Part shown: positions 1 to 64,000 of the stretch, in pieces
How the letters are laid out: each line of letters begins with the position of its first letter
Numbering within the stretch: position 1 is the stretch's first letter
From: Balamuthia mandrillaris
Lineage: Eukaryota > Discosea > Longamoebia > Balamuthiidae
Direction of reading: 5' to 3'
Length of the DNA stretch: 64,000 nucleotides
Assembly (NCBI GenBank): GCA_031835245.1
Contig: JAVKOQ010000198.1
Span: forward strand, 32,677 to 96,676
Position numbers and translations under genes: made by a program
The notes under the pieces: generated by a model
Database searches by the model: none
Told to the model about the DNA's origin: nothing
The model's input: only the letters and a program-made list of their open reading frames with translations

Positions 1-2318
1 TTGAAGCGGTTTAAAATGGAACGTGCTGGTATCACTCAGGTGCTCTCGCGACTGTCTTTCATTGCTGCGTTGGGCATGATGACCCGCATTACGAGTCAAT
101 TCGAGAAAACACGAAAGGTCAGCGGACCAAGAGCTCTTCAGGTCAGTTCTTCTTCTCCTCTTTTAGTCTTATTTTATTTTTTTGGAAATGTTTTAGGGTG
201 CCGTTTTTTACATTGGACTCACCACTTTTTTTGGGTAATAGGGCTCACAATGGGGTATGCTTTGTCCATCAGACACTCCCGAAGGAGAATCGTGTGGTCT
301 TGTAAAAAATTTAGCTCTTTTGGCGCATATTACTACGGACGAAGATGAAGCCCCTATTCGTCGGTTAGCGTTTAATCTTGGCGTTGAAGGTAAACACAAC
401 TTTATTTCTTGTTTTTTGAGTTCAATTCTTATCGTTTTCCTCTTACCCTCATTCATTAAACAGACACTGTGTTATTATCTGGAGAGGAGTTGAACTCACC
501 AGAAAACTATCTTGTTTTTGTCAATGGTATGATTCTTGGCATTCACCGCTCTCCTCACATGTTCGTCTCTCGTTTCCGCAAGATGCGACGGCGTGGCCAA
601 ATCAGCGAGTTCGTATCTATCTACATCCATTATGCCCAACGAAGTATCTACATTGCCGCAGACGGGGGACGTGTCTGTCGGCCTCTCATATTGGTTGATC
701 CCAAGACCAGACGTCCTCGAGTCACTAATGCTCACATCAAGGAGCTCACTGCCGGATTGCGCTCCTTTAATGACTTTTTGAAAGAAGGGCACATCGAATT
801 TTTGGATGTAAATGAGGAGAACAATTCCTTCATCGCTTTGTCTGAGAAGGACATCAATCAACATACCACTCACATGGAAATTGACCCATTAACAATCCTT
901 GGGTTTGCCTCTCGCTCTCTATCCCTCTCTTTCATTTAGGGTTCACTAACATGGTTCCTATTATAGAGTTTGTGTTGGACTAGTTCCATACCCTCACCAC
1001 AACCAATCTCCACGTAACACTTATCAATGTGCTATGGGTAAGCAAGCCATTGGCACGATCGGCTATAACCAGCTTAATCGTATTGATACGCTCTTGTATT
1101 TGATGGTCTATCCTCATCGGCCCCTTTGCACCACTAAAACCCTTGGCTTGATCAATTTCGAAAGAGTAAGCCTCTCTCTTACTTTCTTGTCACTCCCCTC
1201 TCTCCCTCCCCTCTGCTGAACTTGTTTTTTTATAATAGGTACCAGCAGGACAAAATGCAATGGTTGCTGTGATGAGTTACAGCGGGTACGATATTGAGGA
1301 CGCCCTTGTCCTGAACCGAGCCTCTGTAGATAGAGGTTATGGTCGCTGCATTGTGCTCAAGAAAGCTGTGACTGCCATCAAGAAGTATTCTAACCAAACC
1401 TTTGATCGCATCGTACCTCCTCCCGACGAGTCCACTCGCCCTGTCAAACGCTATGACATATTGGACACGGACGGCATTTGTCGACCCGGAGAGAGAATTG
1501 AACCCGGAAAGATTTATATCAACAAGCAAACTCCAGCCAACACCATCGATACTCTTGCCAGCCTTGAAAATATCCCTGATTCTGGTAATGCTTTTCCTTT
1601 CTCATGTTTTTTCTCTTGATCTAACATAGAAGTCACAGAGTTTCGGCCAAGTCCTCAATCCTACAAAGGAGCAGCCCATGCTTATATCGATAAGGTATTT
1701 ACAAGACTTCGAGCGACACTCCTTTTTGCTGAGATTATATACTCGACTAACACCGAATTGAAAAACAAATTAATAGGTCCTCCTCACATCTAACACGGAA
1801 GATCATTTCATCATCAAAGTTTTGTTTCGGTCCACAAGAAGACCTGAGTTGGGTGACAAGTTTAGCAGTCGCCACGGCCAAAAGGGAGTTACCGGCATCA
1901 TTGTGAGACAAGAGGATATGCCTTTCACCGAGCAGGGTATCTGCCCCGACGTTATCATGAACCCACACGGCTTTCCCTCTCGTATGACCGTCGGTAAAAT
2001 GATTGAGCTGTTGGCAGGCAAAGCCGGCGTTCTAAAAGGAGCTTTCCACGAGGGCACGGTAACTGTTATTTTCCGTTTATCCTGTGCTTCTTTTCTTCGT
2101 GGGACTGACAACTTCAAACGAAAAGGCATTTGCGGGCCACAGCGTTGAATATCTGAGCAAGATTTTAGTGGAAAATGGCTATAACTACTCTGGAAAGGAC
2201 TTCTTGACATCGGGCATAACTGGCGAACCGCTTGAAGCTTACATCTTCTTTGGCCCTGTATACTACCAAAAGCTCAAGCACATGGTTATGGACAAGATGC
2301 ATGCCCGAGCCATGTGCG

Positions 2319-2367
<49 letters not shown>

Positions 2368-2814
2368 CTCCTTTCAACTTAACATGGATGTACAACCATA
2401 ATTGAACAGAGGGCCAAGAGCGGTTCTTACAAGACAACCAACTGAAGGCCGCTCTCGTAATGGTGGTTTGCGGTTAGGAGAGATGGAGCGTGATTGCTTG
2501 ATCGGTTATGGCGCCAGTATGCTGATGATGGAGCGGTTGATGTTTTCCAGTGATGCCTTCAAAGTGGACATCTGCAAGGTACTTTACTCTGCCTCCATTT
2601 CGTTATCACATCTCTTCACTCTACTTCTCCCGTTTCGTTCCTAACTTGTTTCATCTGAAAGAAATGTGGATTGCTGGGCTACGCCGGTTGGTGCCAGTTC
2701 TGCAAGTCGTACTCGAACGTGGCCACCATAAACATTCCTTATGCCTGCAAGCTTCTCTTCCAAGAACTGCAATCGATGAACATTGTTCCTCGCCTTAAAC
2801 TAACTCAAGTTTAG
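1..2814 (+). CDS. RPC2: DNA-directed RNA polymerase III subunit RPC2, C-terminal part (5' end outside window)
   Basis: Second-largest catalytic subunit of RNA polymerase III, which makes tRNAs and 5S rRNA in the nucleus. The product aligns along its length with animal POLR3B, and not with RPB2. Exons I infer: 1-141, 242-389, 464-902, 967-1165, 1239-1584, 1630-1694, 1777-2058, 2126-2313, 2410-2578, 2662-2814; phases agree at every junction. Landmarks are [13 protein letters not shown] in exon 2, the active-site region [13 protein letters not shown] near 1850, [20 protein letters not shown] near 2430, and the C-terminal zinc site with CGLLG and WCQFC. The intron at 2314-2409 carries a (CT)n array; one residue at that junction (Ile, Arg in human) is uncertain. 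The protein ends LKLTQV, as expected for full length. The stop lies 33 bp from the stop of convergent TCF25. Confidence 0.96.
2322..2364 (+). repeat. (CT)n microsatellite in RPC2 intron
   Basis: About 21 CT units starting 8 bases after the 5' splice site of the intron at 2314-2409; CT is on the sense strand. Confidence 0.97.
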
Positions 2815-2822
2815 CAACAACA

Positions 2823-2828
2823 AATAAA
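2823..2828 (+). promoter_or_regulatory. RPC2 polyadenylation signal
   Basis: AATAAA nine bases after the RPC2 stop, inside the 33-bp gap to the TCF25 stop. Cleavage about 15-25 nt downstream would end the RPC2 mRNA inside the TCF25 last exon, so the two transcripts would overlap antisense. Confidence 0.5.
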
Positions 2829-2847
2829 CCTTTTTCATTGCAACGTT

Positions 2848-5484
2848 TTAGTGCTCTTCCTCTTCTTCATCATCGTGCTGTTGGCCGCCTTGACCTCCTT
2901 GCGTATTAAGGAAAGCTAACAACTGGCGAACCCATTCTCTAGCTTCCGGTGGCAATTCTGCTTCGTTAGCATTTGTTGAAGCAGCAGCTGGTGGACCCGT
3001 TGGTGCCGTTGCCCAGGGTGCTAGCGTGCTCTGCAAGAGAGAGAAAGCGTGTCAGTCCCTGTGCCGCCCAACGTTGTGGGAAAAAAAGGTAACGTACAAG
3101 AAAGAGAGCCAACGGATTGGTAATGTGGGCAGGAACGGTTTGTTGCTGGCGGGTAGGGCCTGCGGAACGGAGCTCTGGTTCGTAGAGTTGGAAGCTGCGC
3201 CCGGCCTCCGCTGGCAGTGCATCCACCACTGCTCTTATATCTTTGACAAGCCAAAGTCAGGAGAGAGAGAGAGAGAGAGAGAGAGGCTTGAGAAAGGCAG
3301 AGAGAATACCAGTAAGCAAAATATGGTTATAAACAGGGGTAGCAGAAGCAATTTGGGCGACAGCTTCTCTCTTCTTGCTCATTTCAAAGACGATTCTGTC
3401 CTTGGAGTCGACTTTAGCCAACACAGCTCGTGCATTGCGTTTGAGCCAAGCCATGATGGCACCATCGGGAGACTTCCACAGAGTATAGGTTCGTTCCACA
3501 TAGAGCAAGATAACGTGCCGCAGAGAAGCAGTATTGTAAGGGCCAGAGAAGAACTTGTGGGTGGCAATATCTTCCCAGCTGCGATACGGTGTGGCCTCAT
3601 TACCCTCTCTTTCTGACATCCGCGTAGAGCACTTGGCCAGAAGAGGCGGCAATAGCATTGGATATTGAAGCAATGCCCGCTGAAGCAATTCATCGGCGCT
3701 TCTTCCGAGGAGCTCCTCTTTCTTTTTGCTTCCCTCTCGCTCCAAATGGAAAAGAGCCAATGCAGACGAGTACGCAAAGTTAGGCGGTAAGATAGGTTGC
3801 TTTTCTCCAGGGATCAGAGCGAAACGTTTGGTGTAGTAAGGTCCTTCCATGAATTGCAGCAAGTAAGCGTAGGACTGGCACCTTAGGCAGAAATAGTCGA
3901 TGGATAACACAATGGCTAAAGGGTCGCTAGGATCAAGGCTAAGCAACATTTTACAGTATTCCAATGCCGTTGCACTGCAGCCCCTTCTTCCCAACATATG
4001 TATGTAATGGAAGATAGCCACCAGGAATCCTCTTGAAGTTTTGTTATTGTTGAAAGAACGCAAGTTAGAAAAAACGAAAAAGAATAATATTAGGGTTTTA
4101 AAAGAAACCTGTTTTCGGGTTTGGTGTACTCAAGGCGAGATATACCCTTGAGTAAAGAGGAGTAAAACAGGGTATGCCAATAGCTTTCGAAGCTGAACAA
4201 TGCACGTTCGATCAACTCGGCAGCCATCTCCCGCTCTCCCGTGTGGCTACACACGTCATACAGCTGCAATAGAGAATCCAAGTGGTACGGGTGGAACTGC
4301 AACAATTGAGCTATCGTGTTGGGGTCACCAGTTTCCACGCACGCCATGAACTGTTCCTGAAGGCGGTGATAATGGCCAAACCACTTCATTCCAAAGTAAT
4401 ACAGTCCTATAACATGTTATAACAATGAAATTATTAAAATGGTTGCCTTTTAGAAACAAAGCAGCAGAGAGTGTAGAGTTTTAATAGGGCCAAACAAGCT
4501 TACTCACCATCTTTAGAGTCTAGAAGCTCCATTTCCATGTCGGGTGGTGGCGGCGGCCCTGTCGTGCAAAACGGTTAATGCGTGAGAGAAAAGTTTGTCA
4601 AAGATGAGGAAAACAGAGCAATCAAGGGAAGCGAGGGCATACACGATGGCTTTGGTTTAACTAAAACGGTTTTGGCTTTGCGAGAGAGCCCCGTAGCGTT
4701 ACGGTAACTGATTTGTTGAGATCAGAACTGTTATAAGGAAGAAGAAGGAAAGCATGAAACAAGGAGAGGTAGATACATACGCAAGCACTGGACTGCTGTC
4801 CTCTTCTTTACGGAGAGAGGCGAGCGTCTTGGCTCCAAACAGCCGCGTTAGCTCGTTCTCCGCAAACAAGTTTTTGGGATTGAGAGCCAACAACGAGTCC
4901 AACGGATGCGACACCCCAGAAACAGCTCCTTCCTTGTCTTGCTGCTGCGTTGCATTTGTTCCTACGCCTTGAAACCTGTTTGGCAAACAACGTGGTCAGC
5001 GCAAAGCCCACGTGTGGAAAGGAAACAGGAGAGGAGCAGTACCGTTGCAGCAACTGTTCGACCTCCTCCTCAGCAGCTTTGTTTGCTTTGAGCTTTTCTT
5101 TGCCTTTCTTTCTGGCCGCTTTCTTCTTGGCTCTCTTGTTGTTGTTGTTTCGTTTGCGAGCGCCACCGCCACTCCCTCCTGTCGCGGTGTGGTTGCCTTC
5201 CTTGGGAGCGGCTACCTTGGGTGGTTGTTCCTCTTCTTCCTCTTCTTCCCCTTGCCCTTCTTCCTCATCTTCTGCAAGCTTTATGAAGAGAAGCAAAAGG
5301 GGGTTATGGAGCGTCAGTGAGATTAACGCTTCAAATTTTTACAACAAACCAGATCGAAAGGATTGACAACGGCATTGTTGGACGGGGAATGTTCCTCTTC
5401 CTCCTCCTCCTCCTCTTCCTCCTCCTCAGCCAGCTTGGCCCGCTCTTCCGCTTCGATCACCCGTCTCAGCTCTCTGCTCGACAT
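2848..5484 (-). CDS. TCF25: TCF25/Rqc1 family protein (ribosome quality control)
   Basis: TCF25 (Nulp1; yeast Rqc1) works with listerin on stalled 60S subunits. Inferred exons on the minus strand: 5484-5350, 5278-5043, 4975-4781, 4707-4643, 4558-4508, 4406-4109, 4031-3310, 3240-3098, 3030-2848, all phase-compatible. The N-terminus has an acidic Glu run, then a Lys/Arg-rich segment. Family blocks follow in order: LLALNPKNLFAENE, KPSWP, HPYHLDSLLQL, LEYTKPENR, GCSATALEYCKMLLSLDP and ITNPLALFL, all strongly resembling human TCF25. The C-terminus ends in DDEEEEEH, also acidic as in human. The split Trp codon joining 4643 to 4558 recovers the conserved WP and supports those sites. The intron at 3241-3309 contains (CT)n in the sense direction. 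Confidence 0.93.
3261..3285 (-). repeat. (GA/CT)n in TCF25 intron
   Basis: GA on the plus strand, so CT in the sense strand of TCF25; about 25 bases after the 5' splice site. Confidence 0.95.
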
Positions 5485-5856
5485 CTTTTTCTTTACTTCT
5501 CTTTGTGTGTTTAGGTTCGACCTTCAGCTGTATTTGTGCACGTGTTGCGCACTATTGTCGACAAAAGATCAAATCTCGTTATCCATGCTCTTGTCCTCTC
5601 TCCAGTCCATCAAGAGATTTCATTGGGATTTGAGGGCTAGTTTTCATGGAAAACCACCATTAAAAAGAGGTGTCTATGTAAAGATATTTTATCCGGATTT
5701 GGATAAAAACCTCTTCGCCCAACTGTGGTTTGTATTTTTTTAAAATTGGAGTGCCGCTCAACATCCTTTTTTTTTGAGTTTCCTTCGTGGTAGATAGGTT
5801 GACCTCCGTGGCGAGGAAGTAGTGCGCTAAAGAGACAAAAGGTCGAGTGTTGCAGA
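5485..5856. promoter_or_regulatory. Divergent promoter region TCF25 / unknown gene
   Basis: 372 bp between two head-to-head start codons. It contains the 10-bp palindrome TTGTCGACAA at 5555-5564, a motif repeated elsewhere in the window. Otherwise it is AT-rich without recognisable coding sequence. Confidence 0.5.
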
Positions 5857-7997
5857 ATGGAAACCTTGCTGTTTCATGAGGTTGAATTGACAGGGAGTAA
5901 CGACCTTCCCTTCAGCACCTCTAAGGCTGGTCCAAAGGAACAAAACAAGGCCCATAATGAAATGACTGAGCGATACTTTTTCTTCCAACGGTTGGTAGTT
6001 TCCTTGCAGACCGAACAGATCAACCGGAGACAGTTTTATGAATCCTTCAGAGAAATGGTTGACAAAATTTCCTCTGCTCATCAGTTTTTCGAGGTAAGTC
6101 CACGCTACCGATCTTCTTTCACCGGACGAACCATGCCGGTGGCAATAGTGCCACCACAACAAAAACTAAATTTTGTTTTCAGCCACCCTTGCAACCGGCG
6201 CTTGAACACCACAACATCAACCGGAGTTGGCATCGTACGTGATCCGTCGATTTGCATTGTCTTTGGAAATTTGTTTTATGTTATGAAGGTGAACTGTCTG
6301 ACACCGTCACGCTCACAAAACATGCAGCCCCAACTGAGGGAGACAAAGAGCTTGTAACACTTGCCCTACATTATGCTAACTACCTCGTACCCCCGTCGTT
6401 CTCCCTCGTTGCCCATCCTTCTCCTTCTGCTGACGATGGTTTCATTGAAGCCTCGCCTTTCCCAAGCTGTGATACGTTTCAGCTTCCAACCCCGGTTTGT
6501 ATTTTTCCACAAACCCCCATGGGTCTCTTGGAAGGCCAAGGAGTAGAACCCGCTGGAGGTTTTTCTCAATCCGGTCACCAGCCTCATCCTCAAACTATAC
6601 CATCACCCTATGACAAAACAACTTTCCTTGACACCCTACTTAGCAGCTCCGATTGGGAGCCTTCATTGTCGCCTGCCTCCCCACCATCTCCCTCCTGCTC
6701 CTCTTCGTCACCACGTTCTACTTCACCGTCACCTGCCTCATCTCCATCACCCCCCTCCTCTATCCCCTTTGGCTTTGCTGCTTCCTCTGCCCCTTCCTTG
6801 TCGTCTTCGGCTAGCACTTACTCTTTTTCTCCTTCCGCTTCTTCGTCCACCAGACTCCATAATATAATACAGCAGCAACAAGACAAAAGCGGAGGAGGAG
6901 GAACGCTCGTCATTGATCTCTCCCAGATGGATGAAGAGGACGAGGCCTCTCCCTCTCCCAGAGCAAGGGCCAGCTCCAATGCAGAGGACAGAACCGTAGG
7001 TTGCGGCACCATCAAGCCTGTCAGCACAACCACGCCGCCAACGCCGCGCAGGATGTCGCCTCCACAACACAAATCCCCAACAAAGAAGATGGCCCCTGGT
7101 GCTGCTTCTGCCATGTTGCTGGCAACTTCTACCCACACCAGCGCCGCTGTACCTGCAGCTCAAACATCAACAGCCAACACCAGCAACAACAGCATGCCAA
7201 CCAGCCGTGTGCGGAGGGTCATGTCCATGTCGGAGTTGGAACAGGGCCACAGGAATGAGCAGATGCGAGCGGCCAACGAGGTTGCTCTCATGGCCCTTAG
7301 CCACATAAAGCTGCCCACCAAGAAACGGACCGCCCAAGCCGCATGCAACAGAGGAGGTCGAGCCTCCATCAGCACTGCTGGCCACCCGTTCACCGCCAAC
7401 GCCTCCTCCATGCCTCACTCTTCTTCTGCTTCCTCCTCCTCCGCCCAAATGTTGCCATCCTCTTCCACGACATCCTGTCCCAACTCTCCCAGCCATCCTT
7501 TTCCACTGTCTCCTTGTTCCATACCAACCTCTCCTCTATCACTGCCAACCTCTCCAGGCTCCTTTGATGCCATCGGTTCCTTCCACCCTCAACGTGCTCT
7601 CACCGATGCGACTCATCGTTCTGCTTCTGCCGCTTCCGCTCAGAATAATACTCCTCCGCAACGCCCACGACAACACCAATGCCACGACGCTTCGCCTTCC
7701 TCTTCTTCTGCTTCCTCCTCGTCCTCTTCATCACCATCCTCCCACAGCTCTCCCTACACTCCCGCTGAAGCGGGTCTTTGGAAGTCCGCTGACGAGGTCT
7801 TCACCAGAAAGCCCAACCGCAAAACAAATCCATCAGCGAGCACTTCTCCACCCGCTGACAGTGCTGCCTCTGGTTGCGCCAGCCCTTACAAGAAGAAGAG
7901 GACTGACTGCCATTTGGGCGGTGCTCTGTTGTCTTCGTTCTCCACTGCTTCTACACAACTAACAAGCAAGCCCAGGAGTAACACGTTTGTGCTCTGA
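5857..7997 (+). CDS. Hypothetical Ser/Pro/Thr-rich protein
   Basis: I do not recognise the family. Inferred exons: 5857-6093, 6183-6234, 6289-7997 (last junction cat c|gt ... ag|gtgaactg). The first ~100 residues are ordinary sequence and include a predicted amphipathic stretch around ERYFFFQRLVVSLQ. From about residue 130 the protein is mostly Ser/Pro/Ala/Thr-rich low complexity. One more ordered segment lies near residues 410-470 (SRVRRVMSMSELEQG, then ANEVALMALSHIKLP and basic TKKRT), which could hold a docking or nuclear signal. The product is about 665 residues. Codon use in the long exon is unbiased, but the frame stays open for 1.7 kb with no stop, supporting a real gene. A polyadenylation signal follows at 8113. 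Confidence 0.7.
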
Positions 7998-8112
7998 TAC
8001 ATCTTGTTCTCTTCTTCCTCCTTCTTAAACGCTGTGCTTTAGTGGCTATCAACTGTTAGGAGATTGTCGCTGCTGTTTTGCTTTTGTACATCCATTTAAT
8101 TTTGTGAGTAGT

Positions 8113-8118
8113 AAATAA
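8113..8118 (+). promoter_or_regulatory. Polyadenylation signal
   Basis: AATAAA 116 bases after the stop of the Ser/Pro-rich gene and 38 bases before the convergent INTS14 stop. Confidence 0.5.
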
Positions 8119-8155
8119 AGATTTTGCTTTTAGGGAGTTACTTGTGACTTAAAGT

Positions 8156-9575
8156 CTAGTTGAGGAGATGGTCTAAGCTCATTGCTGAGCGAGTGGTAGG
8201 ACGAGAAGTGGCTTTATAGTGGGCTCTCGGCTGTAATGGTTCATCGCTTTGGTTCTGCCGGATTTGAAGCATTAAGTCTTTTATGATCAAGGACGCTTCG
8301 TCATATTTATCTCTGCGCGCACTGTACAAACGACATATGAGAGAGAGAAAGGAGAGAGGAGAGAAGTAAACGTACCTGAGTTCATCTTCTAGAATGGTGA
8401 TAACAGCGTTCATCAAAGATGGGAAGTAAAAGATTGAGGCTGTGTTGCGAAGCTTTTCACACCTAAAAGGAACTTGATTTTTAGCACATGCAAATTTTCA
8501 TGTGATAAGAAAGGAGAGAGTAACGTACTCGCTGTACAATATTTCGCGTTTTTGCGGTAAGTTGCGCGCAAAGCGAAGCAACTTTTGACAGTCAGATTGA
8601 AGTACGTCCTTGGAAACGCTGGGAATGGGCAAGATGCCCTTGCCCGTGGTATAGCTCTTTGGGTGTAAAGTTTTCCGCAGCGGAAAGATGGTACCGTACG
8701 GAGAGAAACGGTGGGACTGGCGTGGCCGTTGAAGAGCTGCTGATATGGGTTCTTGTTGAGATTCATCCTCTTCTGCCTCCTCCTCTTCTTCGGCATGTTC
8801 TCCTGAGTTTTCGCTTCCAGGTGTCATCTCTGAGCTGCCTTTAATCCATGTTGTCACATCTGGAAGGTCCAACTCAGGGGGGAGTACCATTAGTACTAGA
8901 CCAGCTTTAAAAAGGAGGAAAAAATTAGTTAACACTCCACAACAGAGAGAGAGAGAGAGAGAGAGAGAGAATAACGAGAGAGATACCATCAGGAACGGAA
9001 GTCAAAACAGCAAACCAGTTGCTGCTGAGTTGTATGATGGCAAACATGTTTTCCCTGTCGAGCGCATTGTTCAGCATCACGCAAAGAAGAGGGTCTGGTG
9101 CATCATCGATTTCAGGGCCAAACGGCATCACCGGTTTTTCCTTCTTTGAAGACTCAGTATTGCTCTTATCTTTGTCCGAAGTTTCGTCTACGCTGCTGCT
9201 ACCGCTGTCAATGGAAGAAGAAGGTTTGAAGTCGCCTCCTTTTGAGGTTTTGTTGGTGGAGTCGCTTGGTGTTTTGGGAGGCGCGGAAGAGGGAATGACG
9301 GCATGTTGTGATAGAGAAGGAGGGCTGCTGAATTTCTTGGTGGAGATAAAGCCCACTATCGACAAAGCACTTGGAAAGAAGTGGCTGCTTGTTACATCTG
9401 AACACCATTTACAGATATCAACGAAAGTAGGGAAAAAAAAAAGCAAACAAAAGACAGACAATGCAATGAACAAACCTTGTTGAGTGCTGAAGGAATGGGT
9501 GACGTTTGGGTTTGGATACAGGGTTATGTTACTGCACAAATGGCCAAAGAAGAGTGTTCCCTTATACACGAGGTC

Positions 9576-9616
<41 letters not shown>

Positions 9617-10215
9617 CGCGCGCGAGCGAGGGAATGTTAGCAGCGTTGCCAAAGCAACAGGTTGTGTTTTCAGAAGGCGAGACGCACAGTGAGTATGGGC
9701 TAATTTGTCAAACGTTTGTTGTAAGGTACGTGCACCTTGTGGGAGTTCCACAAAGTAAAGCCCCCCATAGCGTTTGCGTGTCAGTTGTTCGAAGGTAGGA
9801 AGGTCTAGCTCAGCCCTGCTACCAACTGCAACCACATGTAGCTTCACAGGAAATGGGAAGTGCACCATAGAGGGATCCGCTTTCAAATAGAGAGAAGAGA
9901 ATGAGGCAAGCAGGCAGAGAAAGCGACAACGAGAAGCGACAAGAGAGGAGCCGGTCAGAAGGGTGCCAGCCGACGGAAACAAAGGAAGAGTACGTACGTC
10001 CGTTGGGGCGACCGTCAGTAACAACCACAAACTGACAAGCGGTGGATGTGCCAAACTTCTTCTTCACAGCATCAACGGCTGTAGTGAGGCCTGCATGGAG
10101 GTCTGTTGTGTCTTGTAGCCGTATGTCGTATCTTTGAAGAGATCAGCTAACACTCATAGAGAAAGAGAGGGAACGAGAAAAGAAGGGCTAAGAAGAAGCG
10201 GGGACTACAGAAGAG

Positions 10216-10254
<39 letters not shown>

Positions 10255-10559
10255 CAAGTACAAAGCACTGCGAAGGAGTGTGTAGTCTCGTGTGAAGGGA
10301 GCAATGACTTGGCTGGTGGAAGAGAACGTAACAAGACAAACAAATTCAAGCGGATGGTTGGCCTCCATGGACTCCAGGAAATGGAGCAGAGCTGGACCGA
10401 CAAGCAAACAAACATCATCAATCAGACACTGACCAAAAAGGAGAAAAGCAGCTTTGAGAAAATACCTCTTTGCACGAGCTCTTTCCTCGTTTGTTGGTGC
10501 TTGCTCGACACCAACCGAGCCATCGAAATGGAGGCGTCGATCAGGATGACCGTCGCCAT
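8156..10559 (-). CDS. INTS14: Integrator complex subunit 14 (VWA domain)
   Basis: INTS14 is a von Willebrand A-domain subunit of Integrator, the nuclear complex that cleaves snRNA and promoter-proximal RNA polymerase II transcripts. Inferred exons (minus): 10559-10476, 10428-10262, 10131-9998, 9879-9688, 9574-9476, 9397-8987, 8904-8529, then about 8460-8369 and 8326-8156. The VWA start VILIDASISM (MIDAS-like DxSxS), then PFTRDY, VVVTDG and FPFPVKLHVVAV, align with human INTS14. The middle shows IVGFISTKKFSSPP (human IVGFIDIADISSPP), then a Ser/Asp-rich insert, and the C-terminal helical part follows. The exon 1 donor is the weakest point: GTGCAA gives the right phase, while the better-looking GTATTT does not. 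Several introns hold sense (CT)n. Confidence 0.88.
8945..8970 (-). repeat. (GA/CT)n in INTS14 intron
   Basis: CT in the sense strand, shortly after the donor at 8986. Confidence 0.95.
9579..9624 (-). repeat. (GA)n followed by (GC)n in INTS14 intron
   Basis: A GA array to 9612 runs into a short alternating GC tract. CT is sense for INTS14; here it sits next to the 3' splice site. Confidence 0.93.
10219..10252 (-). repeat. (GA/CT)n in INTS14 intron
   Basis: CT in sense, starting about 10 bases after the donor at 10261. Confidence 0.95.
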
Positions 10560-10781
10560 TCTTCTTCGATCTTTTGTTCTCTTCTGTTTGTTTTTGTTCC
10601 GAACTATTCGGAATTATCTTCAACTATTTCATGCTTTCTTCCACCCAATCGATAATCGGAAATAGAAAACAACAGGAACAGATTGTCGATAAATTATTAA
10701 TAATGTCGGCAAATAAACGAAAAAGAAAAGAAAGACAAAAGAAAGAAGGAAGCGGAGAAGAAAAAGACCGAAAAAATAAAA
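10560..10781. promoter_or_regulatory. Divergent promoter INTS14 / QTRT1
   Basis: 222 bp between start codons. It contains ATCGATAATCG (10648-10658) and TGTCGATAAATTATTAATAATGTCG (10684-10708), a partial palindrome that belongs to the recurrent TRTCGAYA-like class. Confidence 0.5.
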
Positions 10782-11502
10782 ATGATGTCCACCGAGTCCA
10801 CAGGAGAAGAGGAAAGGTGGCGTTCCTCCTCGCCGGCACTAAAGTTCGAGGTGCTAGCCACATGGGGCCGAGCAAGGGCAAGCAAACTGACGCTCCCTCA
10901 CCACGTGTGCGACACGCCCATGTTCATGCCGGTCGGCACGCAGGGCACCGTCAAAGGGCTCACCTGCACCCAGATGGAGGAGCTGGACTGCCAGGTCATT
11001 CTGGGCAACACCTACCACCTCGGGCATCGCCCTGGAGGGGACCTCATAGAGAAAATGGGCGGGCTGCACACTTTCATGAACTGGAAGCGAGGCATGCTGA
11101 CGGACAGCGGCGGCTTTCAGATGGTCTCTCTCCTCAAACTTGCAGAAATCACCGAAGTAAGCTCTGCTTTTTTTTTTCTTTCACTTTTTTTGTTGTTGTT
11201 TTTGTTGACTTGTTGCGAAAAAAAAAAAAAGGAAGGAGTAACGTTTCAGTCACCGCATGATGGGTCGCGGATGGTGCTCACCCCGGAACACTCCATGCAC
11301 ATTCAGAACCAGATCGGGGCTGATATCATGATGGCTCTAGATGATGTTGTTAGCAGCAAGATATCTGGACCACGCGTGGAGGAAGCCATGCACCGCACCA
11401 TTCGGTTTATATCTTCCTTTTGTTTGTTATTGTTCTTGTTCTTCTTGTTCTCCTCCTCCTTATCCCTCCTCCTTCTGCTTCTGCTTCTGTAGATGACTTA
11501 CC

Positions 11503-11536
<34 letters not shown>

Positions 11537-12375
11537 GCGATGCCGTTATCTGGATTCTCTCTTTATGCTTTGGTTTAAAAAGGTGGATAGATAGATGTAT
11601 AGCAGCCCACAAACGGCCAGAAACTCAAAACCTTTTTGGAATAGTACAAGGAGGATTGGACCCAGAGCTTAGAACCAAATGTGCACATGAACTGATAAAG
11701 AGGGATCTACCAGGGTATGCCATTGGCGGTCTTAGTGGAGGCGAAGCCAAAGACAAGTTTTGGAAGGTGGTTGCTCAGTGTTGTGAGCTGCTTCCAAAGA
11801 ACAAACCTCGCTATCTCATGGGTGTTGGTTCGTGCCTTTCTCTCTCTCTATGCTTTCTTTATCTCGCTTATTCTCTCTTCTCCCTTGAACCCAACTAACA
11901 AACCGAGCAAACGAAATGAAAAACAGGATATGCAGTAGACTTGGTGGTGTGTTCAGCGCTGGGCGTTGACATGTTTGACTGCGTCTTCCCCACCCGGACG
12001 GCCCGCTTCGGCACCGCGCTGGTGCCAGAGGGCTCCCTCCAGCTCAAGTCCAAACTCTACGAGCATGACTACAGCCCTATCGACTCCCGTTGCGGCTGCA
12101 TGGTCTGCCAGCGATACACCCGCGCCTACCTCCACACCGTCGTCACCAAGGAGAACCTCGGCAGTCAGCTCCTTAGCTATCACAACATCGCCTACCAGAT
12201 GCAGTTGATGCGGCAGATAAGGGAGGCCATCGTGCGGGGCTCATTGGATGAGTTTGTGCGGCAGTTCTTTAGGTTGCAGTTTCCGGATGGGAAGTATCCG
12301 GGCTGGGCTGTTGATGCTTTGGAAGTGGCCGGTATCTCTCTATCTCCACCCGAGCACCGAACCAACGAACAATAA
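10782..12375 (+). CDS. QTRT1: Queuine tRNA-ribosyltransferase, catalytic subunit
   Basis: Exchanges guanine 34 of GUN-anticodon tRNAs for queuine; works as a heterodimer with QTRT2. Inferred exons: 10782-11156, 11232-11404, 11583-11827, 11927-12375. The product follows human QTRT1 closely. Visible are [24 protein letters not shown], the catalytic-base block [36 protein letters not shown], the nucleophile region [14 protein letters not shown], and zinc ligands in [10 protein letters not shown] plus a downstream His. An ATG three bases after 10782 is an alternative start. The intron 1 acceptor follows a run of A rather than pyrimidines. Exon 1 and the last exon are clearly more GC-rich than the middle ones. 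Confidence 0.96.
11504..11534 (+). repeat. (CT)n in QTRT1 intron
   Basis: Sense CT array in the intron at 11405-11582, about 100 bases after the donor. Confidence 0.95.
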
Positions 12376-12751
12376 TTCTTTACAACAGCAAAAAATCAAT
12401 AAAAATGACAAAAAATCAACGAAAGATTTTGTTTTTTCACAAAATAATGAATAACTGACACAAAAAAGTGGAATAATTTGATAAATATTGTTTAAGAAAG
12501 GAAAACCAATTTAAACAGAAGAAAGCAAAGGAAAGGCAGAACGGCCGTTCATCACTGCAAAGTTTTTGTTGTCCTTGGATCTTATGATCTTTGCGCCGCC
12601 TTAGTTCATCACTGCAAACCACTTTTGTTTTTTCCCTCTTCTAAGGGTGAGCAGATACTACGTTAACACTCACCCACACACAAAAAACACACATTTGAGG
12701 AACAAGTAGCAGAGAAGAAGCTACTTTATCTATTTATTTGCTGCACCGACG
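12376..12751. other. Intergenic region with a 15-bp direct repeat
   Basis: Contains an AATAAA signal (12398-12403) for QTRT1 and the upstream region of the zinc-finger gene. The 15-mer gttcatcactgcaaa occurs at 12547-12561 and again at 12604-12618. No coding sequence seen. Confidence 0.6.
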
Positions 12752-13680
12752 ATGATGCACCAACAAAACAACAACAATGGCTTTCGGAGAGAAGGGGACT
12801 GGGATTGTGCTCTTTGTGGAGACATGAACTTTGCCCACCGGGACCAGTGCCGCAAGTGTGGTGCTCCCAAAGAGGGCGGCGACGCCGAGGCACTCGGCGA
12901 AAACGCCACCGACACAACCCCTCCTCAACAAAACTTTACCCCCACTTTGAGCGTACGTGGCGCTCCTTCCCATCATTCTCTCAAAGTCTCTCTTTCGTTG
13001 TTGCTCGATCTCACATCTCTCTCTCTGCCCCATAGAACTTTAAACCGGGAGATTGGGTCTGCTCCAACTGCCAAGACGTAAACTTTGCCTCGCGCTCCAT
13101 TTGCAGAAAGTGCCAGAGCCCCCACCCCCAACACAGCAACGCCCGGCCCGGCGACTGGATCTGCAGGCAATGCCACGACCTCAACTTTGCCTCCCGGCAA
13201 CAGTGCCGCAAGTGCTTTGCGCCGCACCCTCAACTGCAACGGGTAGCAGCTGCCGTTCAACACCAGCAACAGCAGTATTATGGGGCTCCTGCTTTTATGG
13301 CTCAACAGCAACAACAACACGTGATGATGATGATGGCAGCTGCAGCAGCTGCTGGCGGGGTTGGTGCTCCTGTTGGCGGTTTCTTGCCCGCTGGCGGTGT
13401 TGCCCATGGCGGTCGTTTTGGAGGTGGCGGCGGCGGCGGTGGGGGAGGAAGCAATGCCAGGCCAGGGGATTGGTATTGTCCCCAATGTAACGACCTCAAC
13501 TTTGCCTCGCGCAACGAGTGCCGGGAGTGTGGCGCCGTGCCGGATGCCTCCACCCAGAGAGTGGGCGTTAAGCAGGGAGATTGGTTCTGCCCTAGCTGCC
13601 AAGACTTGAACTTCTCCTCCCGAGAGGTCTGTCGCAAGTGCAGCACGCCAAAGCCCTCTTCTTCTGCTGTCGATGAATAG
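12752..13680 (+). CDS. RanBP2-type zinc-finger protein with five fingers
   Basis: Two inferred exons, 12752-12952 and 13036-13680. Five fingers follow the W-x-C-x2-C-x10-C-x2-C pattern: GDWDCALCGDMNFAHRDQC, GDWVCSNC, GDWICRQC, GDWYCPQC and GDWFCPSC, each continuing into NFA/SxRxxCRKC or CREC. The conserved Trp, Asn-Phe and Arg in each finger are those used by ZRANB2-type fingers to bind single-stranded RNA, so RNA binding is likely. Fingers 3 and 4 are separated by Gln, Met/Ala and Gly low-complexity runs. The product is about 280 residues, ending SSSAVDE. The first finger is in its own exon. Which homologue it represents is unclear, because plants and protists have many multi-finger members. 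Confidence 0.9.
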
Positions 13681-13798
13681 CCCGCACCCATCCCAACCAA
13701 CAATGAAAGAAAGAAGTTACAGTTTGTTTCTTTTCTCTTTCTTCTATCTTATTTATAGGAGGTCGTTTTTCTTTTTCTTCTTTTTTTAAACAGTGGTG

Positions 13799-14184
13799 TC
13801 AGTGATCCACTTTTTCCTTTCCTTTTGTTTTGTTTCCGTTAACTTCCTCTTCGTTTGCCCGTTTTGTATCTTCTTCTGTCTCTTCTTCCTCCTCCTCGCT
13901 TTCTTTATCATTTGCGTTATGTTTATGTTCTTCGTCCATCTCTCCTGTTGAGGTATTCTCACTCGGTACAACACCAATGCCTTGCTTCCGCATATGCACC
14001 TTTGTTATGTTTTTCTTTGTGAGTAATGGGAAGAAAAAACGAGAAAGAATGAAATAAGATACCTGAATGTACATGTTTACTTCGTCGGCGCGACATAAGA
14101 ATGGGAAGTTGCCGCCCGTCTTCAGATATGCTATTTTAGCCTTTTTGCTGTTGTGAGTACTGGTCAAGCTCTCTCTCTCTCTCC

Positions 14185-14224
<40 letters not shown>

Positions 14225-14363
14225 AATGCAAATATAAAGCAAAGAGAAAAAGACAGCGATTGAAAAAAGCATTACCTTTGGGTATGTATCTATCACTTGT
14301 TGTAGAAGAGAATATGGCACAGAAACGGGGTCGAGACTCTGCAAAAACTGATTAACATTGTTC

Positions 14364-14397
<34 letters not shown>

Positions 14398-15390
14398 AAC
14401 GGTGATTATAGTGATTGCTGATTGAGGGATCGGAAGGTCGTATGGAGCAAAGTTGGTAGGACTACAAGTCAACGTCAAGCGAGATACCAAATCAGCATGC
14501 GAGAAATCGTCCACCTGTGCCACCATAAAGTCAACCGACTGAGCGATGGAGGCTTCCATCTTTCCTCTTGGAAAGTTTGACAGAAGCATTCGTTTGAGCA
14601 AAAACTCGGGAGCAAGACCAAACCTGTTGTTTGTATGATTTAGCAGCTTGTACGAACAAGATGGAAGAGAATAGAGACGCAAAGAGAGAGAGAGAGAGAG
14701 AGAGAACCAACATGCCCAAACAAGGAGCTTTTGCTGCAAAGTGGTTCAGGTTGATGATGGCATTACATAGAATGATAGAGGCCACGCGTTGTGGCCTGCA
14801 TTGAGCAAAGTAGAGAGCTTGAAAACCTCCTAGTGCTAATTTTTGTCCCGCAAAGACGAATGAGAAAGTGAAGAGAACGAGACTTGTGGGCGACAGAACG
14901 GAAAACGAGAGAAGAGAGGAGAGAGAGAGAAAGAGAGAGAAGAGAAGAGAAGCAGAGTAGATAGCATACTTGTGCCAAAGAGGTGAACTTTTGTGTTGTT
15001 AAGGCCTATTCTCACTAGAAAGCGATCAAAGCCTTTCACCCAACTATAATGAGACATGTAAGGGGGGGCTTGTACCTGTTTGTTTCTTTTCGTTCAGTGA
15101 TGAAAACAAGAAATAAGAGGCAAAAACAAAGAAAAATAACAAACCGAAATGACACGATAGCCACGAGAGGATAAGCCCACGATCTGCTTGTAAAAGGACT
15201 CGGCAGTGCCGCTGGTCCCACAGAGACAAATCAAAGGCGGGCACTCGCGAGGGCCGTAGTCGTAGTACTTCCAAACGGCCTCTCCCTCGCTGTGCTCCAC
15301 CACCACTCGGTTCAAGGCCACCCAGCTGCGAAAGTTCTTGTAGGCAGCGTCCTCCACCTCCTCCGCGCGAGGCATGAACTTCCTCTTCAT
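13799..15390 (-). CDS. SPG21: Maspardin (SPG21) homologue, alpha/beta-hydrolase fold
   Basis: Maspardin is a cytosolic/endosomal alpha/beta-hydrolase-fold protein. Inferred exons (minus): 15390-15145, 15075-14970, 14835-14712, 14623-14401, 14338-14276, 14140-14063, 13999-13799. The product matches human maspardin at CGTSGTAESFYKQI, NTKVHLFGT, LGGFQALYFAQ, VDFMVAQVDDF, VSRLTLTC and LKTGGNFPFLCRADEVN. Splicing exon 2 to exon 3 gives FGTTLGGF where human has FGASLGGF, so the nucleophile-elbow Ser reads Thr. The C-terminal exon is an acidic low-complexity tail (SEEEEEETEED). The intron between 14276 and 14140 has an antisense repeat, with GA in sense, and its acceptor follows aaaa. An alternative start is at 15375. 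Confidence 0.92.
14169..14220 (-). repeat. (CT)n, GA in sense, in SPG21 intron 5
   Basis: CT on the plus strand, so the transcript carries GAGAGA; this is opposite to most arrays in the window. Confidence 0.95.
14365..14395 (-). repeat. (GA/CT)n in SPG21 intron 4
   Basis: CT in sense, starting 5 bases after the donor at 14400. Confidence 0.95.
14683..14705 (-). repeat. (GA/CT)n in SPG21 intron 3
   Basis: CT in sense, starting 6 bases after the donor at 14711. Confidence 0.95.
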
Positions 15391-15679
15391 CTTTCGTTAC
15401 CTTTTGTCTACGTTTTTTTGAAAAAATTCGCACGTCTACGATAATTCATATTTTTATCGCAAAAGTATCGACAATAATTTTTGTGTTCAATTATCGAGGT
15501 AATTAAATTGATTTTTCACCGTTTATGGTATAATTATCGATACGCAATATCATAAGATAAAAAAGAAAGAAACAAAGAAAGAAGTAAACCCGAAAGCTTT
15601 TTTCTTCTCTTGCCTCTTCCTTTTATTTTTTTTTCTTCCCTTCTCTCGCTCGCATTTTTGAAAAAAAAAAACCAAAAAA
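15391..15679. promoter_or_regulatory. Divergent promoter SPG21 / small membrane protein
   Basis: 289 bp, AT-rich. Carries about five ATTATCG/CGATAAT-type words between 15438 and 15545, including aattatcgata near 15531. These match the motif class in other promoters here. Confidence 0.5.
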
Positions 15680-16033
15680 ATGGGCCTCTCGAAATGCAAC
15701 TGCTTCTACGGCTTTTGGTACTCGTTTTCATTGCCGGCGACCGTTTGGAACAAGTTTTGGATGCCATGCGGCGGAGCGGATCGTGACCCCGGCCTCGTGT
15801 GCCTGCGAGCGACGATGTGGCTGGTGCTGATAGCGTGGTGGCTCTGTATAGTTTGCTTTGTGCTCATTCTGGTCGGCCTCATCATGGACGTTATATGCTG
15901 CGTCATTTGGCTCGTCACTCTCGGCTTTTGTTTCACGGTATCTTTTTTTTTTCTCTCGTCTTCATTGTTTTCTCTCCTTCTTGTTTCCTTTCATCCTTCT
16001 TTCTCTTTCTCTCTTTCTCTTTCGTCGTTTCTC

Positions 16034-16080
<47 letters not shown>

Positions 16081-16218
16081 TACTCTCGTCACCCATTCTC
16101 TCCCTCTCTTTATTTCTGTTGACAATACTTCTTTTCTTGTGGTCAAAAGAACTGTTCTCCAGCAGAGCAATGCTGCCAAGCTACCGGTGATACGGAACCG
16201 TTCGAATGCCTCGTTTAG
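15680..16218 (+). CDS. Small cysteine-rich membrane protein, unknown
   Basis: Inferred exons 15680-15937 and 16150-16218 give a 108-residue product; I do not recognise it. The N-terminal ~45 residues are rich in Cys and aromatics (KCNCFYGFWYSF, NKFWMPCGG). A long hydrophobic stretch from about residue 44 to 86, with several Trp and Cys (WLVLIAWWLCIVCFVLILVG), could form one or two membrane segments. The short second exon adds four more Cys, including CCQ, and a polar tail ending ECLV. The intron holds a sense (CT)n array. Phase and the clean polar end support this splice, but the gene is short and has no family support. Confidence 0.6.
16045..16078 (+). repeat. (CT)n in intron of small membrane protein gene
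   Basis: Sense CT array in the intron at 15938-16149, about 107 bases after the donor. Confidence 0.95.
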
Positions 16219-16376
16219 TCCCTCTTTCTCTTCTCTCTCTTCGCTCTTCTCTTTGCTTCTCTCTGTCAAATCTTTCGATCGATATCGAAGAAAATTATCG
16301 CGATAAAAATTTTGTGTGTAAAAAATTCAATTATCGTGATATTTATTGTTGAATAAAAGAAAGAAAAAAGAAATTT
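16219..16376 (+). promoter_or_regulatory. Promoter of MYG1
   Basis: Holds tcgatcgatatcga (16276-16289), attatcgcgataa and aattatcgtgatat between 16270 and 16345. An AATAAA at 16352-16357, probably the signal of the upstream gene, lies only 20 bases before the MYG1 ATG. Confidence 0.45.
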
Positions 16377-18305
16377 ATGAGAAGGAAAGCGACGGCACTC
16401 TTTGGCCTTTCTGCTCCGTTGTCTTCGTCTTCTTCTTTGCGCAGAGTTGGCTTGTTTCCGCCGGCTGTTTCTCGTCCTGTACACCACCTTCCTCCGTTGT
16501 CTCCTTCCTTTCACCAGTCCCGTTGGCTCAGTAGCATGATGCAAAGCTTCAAGGTTTGATTTTTTTTCTTGCTCATTTTCATACCCTCTTTCTCTTCTGC
16601 TCTCTGCTCTCTGCTCTCTGCTCTCTCTCCCTCCCACATTTGTGTAACACAAAACATCAGAAAATAGGAACGCACAGCGGCAGCTTTCACTGCGATGAAG
16701 CTCTCGCTTGTTTTATGCTTCGTCAGCTGCCAGAGTTTTCAGACGCCGCCGTGGTGAGGTCCAGAGACCCCGCTGTCCTCAACGAGTGCGACATTTTGGT
16801 AGACGTTGGCGGCGAATATGATGTTGAGAGGTGAGACCCTTTTTTTTTCTTTCATGGCTAACACCAGTTGTCATGTATTCTTCTTTCTCTTTCACCACTT
16901 CTTCTCCGCTTCTCCGCTTTTCGTTCTTCTCTCATTTTTTTTTTTTGATGTGCAGGAGACGCTTTGATCACCACCAAAGAGGTTTTACGGAGACATTTGA
17001 CTCTAAACATAAGATCAAGTTGAGCTCTGCAGGTCTCATTTTCAAGTTAGTTGTACTTTTGTGTGTTGCGTCCTTTATTTTTTTTTCCTCTCCTTCTCTA
17101 ACGTGAAAATGCAACAACAATTAAGACACTATGGCAAGAGAGTGATCGCCGAAGCACTTGGTACCGACGAAAAGACTACTGAACTGATCTATCAGGAGGC
17201 CTACGATGTACGCTCATATTCTTGTTTTTAAAACAGAGATAATAGTTGCATTCGCTAACTTTCTTAAAACAAACACAGACCTTTATTGAAGCATTGGATG
17301 GCATCGATAATGGTGTAATGCAATATCCAGGCGACATAGAGCCAGCTTATCATAGCTCAACAGACTTGCCCTCTCGCGTCGGCCATCTCAATCCACCATG
17401 GAACGTTCCTGAAGAAACAGTTGACCTTAATGTATCCATTCCTTCTGCTTTTTCTCTCTCACTCTTTCTCGCTCTCCCCTCCCAGTACTTACACATGCCA
17501 AATGATTGGTTTTTTTAATGTTTACGTTGCTCCTATAGGAACGTTTTGCGAAGGCGATGGCACTTGCTGGAGGCGAGTTTTTGGATCACATTAAGCATAT
17601 CAAGGAAGTATGTACTTTTTGTTATTAAATCCTACTTTTCTTGTCTGACACTGCTTAAAGTCGTACCTGCCAGCAAGAGAGTTAGTGGAGCGAGCTATCT
17701 TGTCCAGAGATGCTGACTTTAACACCAAAGACTCGGAAGTCATCATTTTAGGTACACCCGTACTCTAGTTAGAGGGAGACAGTGCGTGCATAATTATTTA
17801 CCCTTTTACAAAAAAAAAAACTCCCAGAACATTATTGTCCATGGAAGCGGCATTTGTTCCAGCTGGAGAGTTATCACAATATCTCAGTTCCCATTAAGTA
17901 TGTTCTCTATCAGGACCAAAGCGGTGCTTGGTGCGTTACATCTCTCTTCTCTCCGCTTTTTTCTGTCTTATGTTTTTTTAAACAAAAAAAAAAAAAGGCG
18001 GATTCAATGTGTATCTGAGCGTCCGTCCTCATTCGTCAACCGACTCTCTTTGCCTGAGGAATGGAGAGGTCTCAGAGATGATGCTCTCTCCCAAGCAGCT
18101 GGTGTGGAGGGCTGCATCTTTATTCGTATCCTTTTCCTCATGTTTCTCTCTCTCCCACTTGAAAATAGTAACTGGGCAGTATGTACCTTGACCACAAATA
18201 ACAGATGCGACAGGATTTATTGGTGGTGCCAAGACGAAGGAAGGCGTTATAGCGTTAGCACAAAAGGCTCTCAGCATCGCTCGTCAAAAGCAAGAATCCA
18301 GTTAG
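16377..18305 (+). CDS. MYG1: MYG1 exonuclease family (UPF0160)
   Basis: MYG1 is a DHH-like 3'-5' RNA exonuclease of nucleolus and mitochondria. Inferred exons: 16377-16553, 16661-16830, 16955-17045, 17126-17207, 17279-17431, 17539-17607, 17661-17761, 17828-17930, 17998-18125, 18205-18305. Phases agree, and a split Trp (17930/17998) restores GAWRIQCV. Family signatures are IGTHSGSFHCDEALACFML, DVGGEYD, RRFDHHQRGF, DGIDNGV, CPWKRHLFQLE, LPEEWRGLRDDALS, GCIFIHATGFIGG and the C-terminal KTKEGVIALAQ. The His/Asp residues expected for metal binding are present. The first exon is Arg/Ser/Pro-rich, like a mitochondrial presequence. Introns 7 and 8 end in long A runs just before AG, which is unusual. 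Confidence 0.95.
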
Positions 18306-18404
18306 AAGCACAATGGATCTCTTTGTTACCCTAACCGGCTCACATTGACAACAAAGAAGAGAATGACTCATTCTTTATCTGACACCTTTCCAATGGGCAC
18401 AATG

Positions 18405-18471
18405 AAAAATTGTCCAAAAAATTTAGCTTACAACCCCACCCAAAATTTACTACCAATTTTTGGACGATTTT
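18405..18471. repeat. Imperfect inverted repeat (hairpin) in convergent 3' region
   Basis: Arms at about 18406-18423 and 18455-18471 (aattgtccaaaaa against tttttggacgatt) can pair over about 16 bp with one G-U, around a ~31-nt loop. It lies between the stops of MYG1 (18305) and the P450 (18542), so it could form in either 3' UTR. Confidence 0.7.
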
Positions 18472-18541
18472 CTCCATCTCACACTCCCTTGCCACTGGGA
18501 TATTGTCATCTTGAAAAACCATCTATCTCACACTTAGGGAA

Positions 18542-19035
18542 TTACTGTCTTGGTAGTAGACGCATCACCACATCATCAGCGCGCAGAGTCACTGTGAGAG
18601 TGGCCTTCAAGTCATGTCCCTCCACCATTCTCAATTGGTACCTTTGCAACGTCTTTTTGTTGTATGCTTTATCAGAGAAGAGCGAAGAGAAGGAGAAAAA
18701 GGAGAAGCAGAGCAGAGAGACGAAGAAGAAGCTAACCATCGCAATAACAACTTTAGTCTCCATGATGGCCAAGTATTGGCCTGATGAGTAGGTTAGTCGT
18801 CAGTTGGTGAAACAACAAGAGAGATAGCAACTGACCAATGCAGCTTCTGCGACCACGAGAGAAAGGAAGATAAGCATGGGAATGGGCCAACGGTTCTTTG
18901 AACCGTTCCGGGCGGAATTGGTGTGGATCTTTCCAAAGCCTTTCGTCCCTGTGCAGTTGCCATGGCCATATCTCCACCAATGTCTTCGTCAAAGAGAAGC
19001 GCAAGCGAGACCAGTCAACTAATATGCCAAGGGAC

Positions 19036-19080
<45 letters not shown>

Positions 19081-19198
19081 GTACGCCTTTTGGAATATGA
19101 TAGCCGCCAATAACGTCGTCTTTCGCCATAAGACGATCAGCTAACTGCACTGCTGGCGGATACAGCCTTTGACAACGCACTCAGTTAAAAAAGCTCAC

Positions 19199-19237
<39 letters not shown>

Positions 19238-20657
19238 GGAGGGAGGAGACCTCATGCATTCCTTCACGAACAAGTCAAGGTATTCCAGTTGACCCATGAG
19301 TTGAGGGGTTGGTATCTGTTCGCCAAGCACCTCGTCTATTTCCTGCATGACTTTAGCTTCTTGCTCTGGATATTTGGATAGAAGATAAAACGCAAAGGCC
19401 GATGCGTTGGCAGTAGTCTCTGCAAAGAAAGAACATTTCTATCGTCAATACAGGAGAACTCAAAAAGAATGAGAGAGAAGAGGTTGACGATAAGGCCACG
19501 CAAGTACCATGACCGGCGAGCAAGATGGACATGGCTTCATCCACAAGTTGCTGATCGCTCAACCTTTCTCCGGTGTCTTCATCCACAGCTCGTAATAGCC
19601 TGTCCAAGACATCCATCTTGGCGTGGCTGTCGGTGTCCTTCTCGTCCAACATCATCCTCTGTCTCTTGGCTCGGATGATTTGTAGCAACGAGTCATCGAT
19701 GACTTTCTTGGCAGCGTCGAAGCGGCGCGCTCCTCTCGAGAACGGCAGCTTGTGGAACGGAAGCTGTTGGAACACCCTCTTCTCCGTCTCTTCCAACACT
19801 TCCGTGATTGCTCTGCTGAGAGCTCCTTCTTTGTCGGTGAGCGCGTTCAACTCGTGGCTGAATGCTGCCAAAGAGATGACGTCCAACGCAAACTTAACCA
19901 CAAGAAACAACGTGAGAAGCAAGAACAAGAGAACGAGAGAAGGTCAAGAGAGAGAGAGAGAGAGAGAGATGAGATGAGATAAGAGTACATTGGCCATTTC
20001 TTCTCTAACGTTGATGCTCCGTAGATCCTTCCATCGCTCAAGGGCCACTAGAGCGGTTTTGGTGATGGCAGGAAAGGCTTCTCTCATGCTCGTCGCTGAG
20101 AACACAGGTTGCTGGGGTTATGGTCATGCCAGGCATTAGTACCGCTTGCCAAGATACAAAAGACATGGGGACAAAGGGAAGCAAGAAGAAGAAGGGCAGT
20201 GGTACCATTATTTTTCGTTGTCGTTTCCAAAACTCTCCTGTTGCTCGTTCTTTGCATCAGCACAAGAAGAAGGAAGAAGAAGAAGAAGCAGAAGAAGAAG
20301 AAGAAGAAGAAGAAGAAGAAGAAGAAGAACAACAACAACAAAGCAAAAAAACAAAAACGGACCTTGGCTAACCAACAAGCCATTACCAACGATCTCCGCC
20401 ATGAAGGGGTCCCTCTCCTTCTCAAAGGAGGCAGCGCTGTCACCGGACAAGACGTGCTGAGCCCACTGCGGGCTGCTGACGAGCAAGATCGGCTGCCTGA
20501 AGTAAAGGTAGCGCGAGACGCCCTCCTCTCCGCCGTACTTCTCGGCCAGGGCGCAGATGGCGGCCAAGGGGTCCTCCGAAAGCTCCTTCACATTCCCAAA
20601 GAAGAAGCTAGGAGGAGGGCCTGGTACGTGTGCCAATGCTTTGCTGGGCGTTAACTT

Positions 20658-20708
<51 letters not shown>

Positions 20709-20827
20709 AGCAGATGTTGAAAGAGAAACGAGAGAAAAGAAACCTTTTTGAGGAGAAAGGTGAGAAAGAGGACTACAAGGGTGAACAGGGTGCTCCACAA
20801 CGTCCATGCTGAGGACCATCCCAGCAT
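18542..20827 (-). CDS. Cytochrome P450
   Basis: Haem monooxygenase, probably ER-anchored. Inferred exons (minus): 20827-20744, 20654-20363, 20237-20206, 20111-19989, 19892-19508, 19420-19251, 19166-19085, 18983-18836, 18780-18737, 18652-18542. Exon 1 is a hydrophobic anchor (LFTLVVLFLTFLLKK). Exon 2 has the Pro-rich hinge VPGPPPSFFFGN. A 32-nt microexon supplies the C-helix GEFWKRQRKIM (W-x3-R). The I-helix reads LLAGHETTANAS, the K-helix ExxR is ECMR, then LYPPAV, FRPERF and the haem loop FSRGRRSCIG with the Cys ligand. About 490 residues, normal for the family. Substrate cannot be told. The conserved motifs and phases make the splice model credible. Confidence 0.93.
19037..19079 (-). repeat. 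(GA/CT)n in P450 intron
   Basis: CT in sense, starting 5 bases after the donor at 19084. Confidence 0.96.
19201..19238 (-). repeat. (GA/CT)n in P450 intron
   Basis: CT in sense, about 12 bases after the donor at 19250. Confidence 0.95.
19947..19969 (-). repeat. (GA/CT)n in P450 intron
   Basis: CT in sense, about 19 bases after the donor at 19988. Confidence 0.93.
20272..20330 (-). repeat. (GAA/TTC)n in P450 intron 2
   Basis: About 18 GAA-like units on the plus strand, with one GCA interruption. The sense strand of the P450 reads TTC, upstream of the microexon acceptor at 20238. Confidence 0.93.
20661..20706 (-). repeat. (GA/CT)n in P450 intron 1
   Basis: CT in sense; 23 units, between the donor at 20743 and the acceptor at 20655. 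Confidence 0.96.
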
Positions 20828-21108
20828 TGCTTTTTTCTTTCTTATTTTTCTTTCGGCTTTTGTGAAAGTGAAAGCGTTACTATATATATATGGTCTCCTG
20901 CTCCTCCCGCTCCTCTGCTTTCTTCAATGCAAAGTCGTTTCGTGAAAAAAGAAAAGGGCTTCACAAGCGGTGAAGAAGACAAGTCCTTTTCCTCCGGTGG
21001 TTCAACGAGCAAGCAAGATGAAAACAGAAAGAAGTAACAAACAAGCTTTATTTTCATATAGTAATGCACGCGTGCGGTGCTCATGGCTTCTCTGGCTCTT
21101 TGGTTCGA

Positions 21109-23859
21109 TCATTGCAAAGGCGAGGCCGCGATCTGCACCTGCAGCACCGCCCTGCAGGTCTCGTGAAAGAGGGTGTGCACCTCCACGAACAGCTGGTAGA
21201 CCACCTCGTAGGTGGCCCCCTCCTCGGTGAAGGTGGGCGGCACGTCCTCCGGCACCTTGAACTGCACGATCCCGTCCCAGTGGCTGTGCTTCTTGACGGG
21301 GAAGCCGTTGGGCTTGGCCTCCTGGCTGCTCACGTCCACCTCGCTCTTGTCCTCCACCTTCTTCTTCTTGCCGCGGAAGGAGAAGTTGGTGGCCACCTTG
21401 CGGAGGGTCATGTGCAGCTTGGTGAGCTTCTTGCCGGTGTCGTTCTTGATGACGACGTGCAGGGTCATGGCGGTGCCGGGCACCAGGGTGGAGTACTGCG
21501 GGGAGGCCACCATCTTGAGCTCCTTGGAGGAGCCGAAGAAGGCCTTCTTGGCCTTGGCCTTTTGGGCGTAGGGCATCTCCTCGTCCTGCGCCATCATCAG
21601 GAAGGGAGAAGAGGAAGGAGGAGCAGGAGGGACAACGCCGCTGCCTTGCGAGGAGGATAGAGAGGACAGCGAAGAGGAGAGCGGGGAGGAGGGTGTTTCC
21701 TCCGCTCCTTTTGCTTGTGCGTTCGCGTCCGGGTCATCATCCGAAGGTTCGTCTTTGTCGCTTTCCTCTTGCACGTCGTCTTCCTCCTCGTCCTCTTCCT
21801 CTCCCTTTGTCTTCGTTTCATGGCTTGGAGTGGCGGTGGAGCTGCTCTCCTCCTGTTGGTGTTGTTTGCCAAGTTTTAACACACAAACACAACAACCAAC
21901 GCAGAAAGATACAACCGGAACACGAACCTGCTGCAAGTAAACCTGTGGACTCTTTTCCAGAGATTCCATAAAGGCTTCGCTCTCAAGCATGGCTTCGAGG
22001 AAGATGCTCGTCGAGTATCTGTGCCGGGTCAGCCTCTTGGTGTCCGTGGTTTCCTCCACCATCGCCAAGAACAGCTCCGCCTTCACGAGCTCCCTCTGCC
22101 TCTCCTCTTCCAGGTTCTTTCTTCGTTCCTCTTCGGTCAGAGGCGTTGCCACAGTGTCATCCGACATCCACAAGGCCAAAGCTTGGTCTATGCGTTTCTT
22201 CTTTTCTTTGGCACCTTCTCTGGGAGGGTGCTCATCGAAGGAATGTCGATCCTTGGCTTGTTCTTCCTCGTTGATGGCTCCTTCTTGCTGTTCTTCATCT
22301 TGTTCTTCTCCTTCTTCGGTTTCATTGTGCTCACTGTCATCATCCGAGGAGCTACTGTCGTCTGCGTCTTCTTGCTTTTCATTCTCCTCTTCGTCTGTAT
22401 CGCTATCTGTTGTGCCTGCTTGTTGTTCCTCCTCTGTTTCTTCTATTTCATCTCCTGTCTCCTCTACCTCCGCTTCTATCTCCTCCGCTTCCGCTTTGAT
22501 GGCATTATCCACTATCACCTCGACGATCGCTGCTTGAGGCTGCTCCTCGACTGGGTTTGGTTCATCTTCGATTTTGCTTTTATCTCTTTGGAATGATGGT
22601 TTCTTACGCTCTTTTTTTTTGCTCTTTTTGCTGTGGTGGCCCTTTGCTTTGTCGCCATCCTCTTTCTTTCGATGTTTAGACTTGCGGCCCTTGGTGCTGC
22701 TTGTGGTGTGGCTATCATCGCCTTTGGTTTCTTCCGCTCCTGCCAAGGCTTTCTCATCTTTTGCTTTTCTCTCCTTCTCCGCCTCCTCTTCCTTTTCTTT
22801 CCTCTCCTCGTTCTCTTTCTTCTCCTGTTCCTTCCTTTCTTTTTCTTTCTCCTCCTGCTTTGCCTTCTCCTGCTTCTCTCTCTCTTCCTTCAGCTCCATT
22901 TCTCTTTCCTTTTCCTTCTCATTTTCTTCTTTGTCTTTCTCTTCTTTCTCTGCCTTCTCCTTTCTCTCTTTCTCCGCGGTTTCCTTTTCCTTCTCCGCCT
23001 GTTTCTTCTTCTCTTTCTCGGCATTCTCCTTGCTCTCTTTCTCTTCCTTCTCTTCCCCATCTTCCTCCTCCATTTCAGCTTCCTCTTCTTCCTTTTCCTT
23101 CTCCTTTTCAGCCTGTGCTTTCTTCTCCTGCATCTTCCTCTCCTTTTCTTCCCATTCCTGCAACTTTTTCTTACGCGCAGCCTCCATTTCTAACCGCTTC
23201 CTCTCCCACTCGTTCATGGCCGCCATCCTCTCCGCCTCCTTCTCCATCAATATGCTTTGCTTGCTCCGCGACTGGCTGTTAATGTTATTGTTGCTGCTCT
23301 TATCCTCAAACGCATCTCCGTGATTAGAATGAACAGCAGAGGAGGAGGAAGCAGAAGGACCATGTGGAGTTGGTGGAGCTGAACTGGAGAGTGTGCTAGT
23401 GGAAGACGGATGTATCGAGTCGGGCATGACTTCCACATGTCCATCGATGAGCAGACTGGGAATCGTTCGTTTGTCGGGTGTTGATACTGTTATGGAATCG
23501 CCCGAAGAAGCGGAAGAAGAGGCTTGCTTTTCTTGTGCACTCTCTTTTGAAGAGGAAGATGTGGAGGAGGATGTGCTGTTTAGTCCCTGAGAACTTGCAG
23601 TTCGCTGCTTGTGATGTTTGGAATGACTTCTTCGATGTTTGGAGTCTGCACTCTTTTCATCATTGCTGCTTCTTTCAACCGAGGCGTGTTTTCCAGAGGA
23701 AGAGGCGTTTGAACGACGTTCCACATCTTTTTTGCTGCCCGAAGCGGTGGAAGCACGCCGTCGAGCAGAGGAAGTCGATTCGTTTTTTCGTTTCTCTCTT
23801 TTGGCTTCTGTGCTCTTCCTCCTCTTTTCCTCTTTCTCAGGGGAAGGGATTTCTAACAT
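21109..23859 (-). CDS. Highly charged protein with possible arrestin-like C-terminal domain
   Basis: Open from 23859 to 21109. I propose an intron at 21927-21853 (cag|gttcgt ... caacag|gag), which is 75 nt and stop-free, so an 891- or 916-residue product is possible. Residues ~1-230 are Ser/Arg/Lys-rich; ~230-420 form a Lys/Glu heptad-poor charged helix; ~420-570 are very acidic. A conserved-looking helical piece follows (RIDQALALWMSDDTVATPL). The last ~150 residues look like a beta-sandwich (VPGTAMTLHVVIKNDTGKK, then HWDGIVQFKVPEDVPPTF), reminiscent of the arrestin C domain. That assignment is from pattern only. This last part is much more GC-rich than the rest. Function unknown. Confidence 0.75.
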   Translation of the reverse strand: MLEIPSPEKEEKRRKSTEAKREKRKNESTSSARRRASTASGSKKDVERRSNASSSGKHASVERSSNDEKSADSKHRRSHSKHHKQRTASSQGLNSTSSSTSSSSKESAQEKQASSSASSGDSITVSTPDKRTIPSLLIDGHVEVMPDSIHPSSTSTLSSSAPPTPHGPSASSSSAVHSNHGDAFEDKSSNNNINSQSRSKQSILMEKEAERMAAMNEWERKRLEMEAARKKKLQEWEEKERKMQEKKAQAEKEKEKEEEEAEMEEEDGEEKEEKESKENAEKEKKKQAEKEKETAEKERKEKAEKEEKDKEENEKEKEREMELKEEREKQEKAKQEEKEKERKEQEKKENEERKEKEEEAEKERKAKDEKALAGAEETKGDDSHTTSSTKGRKSKHRKKEDGDKAKGHHSKKSKKKERKKPSFQRDKSKIEDEPNPVEEQPQAAIVEVIVDNAIKAEAEEIEAEVEETGDEIEETEEEQQAGTTDSDTDEEENEKQEDADDSSSSDDDSEHNETEEGEEQDEEQQEGAINEEEQAKDRHSFDEHPPREGAKEKKKRIDQALALWMSDDTVATPLTEEERRKNLEEERQRELVKAELFLAMVEETTDTKRLTRHRYSTSIFLEAMLESEAFMESLEKSPQVYLQQVRVPVVSFCVGCCVCVLKLGKQHQQEESSSTATPSHETKTKGEEEDEEEDDVQEESDKDEPSDDDPDANAQAKGAEETPSSPLSSSLSSLSSSQGSGVVPPAPPSSSPFLMMAQDEEMPYAQKAKAKKAFFGSSKELKMVASPQYSTLVPGTAMTLHVVIKNDTGKKLTKLHMTLRKVATNFSFRGKKKKVEDKSEVDVSSQEAKPNGFPVKKHSHWDGIVQFKVPEDVPPTFTEEGATYEVVYQLFVEVHTLFHETCRAVLQVQIAASPLQ

Positions 23860-24175
23860 TCTCTAATCCTAGTATTACAGAGGGCCTCCTCCCCACAGCG
23901 AGAGCGATCAGCGGAAGGAGTCTCCCTCCTCTCTTTGTGAGGAACGAAAAAGCAAGAAAGAGACACCAAAAAAATTGAAAAAAGGAGAGCAGACGTCTCT
24001 TCAGCAAATTGTCCATATTTGCAGCATCCCCTCTGGACAACGTTTTCTCTGTTTCTCAAACGACAAAGAAGAGGCAGAGGCAGGGTGCAAACAGCCCCCA
24101 ACGATCCATCCAGGTTTTTTATTAGCAAGTCTAGGTTGGATATCGGAGCAGAAAGAAAACAACAAACAAGGAAGG
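23860..24175. promoter_or_regulatory. Divergent promoter, charged protein / ARF
   Basis: 316 bp between start codons. I see no coding sequence and no obvious motif beyond purine-rich stretches; it must hold both promoters and 5' UTRs. Confidence 0.4.
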
Positions 24176-24668
24176 ATGGGTGCCGGTTTGGGCAGGCTGT
24201 TTGGAGAGCTTTTTAAGTTTGGGCGAGGCAGAGAACAACGAATAGTGATGCTGGGTTTGGACAATGGCGGCAAAACAACGATTCTCTACCGACTAAAGAT
24301 GGGAGAGGTGGTGAAGACCACTCCGACAATAGGTACCCCCTTGTTCTGGCTGTCGATCTCTTTTGCTCTCCCTCCTCGTTTGCGTGCCTCCCTTCTTTCG
24401 TTCTCAGTTTTTCTCTCGCTTTCTTCTGTCCTCGGTGTGTCCTCTCCTCTGCTCGCCTCTCTCCCAGCGTCTTCTCTGCGCTCATTATCTTTCGCTCTAT
24501 TTTCGCTCCTTATCTTCCGTCCATCTTCGATTACCCTGTCCTTCACTTTCCTTCCCATCTCATCATGTCGGTGGCTTTGTCCCATTCTTTTCAGGTTTTA
24601 ATGTAGAAACAGTGCAACGCAAGAACGTGACTTTCTCCGTATGGGACGTCGGAGGACAAGATCAGGTA

Positions 24669-24708
<40 letters not shown>

Positions 24709-24720
24709 CTCGCTCTCTCT

Positions 24721-24771
<51 letters not shown>

Positions 24772-25129
24772 GTTTCCTTCATCCAACCAACAAACATGAA
24801 AGATAAGAGGACTGTGGCGCCATTACTTCCTCAACACGCAAGCCGTCATCTTTGTGGTGGACAGCAACGACGGCAACCGCATCAAGGAGGCCCGGGACGA
24901 GCTCTGGAAGGTGCTCGAGTCCACGGAGCTGGCCACCGCCTGCCTCCTCGTCTTTGCCAACAAGCAGGACCTGCAGAACGCCATGAACTCGGAGCAGATC
25001 ACCGCCAGCCTGGAGCTGGAGAAGCTGACCAGCCATCCCTGGTTCGTGCAGGCCACTTGCGCCACCTCCGGGGAGGGATTGGACGAGGGCTTCGACTGGC
25101 TGGCGGATAGGATCAAGGATAAGAGATGA
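24176..25129 (+). CDS. ARF-family small GTPase
   Basis: Membrane-traffic GTPase. Inferred exons 24176-24332, 24595-24665, 24803-25129 give about 184 residues. Gly2 after Met fits N-myristoylation ([13 protein letters not shown]). The G boxes are GLDNGGKTT (P-loop), PTIGFNVET (switch I), [17 protein letters not shown] (switch II), NKQD and [11 protein letters not shown]. It resembles ARF1/ARL1 closely. The P-loop reads GLDNGGKT where most ARFs have GLDAAGKT. Intron 2 contains two long sense (CT)n arrays starting right after the donor. The last exon is GC-rich compared with exons 1 and 2. Which ARF/ARL subfamily it belongs to needs a tree. Confidence 0.95.
24671..24705 (+). repeat. (CT)n in ARF intron 2
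   Basis: Sense CT array beginning 5 bases after the donor at 24666. Confidence 0.96.
24725..24771 (+). repeat. Second (CT)n in ARF intron 2
   Basis: Another sense CT array, slightly interrupted, in the same intron. Confidence 0.95.
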
Positions 25130-25284
25130 CACTGGGCGAGGGAGGAGGAGATCGCGCTCCGCTGCTGTGTTAGTTTTGTCTTTTGGTTTCGGTGTGTGCT
25201 GTGGTGGATTGCTGTATTTATTGTGTGGTGTCCTTGGTCGGTGTTCTTGTCAATGAACCCATTATGTTTTTTGTGAACGATTCT

Positions 25285-25319
<35 letters not shown>

Positions 25320-25401
25320 CTTTCTCTCTCCTCGCTCTTTGCGTCTCTTCTCTCCGATCAAAGAGCAACCGAAAGTGGTGGAGGAAAAAAAAGACTTGTT
25401 T
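25130..25401. other. Convergent 3' region ARF / mitochondrial bL17
   Basis: 272 bp shared downstream region. It is T/G-rich after the ARF stop and includes a (CT)n array at 25289-25317; no gene seen. Confidence 0.6.
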
Positions 25402-25863
25402 TTAGAGTTTTGGTGTGGTGGAGTTTTCCAGCAAAAGTTGAGAGGTCCGCCTGGCGTGTTCTTGCTCGAAGATGGCTTGGGTGCCGGGGAACCCTTCAAT
25501 CTCGTTGCGAGAGGGCAGAACGTCCACAAAGCCGATGTAGCAGAGCGGAGCACCGTCCCCTTTGCGCCTGCCCAGTTTAATGATCCGAGTGTAGCCGCCG
25601 TTCCTGCCCTCCATCCTCTTGGGAAGTTCGGACCAGCACTTTTGGAGCACCTCTTTTTCTAGGATCCACCTGGCGCACCGGTTCCTGGAGTGAACGGTTC
25701 CCCTCTTGGCGAGCGTGATCATGCGGTCCACAAAGGGCACCAGCGACTTGGCCTTAGGCAAGGTAGTGCGAATCTTGTCATGCTTTATCAAGCTTGTGGT
25801 AAGGTTGCGGAAAAGCATGCGCCTGACCTTTGGCAGTCTTCCAAGCTTTCTTCCCGACGACAT
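25402..25863 (-). CDS. MRPL17: Mitochondrial large ribosomal subunit protein bL17m
   Basis: Intron-free 153-residue protein of the mitoribosome large subunit. The start MSSGRKLGRLPKVRRMLFRN and the continuation TSLIKHDKIRTTLPKAK match the bacterial L17 core, followed by VDRMITLAKRG and the middle GRNGGYTRIIKLGRRKGDGA and a C-terminal extension. It is longer than bacterial L17 (~120-130), as is usual for the mitochondrial form. No separate presequence is obvious; bL17m proteins often start directly in the domain. Confidence 0.93.
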   Translation of the reverse strand: MSSGRKLGRLPKVRRMLFRNLTTSLIKHDKIRTTLPKAKSLVPFVDRMITLAKRGTVHSRNRCARWILEKEVLQKCWSELPKRMEGRNGGYTRIIKLGRRKGDGAPLCYIGFVDVLPSRNEIEGFPGTQAIFEQEHARRTSQLLLENSTTPKL

Positions 25864-26245
25864 TCCCTCGGTAGGCCCTCCTCTCCGCGCAGGTGCACTC
25901 CTTTCTTCTTTCTTCTTGGTTTCAATTTACTGTCGACTATGTCGGCAAAAATCATGTTTCGTTCACTGATCCAGCACTAATTTACAACAAGTTGTGCTCG
26001 CTCGAAATATATATATATTTCGTCGACCAAAACCACGTCGACATGGAAATCACTCTCGGGAGGACTAGCTCGAGGCGACGAGTGCCTTGGGCTTTGCTGT
26101 GCATTACATTCATGACGTCACGAAATTTTAAAGTATTTTCATGACGTCATGGAATTATTCCTACTAGTTTTGGCGGGAAACAGCGTTGCGGCAAGCAACA
26201 GCAGGAGGGGGTGGAGGGCGCCTGTTTTGGGCCTTGGCAGAAAAA
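25864..26245. promoter_or_regulatory. Divergent promoter bL17m / WD-repeat gene
   Basis: 382 bp. It contains GTCGAC at 25932-25937, 26022-26027 and 26037-26042, a perfect 20-bp palindrome at 26003-26022 (CGAAATATATATATATTTCG), and two full CRE palindromes TGACGTCA at 26113-26120 and 26142-26149. No coding sequence seen. Confidence 0.6.
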
Positions 26246-28183
26246 ATGAAAGCAAGGCGGGGGCCGCGGCGGCAGGAGAGGAAAGCTGAAGGCTTGCCCA
26301 TCCTCCAAGCGGAACGAGCTGGCGAAAATGAGTGCAAGGGCAGCATTGAAGCAGCACCACAAAACGTCTACCACCCGGCAGAAGAAGAGGAAGGAGAAGG
26401 AAAGAAAGAGGACGAGGACGAGGATGAAGCTGCATTGTTTTATTTCACTGAGGCTGCTTTCGAAGAAGCGACCACGAGCTCACTGACTCAGGAAGGCGGA
26501 GGAGAAGAAGAAGACGAAGATACGTTTCAGTTCCGTGACCCGGTAGCTGTTGCGGAAGTAGCTGGGCCTCAGGAACTGGGGGCAATCGAACCTGGAGTGA
26601 CGGAGGAGAAGGTCGATGATAGCTCTGAGGGAGCAACTAACGCTAGCACTCCAACCGCAAAAAAAGAAACAAAAAGGAAGAAAAAGAAACGGAACGAAGG
26701 ACGGGCCTTGTGGAGCGAGGTTCAAAAACGGTTCGAACCAAAAGTCCAAACGAGACCACACTATTACCTTGCCTCATCCAAGAAAAAGAACGAAAGCGAA
26801 GACGAAGAAGAAGAAAAAGACACAAAGGGCCAACAAGAAGAACTGGAGGAAGAACAAGAGCAACATGATAGTGCTGAAGAACACGAAGAGGAAGAACAAG
26901 AACAAGAAGATGTTGACGATGAAGAAGAGAAAGAACATGAATCGGAGGAAGAGAGTGAATATGTTTCTATAGTAGATGAGGATCTCTCAGAAAACTACAA
27001 GCTTCATCGCATGTTGCGTTGCCACCTCCGTGAAGGAGCCGCAGAGGAGAACATCCACATCAACGCGTGCACCTTTCATCCAACACGTCCCGAGATATGC
27101 GCCACCGCAGCAGCGGAATGCATCTGCATTCTTGATTGCAAGAACGGCACTTTACTCAAACGCTACACTCATCCAGTCATCAACTCTCAACGGCATCAAA
27201 GAACAAAGAACCTCTTCTCCTTGGCGTGGACAGTTTTGGAGGATGGTACAGATATTCTGGCGGCTGGTGGCAACGCTCGCGAAATACTTCTCATCGACCT
27301 CTCTCAAAACCTCGTCTACGACATTCTTCAACATCAAATACAAGAACACGGAGATGAAGAGGATGAAGATAAAGAAGCAGTTGTTCGTGCGTTAGCCTTT
27401 TGTCCTGGACGCAAGACGTTGTTGGCATCGGCGTGCGGATCGGAGATTTGTTTGTGGGGCATTGGAGAAGAATCTTCTGGTAAGAACGACCTTCGAAGCA
27501 AAGCCAGGTGCCTGCTCCGTCTTCGAGATGCGAATACGAGAATTCACAGCCTTGCCTTTTGCCCGTTCAAGAGAAAGGGCGAGGTATGTCTGCTTGCTGG
27601 TGCCACCGGAAAGGCGTTTCTATGGCCCGACCTTGCTCCCTACTTAGACAAAGAGCAACTCTCTAAGAAGAAGGGCAAAGCCACAAAAGAACCCAGAAAG
27701 AATATTATAGACGTTCACTTTTCGGAGGATGCTCGTTTGGACAGCGTGGCGTGGCTCACCGTCACCAATGCAGGTTTGTATCCTCTTTTGTTTTCTGGTG
27801 CTTCGTTCTCATTGAAAACTTCGCTCCCTTTTTTTTCAGTCATTAAGTCATCGATGGACGAGGCCGTATTGGTCATGGATGTACGAAAGAAGCAGGCCAG
27901 TAGGTCCCAAGCACTGCGGCTAAACTATCCTCACAACCGGCACAAAGGTTCTTTTTGTCTCGTTCCAAAGAAACGGCTCTGGGTAGGAACCCCTGATGCA
28001 TCAGTGCTGGCCTACGATCTGCCTTTTAACGACAAACAAGAAGCTACGCATCGTCTTTGTTTGGATGATGAATGTACTTCAGCAACGTTTAGCCAGGTGG
28101 CTGCCTCTTGGGACGAGACTTTTATTGTTGGAGGAACCACCACTAACGTTATTTGCATCTGGAAGTTACACAAGGCAACTTAA
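26246..28183 (+). CDS. WD-repeat protein resembling the LRWD1/ORCA propeller
   Basis: The first in-frame Met of the open stretch is at 26186; the Met at 26246 is closer to the main coding sequence. I propose one intron, 27774-27839 (66 nt, in frame and stop-free). The N-terminal ~270 residues are acidic and Lys/Glu low complexity. A seven-bladed-type region follows: NACTFHPTRPEICATAAAEC, then ICILDCKNGTLLKRYTHP, LFSLAWTVLEDGTDILAAGG, RALAFCPGRKTLLASACGSE and ICLWGIG, ending FIVGGTTTNVICIWKLH. The order and wording (CxxILDCxxGxLLxxY, then FSxAWT...LAA.G) resemble the WD part of human LRWD1, which binds ORC and histone marks. No leucine-rich repeats are present, so orthology is uncertain. A long purine array lies in the 3' UTR. 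Confidence 0.8.
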   Translation: MKARRGPRRQERKAEGLPILQAERAGENECKGSIEAAPQNVYHPAEEEEGEGKKEDEDEDEAALFYFTEAAFEEATTSSLTQEGGGEEEDEDTFQFRDPVAVAEVAGPQELGAIEPGVTEEKVDDSSEGATNASTPTAKKETKRKKKKRNEGRALWSEVQKRFEPKVQTRPHYYLASSKKKNESEDEEEEKDTKGQQEELEEEQEQHDSAEEHEEEEQEQEDVDDEEEKEHESEEESEYVSIVDEDLSENYKLHRMLRCHLREGAAEENIHINACTFHPTRPEICATAAAECICILDCKNGTLLKRYTHPVINSQRHQRTKNLFSLAWTVLEDGTDILAAGGNAREILLIDLSQNLVYDILQHQIQEHGDEEDEDKEAVVRALAFCPGRKTLLASACGSEICLWGIGEESSGKNDLRSKARCLLRLRDANTRIHSLAFCPFKRKGEVCLLAGATGKAFLWPDLAPYLDKEQLSKKKGKATKEPRKNIIDVHFSEDARLDSVAWLTVTNAGLYPLLFSGASFSLKTSLPFFSVIKSSMDEAVLVMDVRKKQASRSQALRLNYPHNRHKGSFCLVPKKRLWVGTPDASVLAYDLPFNDKQEATHRLCLDDECTSATFSQVAASWDETFIVGGTTTNVICIWKLHKAT

Positions 28184-28209
28184 ATATTTCTGGGTGATGT
28201 ATCTTTGCT

Positions 28210-28255
<46 letters not shown>

Positions 28256-28496
28256 AGACGAATACTGGAGAAGAAAGAAAGCGTAAGACAAAAAGAATGT
28301 CATTGTTTTTGAATAATTAAAAAAACAGAGTGAAGCCAAGAGAAAACAAATGAGAGAATAGGGAGGGTTAAAAAAAAGGGATTGGTGGCAGAGAAGGGGC
28401 GAACGGGGTGCCAAACAACAACCCCCCTCCTTTTAAAACTCCTTCATCCCCATCTGTTGTTCTCCTTCCTGCTGCAACATCACGTTCCTTTTTTGT
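28184..28496. other. Convergent 3' region with (GA)n
   Basis: 313 bp between the stops of the WD-repeat gene and the giant repeat gene. It holds a (GA)n array at 28214-28250 and is otherwise A-rich; no gene seen. Confidence 0.65.
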
Positions 28497-31400
28497 TTAG
28501 TAGTCATCGTCCGACTCCTCTTCTTCCGCCTTCTCTCGCGCTCGGCGCATTTCCAATTCAAGCTGCCTCTGTCGCTCCTTCTTCAAGCGCTCCTCCTCCT
28601 CTCGTTTCTTGGCAGCACTAGCCAAACGCGTTTCAGAGATGTTGGAGAGAGCCTCCTGCTTGGTGCCCACCGAGTCTATGCCGAGGTCATCCAGAATGTC
28701 CTCAAAGTCAAATTCGGCGCCTATTTGGGCGCTCTTGATTTGAGCTCGAGCAGCATCGGCCTTGCTCTTGGCGTTTCTCTTCTCTTCCAACATCTTCTTC
28801 TTGAGCAACTTAGCCTCCTCGCGTTGCTTTGTTTTCTCTTCTTTAAACTTCTGAGCTTCTTTCTCCACTTTCTCTTTTCGTCGATCCATTTCCTCCTTTC
28901 GCTTGGCCTCAAGTTCTGCCATTTTGGCCCGAAGCTTCTGTTCCTTCTCCCATTTCTTCTTCTCTAGCTCCTCTTTCTTCTTTTCCAGCTCCTCTCTTCT
29001 CTTGGCCTCAGCAGCTTCTTTCTTGGCCTTGAGAAGAGCCAGTTTTTCTTGCTTCTTTCTGAACTTCTCTTCCTTCTTCTTCTCCTCTTCCTCGCGAAGC
29101 TGCTCCAACAGCTTCTTTCGTTCCTCCTTTTGAAGCTTACGTTTCTCCTCGTATTCTTTTTGCTGTTGTTGCAGTTCACGCCATTTCTCCTCTTCCTTGG
29201 CCTCTTGCTCAGCCCGCCATTTCTCAAGCTCCTCTTTTCTCCGTTCTTTGCGCGCCCTGTCTTCCCGTTCTCTTTCCTTGATCTCTCTCATAGCTCGTTC
29301 CTTGCGCTCCTCCTCTTCGCGTTCTCGTTGCTCTTTGAGGCGTTCCAGTCTTTCGGCCTGCTTGCGTTTGCGCTCTACCTCCCATCTTATCCTTTCTTCC
29401 TTCTCGCGGAGGTAGGCCTCTTCCTTCTCTTTTTCTCTGCGCTCGCGCGTTTCCTCCAATTCCTCTTGTCGTCTCCTTCTCGCCTCCTCTCTTCTTCTTT
29501 CAAACTCTTTTTGTTCTTCTCTCTCACGCCGGTATTGCTCTTCCTTCTCCTGCTCCTCCTGTTCTCTAAGCTGCTGGATAAGAGCCTTTCTTCGTTCCTT
29601 TCTCTCCGCTGCTTCCTCGTTGGCCTGTCGGATTTCGTCCATTCTCCTTTGTCTTTCTTCCTCCTCCTTTTGCTCCTGAGCAAGACGCACTTGCTCGATG
29701 TGACGTCGGTAGGCCTCCTTCTTTTCTCCTTCCAACTGTCGCAGCTTGGCCTGTTGCTTCCTGAACTTCTCCTCCTTCTTTCTTTCTTCTTCCTCTCTCT
29801 TCTGTTCTATCTCCTGCCTTCGCCTTTCCATATAAACCTTCTTCTCCTCCTCCAATCTCTTTCGCTCCTGTCGCTCACGCTCGTACTGCTCTTCCTTGAG
29901 CCGTTCTTGCTCGGTCTTAAGTTTCTCTATTTCCTCCTGTCGCTTCTTCCTTACCTCTGCCTTGCGCTCTTCCTCCTGCTTGAGCTCTGCCTGTTTCTGT
30001 TTCCATTCCTCTTCCTTCTTGCGCTCTTCCTCTTCTCGTATCTTCTCCAGCTCTTGCTTCCTCTTCTCTCTTCTTTGCTCAAGCTCTTTTTCTTGTTCCT
30101 TGAGCTCTTGCATTTTGCGCGCCCTTTCTTCTTCCTCCTCTTTCTCTCTGGCTTGGCGCACCTCTTCCAGATGTTTTTTGTAGGCCTCTCTCTTCTCGCC
30201 TTCTAATTTTCTCAGCTTCTCCTTCTGCTTCCTGAATTTTTCTTCCTTCTTTCTTTCCTCCTCTTCTCTCTTCTCCTCGATTTCTTGCCTTCGTCGTGCC
30301 ATGTAAGCCTTGCGCTCGTCTTCAAGCCTCTTTCTCTCCTGGCGTTCTCGCTCGTATTGTTCTTCTTTGAGACGCTCTTGCTCTTCGTGCAGCCTTTCAA
30401 TCTCAAGCTCGCGCTTGCGGCGTTGCTCTGCCTTTTGCTGCTCCAATTCTCTCAACTCCTCTTGTTTTCTCCTCCATTCTTCTTCCTTGCGCTTTTCTTC
30501 CTCCTCTTTGATTCTTTGTAGCTCCTCCATTCGTTTTTCTCGTCGTCGCTGAGCCTCCTCCTCCTGCATTCTGATATCTTCCATCTTCCTTCTCCTCTCC
30601 TCCTCTTCCTTGCGTTCTCTATCCTCACGAACTTCCTCTAAGTGGCGAAGGTAAGCCTCCTTTTTTTCGCCTTCGAGTTTCTTGAGCTTGGCTTGTTGTT
30701 TCTTGAACTTCTCTTCCTTCTTCCTCTCCTCTTCTTCTCTCTGACGCTCGATTTCCTCCCGTCTCTTTTGCATATAAGCCTTGCGCTCCTCTTCCAGTCT
30801 CTTCCTTTCCTGACGTTCCTGTTCGTATTGTTCCTCCTTCAAGCGTTCCTCTTCTTCTCTCTTGCGCTCCAGCTCCTCTTGCCTTCGTTTACGGGCTTCG
30901 GCTTTTTGCTCCTCCAACGCCTTCAGCTCTGCTTGTTTCTGTTGCCACTCTTCTTCCTTCTTGCGCTCTTCCTCCTCTTTCAGAAGTTCAAGTTCTTTAC
31001 GGCGTTTTTCCTGACGCTGGCGCAATTCCTGTTCTTGTTGTTTGATATCTTGCATCTTTCTTGCTCTTTCTTCTTCATCTTGGCGTTCACGAGCAGCACG
31101 AACTTCTTCCAAATGTTTGCGATAAGCTTCTTTCTTCTCGCCTTCCAGCTTACGCAACTTTTCTTGTTGCTTCCTGAATTTCTCCTCCTTCTTCCTTTGC
31201 TCCTCTTCTCTCTGCCTCTCCACTTCTTCTCTGCGCTTTTGGAAGTAGGCCTTTCTTTCCTCCTCCAATCTCTGTCGCTCCCGCCTTTGCTCTTCCCATT
31301 CTTCCTCCTTTTTCCTTTCCTGCTCTTCGCGTTTGCGCTCCAGCTCTTCCTTGCGCTTCTTCCTTTGTTCCTCTTTGGCGGCTTCCCATGCCCGCAGTTC

Positions 31401-34400
31401 CTCCTGCTTAGTCTGCCATTCTCGTTCTTTCTGTCTCTCCTGTTCCTCTCGCAGGCGCTCCAACTCAACCCTTCTTTTAGCTCGTTGACGCTCCAATTCG
31501 CGTTCTTGCTCTTGCAACTCTTTCATCTTGCGCTCCCTTTCTTCCTCTTCTTTACGGTCTCTCGCTCTGCGGGTTTCCTCTAAGTGGCGTTCGTAGGCCT
31601 CTCGCTTAGCACCCTCCAGCTCTCGCAGCTTGGCTTGCTGTTTCTTGAACTTCTCTTCCTTCTTCCTTTCCTCCTCTTCTCTCTTGCGCTCGATTTCCTC
31701 CCGTCTCTTTTGCATGTACGCTTGTCTTTCTTCCTCCAGTTGTTTTCTCTCCTCGCGTTCGCGTTCATATTGCTCCTCCTTCAACCGTTCCTTCTCTGCT
31801 CTCAGTCTATCGAGCTCCTCCATTCTCTTCTGGCGCACTTCCGCTTTTTGTTCTTCCAGCATTTGCTGCTCTGCTTGTTTCATCTTCCATTCCAGCTCTT
31901 TCTGGCGTTCCTGCTCCTCCTTGAGTCGCTCAAGCTCCTTTTGCCTTCTCTCCTTCTGTGCTTGCTTCTCTTCCTCCAGCTGCTTAAGCTCTTCCATGCG
32001 TCGGCGGCGTTGTTCTTCCTCCTCTTGCTCTTGCTTCTTCTTGATTTCTTCCAGGTGTTGGCGGTAGGCTTCCTTCCTCTCTCCATCCAATCTCTTCAAC
32101 TTCTCCTGCTTCTTCCGCCATTTTTCTTCCTTCTGTCTTTGTTCCTCCTCTCTTTGCTTTTCGATCTCTTCTCTTCTTCTCCTTGCTCTTTCCTCTTTCT
32201 CCGCTTCCAACAACTTCCTCTCTTCTTGTTCTCGCCTGTATTGCTCTTCCTTTTCCTGTTCGCGTTGCTCTCTCAAACGTTCCAATTCCACCTCTCGTCT
32301 GCGTCTTGCTGCCTCTTTCTGCTCTTCCAATTCTCTTTCCTCTTCTTGTTTCATCTTCCATTCCAGCTCCTTTCTCGCTTCTTGCTCCTCTTTGAATTTT
32401 TCCAACTCCTTCTTTCTCCTCTCCTGCATGGCCTTTCTTTCCTCTGCCTCTTGCTTCAGTTCCCGCATTCTGCGCTGACGCTCCTCTTCCTCTTCCTTCT
32501 CTCTTGCAGCTCTTACTTCATCCAAGTGTCTTTGGTAGGCTGCTTTCTGCTCACCTTCGAGACGCTTCAGCTTCTCTTGTTTCTTGCGCCACTTTTCCTC
32601 CTTGATTCTCTCCTCCTCTTCCCTTTTCTTCTCCAGCTCGTCTCTGCGCCGCTTCATTCTTTCTAATTTCTCCTCTTCCAAAAGCCTCTTCTCTTCTTGT
32701 TCGCGGCGGAAACGTTCTTCCTTCTCCCGTTCCCTCTTTTCCCGCAAATGCTCCAGTTCTTCCTGTCTTCTTCTGCGAGTCAGCTCTTGTTGCTCCTCTA
32801 TTTGCCGGAGCTCTTCCTGCTTGGCTTGCCATTCCAGCTCCTTTCTTCTTTCTTGCTCTGCTTTGAATTTTTCCATTTCTTCCTTTCTCCTCTCTGCAAT
32901 TCTGCGTTTTTCTTCTTCCTCTTGCTTCAGCTCTTCCATCCTTCGCCTGCGCTCTTCCTCTTCATCCTTTTCTCTCGTGGCTCTAACCTTCTCCAAGTGT
33001 TGTTGATAGGCCTGCTTCTTTTCTCCCTCGAGTTTCTTGAGCTTCTCTTGTTTTCTTTGCCATTTTTCCTCCTTTCTTCGTTGTTCCTCCTCTCTCCTCC
33101 TATCATTCTCAAGGCGCCGGAGTCGCTGTCGTTCTAATTTTTCTTCCTCCAACAATCTCCTTTCCTCCTGCTCTGCACGGAATCTCTCTTCCTTCTCCCT
33201 TTCCCGCTCCTCTCTGATTCGCTCCAACTCCTCCTGTCTTTTACGTTTGGTAAGTTCGCGAGCTTCCTCCAATTCCTTCTTTTCAGCAAGCTGCAATTGC
33301 CACTCGATTTCCTTTTGTTTCTCCTGTTCCTCCCTAAACTTCTCCAATTCCTGTCGTCTCCTCTCTCTTATCGCTTCTCTTTCTTCCTCCTCCTGTTGGA
33401 GTTCCTCCATTCGTTGTTTTCGGATCTCAGCCTCTTCGCGCTCTCTCTTCATCCTAACATCTTCCAGATGGCGTTGATAGGCCTCCTTCTTGGCGCCCTC
33501 CAACTTCTTCAACTTCTCTTGTTTCTTCTTGAACTCCTCATCCTTTCGTTTTTGCTCTTCTTCTCGCTGCTTCTCCAGCTCCTCCCGTCGGCGGCGAAGG
33601 CGTTCCAGCTTTTCCTCTTCTAGCAATCTCTTCTCTTCCTGTTCGCGTCGGAACCGCTCTTCTTTTTCTCTTTCACGTTCATCACGAAGACGCTCTAGCT
33701 CTTGTTGTCGCTTGGTGCGACTGGCTTCCTTCTTTTCTTCTAAGGCCTGCATTTCAGCATGTTTGAGCTTCCATTCGAGTTCCTTTTGTTTGGCTTGCTC
33801 TTCTCTGAACTTTTCAACCTCTTCCCTTCTTCTCTGTCTCATGTTCTCCCGCTCTTCTTCCTCCTTTTGCAGCTCGTCCATCTTGCGCTGTCTCTCTTCT
33901 TCCTTCTCCTTTTCACGCTTAGCACGGGCTTCTTCCAAGTGCTGTCTGTAGGCCTCCTTCTTTTCGCCTTCCAAGCGCTTCAGTTTGTCCTGTTTCTTTC
34001 TCCACTTGGCTTCCTTCTGCCTTTCCTCCTCTTCTCGCTGCCTCTCAATTTCCTCCCTGCGGCGCCTCATCCTGTCCAATCTTTGCTCTTCCAGCATGCG
34101 GATCTCTTCCTGCTCCATTCGGAAGCGCTCCTCCCTTTCCCGCTCTCTATCCGCACGAAGCTTTTCAAGTTCCTTTTGCCTGCGCTCCCGCCTTTGCTCC
34201 TTCATCTCCTCCAACTTTCTGGCCTCCTCTGCTTGTTGTCTCCATTTTTCCTCGTTTTGTCGTTCCTGTTCCTCGCGAATTCGCTGAAGCTCTTGCTGTC
34301 GTCTCTCCTTGCGAGCCTCGCGTTCCTCTTCCTGCTTACGGAGCTCTTCCATCCTTGCTCTTCTTTCTTCCTCTTCGCGAGCAGCTCTGGCTTCAGCCGT

Positions 34401-37400
34401 GCTGCGAAGATGTTGGAGATAGCGTTCACGCTTCTCATCTTCCATCTTGTTGAGCTTCTCCTGTTCCTTCCTCCAACGTTCTTCTTTTTCTCGCTCTTCC
34501 CGTTCTCGCCTCTCCTGAGCCAGGCGAAGGTGTTCTTGCCTTTTCTTTCGGGCCTCTTCCTCTAACTGACGCATTTGCTTTTGCTGCTCTCTGAATTTTT
34601 GCTCCTTCTCGCGTTCGGCTTGGAGGCGCCTTTGTTCCAACTCTTCTCTCCTCTTCTTGGCCCTCTCCGCCTTTTCTCTCTCCAGCTGCTCCTGTTCCCG
34701 CTTGGCTTGCTCGTATTCCTTCAACTTGGCTTGCTCTCTTTCTTCGCGGATGCGTGCAAGCTCAGCTTCGCGGCGCTTGCGGAAGGCTTCCTTGTCCTCA
34801 TCTACTTTGCGTTGCATGGCCTGCTTTTCTCTCCACTCCAACTCCTTTTCCTTTTCTCTTTGTTCCTTGATGCGCTGCAACTCCAGTTTCCTGCGTTCCA
34901 ACATGGCCTGCCTTTCTTCCTCGATCTTCTTTCTCTCTTCCTGCTCCTCCAGCCACTTAAGCTCTTTCTGGCGTTCTCGTTCTTCCTTAATGCGCTCTAG
35001 TTCAAGCCTACGAGCTGCTTCTTTAGCTTTGTGACGTTCTTCCTCCGCCTTCAGCTCAGCCATTCTTCTCTGTCTCTCCTCCTCTTCTTGTTGTTCCTGC
35101 TTCTTCTTTACCTCCTCCAAATGCTTGCGGTAGGCTTCCTTCTTCTCTCCTTCTAAGCGTTTGAGCTTCTCCTGCTTCTTCAGCCACTTGAGTTCTTTTT
35201 GTCTGCGTTCTTCCTCGCGCTTTTTCTCGTTCTCTTCCTTTCTCTTTCTTCGCAGCTCCTCTTTCTCCTGTTCATAGCGTCGTCTCTCTTCTTGCTCTGC
35301 AAGGAACTGCTCCTCCTTTCTATTCTCTTCCTCCTCGCGAATGCGACGCAGTTCTTCTTGGCGACGCAGCTTGGCAGCAAGTTTTTCCTCCTCGTATTTC
35401 TTCTGCTCCTCTTGCTCTCGCAGCCATCTCTCCATCTTCTGCTTTTCCTGTTCTTCTTTCCAGATTTCTAGCTCGCGTTGTCTGCGTTGATTACGTGCCT
35501 CACGCTCCTCTTCTTCCCTACGCATCTCCTGCATACGTTTGTCTCTCTCTTCGGCTTCTTTGCGCTCCTGCTCGGCTCGCACCTCTTCAAGATGTCTACG
35601 ATAGGCCTCCTTCTTCTCGCCTTCCAAGCGGTTCAATTTTTCTTGCTGCCTCTTCCACTTTTCTTCTTTTTCTCTCTCTTTCTCGGCCCTTTCTCTTTCG
35701 ATGGCTTCCTGCCGGCGCTGTCTGAGTTTGGCCTTTTCCTGTTCTTGTTTACGCTTCTCTTCTTGTTCCCTCTTATACTCCTCTATCTTTCGTTTCTCCT
35801 CCTCTTGTCTTTTCTTCTCGAGCTCTTCCTGACGGCGCTTTCTACGTTCCACTTTTTCTTTCTCCCTCTGTTCCTGTGCAGCCTTTTCACGGGAGTATTG
35901 TTCCAGCTTTAACTTTTCTCTTTCCTCTCGGATCTTCTCCAATTCGGCAGCACGGCGTTTGCGGTACTCCTCTTTGGACTCTTCGAGTTTTCTTTGCTCA
36001 GCTTGTTGCTCCTTCCATTGAAGCTCCTTTTCTTTATCCCTTTCTTCTCTCCATCTCTCGAGCTCCTTCTGTCTTCTCTCTTGAGCTCTGGCGCGTGCTG
36101 CTTCGATCTTCTTTCTGTTCTCTTCGGCAATGCGGTACTTTTCTTCCTCCTTCCGTCTCTGTTCCTCCTTGAATTTCTCCAGTTCCTTTTGGCGCTTTTC
36201 TGCTCTCTTTTTGGCGGCCTCTTCCTCCTCTTTCAGCTCCTCCATGCGACGCTTTCGTTCCTCTTCCTCTTGTTGCTCCTGCTTTTTCCTAATTTCATCC
36301 AAATGCTTTTGGTAGGCCGCTTTCTTGTCACCCTCCAAACGAGCCAGCTTCTCCTGCTTCTTCCTCCACTTCTCCTCTTTCCTCCTCTGTTCTTCTTCTC
36401 TGGCTCGGTCTATTTCCTCCTTTCTTCTTCTCAATCTCTCTTCCTTTTCCTGGTCCCTCATCGCCTTTTCGGCCTGCTCTCTCATAAATTGTCTCTCCTT
36501 TTCTCGTTGTTCTTCCTCTCTCTTCCTTTCCAGCTCTTCCAAGCGTCGCTTCTTGCGTTCTATTTTCTCTTCCTCGGCAATCCTGGAAAGCTCTTGCTCG
36601 AGGCGGAAGCGCTCCTCTGCTTGTCTTTCCTGCTCTTCGCGCCAGCGCTCCAGCTCATCCTGTCGTCTTCGTTTGGCTTCCTGTTTTTGTCTCTCATATT
36701 CGCGTCTTTCTTCTTCGGCCTTCCTTATCTCCTCTTCCTTCTGTCGTTCCTGTTCAAGGCGCCATTCCTCCAGCTCGCGCTCTCTCCTCTCTTTTTTGGC
36801 TTGACGTTCTTCTTCTTCTTGCTTGAGCTCTTCCATTCTACGCAACCTTTCCTCCTCCTCTTCCTTCTCTTTCTTCGCCCTCAGTTCGTCCAAACGCTTC
36901 TGTTCTCGTTCCTTCTTCTCGCCCTCCAACTTGTTGATTTCCTCCTGCATACGCTTGAACTCCCCTTCTTTCTCTTGTTGCTCTCTCTCGCGCTTTCTAT
37001 CTAACTCCTCTCTTCTCTTTTGGCGCAGTTCCTCTTTGCGTCTTTCCAATTCGATACGCTCCTGTTGTTCGCGAAGGAACTGCTCTTCTTTCTTCGCTGC
37101 TTCTTCTTCGCGTTTTTTCTCCAGTTCCTCCATCCTCTTTCTGCGCTTCTCCTTTTCATATTCCTCCAGTTCGCGCCTTTCTTGCTGCTGCCTCACGAAC
37201 TCAAGCTCTTTTGCCTTTTCTTGCTTGGCACGCCATTCCTCCACTTCTACTCTTCTCCTTTCCTGTCTAGCCTGTTGCTGTTCCTCCTCCTTGGCCCTTT
37301 CCTCAGCCTCTCGCTTGTACTCTTCCTCCTTCTTCAGTTCCTGTTCCCTACGCCAAGTCTCCAAAGCTTGCTTCCTCTTATCCGCGAGAGCCGCACGTTT

Positions 37401-40103
37401 GTCTTCCTCTCTCTTGAGTTCCTCCATGCGGCGCATTCTCTCTTGTTCTTCCTCCTTTTCCCTTTGCTTCCTTGCCTCTTCTAAGTGTTTGCGATAGGCT
37501 TCCTTCTTTTCGCCTTCCAGCGCCTTCAGCTTTTCTTGCTTCAACAACCATTCGGCTTCCTTTTCACGCTGGTCTTGCTCTCGTTTCCTTTCGATTTCTT
37601 CGCGGCGCTTCTGAGCACGCTCCGCCTTCTCCTCATCGATTCGCTTCAAGCGCTCCTGTTCTTGCTTGAACTGTCGCTCTTTCTCGGCTTCGCGTTCCTC
37701 TCGCAATCTTTGGATTTCTTCTCTTCGTCTCTCGCGTCTTTCTTCTGCTTCCTGTTCCAGTCGCAGACGCTCTTCTTGCAATCGGCGAAACTCTTCTTCT
37801 TTCTGTCGTTCTTGTTCAGCACGCCACCTCTCAACTTGTTCCTGTCTGCGCCTTCGAAATTCTTCCTTGGATTCGTTCTCTTTTCTGAGCTCATCCATCT
37901 TTCTGCGGTACTCCTCCTCCTTCTCGCGCTCCTTTTGCTCTTTCCATTTCTGCAACTCCTGCTCCCTACGCTTGCGGCGAGCCTCTCTTTCTTTCTCTTC
38001 TTGCCTTCTCTCGTCTTCCGCACGACGAAACTCTTCCTCCTTCTTCCTTTGTTGCTCCTCTTTGAATCTCTCCAATTCTCTCTTCCTTTGCTCTGCGGCA
38101 CGTTGACTAGCTTCTTCCTCTTGTTTCAACTCTTGCATGCGCCTCATCATTTCTTGCTCCTTTTCTTTCTCTCGCTCGCGGCGAACTCTTTCCAGGTGTT
38201 GAATATACGCCTCTCGTCGTGCTCCTTCCAATTCTTTGAGCTTCTCCTGCTTGCGCTTCCAAAGCTCTTCCTTGATACGCTCCTCGGCCTCTCTGCGTCT
38301 TTCGATCTCCTCTTTGCGTCTCTTCCGTCTTTCCTCCTTTTGAGCCTCTAGCGCCTTTTCCTCTTCCATCTTTCGGATGAACTCTGCCTCTTTTTCTTTC
38401 TCCTCCAATTCTCTCCTCTTTTGCAATTCCTCCTGGCGCTTCTTTTGTAGGTCATTCTTGCGATCCTCCCACTTGCGCGCCTCCTCCTGCTGTTGCCTAA
38501 ATTCTTCTTCCTTTCTCTTCTCTTGTTCCGCTTTCCACTTCTCGATCTCCTTTTGCCTACGTTGGCGGTATTGTTCCTTCGTCTCGTTTTCTTTACGAAT
38601 CTGCTCTATTCTGGCTTTATACTCCTCCTCCTTCTCTTGTTCCTTTTGAGCTTTCCACCTTTCCAAATCAGCTTCTCTTCTCTGACGCCTGGCAGTTGCT
38701 TCCTGCTCTTCGAGCTTCCTGAGCTGTTCTTCACGCTTGTACTCCTCTTCTTTGCGCCTGGCTTGTTGTTCGTGGAAAGCAGCGAGCTCCTTCTTCCTTC
38801 TCTCCTCTCGTTCCTTCGCCTGTTGTTCCTCCATTTTGAGCTCCTGCATTTTGAGCTCCATTTCCAGCTCCTTTTGCTTCTGCCTTTCCTCTCGCACTTT
38901 TTCCAAGTGCTGCTTATAGGCTTCCTTCTTTTCGCCCTCGAGCCGCTTGAGTTTCTCTTGCTTTTTCTTCCATTCTTCTTCCTTACGCCTTTCTTCTTCC
39001 TCTCTCTGCTTCTCTAATTCTTCGCGACGTTGTCTTCTCTTTTCTGCCTTCTCCTCCTCAAGAAGGCGTTGCTCCTCTTGTTGTCGCATAAACTCCTCTT
39101 CCTTTTCGCGTTCTTGTGATTCTCTGATCCTACGAATGGCTTCGCGGTGCTGCTCCAAGAACTCCTTTCGACGCTGTTCTTCATATTCTCTTTGCTGTTT
39201 CTGTCGCAGGAACTGCTCTTCTTTCCTTTTTCTGTCTTGATCCCTGTAGCGCTCAATCTCTGCCTGCCTTCTCTTTCTATAATCTTCTTTGGACTCATCT
39301 TCCCTTTTCTTTTCCTCCTGCTCTCTCCTCCACTGCTCCAGTTTCTCCATTTCCTCTTCTTCCTTCTTCCTTTGTATCTCCTCCAACCTTCTTTGTTTCC
39401 TTTCCTTCTTCTCCTCTTCCTCTCGGAGCCTTTGTTCCTGTTCCTGTCGGAACAGTTCTTCCTTTCTCCTTTCGGCCTCCTCTCTTTCTCTGGCGATCTC
39501 CTCTCGTCTCCGCTTCCAGAAGTGCTCCCTAGACTCCTCTGCCTTCTTCTTGGCCTCCTGCTGCCTCTTGAAATCTTTGAGCTTTCTTTCTTCCTCAGCT
39601 TGCTTGAGCGCTTTCACCTCCTCTTCTCTGCGCCTCTTGCGCTCGCGCTCCTCCTCCTCTTGTCTTTTCTTCTCATCCTGCAGTTTCCTGAACTCTTCTT
39701 CCTTCTCCTTCTCTCGTTCTTCTTTCAGCCTTTGCAGCTCCACTTCCCTCCTCTTTTGTCGCTGCTGCTTCTCTGCCTCCTCCGCCTTTCTCCTCTCAGC
39801 CTCCTGCCTGTACTTCTCCTCGGCGGCGAGCTCCTTCTCTCGCTTGAGTTTCTCGAGCTCCTCCTCCCTCCTCTTCTTTCTGGCCTCCTCCTCAGCCTCT
39901 CGCTCCTTCCTCCTCTGCTCCTCCTGCAGGAACCTCTCCTCCTTCTCCTTTTCCTTCTCCTCTCGGATCTTGTCAATGTTCTCTTCCTTTCGCTGTTGAT
40001 CAGCGACGGCCTCGGCCTCCTCCAAAGCCCGAACCTCAGCCTCGAGGGCGGCTATCTCAGCCAAATAGAGCTCTTTCTCCGCATCCCAACCCTCTTCTGC
40101 CAT
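28497..40103 (-). CDS. Giant charged helical protein with nested 40/37-residue repeats (3868 aa)
   Basis: One uninterrupted 11.6-kb reading frame. After residues 1-51 the protein is built from 40-residue units such as KEKEERFLQEEQRRKEREAE..., each with an aromatic residue (W/Y/F) at position 7 and a basic KRRxEE block near position 26-31. At intervals a shorter 37-residue unit carries the signature QEKLKRLEGEKKEAYRKHLE; I count 18 clear copies plus one degenerate. Glu, Arg, Lys and Gln dominate; Pro is absent from the repeat region and Gly is almost confined to the LEG motif. This predicts a very long single alpha-helix or coiled coil, trichohyalin-like in composition. The last ~110 residues differ and contain an acidic hydrophobic motif (FDFEDILDDLGIDSVG) and end ESDDDY. 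No motor, membrane or catalytic domain seen. Function unknown; cytoskeletal or structural is a guess. Confidence 0.92.
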   Translation of the reverse strand: MAEEGWDAEKELYLAEIAALEAEVRALEEAEAVADQQRKEENIDKIREEKEKEKEERFLQEEQRRKEREAEEEARKKRREEELEKLKREKELAAEEKYRQEAERRKAEEAEKQQRQKRREVELQRLKEEREKEKEEEFRKLQDEKKRQEEEERERKRRREEEVKALKQAEEERKLKDFKRQQEAKKKAEESREHFWKRRREEIAREREEAERRKEELFRQEQEQRLREEEEKKERKQRRLEEIQRKKEEEEMEKLEQWRREQEEKKREDESKEDYRKRRQAEIERYRDQDRKRKEEQFLRQKQQREYEEQRRKEFLEQHREAIRRIRESQEREKEEEFMRQQEEQRLLEEEKAEKRRQRREELEKQREEEERRKEEEWKKKQEKLKRLEGEKKEAYKQHLEKVREERQKQKELEMELKMQELKMEEQQAKEREERRKKELAAFHEQQARRKEEEYKREEQLRKLEEQEATARRQRREADLERWKAQKEQEKEEEYKARIEQIRKENETKEQYRQRRQKEIEKWKAEQEKRKEEEFRQQQEEARKWEDRKNDLQKKRQEELQKRRELEEKEKEAEFIRKMEEEKALEAQKEERRKRRKEEIERRREAEERIKEELWKRKQEKLKELEGARREAYIQHLERVRREREKEKEQEMMRRMQELKQEEEASQRAAEQRKRELERFKEEQQRKKEEEFRRAEDERRQEEKEREARRKRREQELQKWKEQKEREKEEEYRRKMDELRKENESKEEFRRRRQEQVERWRAEQERQKEEEFRRLQEERLRLEQEAEERRERRREEIQRLREEREAEKERQFKQEQERLKRIDEEKAERAQKRREEIERKREQDQREKEAEWLLKQEKLKALEGEKKEAYRKHLEEARKQREKEEEQERMRRMEELKREEDKRAALADKRKQALETWRREQELKKEEEYKREAEERAKEEEQQQARQERRRVEVEEWRAKQEKAKELEFVRQQQERRELEEYEKEKRRKRMEELEKKREEEAAKKEEQFLREQQERIELERRKEELRQKRREELDRKREREQQEKEGEFKRMQEEINKLEGEKKEREQKRLDELRAKKEKEEEEERLRRMEELKQEEEERQAKKERRERELEEWRLEQERQKEEEIRKAEEERREYERQKQEAKRRRQDELERWREEQERQAEERFRLEQELSRIAEEEKIERKKRRLEELERKREEEQREKERQFMREQAEKAMRDQEKEERLRRRKEEIDRAREEEQRRKEEKWRKKQEKLARLEGDKKAAYQKHLDEIRKKQEQQEEEERKRRMEELKEEEEAAKKRAEKRQKELEKFKEEQRRKEEEKYRIAEENRKKIEAARARAQERRQKELERWREERDKEKELQWKEQQAEQRKLEESKEEYRKRRAAELEKIREEREKLKLEQYSREKAAQEQREKEKVERRKRRQEELEKKRQEEEKRKIEEYKREQEEKRKQEQEKAKLRQRRQEAIERERAEKEREKEEKWKRQQEKLNRLEGEKKEAYRRHLEEVRAEQERKEAEERDKRMQEMRREEEEREARNQRRQRELEIWKEEQEKQKMERWLREQEEQKKYEEEKLAAKLRRQEELRRIREEEENRKEEQFLAEQEERRRYEQEKEELRRKRKEENEKKREEERRQKELKWLKKQEKLKRLEGEKKEAYRKHLEEVKKKQEQQEEEERQRRMAELKAEEERHKAKEAARRLELERIKEERERQKELKWLEEQEERKKIEEERQAMLERRKLELQRIKEQREKEKELEWREKQAMQRKVDEDKEAFRKRREAELARIREEREQAKLKEYEQAKREQEQLEREKAERAKKRREELEQRRLQAEREKEQKFREQQKQMRQLEEEARKKRQEHLRLAQERREREEREKEERWRKEQEKLNKMEDEKRERYLQHLRSTAEARAAREEEERRARMEELRKQEEEREARKERRQQELQRIREEQERQNEEKWRQQAEEARKLEEMKEQRRERRQKELEKLRADREREREERFRMEQEEIRMLEEQRLDRMRRRREEIERQREEEERQKEAKWRKKQDKLKRLEGEKKEAYRQHLEEARAKREKEKEEERQRKMDELQKEEEERENMRQRRREEVEKFREEQAKQKELEWKLKHAEMQALEEKKEASRTKRQQELERLRDEREREKEERFRREQEEKRLLEEEKLERLRRRREELEKQREEEQKRKDEEFKKKQEKLKKLEGAKKEAYQRHLEDVRMKREREEAEIRKQRMEELQQEEEEREAIRERRRQELEKFREEQEKQKEIEWQLQLAEKKELEEARELTKRKRQEELERIREEREREKEERFRAEQEERRLLEEEKLERQRLRRLENDRRREEEQRRKEEKWQRKQEKLKKLEGEKKQAYQQHLEKVRATREKDEEEERRRRMEELKQEEEEKRRIAERRKEEMEKFKAEQERRKELEWQAKQEELRQIEEQQELTRRRRQEELEHLREKREREKEERFRREQEEKRLLEEEKLERMKRRRDELEKKREEEERIKEEKWRKKQEKLKRLEGEQKAAYQRHLDEVRAAREKEEEEERQRRMRELKQEAEERKAMQERRKKELEKFKEEQEARKELEWKMKQEEERELEEQKEAARRRREVELERLREQREQEKEEQYRREQEERKLLEAEKEERARRRREEIEKQREEEQRQKEEKWRKKQEKLKRLDGERKEAYRQHLEEIKKKQEQEEEEQRRRRMEELKQLEEEKQAQKERRQKELERLKEEQERQKELEWKMKQAEQQMLEEQKAEVRQKRMEELDRLRAEKERLKEEQYEREREERKQLEEERQAYMQKRREEIERKREEEERKKEEKFKKQQAKLRELEGAKREAYERHLEETRRARDRKEEEERERKMKELQEQERELERQRAKRRVELERLREEQERQKEREWQTKQEELRAWEAAKEEQRKKRKEELERKREEQERKKEEEWEEQRRERQRLEEERKAYFQKRREEVERQREEEQRKKEEKFRKQQEKLRKLEGEKKEAYRKHLEEVRAARERQDEEERARKMQDIKQQEQELRQRQEKRRKELELLKEEEERKKEEEWQQKQAELKALEEQKAEARKRRQEELERKREEEERLKEEQYEQERQERKRLEEERKAYMQKRREEIERQREEEERKKEEKFKKQQAKLKKLEGEKKEAYLRHLEEVREDRERKEEEERRRKMEDIRMQEEEAQRRREKRMEELQRIKEEEEKRKEEEWRRKQEELRELEQQKAEQRRKRELEIERLHEEQERLKEEQYERERQERKRLEDERKAYMARRRQEIEEKREEEERKKEEKFRKQKEKLRKLEGEKREAYKKHLEEVRQAREKEEEEERARKMQELKEQEKELEQRREKRKQELEKIREEEERKKEEEWKQKQAELKQEEERKAEVRKKRQEEIEKLKTEQERLKEEQYERERQERKRLEEEKKVYMERRRQEIEQKREEEERKKEEKFRKQQAKLRQLEGEKKEAYRRHIEQVRLAQEQKEEEERQRRMDEIRQANEEAAERKERRKALIQQLREQEEQEKEEQYRREREEQKEFERRREEARRRRQEELEETRERREKEKEEAYLREKEERIRWEVERKRKQAERLERLKEQREREEEERKERAMREIKEREREDRARKERRKEELEKWRAEQEAKEEEKWRELQQQQKEYEEKRKLQKEERKKLLEQLREEEEKKKEEKFRKKQEKLALLKAKKEAAEAKRREELEKKKEELEKKKWEKEQKLRAKMAELEAKRKEEMDRRKEKVEKEAQKFKEEKTKQREEAKLLKKKMLEEKRNAKSKADAARAQIKSAQIGAEFDFEDILDDLGIDSVGTKQEALSNISETRLASAAKKREEEERLKKERQRQLELEMRRAREKAEEEESDDDY

Positions 40104-40755
40104 GTTTTAAGCCTTTTCGCTTTAATTTATTTTTTTAAAAATAAAGTTTAGAGAGAAAGAAGATGGAAAGAAAAAAAGATGAAGAAAACAAACCGTAAAT
40201 ATGTAACAGATAGAAAATGGAGCTACACACGCAAAATCACAAATACAAACAGAAAATACAAAAAAAAAAGAACGAAAAAAAAAAAAATCAAGAGACAAAA
40301 AAAACAAGCTTCTTCCCCGTTCGATTTTCAAGAAGCTCACTTCCAGGCCCTCAACCTTGCTTCCTTTCTTCCTTCCTTTCCTCTGATTCGCAAAAAAAAA
40401 AAAAAATAATAATAATAATAATAATAGCGAGTGTGGCGAGCGAGCGCGAGAGTGAAGAGACTTCCTCCTCCTTTGGTTTCGTTTGTTGGGGTCCCAATAA
40501 TAATAAAAGAAAAACAAATTACAAAAAACAAAAATAAAAATTCGCAGGGACAACACTGACAAGCGTGCCCCGATGATCGATTCATTACAGATCACCCATA
40601 ATGGGAAAATGGACTTGCTGAAACTCCGGAAATATTGCAAGCGGACCCTCGCGATTTGCTGACGTAGACCAACAGATCAATTTTTGCTGATCGGGCTATT
40701 CGTGATCGTCGTGTCGACATGAAAACAACAAAAAAAAAAGTGTAGCAAGAAAGAG
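40104..40755. other. AT-rich divergent intergenic region
   Basis: 652 bp between the start codons of the giant gene and the allantoinase. It has poly-A runs, an (AAT)7-like run at 40407-40428 and TGTCGACA at 40712-40719. One GC-richer island at 40549-40662 reads as a 37-codon open stretch of unknown meaning. Confidence 0.6.
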
Positions 40756-42011
40756 ATGGACAGCAACGGAGAGGAGGAGGGAAAGAAGGGCAAGGCAGGG
40801 GGAGACCCCAACTGGGAGCTGTCGGTGGAAGAGCTCTCCCGTGGGCCTTTCTACATCAACGAGTTCCTGTATCTGCACGCGAACGATTGCTACCCTCGCT
40901 CTCTCATCTCTCAGCAACGGTCCCAATCGAGAATCAAAAAAGAAAAGCAGGAAAGGGAGAAAGAGGAGCAAGTGGAAGAGGAGGAGGAGGAGGAGGAGGA
41001 GGAAGAGGATGTATGGCCCAACGGAGCCAAGATCGCCGTTCAGTTTGTGCTAAACTTTGAGGAAGGGGGAGAGCTCGCTTTCCAAAACGGGGATGCCAGC
41101 TCCGAGTCTTTCATCCATGAGCTGGCAGGCTCCTCTCGAGGAGAGGAGCCTGCCTCGAAGCAACCCCCAACCAGAGATCTGAATGTGGAGAGTATGTACG
41201 ATTATGGAGCGCGGGTGGGTGTCTGGCGGATCCTTGACCTCTTTCGCAAGTACGACCTGCCGCTTACCGTGTTTGCAGTGGGCAGAGCCATGGAATTGTC
41301 CATGGCCACCACCGGAGGACGTGGGGTTCTACTCCTCTCTTTGTTTCTTCTCGTTATCTAGTTTTTTTTTTGTTGTTTATGCCTTTCTTGTCGTTGCTTT
41401 CTTGTTGTCTGAACGTATGTTTCTTTTATGCAGGGAGCATCTACAAAGACAAAAGCAAAAGGCAAACTAGGAGAAGACGACAGTGATGACGAAGAATTGC
41501 CGCTTAGCTTGCGGATGGTGAAAGATGGACACGAGGTGGCCAACCATAACTATCGCTGGTTCGACTACAAATGGTTTAACGAGGAGGAGGAGCGAAAACA
41601 CATTCTCAAGAGCACCGATATCATCACCGAAGCTACCGGCGGAGTTCGTCCTGTCGGTTGGTACACTGGCCGAATCAGTCCTAACACACGGCGGCTAATT
41701 GTGGAGCAAGGTTCTCTTCATTCTTCTTTCTGCCTGTTCATGCTTCATGCTTCATTCTTTATTCTTCTGTCTGCTGTCTTATTCTTTTTTGGCCTCTATC
41801 GTTGAATAAGGTTATTTGTATGACTCGGATAGCTATGCGGATGAGCTGCCTTATTGGGTGCCAATCCTGATTGACCATCCCACTGATACAACCAAAAAAC
41901 TTGTGAAGCAACATCTGGTCATACCGTACACTCTTGACGTGAATGATGTTAAGTTTTCGGTGCCTCCTGGTTTTGCTAGCGGCGATGAATTTTATCGCTA
42001 CCTCAAGGTAT

Positions 42012-42051
<40 letters not shown>

Positions 42052-42425
42052 TCTCCCACCTTCTTCGTTCTTATATTAAAACGCAATTATACCAGGATAC
42101 ATTCGAAGTACTTTTAGAAGAAGGTAACGGACGAATATATCATTACATTACTAGCGCAAACGAAGAGGGCTGTCCAGAGGAAGAAGAGGAGAAGCTCGTG
42201 ATGAACAAAATAATGATCAAAGGGAGCCCTAAAATGATGAGCATAGGCCTTCACGGACGCGTTACTGGTAAACCAGGAAGGCTGAGGGGATTGGAGCGAT
42301 TCCTAAAGTTCATCCAGCGGTTTGGCGAGGACGTTTGGGTTTGTAGGCGCGTAGACATTGCTCAGCATTGGAGGGAATGTCATCCCCCTCCCGTTCCTAT
42401 CTTTCGACCTTATCAACAAACGTAG
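40756..42425 (+). CDS. PuuE-type allantoinase / polysaccharide-deacetylase-fold hydrolase
   Basis: Metal-independent allantoinases of this fold open allantoin in purine catabolism. Inferred exons: 40756-41325, 41434-41710, 41811-42007, 42095-42425. The match to bacterial PuuE is clear: WPNGAKIAVQFVLNFEEGGE, SMYDYGARVGVWRIL, GHEVANHNYRW, GVRPVGWYTGRISPNTRRL, YDSDSYADELPYWV, YTLDVNDVKF and MSIGLHGRVTGKPGR. Differences are a Gln/Lys/Glu insert with an acidic run after YPRSL and a second Lys/Asp/Glu-rich insert at the exon 1/2 junction (SMATTGGRG joined to GASTKTKAKGK), both within loops. Some polysaccharide deacetylases share the fold, so the substrate is inferred from the PuuE-like blocks. Confidence 0.9.
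42013..42044 (+). repeat. (CT)n in allantoinase intron 3
   Basis: Sense CT array starting 5 bases after the donor at 42008. Confidence 0.96.
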
Positions 42426-42470
42426 CAACAGGTATATTAAATAGACTTCTTTACATTTAACAATTATTCA

Positions 42471-44960
42471 CTATAGGTTCTCCAAGTCTTGCTTTGCTTC
42501 TTCCAAAAGCCTTTCTCGTTTGCAGAGTTGTTCTTTGGCATCCAGCAGAGCTCGCAATCTGGACTCTGCTCTTGTGACGGTGTCCTCCAACGCCTTTCTC
42601 TCTGGCTCTGCCAAGTCCACCGTTCCTTTTTCTGTTTCGTACAATTTCAACAGTGATGCCGCGCTCGCCTTTTGACTTTCTTCCTGGTGGATCATTTTCT
42701 CGACTCGCTCTAACAAGACGGAGGTCTCCTCCTTGTCCTGTTTGTAGAGAATTGGGACTATCTTGGCAGAATAGACGCTGAAAGTCTGAGTGCATAAGAA
42801 CCTGCTATAAAAATCCCTGTACGCGAGTTCTTCCCGTTAGAACAAGAAAGAAAGGGGAAGAGATTGCTGCTAACCTGAACTTTGTGGGAAAGCATTCTAT
42901 CAGCTTGTGCAAGCATTCCTTTTGGCTAAAGTTGAAGCTGTTGGCATGAGCATAGGAACACACGCCCTTGATCAGCTGCATTTGGTAGCTCATAAACGTT
43001 GACAAGATCTCTCTCACCGCGCTCAGCTCTTCTTCGGTGGCTTTGGAGGGATGGAGATACCATCCCTCTTTGTCTTGCCGCTTTTCAGCCGTGTTCTTCC
43101 TCCTCCGTTGGAGCACTGCGTGGGTCTTTTTGAGCTTTCTTGCCCTTTTTTTTCCCATTGGTGAGTAGGGAAAAGCGGGAACAAGAGAAGAGAAAGCGTA
43201 CAGGTTATCTTCTCCAGGAAAGGCTGGGAGCGGTAGTGCCTCTGGTATGATGACCTCTCCTTCATCCACCCTGACAAAGACCGCTTCATCCCCAATTGCT
43301 TTCATCTTTTCTTCCTGCAATTCCTGCACTCCTATAATGTAAGGAACTTATGGAAAAAACAAGAGTAAGTATGTCAAACCATACGGAGTTCGTTGGGAAA
43401 GTGCCCAAGGGTTACTAACCTGGAGACTCGAGACACTCAGCGAGAGATGCAGGCAGGATTGGTATAAAAGGACCTTGCCACACAAACGGTCGCATCAAAG
43501 GAATAAGAGACATACTATCGAGAAAATATACCTTGTTAAGAAGCTAACGAAGAAAACGAAGATGATGAAGAAGCAGAAGCAAAAGAAGAAGAAGAAGCTC
43601 GTGTGGATCTACGTACGCAACGCGGGAAAGTATACCCAAGTTAGTGCATACCACAACGATCTTATATTCCATCATGACAGCTTTGAATAAACGTATGAGG
43701 TCGGGGAGGCTAAAAAGACGACCGGTGGAAGCAAAACACCATTCTCCTATCCGATCCTCTTCACTTCCACTCTTTAAAATGATAGACGTGTTGGTACCAA
43801 TCGAACATACGTAAATAACAGGAAGAAGAACAGAAAGGAAAGCAGGAAGGCGTACAGGGCAACTAAATGTAAAGGAAAGAGCAGGTCCCCGAGAAAAAGC
43901 GGGTCCAATGTTCTCCAATTCAGCTGAGAGTTGCACAGTTTGAAATTCTTTAAGCAAGCGAATGACGCTGCTCTCCTCCAATGCAGATGAGGATGAACTG
44001 CTGCTTTCCTGAGACACAGCAGCCAACATGTTGGATCGTTCTTCCGCTTCACAAAAGTTGCCAAAGGAGAGTAAGTTTATCACCGTAACACAAATAAACA
44101 GCAACATACCTAAAATGCTGTACAAAATTTCAAAGTGGAGCTGGAAGAAAGGAAAGCGGCTCAACAGACAATAACAACGAGGAGCAGCCAAAAGTTTATC
44201 TGACCGCCTCTTCTTTGTTTTCTTGAAAAATGACGGGTAGCTCTGTTCAGAAAGGATTGTATCAGGCATAGTAACACAAAGACAAAGGAATGACAAGAAA
44301 TGTCACGAAACGAAAGGTACATTACCGTTAAGAGTTCGTTCTTGCTAACGCAAATGCCGTACAGCAGAACATCGCTGCCCGTAATCGTAAAAACATACGA
44401 ATGGGAGCTTTGCTCCAACTCTGCCAGGGCACTGTACATAATGGTATTATAGGCGGTCATGCTGTCACTGCGAGGAATGTACGATGGTTTAACGCCACCA
44501 GGAAAGCAAAATTGGGCTACCAGCGGATTGGGCAGCGCTATGCCCTCGGGATAGAGAAACTGGACTTCTGCTGGTCGTTGTGTACCTGGGGCTGCCTTCA
44601 CAATGTCCTCTCGTGGGTAACCCACTACTAGGAATGCCTCGAAGAGCAAACCTTCGCGAGGCGGCGCAAGTGCCATGCCAATCCCAAAAGTTGTCCTTTT
44701 CTCTATTTCGCTATGGATAAATGGGGAGAGAGCCGTCGAGGAACGCTGTGTTTTTTTGAAAGCGTAGCAGGAAAAAAGTTGGTTTGTAGGAATGAAGAGC
44801 AAAAGTACTAGGAAAGAGGAACCTTTCGACGCTCTGATTGACAGTTCTCAACCAACTCCATGACCTCTTGCATGTTCTCATTTTGTCGAGCGGTGTAGCC
44901 GCGCCGCCTTGTTGAAGGTGAAGGCCTCAACACAAACTCGGGAATGAGAAACTTTCTCAT
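42471..44960 (-). CDS. DENN-domain protein (Rab GEF-like)
   Basis: DENN proteins activate Rab GTPases on membranes. Inferred exons (minus): 44960-44823, 44745-44326, 44242-44110, 44046-43856, 43771-43652, 43544-43420, 43331-43202, 43144-42875, 42816-42471, all phase-consistent. uDENN: LLFEAFLVVG, QFCFPGGVKP, HSYVFTITGSDVLLYGICV. cDENN: RCYCLLSRFPFFQLHFEILY, then LKEFQTVQLSAEL, FSLPDLIRLFKAVMMEYKIV, and SLIPLMRPFVWQGPFIPILP. dDENN-like part: EVIIPEALP, ANSFNFSQKECLHKLI, DFYSRFLCTQTFSVY. The last ~80 residues are a Glu/Lys/Arg coiled coil. The start is uncertain: Met at 44960, 45020 or 44676 are all possible. Subfamily not determined. Confidence 0.85.
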
Positions 44961-45020
44961 TCTTGTCCTTGGCTTTTGCCTGCTGCGGCTGCCTGTTGCT
45001 ACTTGTACTACACGTTTCAA

Positions 45021-45198
45021 TCCAACGATAGTACGTTTGTGTTCTTTGATAGGGCGAAAATTTCCTTATTTGCGCTGTGTTACCTTTTTGGGGAGAAAGA
45101 ATGTTAATAATTTCCTTTTTCGTACTGGAGGAATGCACCTCCTGTCTCCTGTCCTCTCTCTTCTCTTTCTCTCTCATTTTAGCTCTTCTCTTTCTCTT

Positions 45199-45235
<37 letters not shown>

Positions 45236-45253
45236 TCTTTGCTCTTTCGTCGT

Positions 45254-45298
<45 letters not shown>

Positions 45299-45538
45299 TT
45301 ACTCTCGTCATCCATTCTCTCCTTCTCTTTATTTCTGTTGACGTTTCTCTTTTCTTTCTCTTTTCTCTTCTCATTCTCTCTCTCTCTCTCTCTCTCTGTG
45401 CCCTCAGTCCCTTCTCTCAAATAAAATAAAACAAACAAGGGAGAAGAGGCTTACTATTACACTAGCTAGCTGCGGGCGACGAGCAGCTTTCCTTCGCCAC
45501 TCATTTCGTCAGCAGTCAGGATAAGGCCGATCTCTGCC
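45021..45538. other. Divergent intergenic region with three (CT)n arrays
   Basis: 518 bp between the DENN protein and BipA. The (CT)n arrays at 45206-45231, 45260-45294 and 45375-45397 are embedded in ~300 nt of pyrimidine-rich sequence. It may include an untranslated first exon or intron of either gene; no coding sequence seen. Confidence 0.6.
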
Positions 45539-48500
45539 ATGTGGTCTCACAGCATCCGCAACGGGAACTGGCGTTCCTTGCCCAGTTTGTCAAGTCCGCG
45601 TTCTTTTTTGGGGAGTTGCAGCAGCGGGCTGCTGGGGCGGAGCTGCGGCCCAAACCTCGGCCCAAGCCTTCCTGCGGAAACTCGCCGACATGCTTCCTCA
45701 TGCACACCATTTTCCGTCTCGCGGGGTGCACCGCCCTCCGCAACACCAACAACAAAGCCAGTGGGAGGACTGCCCACACTGGGCCGCAACGGCCGGTTTG
45801 ATGGTCTCCACGCTCTTCGCACGTTCAGTACTCACTACAAAACGTGCGGTAGGCTAGACCCCATGAAGCGGACCGGCTGGCAGACAGGTGGCAACCTTCG
45901 CTTTGTTCGTTTTTTCTGCACCAGTGGCACCGGCGGAATTAGCCGCCTCCGCAACGTGGCCATCATCGCTCACGTCGATCACGGAAAGGTACGCACTCAC
46001 GGACAGCACTCCCATCTGTTGCAACACTTGCTCATCACCACCCCTCCTACCAAACAACAAACTACCACATAGACAAGCTTGGTTGACACCTTATTGAAAC
46101 ACAGTGGTAGTAACTTTGCTGATGGAGAACGTGTCATGGTTAGTTTGCCAACCCCTCCTTATTCGTGAGCGAGGGCGATGCTAAGTTTTGTCTTGGCTGC
46201 TCTTGAAATTCTAACAGGATTCCAACGAGCTGGAGAAAGAGCGAGGAATCACTATCCTATCCAAACAAACTAGCGTTTATTACAAAGACTACAAAATCAA
46301 CATTGTTGATACCCCCGGTGAGTTCTTGTTCTTTCTGCTTTCTTTGTTGTTGTCTTATCTTCTTCTTGTTCTTCTTCTTCTTGTTCTTCTTCTTGTTCTT
46401 CTTCGTTCTTCTTCGTTCTTCGTTCTTCGTTCTTCGTTCTTCGTTCTTCGTTCTTCGTTCTTCGTTCTTCGTTCTTCGTTCTTCGTTCTTCGTTCTTGTT
46501 CTTGTTCTTGTTCTTGTTCTTGTTCTTGTTCTTGTTCTTGTTCTTGTTCTTCTTGTCCGTATTTTGTTAAACCATCGTCTCCAGCGGAGTATACTAACCT
46601 CTAAGGTGTCACCCCTTTAGGGCACGGCGATTTTGGAGGGGAGGTAGAACGGGTGCTCGGAATGGTAGATGGTGTACTTCTGTTGGTAGACGCTTCCGAG
46701 GTTTGCATTCACGTCAATGCTCTTCATGAAGACTGCGACTAACCAGTATCACAGGGACCCATGACCCAAACTAAATACGTGCTTTCAAAGGCTCTACAAA
46801 GGAACCTGCGACCCATTGTGGTTCTCAACAAAATGGACCGTGAGACTGCTCGACCAGAGGACGTAGAAACAGAAGTACGTTCTTGCCTCTCTCCAGACAG
46901 CACTGCATTTTTTTTGATAATCCACAACGTTTGGGTGTTGTGATGCTACTCTGACATGTTGCGGTTGCCATTAGATTTTTGATCTTTTTGTGAACTTGAG
47001 TGCATCTGATGAACAGTTGAGCTATCCTACTTTATATGCCTCGGCCAGAGAGAGTAAGGATACACCTCCTACCAGTCGTCAATCATTATTAACACATTTT
47101 CCCCCTCTCCCTTGCCCTCCATCCCTGAAGGCTGGGCTGTGGCGAACAAGGAAGACGAAAGAGTAGATATGACACCTGTCTTTGAGGCGATCATAAACAA
47201 CGGTACGTCTGTGAGCTCAATCTTAATTTATCATGTCCATCACTGATCGGTTATTGTTTATGATGATTGCAGTCCCGCCGCCAAATGTTGATCCTAGTAA
47301 ACCGTTTTCAATGCTGATTACCACTTTGGAGTATGATCCTCACTTAGGCAGACTATTAATTGGTCGCGTGGAAGGCGGGCGAGTTGTGGCTGGCTCACCC
47401 TTGCGCTCCCTTTCCTTGGAAGGAAAGGAGCTGGAATCAGGTATGCCTCTTCTTTTGTTGTTTTCCTCTATGTCTTTTCTAATTTTGCTTGCCAACCCTC
47501 ACAATCGGAAAACAAACATGAAACAGGAAAGGCGTTGAAGGTGTTGGGTAGGCAGGGCCTGCAGCGCAAACCACTAGACGTTGGCGAATGCGGAGATATC
47601 ATTGCTGTCGCAGGTTTTGCAAATACTTCGGTGACAGACACTCTTTGTGACCCTTCTGTCACAGAGCCTATCAAAGCAGTTCCGATTGATCCTCCTGTTC
47701 TCTCCATGGTATTTGGAGTCAACGACTCCCCTATGGCTGGCAAAGATGGAACCAAAGTAACATCGACAGCCCTGAAAGCTCGCATCCTCCGAGAGCTTGA
47801 AAGCAATGTGACCATTGAAATGGAGGAATTGCCAGAGGAAGGCAAGATGGAAATCAAAGGAAGAGGAGAATTGCAGCTTGCGATTCTCATCGAGAACCTT
47901 AGGAGAGAAGGCTTTGAGCTCTCAGTCTCTCCGCCCAAAGTACTTTTCCAGTACGATGAAGATGGCACCAAGCTTGAACCACAGGAAGAACTTACAATTG
48001 ATGTGGATGGTGAATTCAGTGGACCAATTATTGAAAAACTTTGTATGTACACCCCCAATTGTAGTTCTCTTGGTGCCTTTTGCTTACCTCTGTTTGTTCC
48101 TCTTAGCTAATCGCAAGGCTGAACTGTTGGAGATGAAAAATGAAGGAAAGAAGGCCCGCATGACATTTTTGTGTCCCTCCAGAGCTCTCATTGGCTTTAG
48201 GGTAAGGCATCAACTGCTGGAGTTTACTTGTAGCTGAACTCACCACGATGTCCTGGAACTACCAACAGGCAGAGATGACCAGACTATGCAGAGGTTCCCT
48301 GGTCTTACACCATACATTTCATTCGTGGGTTCCTTACAAAGGGCCAATTGATAACATGCGAAAGGGGGCTCTTGTTTCCAATGCGACAGGCGTGGCAACA
48401 ACCTACGCTCTTAACCTTCTTGAGCCTCGCGGAACTCTTTTTATCCATCCTCAAACCCAAGTTTATATGGGTGAGTGCTAACAACTTCATCTCAATATCT

Positions 48501-48807
48501 GTTACTGATGCAGACAAATACCTTCTTCCAGGTATGATTGTGGGAGAAAGTGCCAAAAAGGGGGACCTCGATGTAAATCCCGTCAAAGCGAAGCAACTCT
48601 CTAACGTGCGATCGGTGCAGAAAGAGGAGAATGTGCGCCTAACTCCTCCTCGCATTCTCAGCTTAGAGGAAGCCATAACCTATGTGCAAGGTACTTGCCC
48701 AGTGACATCGGCATGCCGTTTTTTTATTTTGCCAAAATGGTCTATTTTTCCCTCCCTAACCACTTCAATCCACATTTCCAGAGGACGAACTTGTGGAAAT
48801 AACGTAA
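45539..48807 (+). CDS. typA: BipA/TypA translational GTPase, probably mitochondrial
   Basis: Ribosome-associated elongation-factor-like GTPase. Inferred exons: 45539-45988, 46073-46138, 46218-46317, 46621-46700, 46755-46874, 46975-47053, 47131-47202, 47273-47440, 47527-48042, 48107-48201, 48269-48470, 48532-48690, 48782-48807 (or 48888). An Arg/Ser/Gly-rich ~135-residue N-terminus looks like an organelle presequence. GTPase boxes: [39 protein letters not shown]. Then [33 protein letters not shown] and SRALIGFR. The final exon reads DELVEIT then TAA, where homologues have a Pro and continue; the downstream codons still encode KHVRMRKEVLD up to TGA at 48886. See the finding on this stop. Confidence 0.93.
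46365..46553 (+). repeat. Compound TTCTTG / TTCTTCG tandem repeat in BipA intron 3
   Basis: Begins with irregular TTCTTCTTG units, passes through about ten copies of a 7-bp TTCTTCG (cgttctt) unit, then about nine copies of a 6-bp TTCTTG unit. It fills most of the 303-nt intron. Confidence 0.93.
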
Positions 48808-48888
48808 AAGCACGTAAGAATGAGGAAAGAAGTCTTGGATACTTCTCTCAGAGAACAGGCTGCCCGAAGGAAGAAAAAAGCGAACTGA

Positions 48889-49127
48889 AGAGGGTGCATC
48901 CAAGACCTCCACGCTTTGCCTACCCGAATAAACCACTGCCACAAAACAAGAATTACATCACTTTGCCCAGCCATCTCTCTGCAGGGGTGATAGATTAGGG
49001 GCTGTAGATCGTTTGCTTGTTGTTGTTTCGCTTTGTTGTAGTTCGGGAGGTTTTGGACTCGAATTGCAAATAACCAAAAAATCCGGTTGGTGGGCTGGTT
49101 GACCCGCAAGCCGAACACAAAATCTTT
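48889..49127. other. Intergenic region BipA / adenylation gene
   Basis: About 240 bp, same-strand spacing; no clear motif recognised. Confidence 0.5.
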
Positions 49128-50474
49128 ATGAACTTACCAAAATTGAGGTGTGCTCTATATAACCCAGAAGAAGAAGAAGAAGAACGAAGCTCCAAAGCAG
49201 TGAAGCAGGAAGGAATGAGCGGTCGCTCGGTGCGAAATGGTAGTGGTGGTAGCTGCTGCGGGGAGAGCTTCTGCGCCAAAACTACGGCTACCACCGTAAA
49301 CCAACTACTATGGCAGGCGGTGAGGCGGTTCGGCGAACGCCCGGCGTTGGCTTGGGAACAACAAGGCAAGTCCTGCAGAATGACCTATTCGGAGTTAGGG
49401 GAGGAGGTGCTGCGACTAGCCAAACAGCTACAGAGACAGGGCGTTACAAGGAACAGTCGGGTGGCCATCCTAGCAGAACGGCGCGCCGAACTTATTTTGG
49501 CAGAAGCTGCTGTTATATGCGCAGGAGGAGCCTTTTGTTGTTTAGACCCGGAAGCTCCTCCCCAACGCAACCAATTGATTCTTGCAGACCTTCAACCCTC
49601 CGTCTTCCTCTGTCAGCAGCATCTGCTGAACAAACTTAGTCCTGGTGCAGCCCAATGGAAGACCGTGGTCCTTCCCTTGGAGACCTTCTGTTGCAAACAA
49701 ACGAGCAGCCAAAGAACCGAGGTAACCATTCACAACAACAACAACAACAACGTAGATAAGGAGCTACTAGAAGAAGAGAAAGAAGAAGACATTCAAGTAA
49801 ACAACCGGCCGGAGGACTTGGCTTATCTGGTGTATACCTCCGGGACGACCGGCAAACCGAAAGGAGTTATGGTAACGCACCAGAATCTGGTCAACTTTGT
49901 GGAGAGCAGCATGAGAAGGACGTGCCACCACCGGAAGCAACTCCATCGGACTACCAGTATCGCTAGGCGAACGGAGGAAGAGGCAGATAAGCATGAAGGA
50001 GAGCAGGAGGAGCACCATTGGTACTATGAAGAGGGGGATCGTACGCTGCCCACTGCAGCAGTGCAATTTGATATTCATGTGATGGAGGTGTGGTGTGCGC
50101 TTTCGGCTGGCGCTTCCTTATTTCTTATAGCCAAGTGGGAGGTGCTGGACAGCAGCTTTCTTGCGCAATATCTCGGCAAGCACAACGTCAACAAGATGTT
50201 TATGGCAACGGGCTTGTTTCATCGGTACGCCAACACGAGGCCAGATATTCTCGGTCAACTGGAGGCATTGTGTGTAGGAGGGGACTCCCTTTCGGCCTCC
50301 TTGGCTATGGCTGTAGCCAACAGCTATCCCGGATTACGGCTGCTAAATGCCTATGGCCCTTCGGAGACCACGCTTTGGGCGTCCTACTTCCGCGTGCGCC
50401 CTGGACGTCACTATGAGAGGATTCCTATTGGCTTCCCTTTGCACAACTACGTGATCTACGTCCTTGACGAATGA
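49128..50474 (+). CDS. NRPS-like adenylation domain protein, truncated
   Basis: AMP-binding domains activate amino or carboxylic acids as adenylates. This 448-residue intron-free frame has A3 (LAYLVYTSGTTGKPKGV), A4-like (FDIHVMEVW) and A5 (LNAYGPSETT). It stops at NYVIYVLDE, before A6-A10, so the C-terminal lid with the catalytic Lys is missing and adenylation is probably lost or needs a partner. A charged insert rich in His/Arg/Glu lies between A3 and A4, and an Asn run precedes A3. An alternative start is MSGRS at 49215. The stop TGA lies where the neighbouring minus-strand hydrolase frame runs antisense. Possibly a broken gene or an assembly junction. Confidence 0.8.
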   Translation: MNLPKLRCALYNPEEEEEERSSKAVKQEGMSGRSVRNGSGGSCCGESFCAKTTATTVNQLLWQAVRRFGERPALAWEQQGKSCRMTYSELGEEVLRLAKQLQRQGVTRNSRVAILAERRAELILAEAAVICAGGAFCCLDPEAPPQRNQLILADLQPSVFLCQQHLLNKLSPGAAQWKTVVLPLETFCCKQTSSQRTEVTIHNNNNNNVDKELLEEEKEEDIQVNNRPEDLAYLVYTSGTTGKPKGVMVTHQNLVNFVESSMRRTCHHRKQLHRTTSIARRTEEEADKHEGEQEEHHWYYEEGDRTLPTAAVQFDIHVMEVWCALSAGASLFLIAKWEVLDSSFLAQYLGKHNVNKMFMATGLFHRYANTRPDILGQLEALCVGGDSLSASLAMAVANSYPGLRLLNAYGPSETTLWASYFRVRPGRHYERIPIGFPLHNYVIYVLDE

Positions 50475-51547
50475 GGGATGAGGCGGATTCAACTCCTTGG
50501 AGAGCCATCGCACAATGGCAGCAACCAGCTCCTCGTATTTGCCATGATAAAAGTGAGACGCTCCGGCAATGACTTGCAGCTCATGATGAGGGATGTGTTC
50601 ATGAAACGTATGGGCGTCGGCGAGAGGAATGACTTCGTCGCTGTCGCCATGGATCGTCAGCACTTTGGCATGTATGTCTCGCACAACGGTCATGTCCACT
50701 GATGCTCTCTCCTCGTAGCCTTCTTTGGTGACCTCCCAATACTTGTCCTTAACTTTAAAGTCGTTTGCTTGTCAGACGAGAGGAGAGGAGAGAACGAAAA
50801 CAGGAGAACAAAAGGATAGGAACAGAGAAGCAGAGAAGAGAGAAAAGAGAACCGAGAAGGAAGAGAGAAGCAGAGAAGCAGAGAATGATAGAACGAGAAG
50901 AGAAGAGCAAAGCAAGAAGAAAGGAAGCAGTGTAAGGGTACAAACGTGCCTCGCCACATAAACTTGCCCTTCTCCTCCATCTCGTTCAGTTGCTCCTCAG
51001 AAAATCGTGAGCCTTCTCCCCTCATCCTGAACCTCGCCGACACGTTCACAACCAACGGCCGCACATCATCATCTCCTTTGTTGTCAGAGGCAGCGGCGGC
51101 GGCGGCGGCATAAAGCAGAACGATGTTGCCTCCTTTGGAGTGCCCTACGACGGCTCGCACGCGGTATCCCTCTGGCTTCTCTTCCAGTTGACGCACCACG
51201 TTGCGAAGATCGTCCACGTCATCCTTGTAAGCTGAAGACGACTTTCGTTTCAGTCTCACCTCGGAACGCGACAGGAAGGAAGGAAGGAAGCACCTACCGC
51301 CATAAGAGAAAGAGCCTTGGCTGTCGCCAAGGCCAGAGGAGCGAAAGTCAAAGCGGACAACATGGACAAAGGAAGAGAGCCGCTGCGGAAGCACGGGCAC
51401 ATGTCTGCGCATTCCCTGGACGTTCGTTTGCTCTCGGTGTGAGCCAGCTGCTTGCAAAGAAGCGATGCAGCAGCTCGACGGTGCCCTGTCCGCCATGTGG
51501 CCTTGCTCTGAATCTTTCCCTGCCTCATAATAATGATAAACAAACAC
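50343..51547 (-). CDS. Alpha/beta hydrolase
   Basis: Serine-hydrolase-fold protein like the plant/bacterial family with RFDFRGxGxSxGSF. Visible: VVRFDFRSSGLGDSQGSFSYGG, then a small intron (about 51299-51233), AVVGHSKGGNIVLLYA (nucleophile Ser), VNVSARFRM, an intron (about 50945-50762, probably a GC donor at CGAG|gcacgt), KDKYWEVTKEGYEE, VLTIHGDSDEVIP (acid) and GASHFYHG (His). The 5' end is unclear: candidate Mets at 51547 and 51496, and the oxyanion HG motif is not obvious, so an upstream exon is likely. The C-terminal ~60 residues after WLSKEL run antisense to the adenylation gene and look like junk extension. Substrate unknown. Confidence 0.75.
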
Positions 51548-51638
51548 GAAGAATTAATGTCTCCTGGATAAGCTAGCAAATCATGGACATCATTAGGGGA
51601 CCAACAGGACACACTGTTGCGCAGATTCACCGCGACCT

Positions 51639-52316
51639 TTGGGCGAGGAGAAACAGAAAGCGACACACAATTGGAGGCAGCTGGAGATGCAGGCAAGCAA
51701 AGGCTTCGGAAGGTTGGAAGACTATGGTGACGATGACCTGGATGTAACCCCTACCATAAAGACTTTCAACGAGAAAGAGCCGGGCGGCAAACACATGTTC
51801 CGCATGAAGAAGAAAAAGATGGACCCCATTTGGGAGACCGTCAGCCTCAACTACGTCGTTCCAGGTCCTGCCAACGAGCTTCACATCTTCGTTCACGATA
51901 GCATTGCTCTGCCTACCTCCAAGAAAGCCTACAGCCAACTCACCTTCCTCTGTGAGGGCACCAAACGAAACCTCTCCGAAAAGATCGCCGCAAGTATAAT
52001 GCAGGAGGACCGTCTTCGAGTTTTGTATGATCCTCACACTTGGAAGGTATTAGAAGTTGAAAGCTTGGATGGAGATAAGCTGGCCAAAGAGGGAATGGAG
52101 GATGTGGTTGAGGTATCTTTCGAAGAGACCTCAAGAAAGAAAAGAAGACCGCGAGGCTCTACAGGAAGCAGGCTAGAAGTGGAGGATGAAGAGGAAGAAG
52201 AAATTGATAGACTGAGGAGAGATAATGCGGTGTTGCGAAGAAAAGTTAGGAAAGCAAAAGAGGAAGCCAAGAAATGGCACGAAGAATATCTCAAGGCCGT
52301 TGGCAAACAACCCTAA
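51639..52316 (+). CDS. Hypothetical coiled-coil protein
   Basis: Intron-free 225-residue frame (or 209 from Met 51687). I do not recognise it. Residues ~60-165 look like a folded domain with alternating beta and helix (NELHIFVHDSIALPTSKKAY, TFLCEGTKRNL, RVLYDPHTWKVLEVESLDG), followed by a basic RKKRRPRG block that may be a nuclear signal. The C-terminal helix (EIDRLRRDNAVLRRKVRKAK) has leucine-zipper spacing. The 5' end overlaps the possible N-terminal exon of the hydrolase on the other strand. Confidence 0.7.
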   Translation: MGEEKQKATHNWRQLEMQASKGFGRLEDYGDDDLDVTPTIKTFNEKEPGGKHMFRMKKKKMDPIWETVSLNYVVPGPANELHIFVHDSIALPTSKKAYSQLTFLCEGTKRNLSEKIAASIMQEDRLRVLYDPHTWKVLEVESLDGDKLAKEGMEDVVEVSFEETSRKKRRPRGSTGSRLEVEDEEEEEIDRLRRDNAVLRRKVRKAKEEAKKWHEEYLKAVGKQP

Positions 52317-52405
52317 TGAGTGTCATAGTGAAAACCGCAGTTGTATATCTTCAAAAAGAGAGACAACAATTACGTTCATTTCTGTTCTTGCCTCTTTCTC
52401 TTTGA

Positions 52406-53600
52406 TCACTCGGACTTGTTGTTTTGGTTCCATGCTGAGAGTTTGTGAGACAAACTCGAATGAGCCAAGCGAACGCACAAAGAAAGGCACAGGAGACCGA
52501 AGTAGCCCGACATGCAAGACAAGGGTTGGGTCATAGAAAGACATAAGAACGCCACCCCCATCGATTCTAGCTTCTCCTTCAGCTTTCCTTCCATTGATGC
52601 CCGTAAGTTTCGAGGTGTTATTCCTTTGTATCGCGAGTAATAGAAGTCCTCTACCCGTACCTGCATGTGATAGAAATAACTCAGTTAAACAAACGGTGAG
52701 AAAAAGAAGACGAAGAGGAAGAGGAAGAACAAGAAGAACAAGAAGAAGACTAACCAAACCAATCGCTATTTCATAAGCGATAACAGACCCACAGATTCCA
52801 AGGTAGGATACCAACCCCACAACCGACATGCCGGAGTAGTCTGTTGCCATCAAAAGACCCCAGATTGCAAATACGTTCACCACCTTATCGCAAAACGCTG
52901 TTCGTCAAACTCCAACGATTAGTAATGGAACCTAATAGAGCGAAGCGGGAAGAGAGAGGAGAGACGAGAGAGCGCGAAAAGAGAGGAAGAGAGAAGAGAA
53001 GCAGGGAAGAGAACGATGAAGAGAGAAGACACATTGGAGACACGAACCGTCTAAAAACGATCCGAGCAGCGGATCGGCGGAATAGCCCATGTCCCTATGG
53101 GCCACCGCCACAATGCCATCCAAGTGGTCCAAAAAGTCGTGAAGGAGGACCAAAAGAAAGGCCGCCCAATGGGCCTCCGCTTTGACGCAGCCCATGATGG
53201 GGATGACCAGCAAGGTTCGGCTGAGCGTCACGATGTTCGCCGTGAAGACGAAGTACTCCCTCCCGCTGAGCCGGACGGAGCGAGGGACCCGCTTCACGAG
53301 AGGAGTGATCCCTGTTTGCAGCGGAGAGTAGACGTAGAGGTCATACCACTCCACCTGTACAAACAAAAAGCCAAACGTGAGCACAGAAGAATGCAGGAAA
53401 GGAAGATGGAGACGGACCATGACGAAAAGAAAGCTTTCTATCCAGAGAAGGATGGCCAAAGGCCACTCTGGCACGGGTTTTTGCTTCAGCTCCTGAAGAA
53501 GAACTTGCGGAGTCTTTCTTGGCCGAGCCTCGCCTTTCTTCCCCTCGGCCTCTTCGGGTTGAGCCTGCGCTTTCGTGCTTTCCACCAGTACGTGGCTCAT
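52406..53600 (-). CDS. CDP-alcohol phosphatidyltransferase family protein
   Basis: Integral membrane enzyme of phospholipid synthesis. Inferred exons (minus): 53600-53418, 53354-53048, 52897-52755, 52660-52406. The intron 53417-53355 is 63 nt, in frame and stop-free, so retention would add 21 residues. The signature is DHLDGIVAVAHR...GSFLDAFCDK, with all four Asp of the D-x2-DG...G-x3-D-x3-D core. The usual A-R pair reads A-V, and there are about five extra residues before the second half. Membrane-like segments include WPLAILLWIESFLFVM, ANIVTLSRTLLVIPIMGCV, and GLVSYLGICGSVIAYEIAIG. The N-terminus is Lys/Glu-rich and soluble. Product (PI, PG, cardiolipin or other) not determinable. Confidence 0.85.
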
Positions 53601-54091
53601 TTTTTTTGCTCACTCGGGTGTACTCTGGGTTCGTGTGTTGTTTTCAAAACGATAAAAATTAAAAAAAAAATAACAAAACGAGAAAAAAAAATACTCTTCA
53701 CCACGTATGCTACTTTCTTTTAAGGGCGTGAATTAATCAGAAAAACAAACGGGGAATTATATCCTTTTATGTTATCGATGATGTCACAGTTACTTCTAAT
53801 TATGGAAATTATGACATCATGTATTCCATATAAAAGTTATGATGACGTCAATTCATTATTTTGTCGACAATGCTCATTTTCGGTGTTGTTGCTGCGGAGT
53901 TGCGCTGTTGTTCGCTCTTGCTGCGTTCTGTTTGTGGGGCCAGCAGACAGGTTCCCCGAGAAGAGAATTAACCCCCGTATGTCCGAAGTCATTGCCTATC
54001 ATTGCCTTGCGTCTGGTGGACTCGCAGCACCAGAGGTTCTTGAGGTTGAAGTACCAAAATGTATTAGAACTGTGCATAACTTCTTCATTCT
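53601..54091. promoter_or_regulatory. Promoter region of the CDP-alcohol transferase with CRE-like cluster
   Basis: Three CRE-like octamers at 53779-53786 (TGATGTCA), 53812-53819 (TGACATCA) and 53843-53850 (TGACGTCA), spaced 33 and 31 bp. The palindrome TTGTCGACAA follows at 53861-53870. The rest is the 3' side of the membrane-protein gene; no other coding sequence seen. Confidence 0.55.
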
Positions 54092-55319
54092 TCAGCTAAA
54101 GTTGACAACATTCCGGCGGGTTGCTCTCTTCTTTTTGTGTCTCCACCAAAGGAGGCCTCCTCCAACTGCAAACAATATCAAACCCAGCACCGCCGCGGTG
54201 ACGCTAAGCGCAGGAATCAACGCATCCGAGTCGTTGTCATCTTTCTCCTCCTCTTCATCCTTCCCTTCGCTGAAGACAATGCTGATGTCAGGATCGAAAA
54301 AGATGTTCTCTGACCCAGCAAAGATGATGTCAATGTCCTTTCCCACCAATTCTCCATCCACCAACAGGTTTGGCCCAGCAACCGCGTTGGTGTGTTCGAA
54401 GCCCCATTCCTCTTCTTCTGCCAACTCTTGCGAGAAGCTTGGGGGCTGTTGCACTGTAAATGTTGTCTGTTTCATTTACCGTTATCAAAAGAAGAGTAAA
54501 CAAAGAACGAGTGGGGGTGCGGGAAGGAAGGTAGTTAGATACAAACTTGAACGAAATGAAGGGTGAGAACGGGTTCGTCTCGGCTTCTCATTTTGAACGG
54601 AACTTGGTACTGTTTCGGAAGACCATCAAAGTGAAAGACCTCAAACAAAGGGCCGGGAAGAACTGGTCGAGCTAAATAATATCTGTTTGTCCAGGTGAGG
54701 GTGAAGTAACGGTCCGGTTCTTCGGTGATGTTGAAGGTAACGGGTGAGTAGTTGCTTATACGCAGGCTATATCGAGCGCTGATGTCTCTCAGCTCTAAAG
54801 TCCTATTACTCATCCCATTTCTTTTTGTTTGCTTTGAGTTGTTAGCCATAAAGCAAGGTTCTTGGTAAGAGACGAAACGCACGTGATAGTTAAGTCCGTT
54901 GAGTTCTTAGGGATGGCCTCAAATATAATAGTTAGGACAGCGTCTCCAGCGAAGTCGGCAGTTGTCCACCGAAACTTTTTTCTTGGAATAAGTTCCTCAA
55001 CAACCCAAGTCTGGTTTCGTAGGTCGATAAAAGGGCCGGTGACTGCTTCAGGGGACGTACAGTTCAAGGCCGGCTGTCCTAGAAAAGAAGTGGCACAACA
55101 AGAACAGCCAGAGGTCTCCTTTAGACCTACTATGTCCCAACTCCAGAAGTCCTCGGTGCGAATGGTGAGGCCATCGTTGCCCTTGGCATAAAGCTTGAGA
55201 GAAGGCTCGTTTGCAGGCCACTGTGCAATAAAATTGTCGCCCTCCAGTTCGACCAAGGCGAGACTCAGCGGAGGCAGCAAGACGCAGAGAAGCCCCAAGA
55301 TGAAAATTATGATGGGCAT
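54092..55319 (-). CDS. Type I membrane protein, tandem copy A (unknown family)
   Basis: Inferred exons (minus): 55319-54883, 54820-54547, 54466-54092. A signal peptide (IIIFILGLLCVLLPPLSLAL) is followed by an ectodomain with FIAQWPANEPSLKLYAKG, a GCSCC cluster and a later LNC, then RYYLARPVLPGP. It continues into a short acidic stalk, one membrane helix (IPALSVTAAVLGLILFAVGG) and a basic tail ending NVVNFS. About 360 residues. N-glycosylation sequons (NCT, NQT, NST, NIT) are present. The exon structure and many residues are shared with the next gene, so they are tandem duplicates. Function unknown; a surface or endosomal receptor is possible. Confidence 0.85.
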
Positions 55320-55470
55320 GCTTGTTGCTGCCCTTCGTTCTTGTCTTTATGAATTCTATTATTAATGAAACGTGAACGATATTAACTCAACCGAATAAAG
55401 CTCGGGCAATGATCGGCAAAGTGTCCTAAGCAATAACACTAGTTTACACATATAAGAACGGACATGTTGC
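55320..55470. other. Short spacer between tandem membrane-protein genes
   Basis: 151 bp holding the 3' end of copy B and the promoter of copy A; AT-rich, no further motif recognised. Confidence 0.4.
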
Positions 55471-56327
55471 CTATGTGTCGCTAAAGTTGACAACATTGCT
55501 TTGGGCTATTCTCCTTGTTTTTTGCATCCACCAAAAGATACCACCAGCGATGGCCAACACTCCAACGAACAACACCACAGCCATGACACTCAGCCCAGCA
55601 ATCAGCGCCTCTGAGTCATCGTCCTCGTCCTCTTCCTCTCCATCCGTATCATCGCTAAAGAAGATGCTGAAGTCTGGATCGTAAAAGATGGTCTCCCCAC
55701 CAGCATGCATCACCACAATGTCTTTGCCCACCAACTCCCCATTCACAAAGACATCCTCTCCGGGGATGGGATCCACAATTTCGAAGCCCCATTCATCCTC
55801 TTCCTCCAACTCTCTGGATGCACTTGGAGGGTCACTCAGCAAAAATGTGGTCTGCGTGTATGAAGGTTAGCACCGTGGACGAGAAATAAAACAATAAAGG
55901 CAACAAGAAACAGAATAAAAAAAACTAAGATAAGGAAAAGGGGCATACAGGAGAGAGAAGGGATGAGAGAGAAACGAACTTGAACAAATTCGAGATGGAG
56001 GATGGGTTGGTCCCTGCTTTGCATCTTCAAACCAATCTGATACTCCCCAGGCGCACCATTGGGGCTGAACATGCCAAACAAAGGACCTGGAAGCACTGGT
56101 CGGTTCAAGTAGTATCTGTTGTACAAGAAGAGGGCAAAGTAACGCTCCGGTTCTTCCGTGATGTTGAATGTCGTCGGCTTGTAGTTGCTTATATGCACGC
56201 TGTATCTTAAGCTGTCTGCAGTCAACAGCAAAGTTCGATTTGTCTTTCCATTGCTTGTGCAGCTTACATTAGCATCACAAACACCGATAGGCTCTCTCTA
56301 CCCTTTTTCTGATTCTTCCTCACTATT

Positions 56328-56371
<44 letters not shown>

Positions 56372-56842
56372 AAATCATACTTCTTAACATTTAACAAACC
56401 TGATGGAAAGACTTGTTGTGTTCTGCGGAACGTCCTCGAAGGTGATCTCCAGAAGAGCGTCTCCAGCCCAGTCCCTCGTGCTCCACCGCACTTTCTGTCG
56501 GGGCACAAGCTCTTCCACCTCCCAACTCACGTTTTTCAGGTTGACGGAAGAGCCGGTCACCACCTCCGGCGTGCTGCAGTTCAACACGGATTGTCCCACA
56601 AAAGAGGCTTTGCAACAAGAGCAACCGGACCTCTCCTGAACAGCCAACACGTCCCAAGTGAAAAAGTCTTCTGTTCTTCTGTCTCCTTGCTGGTTCTTGG
56701 CGTAGAGTTGGGTGGACGGTTCGTTGGCGGGCCAGCGGGCGATGTAGTCCTTGCCCTCCACCTCCACCAACGCCAGGCTCCGAGAAGGAAGGAGCAGGCA
56801 ACATACAAGCAGCGAGAACACGGAGACAAGCGAAAGAGTCAT
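55471..56842 (-). CDS. Type I membrane protein, tandem copy B (unknown family)
   Basis: Inferred exons (minus): 56842-56400, 56262-55980, 55851-55471. Paralogue of the adjacent gene with the same three-exon layout and phases. Shared features: signal peptide, ARWPANEPSTQLYAK, GCSCC and LNC, ITEEPERYFALF, NRYYLNRPVLPGPLFGMF, QSRDQPILHLEFVQ, the juxtamembrane block VNGELVGKDIVVMHAGG then IFYDPDFSIFFSDD, a membrane helix and the tail NVVNFSDT. An in-frame ATG at 56902 would add a non-signal extension; 56842 places the signal peptide at the start. Intron 1 has (CT)n on the plus strand, so GA in sense. Confidence 0.85.
56329..56371 (-). repeat. (CT)n, GA in sense, in copy B intron 1
   Basis: CT on the plus strand within a minus-strand intron, so GAGAGA in the transcript; one of the few antisense-oriented arrays. 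Confidence 0.94.
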
Positions 56843-57294
56843 TGTAAGTATTTTTCTTGTCAAAACAGTTTGCCTTGCGTGAGGCTGTTTTATTGTGTGC
56901 AACGGAATAATTTATCCGAAATTAAAAATACAAGAATAAAGGAAAGGATTCTTTAATTATCCTCTGATTTCCTCTTGACAGAGTTTTTTTGTGTGGGTTT
57001 TTGTGTTGTTGCCATTGTGGCTGGTTGTGTGGGAAAACTCGTCATTTTCCCTTGCACAAGAGAGAAGAAGAGAAAAGCAAAAGCAAAAGAAGAAATGCCT
57101 CCGCACACGCGTGGAATTCTTCTGGAAGGATATTTTTTTTTTTTGCTATAATTCCTGGAAAATTTTTGAAATTTTGGACGGAGAAAAAGAAAAGAAAAAA
57201 GAGTGCCTGCTGCTCTTGGGTGGTGTGGTTTACCCCGCCGGCTGAAAAACAAAAGAAAACAAAAAAAAAAAGCGTAGCGGCCAAACTCTGAGCG
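56843..57294. promoter_or_regulatory. Divergent promoter copy B / XPO5
   Basis: 452 bp between start codons. It has poly-T (57127-57139) and poly-A runs and a purine-rich block; no CRE or TGTCGACA found. No convincing coding sequence. Confidence 0.45.
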
Positions 57295-60200
57295 ATGGAC
57301 GATAAGATTTACGACACCTTGATCAAGGCGGTGCGTACCATTCATTCCGCCAAAGCCACGGCCGAGCAGAGAAGATTGGCTCAACTGGTTACGTATCGTG
57401 GTCATCCTCTCACTCCTTGCTTTTTTTTTTTTGTGCTTCTCGCTCTCTCTCTCCTTTGCTGATTCTTTTCCGAAACACAATAGTACTGCGAAGAGTTCAA
57501 ATGCAAGCAAGAAAACTTGTCCATCTACGGCTTTGCTTTGGCCATGAAACATAACGCGGAGGAGGTCCGCTTCTTTGGGCTGCACTTGGTGGAGCACGTT
57601 ATTCGTCAACGGTGGGCCGGCATGAGCAGCGAGGACAAACTGTTGATGAAAAAGAACACTTTGGAGTACTTGGCAAAAGTAAGTCTCTCGTTTCCTCTCT
57701 CTCTCTCTCTCTCGATCTTCCTCTCTTTCGTTCGTTCTCTTTCTTGACCTTTCTCACTCTCTCTTGCTCCTGTTTTGCCTCGCTTTTGATTTTGAACCAC
57801 GACTAGGGAACAAAAGCACTGGCAGAAGAGAAGCCGTTCATTAAAGAAAAGGCCGTCTCGTTGGTGATAGATATCGCCTTGCGAGAATGGCCGCAGCACT
57901 GGAGCGACTTGTTGGACCTCTTGGTCAAAATTGCTGGACTCGGTGTATGTTTCTTTCGCCTCCTTGTCACCTAACTTACCGACCAAACTCGTTCTTTGTG
58001 GCCTATCTGCCGTAACAGGACGTTCAACTGGAGCTCATTCTCATCGCGCTTCGTAATCTGTGCGACGAGATTCACCTGTTCGATCTCCGCCTTACCGATA
58101 AGCGAAAGCATGCCTTAGCCAAAGGGCTGAAGGATGCATTGCCTGATGTCCTCACTTTTTTCAACAAGTTTCTCGAGACCCAGTTCACTGTGTACAAGCA
58201 GGCACAACAACAGAGCGAGCAAGGAGGTGCACAAGCCGAGGTACAATCTCACTCCCGAGGAAAGAAAGCCACATCCCTTTTCTCACAACTTTTGTCAACA
58301 GCAGGATACTTTGCGGAAATCTAAGCACTTGGTCGCAACCGCTTTAACCACATTATTATCTTTCTGTGAGTGGTTGGACATTGACAATGTTGTCTCCTAT
58401 AACTTTGGCACTATCTTTTGCTCGCTGTTGATGGAGCCTGATTTCAGAATGGTATGCTCTTTTTGATTATCCGTTTTACCAACAATACTAACCTCTTCTT
58501 TCAGCTCTCTTGTCAGTGTCTTCTCGCGTTAAAGCTCAAGTCCGGACAAAGACAAGCATACCTCTTTCCTTTTGAGTTCATGGACACCATTTCCGCCGCT
58601 ATGGCTGTTAAGAAAGATGATGAGGAAGACAATGAGTTCCGTAGAAAGATGGGAGAGGTAATCTTCTTCTGAAGAAGTTCTTAAACATTTGCTTATGCTT
58701 TCTTCCCAGTTTTTAGATTCACTTGGGCAAGCGCACTTAGACTCTGAAAATACAGATATTCCTCCTAAATATGATCTGTAAGCTTATTCTTTTCTTCTTG
58801 TTCTTCTTTCTTCTTTCTTATTTATTCTTTTCTTCTTCTCCTTCTCTTAGCACTAATGTTGTTGTTTTTTAAAAAAATTGTGGTTCAGGTATTTGCAAAT
58901 AATGTTAGCGGTTTCCAACTACGAATGTTTGCAAGTGGCTCAATACGGCTTTAAGTTCTGGGTTCGTTTTTTGCAGAACCCTACAATGAAAAACGTATGT
59001 CACTCTTCTTTGCCTCTCTGTTTCTCTCCTTCCGGTGCATACTTAACGAAGGGTGTTTCATTTATCAGCAAGCTGCGTTCATTCAGTTGATTCCACAGCT
59101 CTTGATGACATGCGGTAACAAGATTGACAAACTCCCATTCGAACTGACAGAAGAGCAGGAGCGTCTGGTGGAACAAATGGGAGAACAGTCACTCTTGGCA
59201 GCGATGGAATTTCTCAATAACGAATTTGAAGACATTAACGATTATCATGTTTTCCTTGGGGCCTTTCGGTCTCGCCTGCTTTTGGTGCTTCAAGAACTTG
59301 TTGTGTTACAGGTACATTTTATTTTTGTTCTTACTTTTTAATTATTTTGACCGTCTTTGCATTCAGCCCGAAATGAGTTTGCAGTACATTGTGGAGCGTC
59401 TGGCGCACATCGTCCAAAAAATTGATGAGCAAGGTGCCAGCGAAAACTTTGTGTTGAGCATGCATCTAGAAGGCGCGATCACCTTCTTAGAATGTGTGAA
59501 TAGACACATTTCAGAACGAATGCTCAAAGAGGTATCATTCTATATTCGCTTGAACTTCCAATTTTCTTTCTCTGTGATCTTAGACTTTCTGTCCTTCTGC
59601 AGAATAATCAGTTTGTAGGTTATGTGGAACAAGCGCTGAAGATTTTATTTGAGTTTAACACAACTGTGAGTATATTTTTTTCGTCTCTCATTTTTCGTTT
59701 GCATGCGTTCTTATATTATTCTTCCTCGCCTTCGTGCTCAGCAACCCCAACTCTTGGAATATCAACTCAAAGGATTGCGCAGCTTTACCACATATTACTC
59801 TCTGAAGCCGGATTCACTGCACTTCATCTTAGGCAAGGCTCTTAACTTGGCCATGTTCAGAGCGCCAAGTGAGGCCAATGCCGAAGACATGAAAGACTTT
59901 TCTGCAAGTACCGTCTCTGCTCGTCGCCAAGCTTGTTGTTGCGTCATTCACGTGTGCAAAGAGACGCCACATTTGTTGCTGGTTAGTTTTTGGCTTTTTC
60001 TCATGCTTTGTTGCCGTACTAAAAGAGCTTGTTAACTAGCCCTTCTTCGACAAATTTGGAGAGATGGTGATGCAAATGCAGTCGCAGGTGTTCGACACGG
60101 AAAGAATTCTTCTCAACGAAGCCCTTGTTGCTGTCAGGTAACATCATCCTTGATGTGGTTCTTGTTGTCTTAATGACTCAACTGGGTTTTTTTTTTTTTT

Positions 60201-62252
60201 GAAAAAGCAATGCGATGAACGACTTTGAACAGCAGAGCTTATTTATAACACGACTATTAGAAGAACCGCTGCAAGAATGGCAATCGGAAGTCCTTTCTTC
60301 TTGCATCTCAGAGCCGGAAAGCTTGGTTAATTTCTTGGGCATTAGCCAGGCTCAGTTTGAGGCGGTGAAGCAAGGAGAAACCACTATCTCACCTGATCAC
60401 GAGAAAGCCATACGACGGATGTGTTACATTATCCAAATGTTTAACGTTGTTGCCAAACGAGCAAAACCGACGGAACAAAGAGGACAAACACCGCAACATC
60501 CGTTGGCACCACATCTAAAGAAGATACTTCCGAACTTGCTTACCTTTATGAGGAGTTTGCATGCCTTGTGGGCGCCTAACATTCGTGCCACGATTCCTGA
60601 AGCTTGTCAAAGAGTATTTGAGCCAGAACAAGATGAGATTGTCGAGTTGCTTGGTAACCTGTCTCTTTGCTGCTTTGATCATACTTTCTCTCCCCTACCC
60701 TCTCCGTCTCTGTTCTTTCTTGGAGTTGTTGACATAAATTTAATAGGAAAACCTGCAGCAAAGAAGGTAGAAGGGCAGTCACCTTTCTATTATCAAATGA
60801 AGGCTGTACAATCGAGGGTAGCCCTTATGCGGAGAACGAGGTACCTTATGACTGTTATTCTGTTAAAGAATTGCAGCAAAGTTTTGCTTACACTCAATGG
60901 TTTTTTTGTTCAGCTACGAGTTGTTAGGCAAACTTGCTTTTCTAGGAGAGCAATTTTATGGGCTTCCTTCGTTGACCGACCTGCTGATCAACTCTGTATT
61001 CGCCCATATTGAGCACATTGAAAATCGGCACCTCGCTCTGCTTTTACGTATTTTACTGCTCCACTCTTTTTGAACCGTTTTTTCTAAAGTAACTCACACG
61101 TTTTCTCTATATTCTTTTCATATACTTTAGAGCTATTTATTCCGCCGTTCATCAAGAACTGCCCTCAACAGTATTGGCAATCTCTTCTCACCACTTTATT
61201 GCCACCCATCTTCACTTTCATTGGCACTCGTCTTACCGAAGGATGGAACGCCCTTCTCTCTCATCAACCTTCTCAACAACAGTACGCCAACTCCTCTTTT
61301 CTTCCCTTCTTTGTTTAACAAAACAGCAATCTGAATTTTTTTTGTTTATTTGTAGAAGCGGTTCTGCCACAAGAACCACAACGGAAGCAGAGATCCTGGA
61401 GGATAAGACCTTGCGGGATCTTAGCCGCAAGTTTACCTCGTGGCTTTGGGCGCGTATTCGCGTGGAGAAAGGCAAACCTGATCCACTCAACTCTGTTACC
61501 TCAATCGCCTTTCTGTTTTCCTCTCCGGTGCGTTTATTCTTTTCTTTTTCGGGCTAAACCTGTTTCTTTAAATTTTTTTCCTGATGGTTTGGGGTTCGAT
61601 GTGATGCAGGAAATAGCAACGCCAGTGGTCGGCCTGTTGATTTGTTGTTTATCATGGCCTGACTCTGCCGCTTCTCGCCAGGCCGTCAACACCTGTCTTA
61701 TCCTTGTTCCCTATTTACTTCGTACGCACTTATTCTCTTGTTCTGCTCTTGCCTTCATCGTCTTCGTTCTTCTGCTTTTTCTTCTCACCTCTCTTTCTCT
61801 CTGTCCATAAAAATATAGAGCATGAGGCATTCAGTCAGCTGATAGGCAAGGAAATGACGGTCTCCATCCTACAAGCCCTCAACCAAACCTTGGCCCCGGA
61901 GGCCTCCCGCTCCTACCTCCAGCTGCTCTGCCAGCTCTACCTCCACCCCAACACCTCCGAGCTGGCTCAATCCGTGCTCTCCTCCCTTCCCGACATCGAG
62001 CAGGAGGACTTGGCTGGTTTTCATCGCAGCTTGGCTGGCAAGAAGGAGGCAGGGCAGATGGCGGACAAGCAGCTCGTCCCGCTGTTCCAAAAGGTGTTGG
62101 CGCCGATCATGGGCGGCAACAAGCCCAGAAGAAGCATTGGGAACACGTCCGACTCGGCCTTCTTGCAGGCCATACGCGACCAGAAGAAGAGCGGGGCGAA
62201 CGTTTGGTTTGAGGGCACTGCTGACTTGGACTTGAAACACATTCTCAAGTGA
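57295..62252 (+). CDS. XPO5: Exportin-5 (karyopherin beta)
   Basis: Nuclear export receptor; in animals it exports pre-miRNA and other structured RNAs with RanGTP. Twenty inferred exons: 57295-57387, 57484-57678, 57807-57944, 58019-58240, 58304-58451, 58505-58657, 58710-58777, 58889-58994, 59069-59311, 59367-59531, 59603-59665, 59742-59981, 60040-60137, 60208-60653, 60747-60840, 60914-61047, 61131-61281, 61356-61527, 61610-61721, 61819-62252. Phases agree throughout. The N-terminal importin-beta-type repeat FGLHLVEHVIRQRW and following KKNTLEYLAK, then VSLVIDIALREWPQHWSDLL, match XPO5 closely, as do LLPPIFTFIGTRLTEGW and the C-terminal CQLYLHPNTSELAQ. The product is about 1170 residues, the usual length. 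The last exon is markedly GC-rich. Presence suggests a structured-RNA export pathway, though not necessarily miRNA. Confidence 0.94.
57695..57712 (+). repeat. Short (CT)n in XPO5 intron 2
   Basis: Sense CT array about 16 bases after the donor at 57679. Confidence 0.9.
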
Positions 62253-62394
62253 ATGAATGGAAGGAAGGACCAACACGTTATTTATTTATTGTTACTGTGT
62301 GTGTGGTTGGTACTGAGGAATTATAACAAACAAATAAGTTATGACTGAGGAGGGGCATAAGCTCAGTTTCTTTTTTCTCTTTTTGAAAAGTATT
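62253..62394. other. Convergent 3' region XPO5 / calmodulin
   Basis: 142 bp. TTTATTTATT at 62280-62289 reads AATAAATAAA on the minus strand and could be the calmodul­in polyadenylation signal. Confidence 0.5.
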
Positions 62395-62844
62395 TTACTT
62401 GGCCATCATCATCTTGACAAACTCCTCGTAGTTGATCATGCCGTCATCGTCAACATCGGCCTCTCGGATCATCTCGTTCACCTCCTCCTCGGAGAGCTTC
62501 TCGCCGAGGTTGGTCATCACGTGGCGCAGCTCTGCAGCAGAGATCTGGCCGTTGCCGTCTTTGTCAAAGACCTTGAAGGCCTCACGGATTTCGTCCTCAC
62601 CCTCTGCGTCCTGCATCTTCCTCGCCATCATGGTGAGGAACTCTGGGAAATCGATGGTGCCGTTGTTGTCCGTGTCCACCTCCTGAATCATTTCCCGTAG
62701 CTCAGCCTCCGTGGGATTCTGTCCCAGCGAGCGCATTACTGTGCCAAGCTCCTTCGATGTGATCTTGCCGTCACCGTCTTTGTCGAACAAGGAGAAAGCC
62801 TCCTTGAACTCGGCGATCTGCTCTTCGTTGAGTTGTTCCACCAT
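62395..62844 (-). CDS. Calmodulin
   Basis: Intron-free, 149 residues, the normal calmodulin length, starting [20 protein letters not shown]. Four EF hands with canonical loops [36 protein letters not shown] and [12 protein letters not shown], each with the 12th-position Glu. Nearly identical to other eukaryotic calmodulins, with the conserved linker [14 protein letters not shown] calcium sensor of the cytosol. Codon use is GC-rich and strongly biased, as expected for a highly expressed gene. Confidence 0.98.
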
Positions 62845-63074
62845 TTTCGACGTCGTCGTTTGCGCTACTCCTTTTTTTTTACTTTTTGAGGGCTTGTTGT
62901 TGTTGTGGGGTAAAAAAACTTTTTCAGCATTAAATTTGGTGAACCCTCAAATATTAATATCGACAAAAAAATTAGCGCACGCAGGTTCCTCCTCCTTGTG
63001 TCTCTCTTTCTTTTACTTTGCTCAAACAAAAAAAAAAAAAAACGGTGGCCTGCGGGGGCGGTCCCTATTTTTTT
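62845..63074. other. Spacer calmodulin / GRP94
   Basis: 230 bp with the calmodulin promoter and the GRP94 3' UTR. ATATCGACAA near 62958 resembles the recurrent TRTCGAYA promoter word about 115 bases upstream of the calmodulin ATG. Confidence 0.45.
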
Positions 63075-64000
63075 TTACAGCTCGTCCCGGTGGTCGTCCT
63101 CCTCAGCAGCGCCTTGAGGCTCTTGTGGTTGCTGGGGCACCTCAACGTTCAGGTCCCTCTGCACCATAGAGTGGATGAGCTGCACAAAGTTGGTGGGATC
63201 CTCCAAGTCGTAGCCAGAAGCCAACGAGGCGGTCTCCAACAAGAGAGACACGGTGTGGCGCACGGCCTCGTTGTTGCCATCCTCGCCCTGGTTCTCCTCC
63301 ACCAACCGGTTGAGCTCGATGACGATGGGGTGGTTGGGGTTCACCTCCAACACGGGCTTGGGCATGAAGCGGCGGCTGCTGCTGTCAGTGGAGAGGGCCT
63401 GCGCCTTGATGACCTTCTCCATCGCGGCAGAGTAGCCCCAGCTCTCGGATACCAAGGCGAAGGGGGACTTGGTGAGACGGTTCGAGATGGTGACGCGGGT
63501 GACCTTGTCGGAGAAGTTGTCCTTGATAAAAGTCTTGAGGGGCTGCAGGCGAGTGTTGTGATCCACCTCATCGTCCTCCTTGTTGTCCTCCTCCTCGTCC
63601 TCAGGCAGCTTCAAGTCTCCCTTGGCCACGTTGGTGAGGAGATACTTGGAGTCGTACTTGTTGAGGTTGGACATGGTGTACTCGTCGATGGGATCCGTCA
63701 TGAAGAGCACCTCGTAGCCACGGGTGAGCAGCTTCTCCAAGAGAGGGGAGTTCTTGAGGGACTCGGTGTTCTCGCCAGAGAGATAGTAGATCTGCTCCTG
63801 GCCGTCCTTCATGCGGGAGATATAGTCGTCAAAGCTGGCAAGTTCTCCTGTCTTGGAGGAGACAAAGCGAAGCAACTTGGCCAGACGGCTGCGGTTCTGC
63901 ACGTCCTCGATAACTCCGTACTTAATGTTAGTGCTGTAGTTCTTCCAGAACGTGCTGTACTTCTCCTCATCGGTGACCAACTCCTGGAACATGGCGATGG
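63075..64000 (-). CDS. HSP90B1: Endoplasmin (GRP94/HSP90B1), C-terminal part
   Basis: ER-luminal Hsp90 chaperone. The window covers the last ~308 residues; the gene continues past 64000. Middle-domain blocks: KYSTFWKNYSTNIKYGVIED, FDDYISRMKDGQEQIYYLSG, GYEVLFMTDPIDEY. C-terminal dimerisation part: RMVITISNRLTKSPFALV-like sequence (VTISNRLTKSPFALVSESWG), MEKVIKAQAL and NPNHPIVIELN. It ends RDEL, a variant of the KDEL retrieval signal, which marks the ER form over cytosolic HSP90 (ending EEVD). An acidic insert (EDEEEDNKEDDE) sits in the usual place. Strongly GC-rich codon use. Confidence 0.96.
   Translation of the reverse strand, partial: IAMFQELVTDEEKYSTFWKNYSTNIKYGVIEDVQNRSRLAKLLRFVSSKTGELASFDDYISRMKDGQEQIYYLSGENTESLKNSPLLEKLLTRGYEVLFMTDPIDEYTMSNLNKYDSKYLLTNVAKGDLKLPEDEEEDNKEDDEVDHNTRLQPLKTFIKDNFSDKVTRVTISNRLTKSPFALVSESWGYSAAMEKVIKAQALSTDSSSRRFMPKPVLEVNPNHPIVIELNRLVEENQGEDGNNEAVRHTVSLLLETASLASGYDLEDPTNFVQLIHSMVQRDLNVEVPQQPQEPQGAAEEDDHRDEL

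Follow-up and report, generated by a model that had tools for sequence, protein, structure and literature searches.

Several described systems come close to the protein reported here. Tropomyosin is a long helix whose actin periods are 39 1/3 and 19 2/3 residues. Nebulin is a giant made of short helical units, of about 35 residues each and grouped in sevens, with super-repeats and landmark motifs. The rods of the trichohyalin/plectin-homology (TPH) kind are low-complexity helices of E, R, K and Q, and Sfi1 is a long repeat chain with aromatic residues. Giant centrin/spasmin scaffolds occur in protists, according to PMC12661445. Finally, charged single helices, the SAH (ER/K) domains, are widespread in eukaryotes (PMC5812594); a natural one typically has 40 to ~200 residues and a persistence length of ~15 nm (PMC5347031).

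The gene analyzed here lies on the minus strand of the window, by which we mean the whole 64,000-nucleotide stretch of Balamuthia mandrillaris DNA that was analyzed. Its product has a mass of 500 kDa and a pI of 8.9, and consists of 31% Glu, 19% Arg, 15% Lys and 10% Gln, with 14.9% hydrophobic residues and not a single Pro or Cys. The features, in positions of the window, are as follows.

28497..40103, minus strand: the giant-protein gene, a single open frame from ATG to TAA, 3,868 amino acids
39933..40103, minus strand: N-terminal head, residues 1-57, which the unit register does not include
38973..39932, minus strand: run of eight 40-residue units without a 37-residue unit, residues 58-377
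29295..38972, minus strand: 18 blocks, residues 378-3603, each one 37-residue unit and then three to five 40-residue units
38862..38972, minus strand: first of the 18 37-residue 'S' units, with W/F1, QEKL, LEG at 11-13, Y19 and H22 L23
29295..34004, minus strand: ten consecutive 157-residue super-repeats, residues 2034-3603, aligning without gaps at 42-76% amino-acid identity
28497..29294, minus strand: C-terminal tail, residues 3604-3868, a less charged stretch AEFDFEDILDDLGIDS and then an acidic end

The unit array thus covers residues 58-3603 (3,546 residues) and consists of 90 units, 72 of 40 residues and 18 of 37. Twelve blocks have three 40-residue units, two have four and four have five; the end of the last block at residue 3603 is a boundary that we set, and no 37-residue unit comes after it.

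How does this layout compare with the systems above? With SAH domains it shares the E/R/K composition, the opposite-charge pairing at i/i+3 and i/i+4, and the predicted long helices, but here 3,546 residues stand in a 40/37 register against their typical 40 to ~200 (PMC5347031), and the protein differs further in its aromatic/hydrophobic stripe and in the conserved glycine motif that each block carries. With tropomyosin it would share a long helix, and its mean unit period of 39.3-39.4 residues and its spectral line at 19.68 are numerically close to the periods given above; unlike tropomyosin, the protein has no heptad line and no Pfam match (in a scan that penalizes this composition), is far longer, and alternates 40- and 37-residue units. 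It is like nebulin in being a giant of short units in super-repeats with a landmark motif, and differs from it in the unit lengths and, again, in having no Pfam match. The TPH rods are alike in their low-complexity E/R/K/Q helices. The Sfi1 and centrin/spasmin scaffolds are alike as long repeat chains with aromatics, but their motif is absent here. Long charged helices are a known kind of structure; what stands out is the length, the register and the 37-residue unit.

The original prediction had derived a nested 40/37 periodicity from 18 landmark positions, and all 18 do map to one motif. The motif is an exact LEG, as had been claimed, in 16 of the 18, the other two reading MED (unit from residue 1877) and LDG (unit from residue 2662). 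The 17 spacings between landmarks run 237, 237, 197, 197, 237, 157 and 237 residues, followed by ten of 157. This reproduces the count of four spacings of 711 bp, two of 591 bp and eleven of 471 bp, the last with a run of ten. Every spacing is 471 + 120k bp, so that block lengths vary by whole 40-residue units, and the division of the 18 blocks into units gives the expected 37 + (40)n residues with n = 3, 4 or 5. The eight N-terminal units without a 37-residue unit are additional to that layout. The check proposed at the time, an identity autocorrelation of the translated protein, has peaks at lags 157 (0.441), 314, 471 and 40 (0.331), far above chance given a baseline with mean 0.177 and standard deviation 0.026 over 799 lags.

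In the 40-residue consensus, position 1 is aromatic in about three quarters of the units; most of the remaining ones have Arg there, chiefly the unit that comes after a 37-residue unit. Among the well-conserved positions are Arg22 (97%), Lys37 (91%), and Glu12, Glu25 and Glu38 (88% each). The 37-residue unit is more conserved still, with Gln5, Lys7, Leu8, Leu11, Glu12, Gly13, Tyr19, His22 and Leu23 each present in 17 of 18 copies. When the two profiles are compared, the best fit has three residues absent from the shorter unit after position 21-22, with adjacent placements scoring nearly the same. Glycine is almost confined to the motif: 17 of the 22 glycines in the protein belong to the LEG of a 37-residue unit, and the only other one inside the array, residue 1047, is Glu in the second haplotype.

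Units resemble each other by their place in the block. Across the twelve three-unit blocks, first units have a mean identity of 0.51 to each other, as opposed to 0.39 to second and 0.39 to last units, and second and last units have 0.52 and 0.56 among their own kind. We conclude that it was entire blocks that were duplicated here. Later units are harder to tell apart where a block has four or five of them; the last units of five-unit blocks, for example, have an identity of 0.38 to each other and 0.43 to the last units of three-unit blocks.

The window belongs to contig C197 of a 64.8-Mb assembly of 775 contigs. A 27-base probe published for the Balamuthia mandrillaris RNase P gene has one exact match in this genome and another match with 2 mismatches elsewhere. 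The two primers of the same assay also match exactly next to the first site, over 81 bp, where PMC2612680 gives 82 bp and describes the region as species-specific. The genome is thus very probably that of this amoebozoan or of a very close relative. In the assembly, contig C123 covers the same region as a second haplotype copy. The giant gene on C123 also has 3,868 codons, with 20 amino-acid differences and no indels. None of the 20 differences lies beyond residue 1,600; the 2,268 residues that follow are identical, with 10 synonymous changes. For the gene as a whole dS is 0.0247 and dN 0.0022, a dN/dS of ~0.09 (50.5 synonymous changes and 20.5 others; Fisher p 2.6e-23 on rounded counts). Between the haplotypes the gene has 0 indels per 71 substitutions, and its two flanks, which are partly coding, have 72 per 491 (36 per 150 and 36 per 341 taken singly).

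Among the ten 157-residue blocks (45 pairs) mean pN is 0.28 and mean pS is 1.01, where values above 1 are a by-product of the counting method and are to be taken as saturation. An alignment of 8 overlapping three-block rows spanning the ten blocks (471 columns) has no gaps at all. The claim that ten consecutive super-repeats have diverged without an indel is thus borne out. From the flank rates one would roughly expect, under neutrality, ~23 in-frame indels between two blocks that differ by one substitution per site, and because saturated blocks are gapless where so many indels would be expected, we consider selection on the length of the array a fair conclusion from these comparisons. The structural selection on register that had been suggested is supported in the same way by the gapless saturated blocks and by the lack of haplotype indels, together with the fact that units of 40 and 37 residues correspond to about 11 and 10 helix turns.

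Can we trust the assembly of such an array? A collapsed array is unlikely, judging from the contigs: on the second haplotype contig the gene is equally long and free of indels, both contigs coming from one assembly, and the blocks are too diverged in DNA to collapse easily (mean pS ~1, and TRF reports one 471-bp row with 75% matches). That the whole gene is an assembly or annotation artefact is hardly credible, given an equal length on two haplotype contigs that carry different substitutions, an open frame throughout, the low dN/dS and, again, the divergence of the blocks. We have set mis-assembly aside on the second copy and the block divergence, with the note that both copies are from the same assembly.

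Searches for relatives gave little. The giant protein has no match in Pfam (E up to 10) or NCBIfam (E up to 1), nor in the PDB by sequence (E 0.001) or by profile (E 10). In a protein collection, where the candidates scored are those sharing most words with the query, there was no match for the C-terminal 179 residues (E 0.001, 1,810 candidates) or for the whole protein (E 1, 2,209 candidates); the protein itself went unmatched, and the collection may omit this organism. As a control, phmmer found the other haplotype's protein with both the 179-residue and the whole-protein query, so that close relatives are not masked by composition, but distant ones could be missed. The TPH family PF13868 has no match to the giant protein at E up to 10, under HMMER filters that penalize composition. 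In the genome, TPH and radial-spoke families have no match, weak results since the control genomes were also silent, and neither do alveolin or light-harvesting families, equally weak since the controls matched only in a bacterium each; Balamuthia is not known to have a flagellum. Among the literature matches listed, none is by its title a paper on the giant protein. The statement that this layout has no named family therefore holds for Pfam, NCBIfam, the PDB and the protein collection, within the limits of tools that do poorly on composition-biased sequence. As for homologs with the same 40/37 pattern, which would have been its support, these searches found none. The sole relative detected is a paralog in the same genome, and it has no 37-residue unit. 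The giant protein, conspicuous and probably structural, thus has relatives detected in its own genome only.

The queries used to look for array loci in the genome were two segments of the giant protein, of 100 and 441 residues out of 3,868, and the paralog core; counts from them are lower bounds. They give at least one further array locus, the paralog at C46:234459-237548 on the minus strand, with 21 consecutive 40-residue units. Its strongest lags are 240, 120 and 360 residues, that is six, three and nine units. Its matches fall in the N-terminal third of the giant protein, the part made of 40-residue units only included, and the top-scoring match is to blocks that contain 37-residue units. 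The 930-residue core had no match in the protein collection at E 0.1 (8,000 candidates scored). From the two arrays we infer that the 40-residue unit is probably the more general module and the 37-residue unit an addition in the giant protein. The paralog gene is probably spliced at its 3' end. It lies ~5 kb from a frame for elongation factor 1-alpha, which as we read it lacks the insertion typical of opisthokonts, and was found at one locus, the giant gene being present on two contigs.

In terms of helix geometry, 40 residues make 11 turns at 3.636 residues per turn, 37 residues make 10 turns at 3.70, and a 157-residue block makes 43 turns at 3.651. For the hydrophobic residues of the array, the spectrum between 3.3 and 4.0 residues per turn peaks at 3.649 with a power of 86, where shuffles reach at most 8.6 (50 shuffles, every seventh period of this band) or 10.7 (20 shuffles, whole band). 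Acidic residues have the same period and lie ~186 degrees away from the hydrophobic ones at 3.651. When turns are assigned per unit (11 or 10), the central 30-degree sector of the stripe is 52% hydrophobic, 35% basic and 7% acidic, a sharp unit-locked stripe that rests on the turns we assigned; with a single fixed period of 3.6495 that sector is 28% hydrophobic, 43% basic and 18% acidic.

The hydrophobic spectrum is dominated not by the helical line but by one at 3.078 residues (power 150 vs. 86), which a simple helix face does not explain. Since a strict repeat gives lines only at its harmonics, the line at 3.649 has to be read as one of several harmonics, if a strong one. The line at 3.078 is also the strongest in the paralog, where the helical line is weak (power 16.8 vs. 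a shuffle maximum of 11.6) and where aromatic and aliphatic residues have their maxima at other periods of the 3.3-4.0 band.

A rival reading of the stripe is self-assembly. At least two copies would pair along it as a near-straight coiled coil of mixed heptads and hendecads, and would build striated fibers with a period of ~23 nm. There is indeed a hydrophobic stripe, its seam at 3.649 is near the hendecad value of 11/3, and the strict register and conserved block length are as a coiled coil would have them. But hydrophobic residues are few, at 14.9% of the protein and, according to which register is applied, 28-52% of the sector at the center of the seam, the charge patterning is of the single-helix type, and the hydrophobic power is 0.4 both at 3.5, the canonical heptad period, and at 3.667. 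We regard this pairing as unlikely, if still deserving of weight; a plain heptad coiled coil we have set aside for its lack of power at 3.5.

The charges point to single helices. Opposite charges at i/i+3 and i/i+4 are more frequent than in shuffles (z 12-16) and like charges less so (z -14 and -20), which together with the richness in E, R and K is the sequence pattern of SAH domains. Could it then be a plain charged single-helix spacer or spring, with no dedicated filament partner, its register a relic of duplication? The composition and the pairing are what such a spacer would have, helices of this sort are widespread in eukaryotes (PMC5812594), and the helical line is not the dominant one. 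A mere spacer, though, should tolerate small in-frame indels, and the blocks are gapless despite synonymous saturation; Gly13, Tyr19, His22, Leu8 and Leu11, moreover, are each conserved in 17 of 18 S units. We find the spacer distinctly improbable.

An AlphaFold model of three super-repeats (471 residues, 8 rows) has helices at 2-167, 172-318 and 329-470, with a mean pLDDT of 81.7 and a pTM of 0.22. The predicted breaks at 168-171 and 319-328 contain the second and third LEG glycines, two of the three LEG sites, and the first LEG (position 13, near the start of the fragment) remains helical. The model is a monomer, uninformative on oligomer state. A Foldseek search with it against the PDB has no match, which means little for a long helix.

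Taken together, we give a probability of roughly 55% to the giant protein being a very long helical structural rod whose stripe docks sideways on a filament or on the protein itself. At a helix rise of 0.15 nm per residue the array would form ~0.53 micrometers of helix, in segments of 157, 197 and 237 residues or ~23.6, 29.6 and 35.6 nm. In this picture charged single helices follow one another in a chain, and the LEG glycine would be a joint or a mark between them. With a persistence length of ~15 nm (PMC5347031), a free chain of 3,546 residues would be a flexible coil, and that a stripe is held over all those residues suggests a lateral partner, either a filament or the protein's own copies. 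The hydrophobic and basic stripe would then bind side-on to a straight filament or to further copies of the protein, and the 37-residue unit may be both a special site (a joint or a docking point) and a corrector of phase after three to five 40-residue units. In the amoeba cytoskeleton, which to our knowledge is little characterized in Balamuthia, the protein would act as scaffold, ruler or stiffener. With 90 units kept strictly in register along 3,546 residues, it would be an extreme test of a usable charged helix over half a micrometer. Weighing against this rod are a line at 3.078 stronger than the helical one, the weakness of the helical line in the paralog, the low pTM, and the first LEG that stays helical.

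If the rod has a filament partner, which filament might it be? Fitting the 91 unit boundaries with a straight line gives a slope of 39.358 residues (90 units), with a largest deviation of 5.1, and from the first 37-residue unit (residue 378) on, the slope is 39.335 with a largest deviation of 3.5 residues. Against a pure 40-residue lattice the boundaries drift by 27 residues either way. The mean spacing of 39.3-39.4 residues coincides with the actin period of tropomyosin, which we treat as a lead only. It is because of this coincidence that we mention a giant single-chain, single-helix actin ruler, in which each of the 90 units would span one actin subunit along a filament strand. The 40-residue (11-turn) units would overshoot the lattice slightly and the 37-residue (10-turn) units would correct it, in the fashion of leap years, so that the mean, 39.34-39.36 residues, would match the tropomyosin period and the binding stripe would be kept in phase. 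Such a protein would be an analog of tropomyosin or nebulin evolved from an unrelated charged helix and, if true, an independent invention of a filament ruler. The paralog, however, is pure 40, and any mixture of 37 and 40 must average to something in between; we hold the actin ruler to be a long shot.

That most units begin with an aromatic residue brings to mind an Sfi1-like contractile scaffold that would bind one EF-hand protein, centrin or calmodulin, per unit, and giant protist scaffolds of this kind are known (PMC12661445). But the pattern LLxxx[F/L]xxW has no strict and no relaxed match in the whole protein, IQ motifs have two loose matches and no complete one, and the position-1 aromatic is surrounded by charged residues. 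Such a scaffold is very improbable, and we have set it aside on the absence of the motifs.

As for the surroundings of the gene, a 665-residue WD40 protein (26186-28183, plus strand) adjoins it tail to tail, and its protein is identical on both haplotype contigs. Further on, at 21109-23859 on the minus strand, is a frame of 916 residues with a C-terminal arrestin domain and with low-complexity tandem repeats inside it at 22783-23112. Ordinary neighbors are frames matching queuine tRNA-ribosyltransferase (10782-11492, plus), an AMP-binding enzyme (49128-50474, plus), exportin-5 (60215-61012, plus) and Hsp90 (63075-63992, minus). Finally, positions 45296-57146 of the window align to C123 only in pieces at ~83-92%, with 96.6% before and 99.8% after, and constitute a haplotype block of high divergence.
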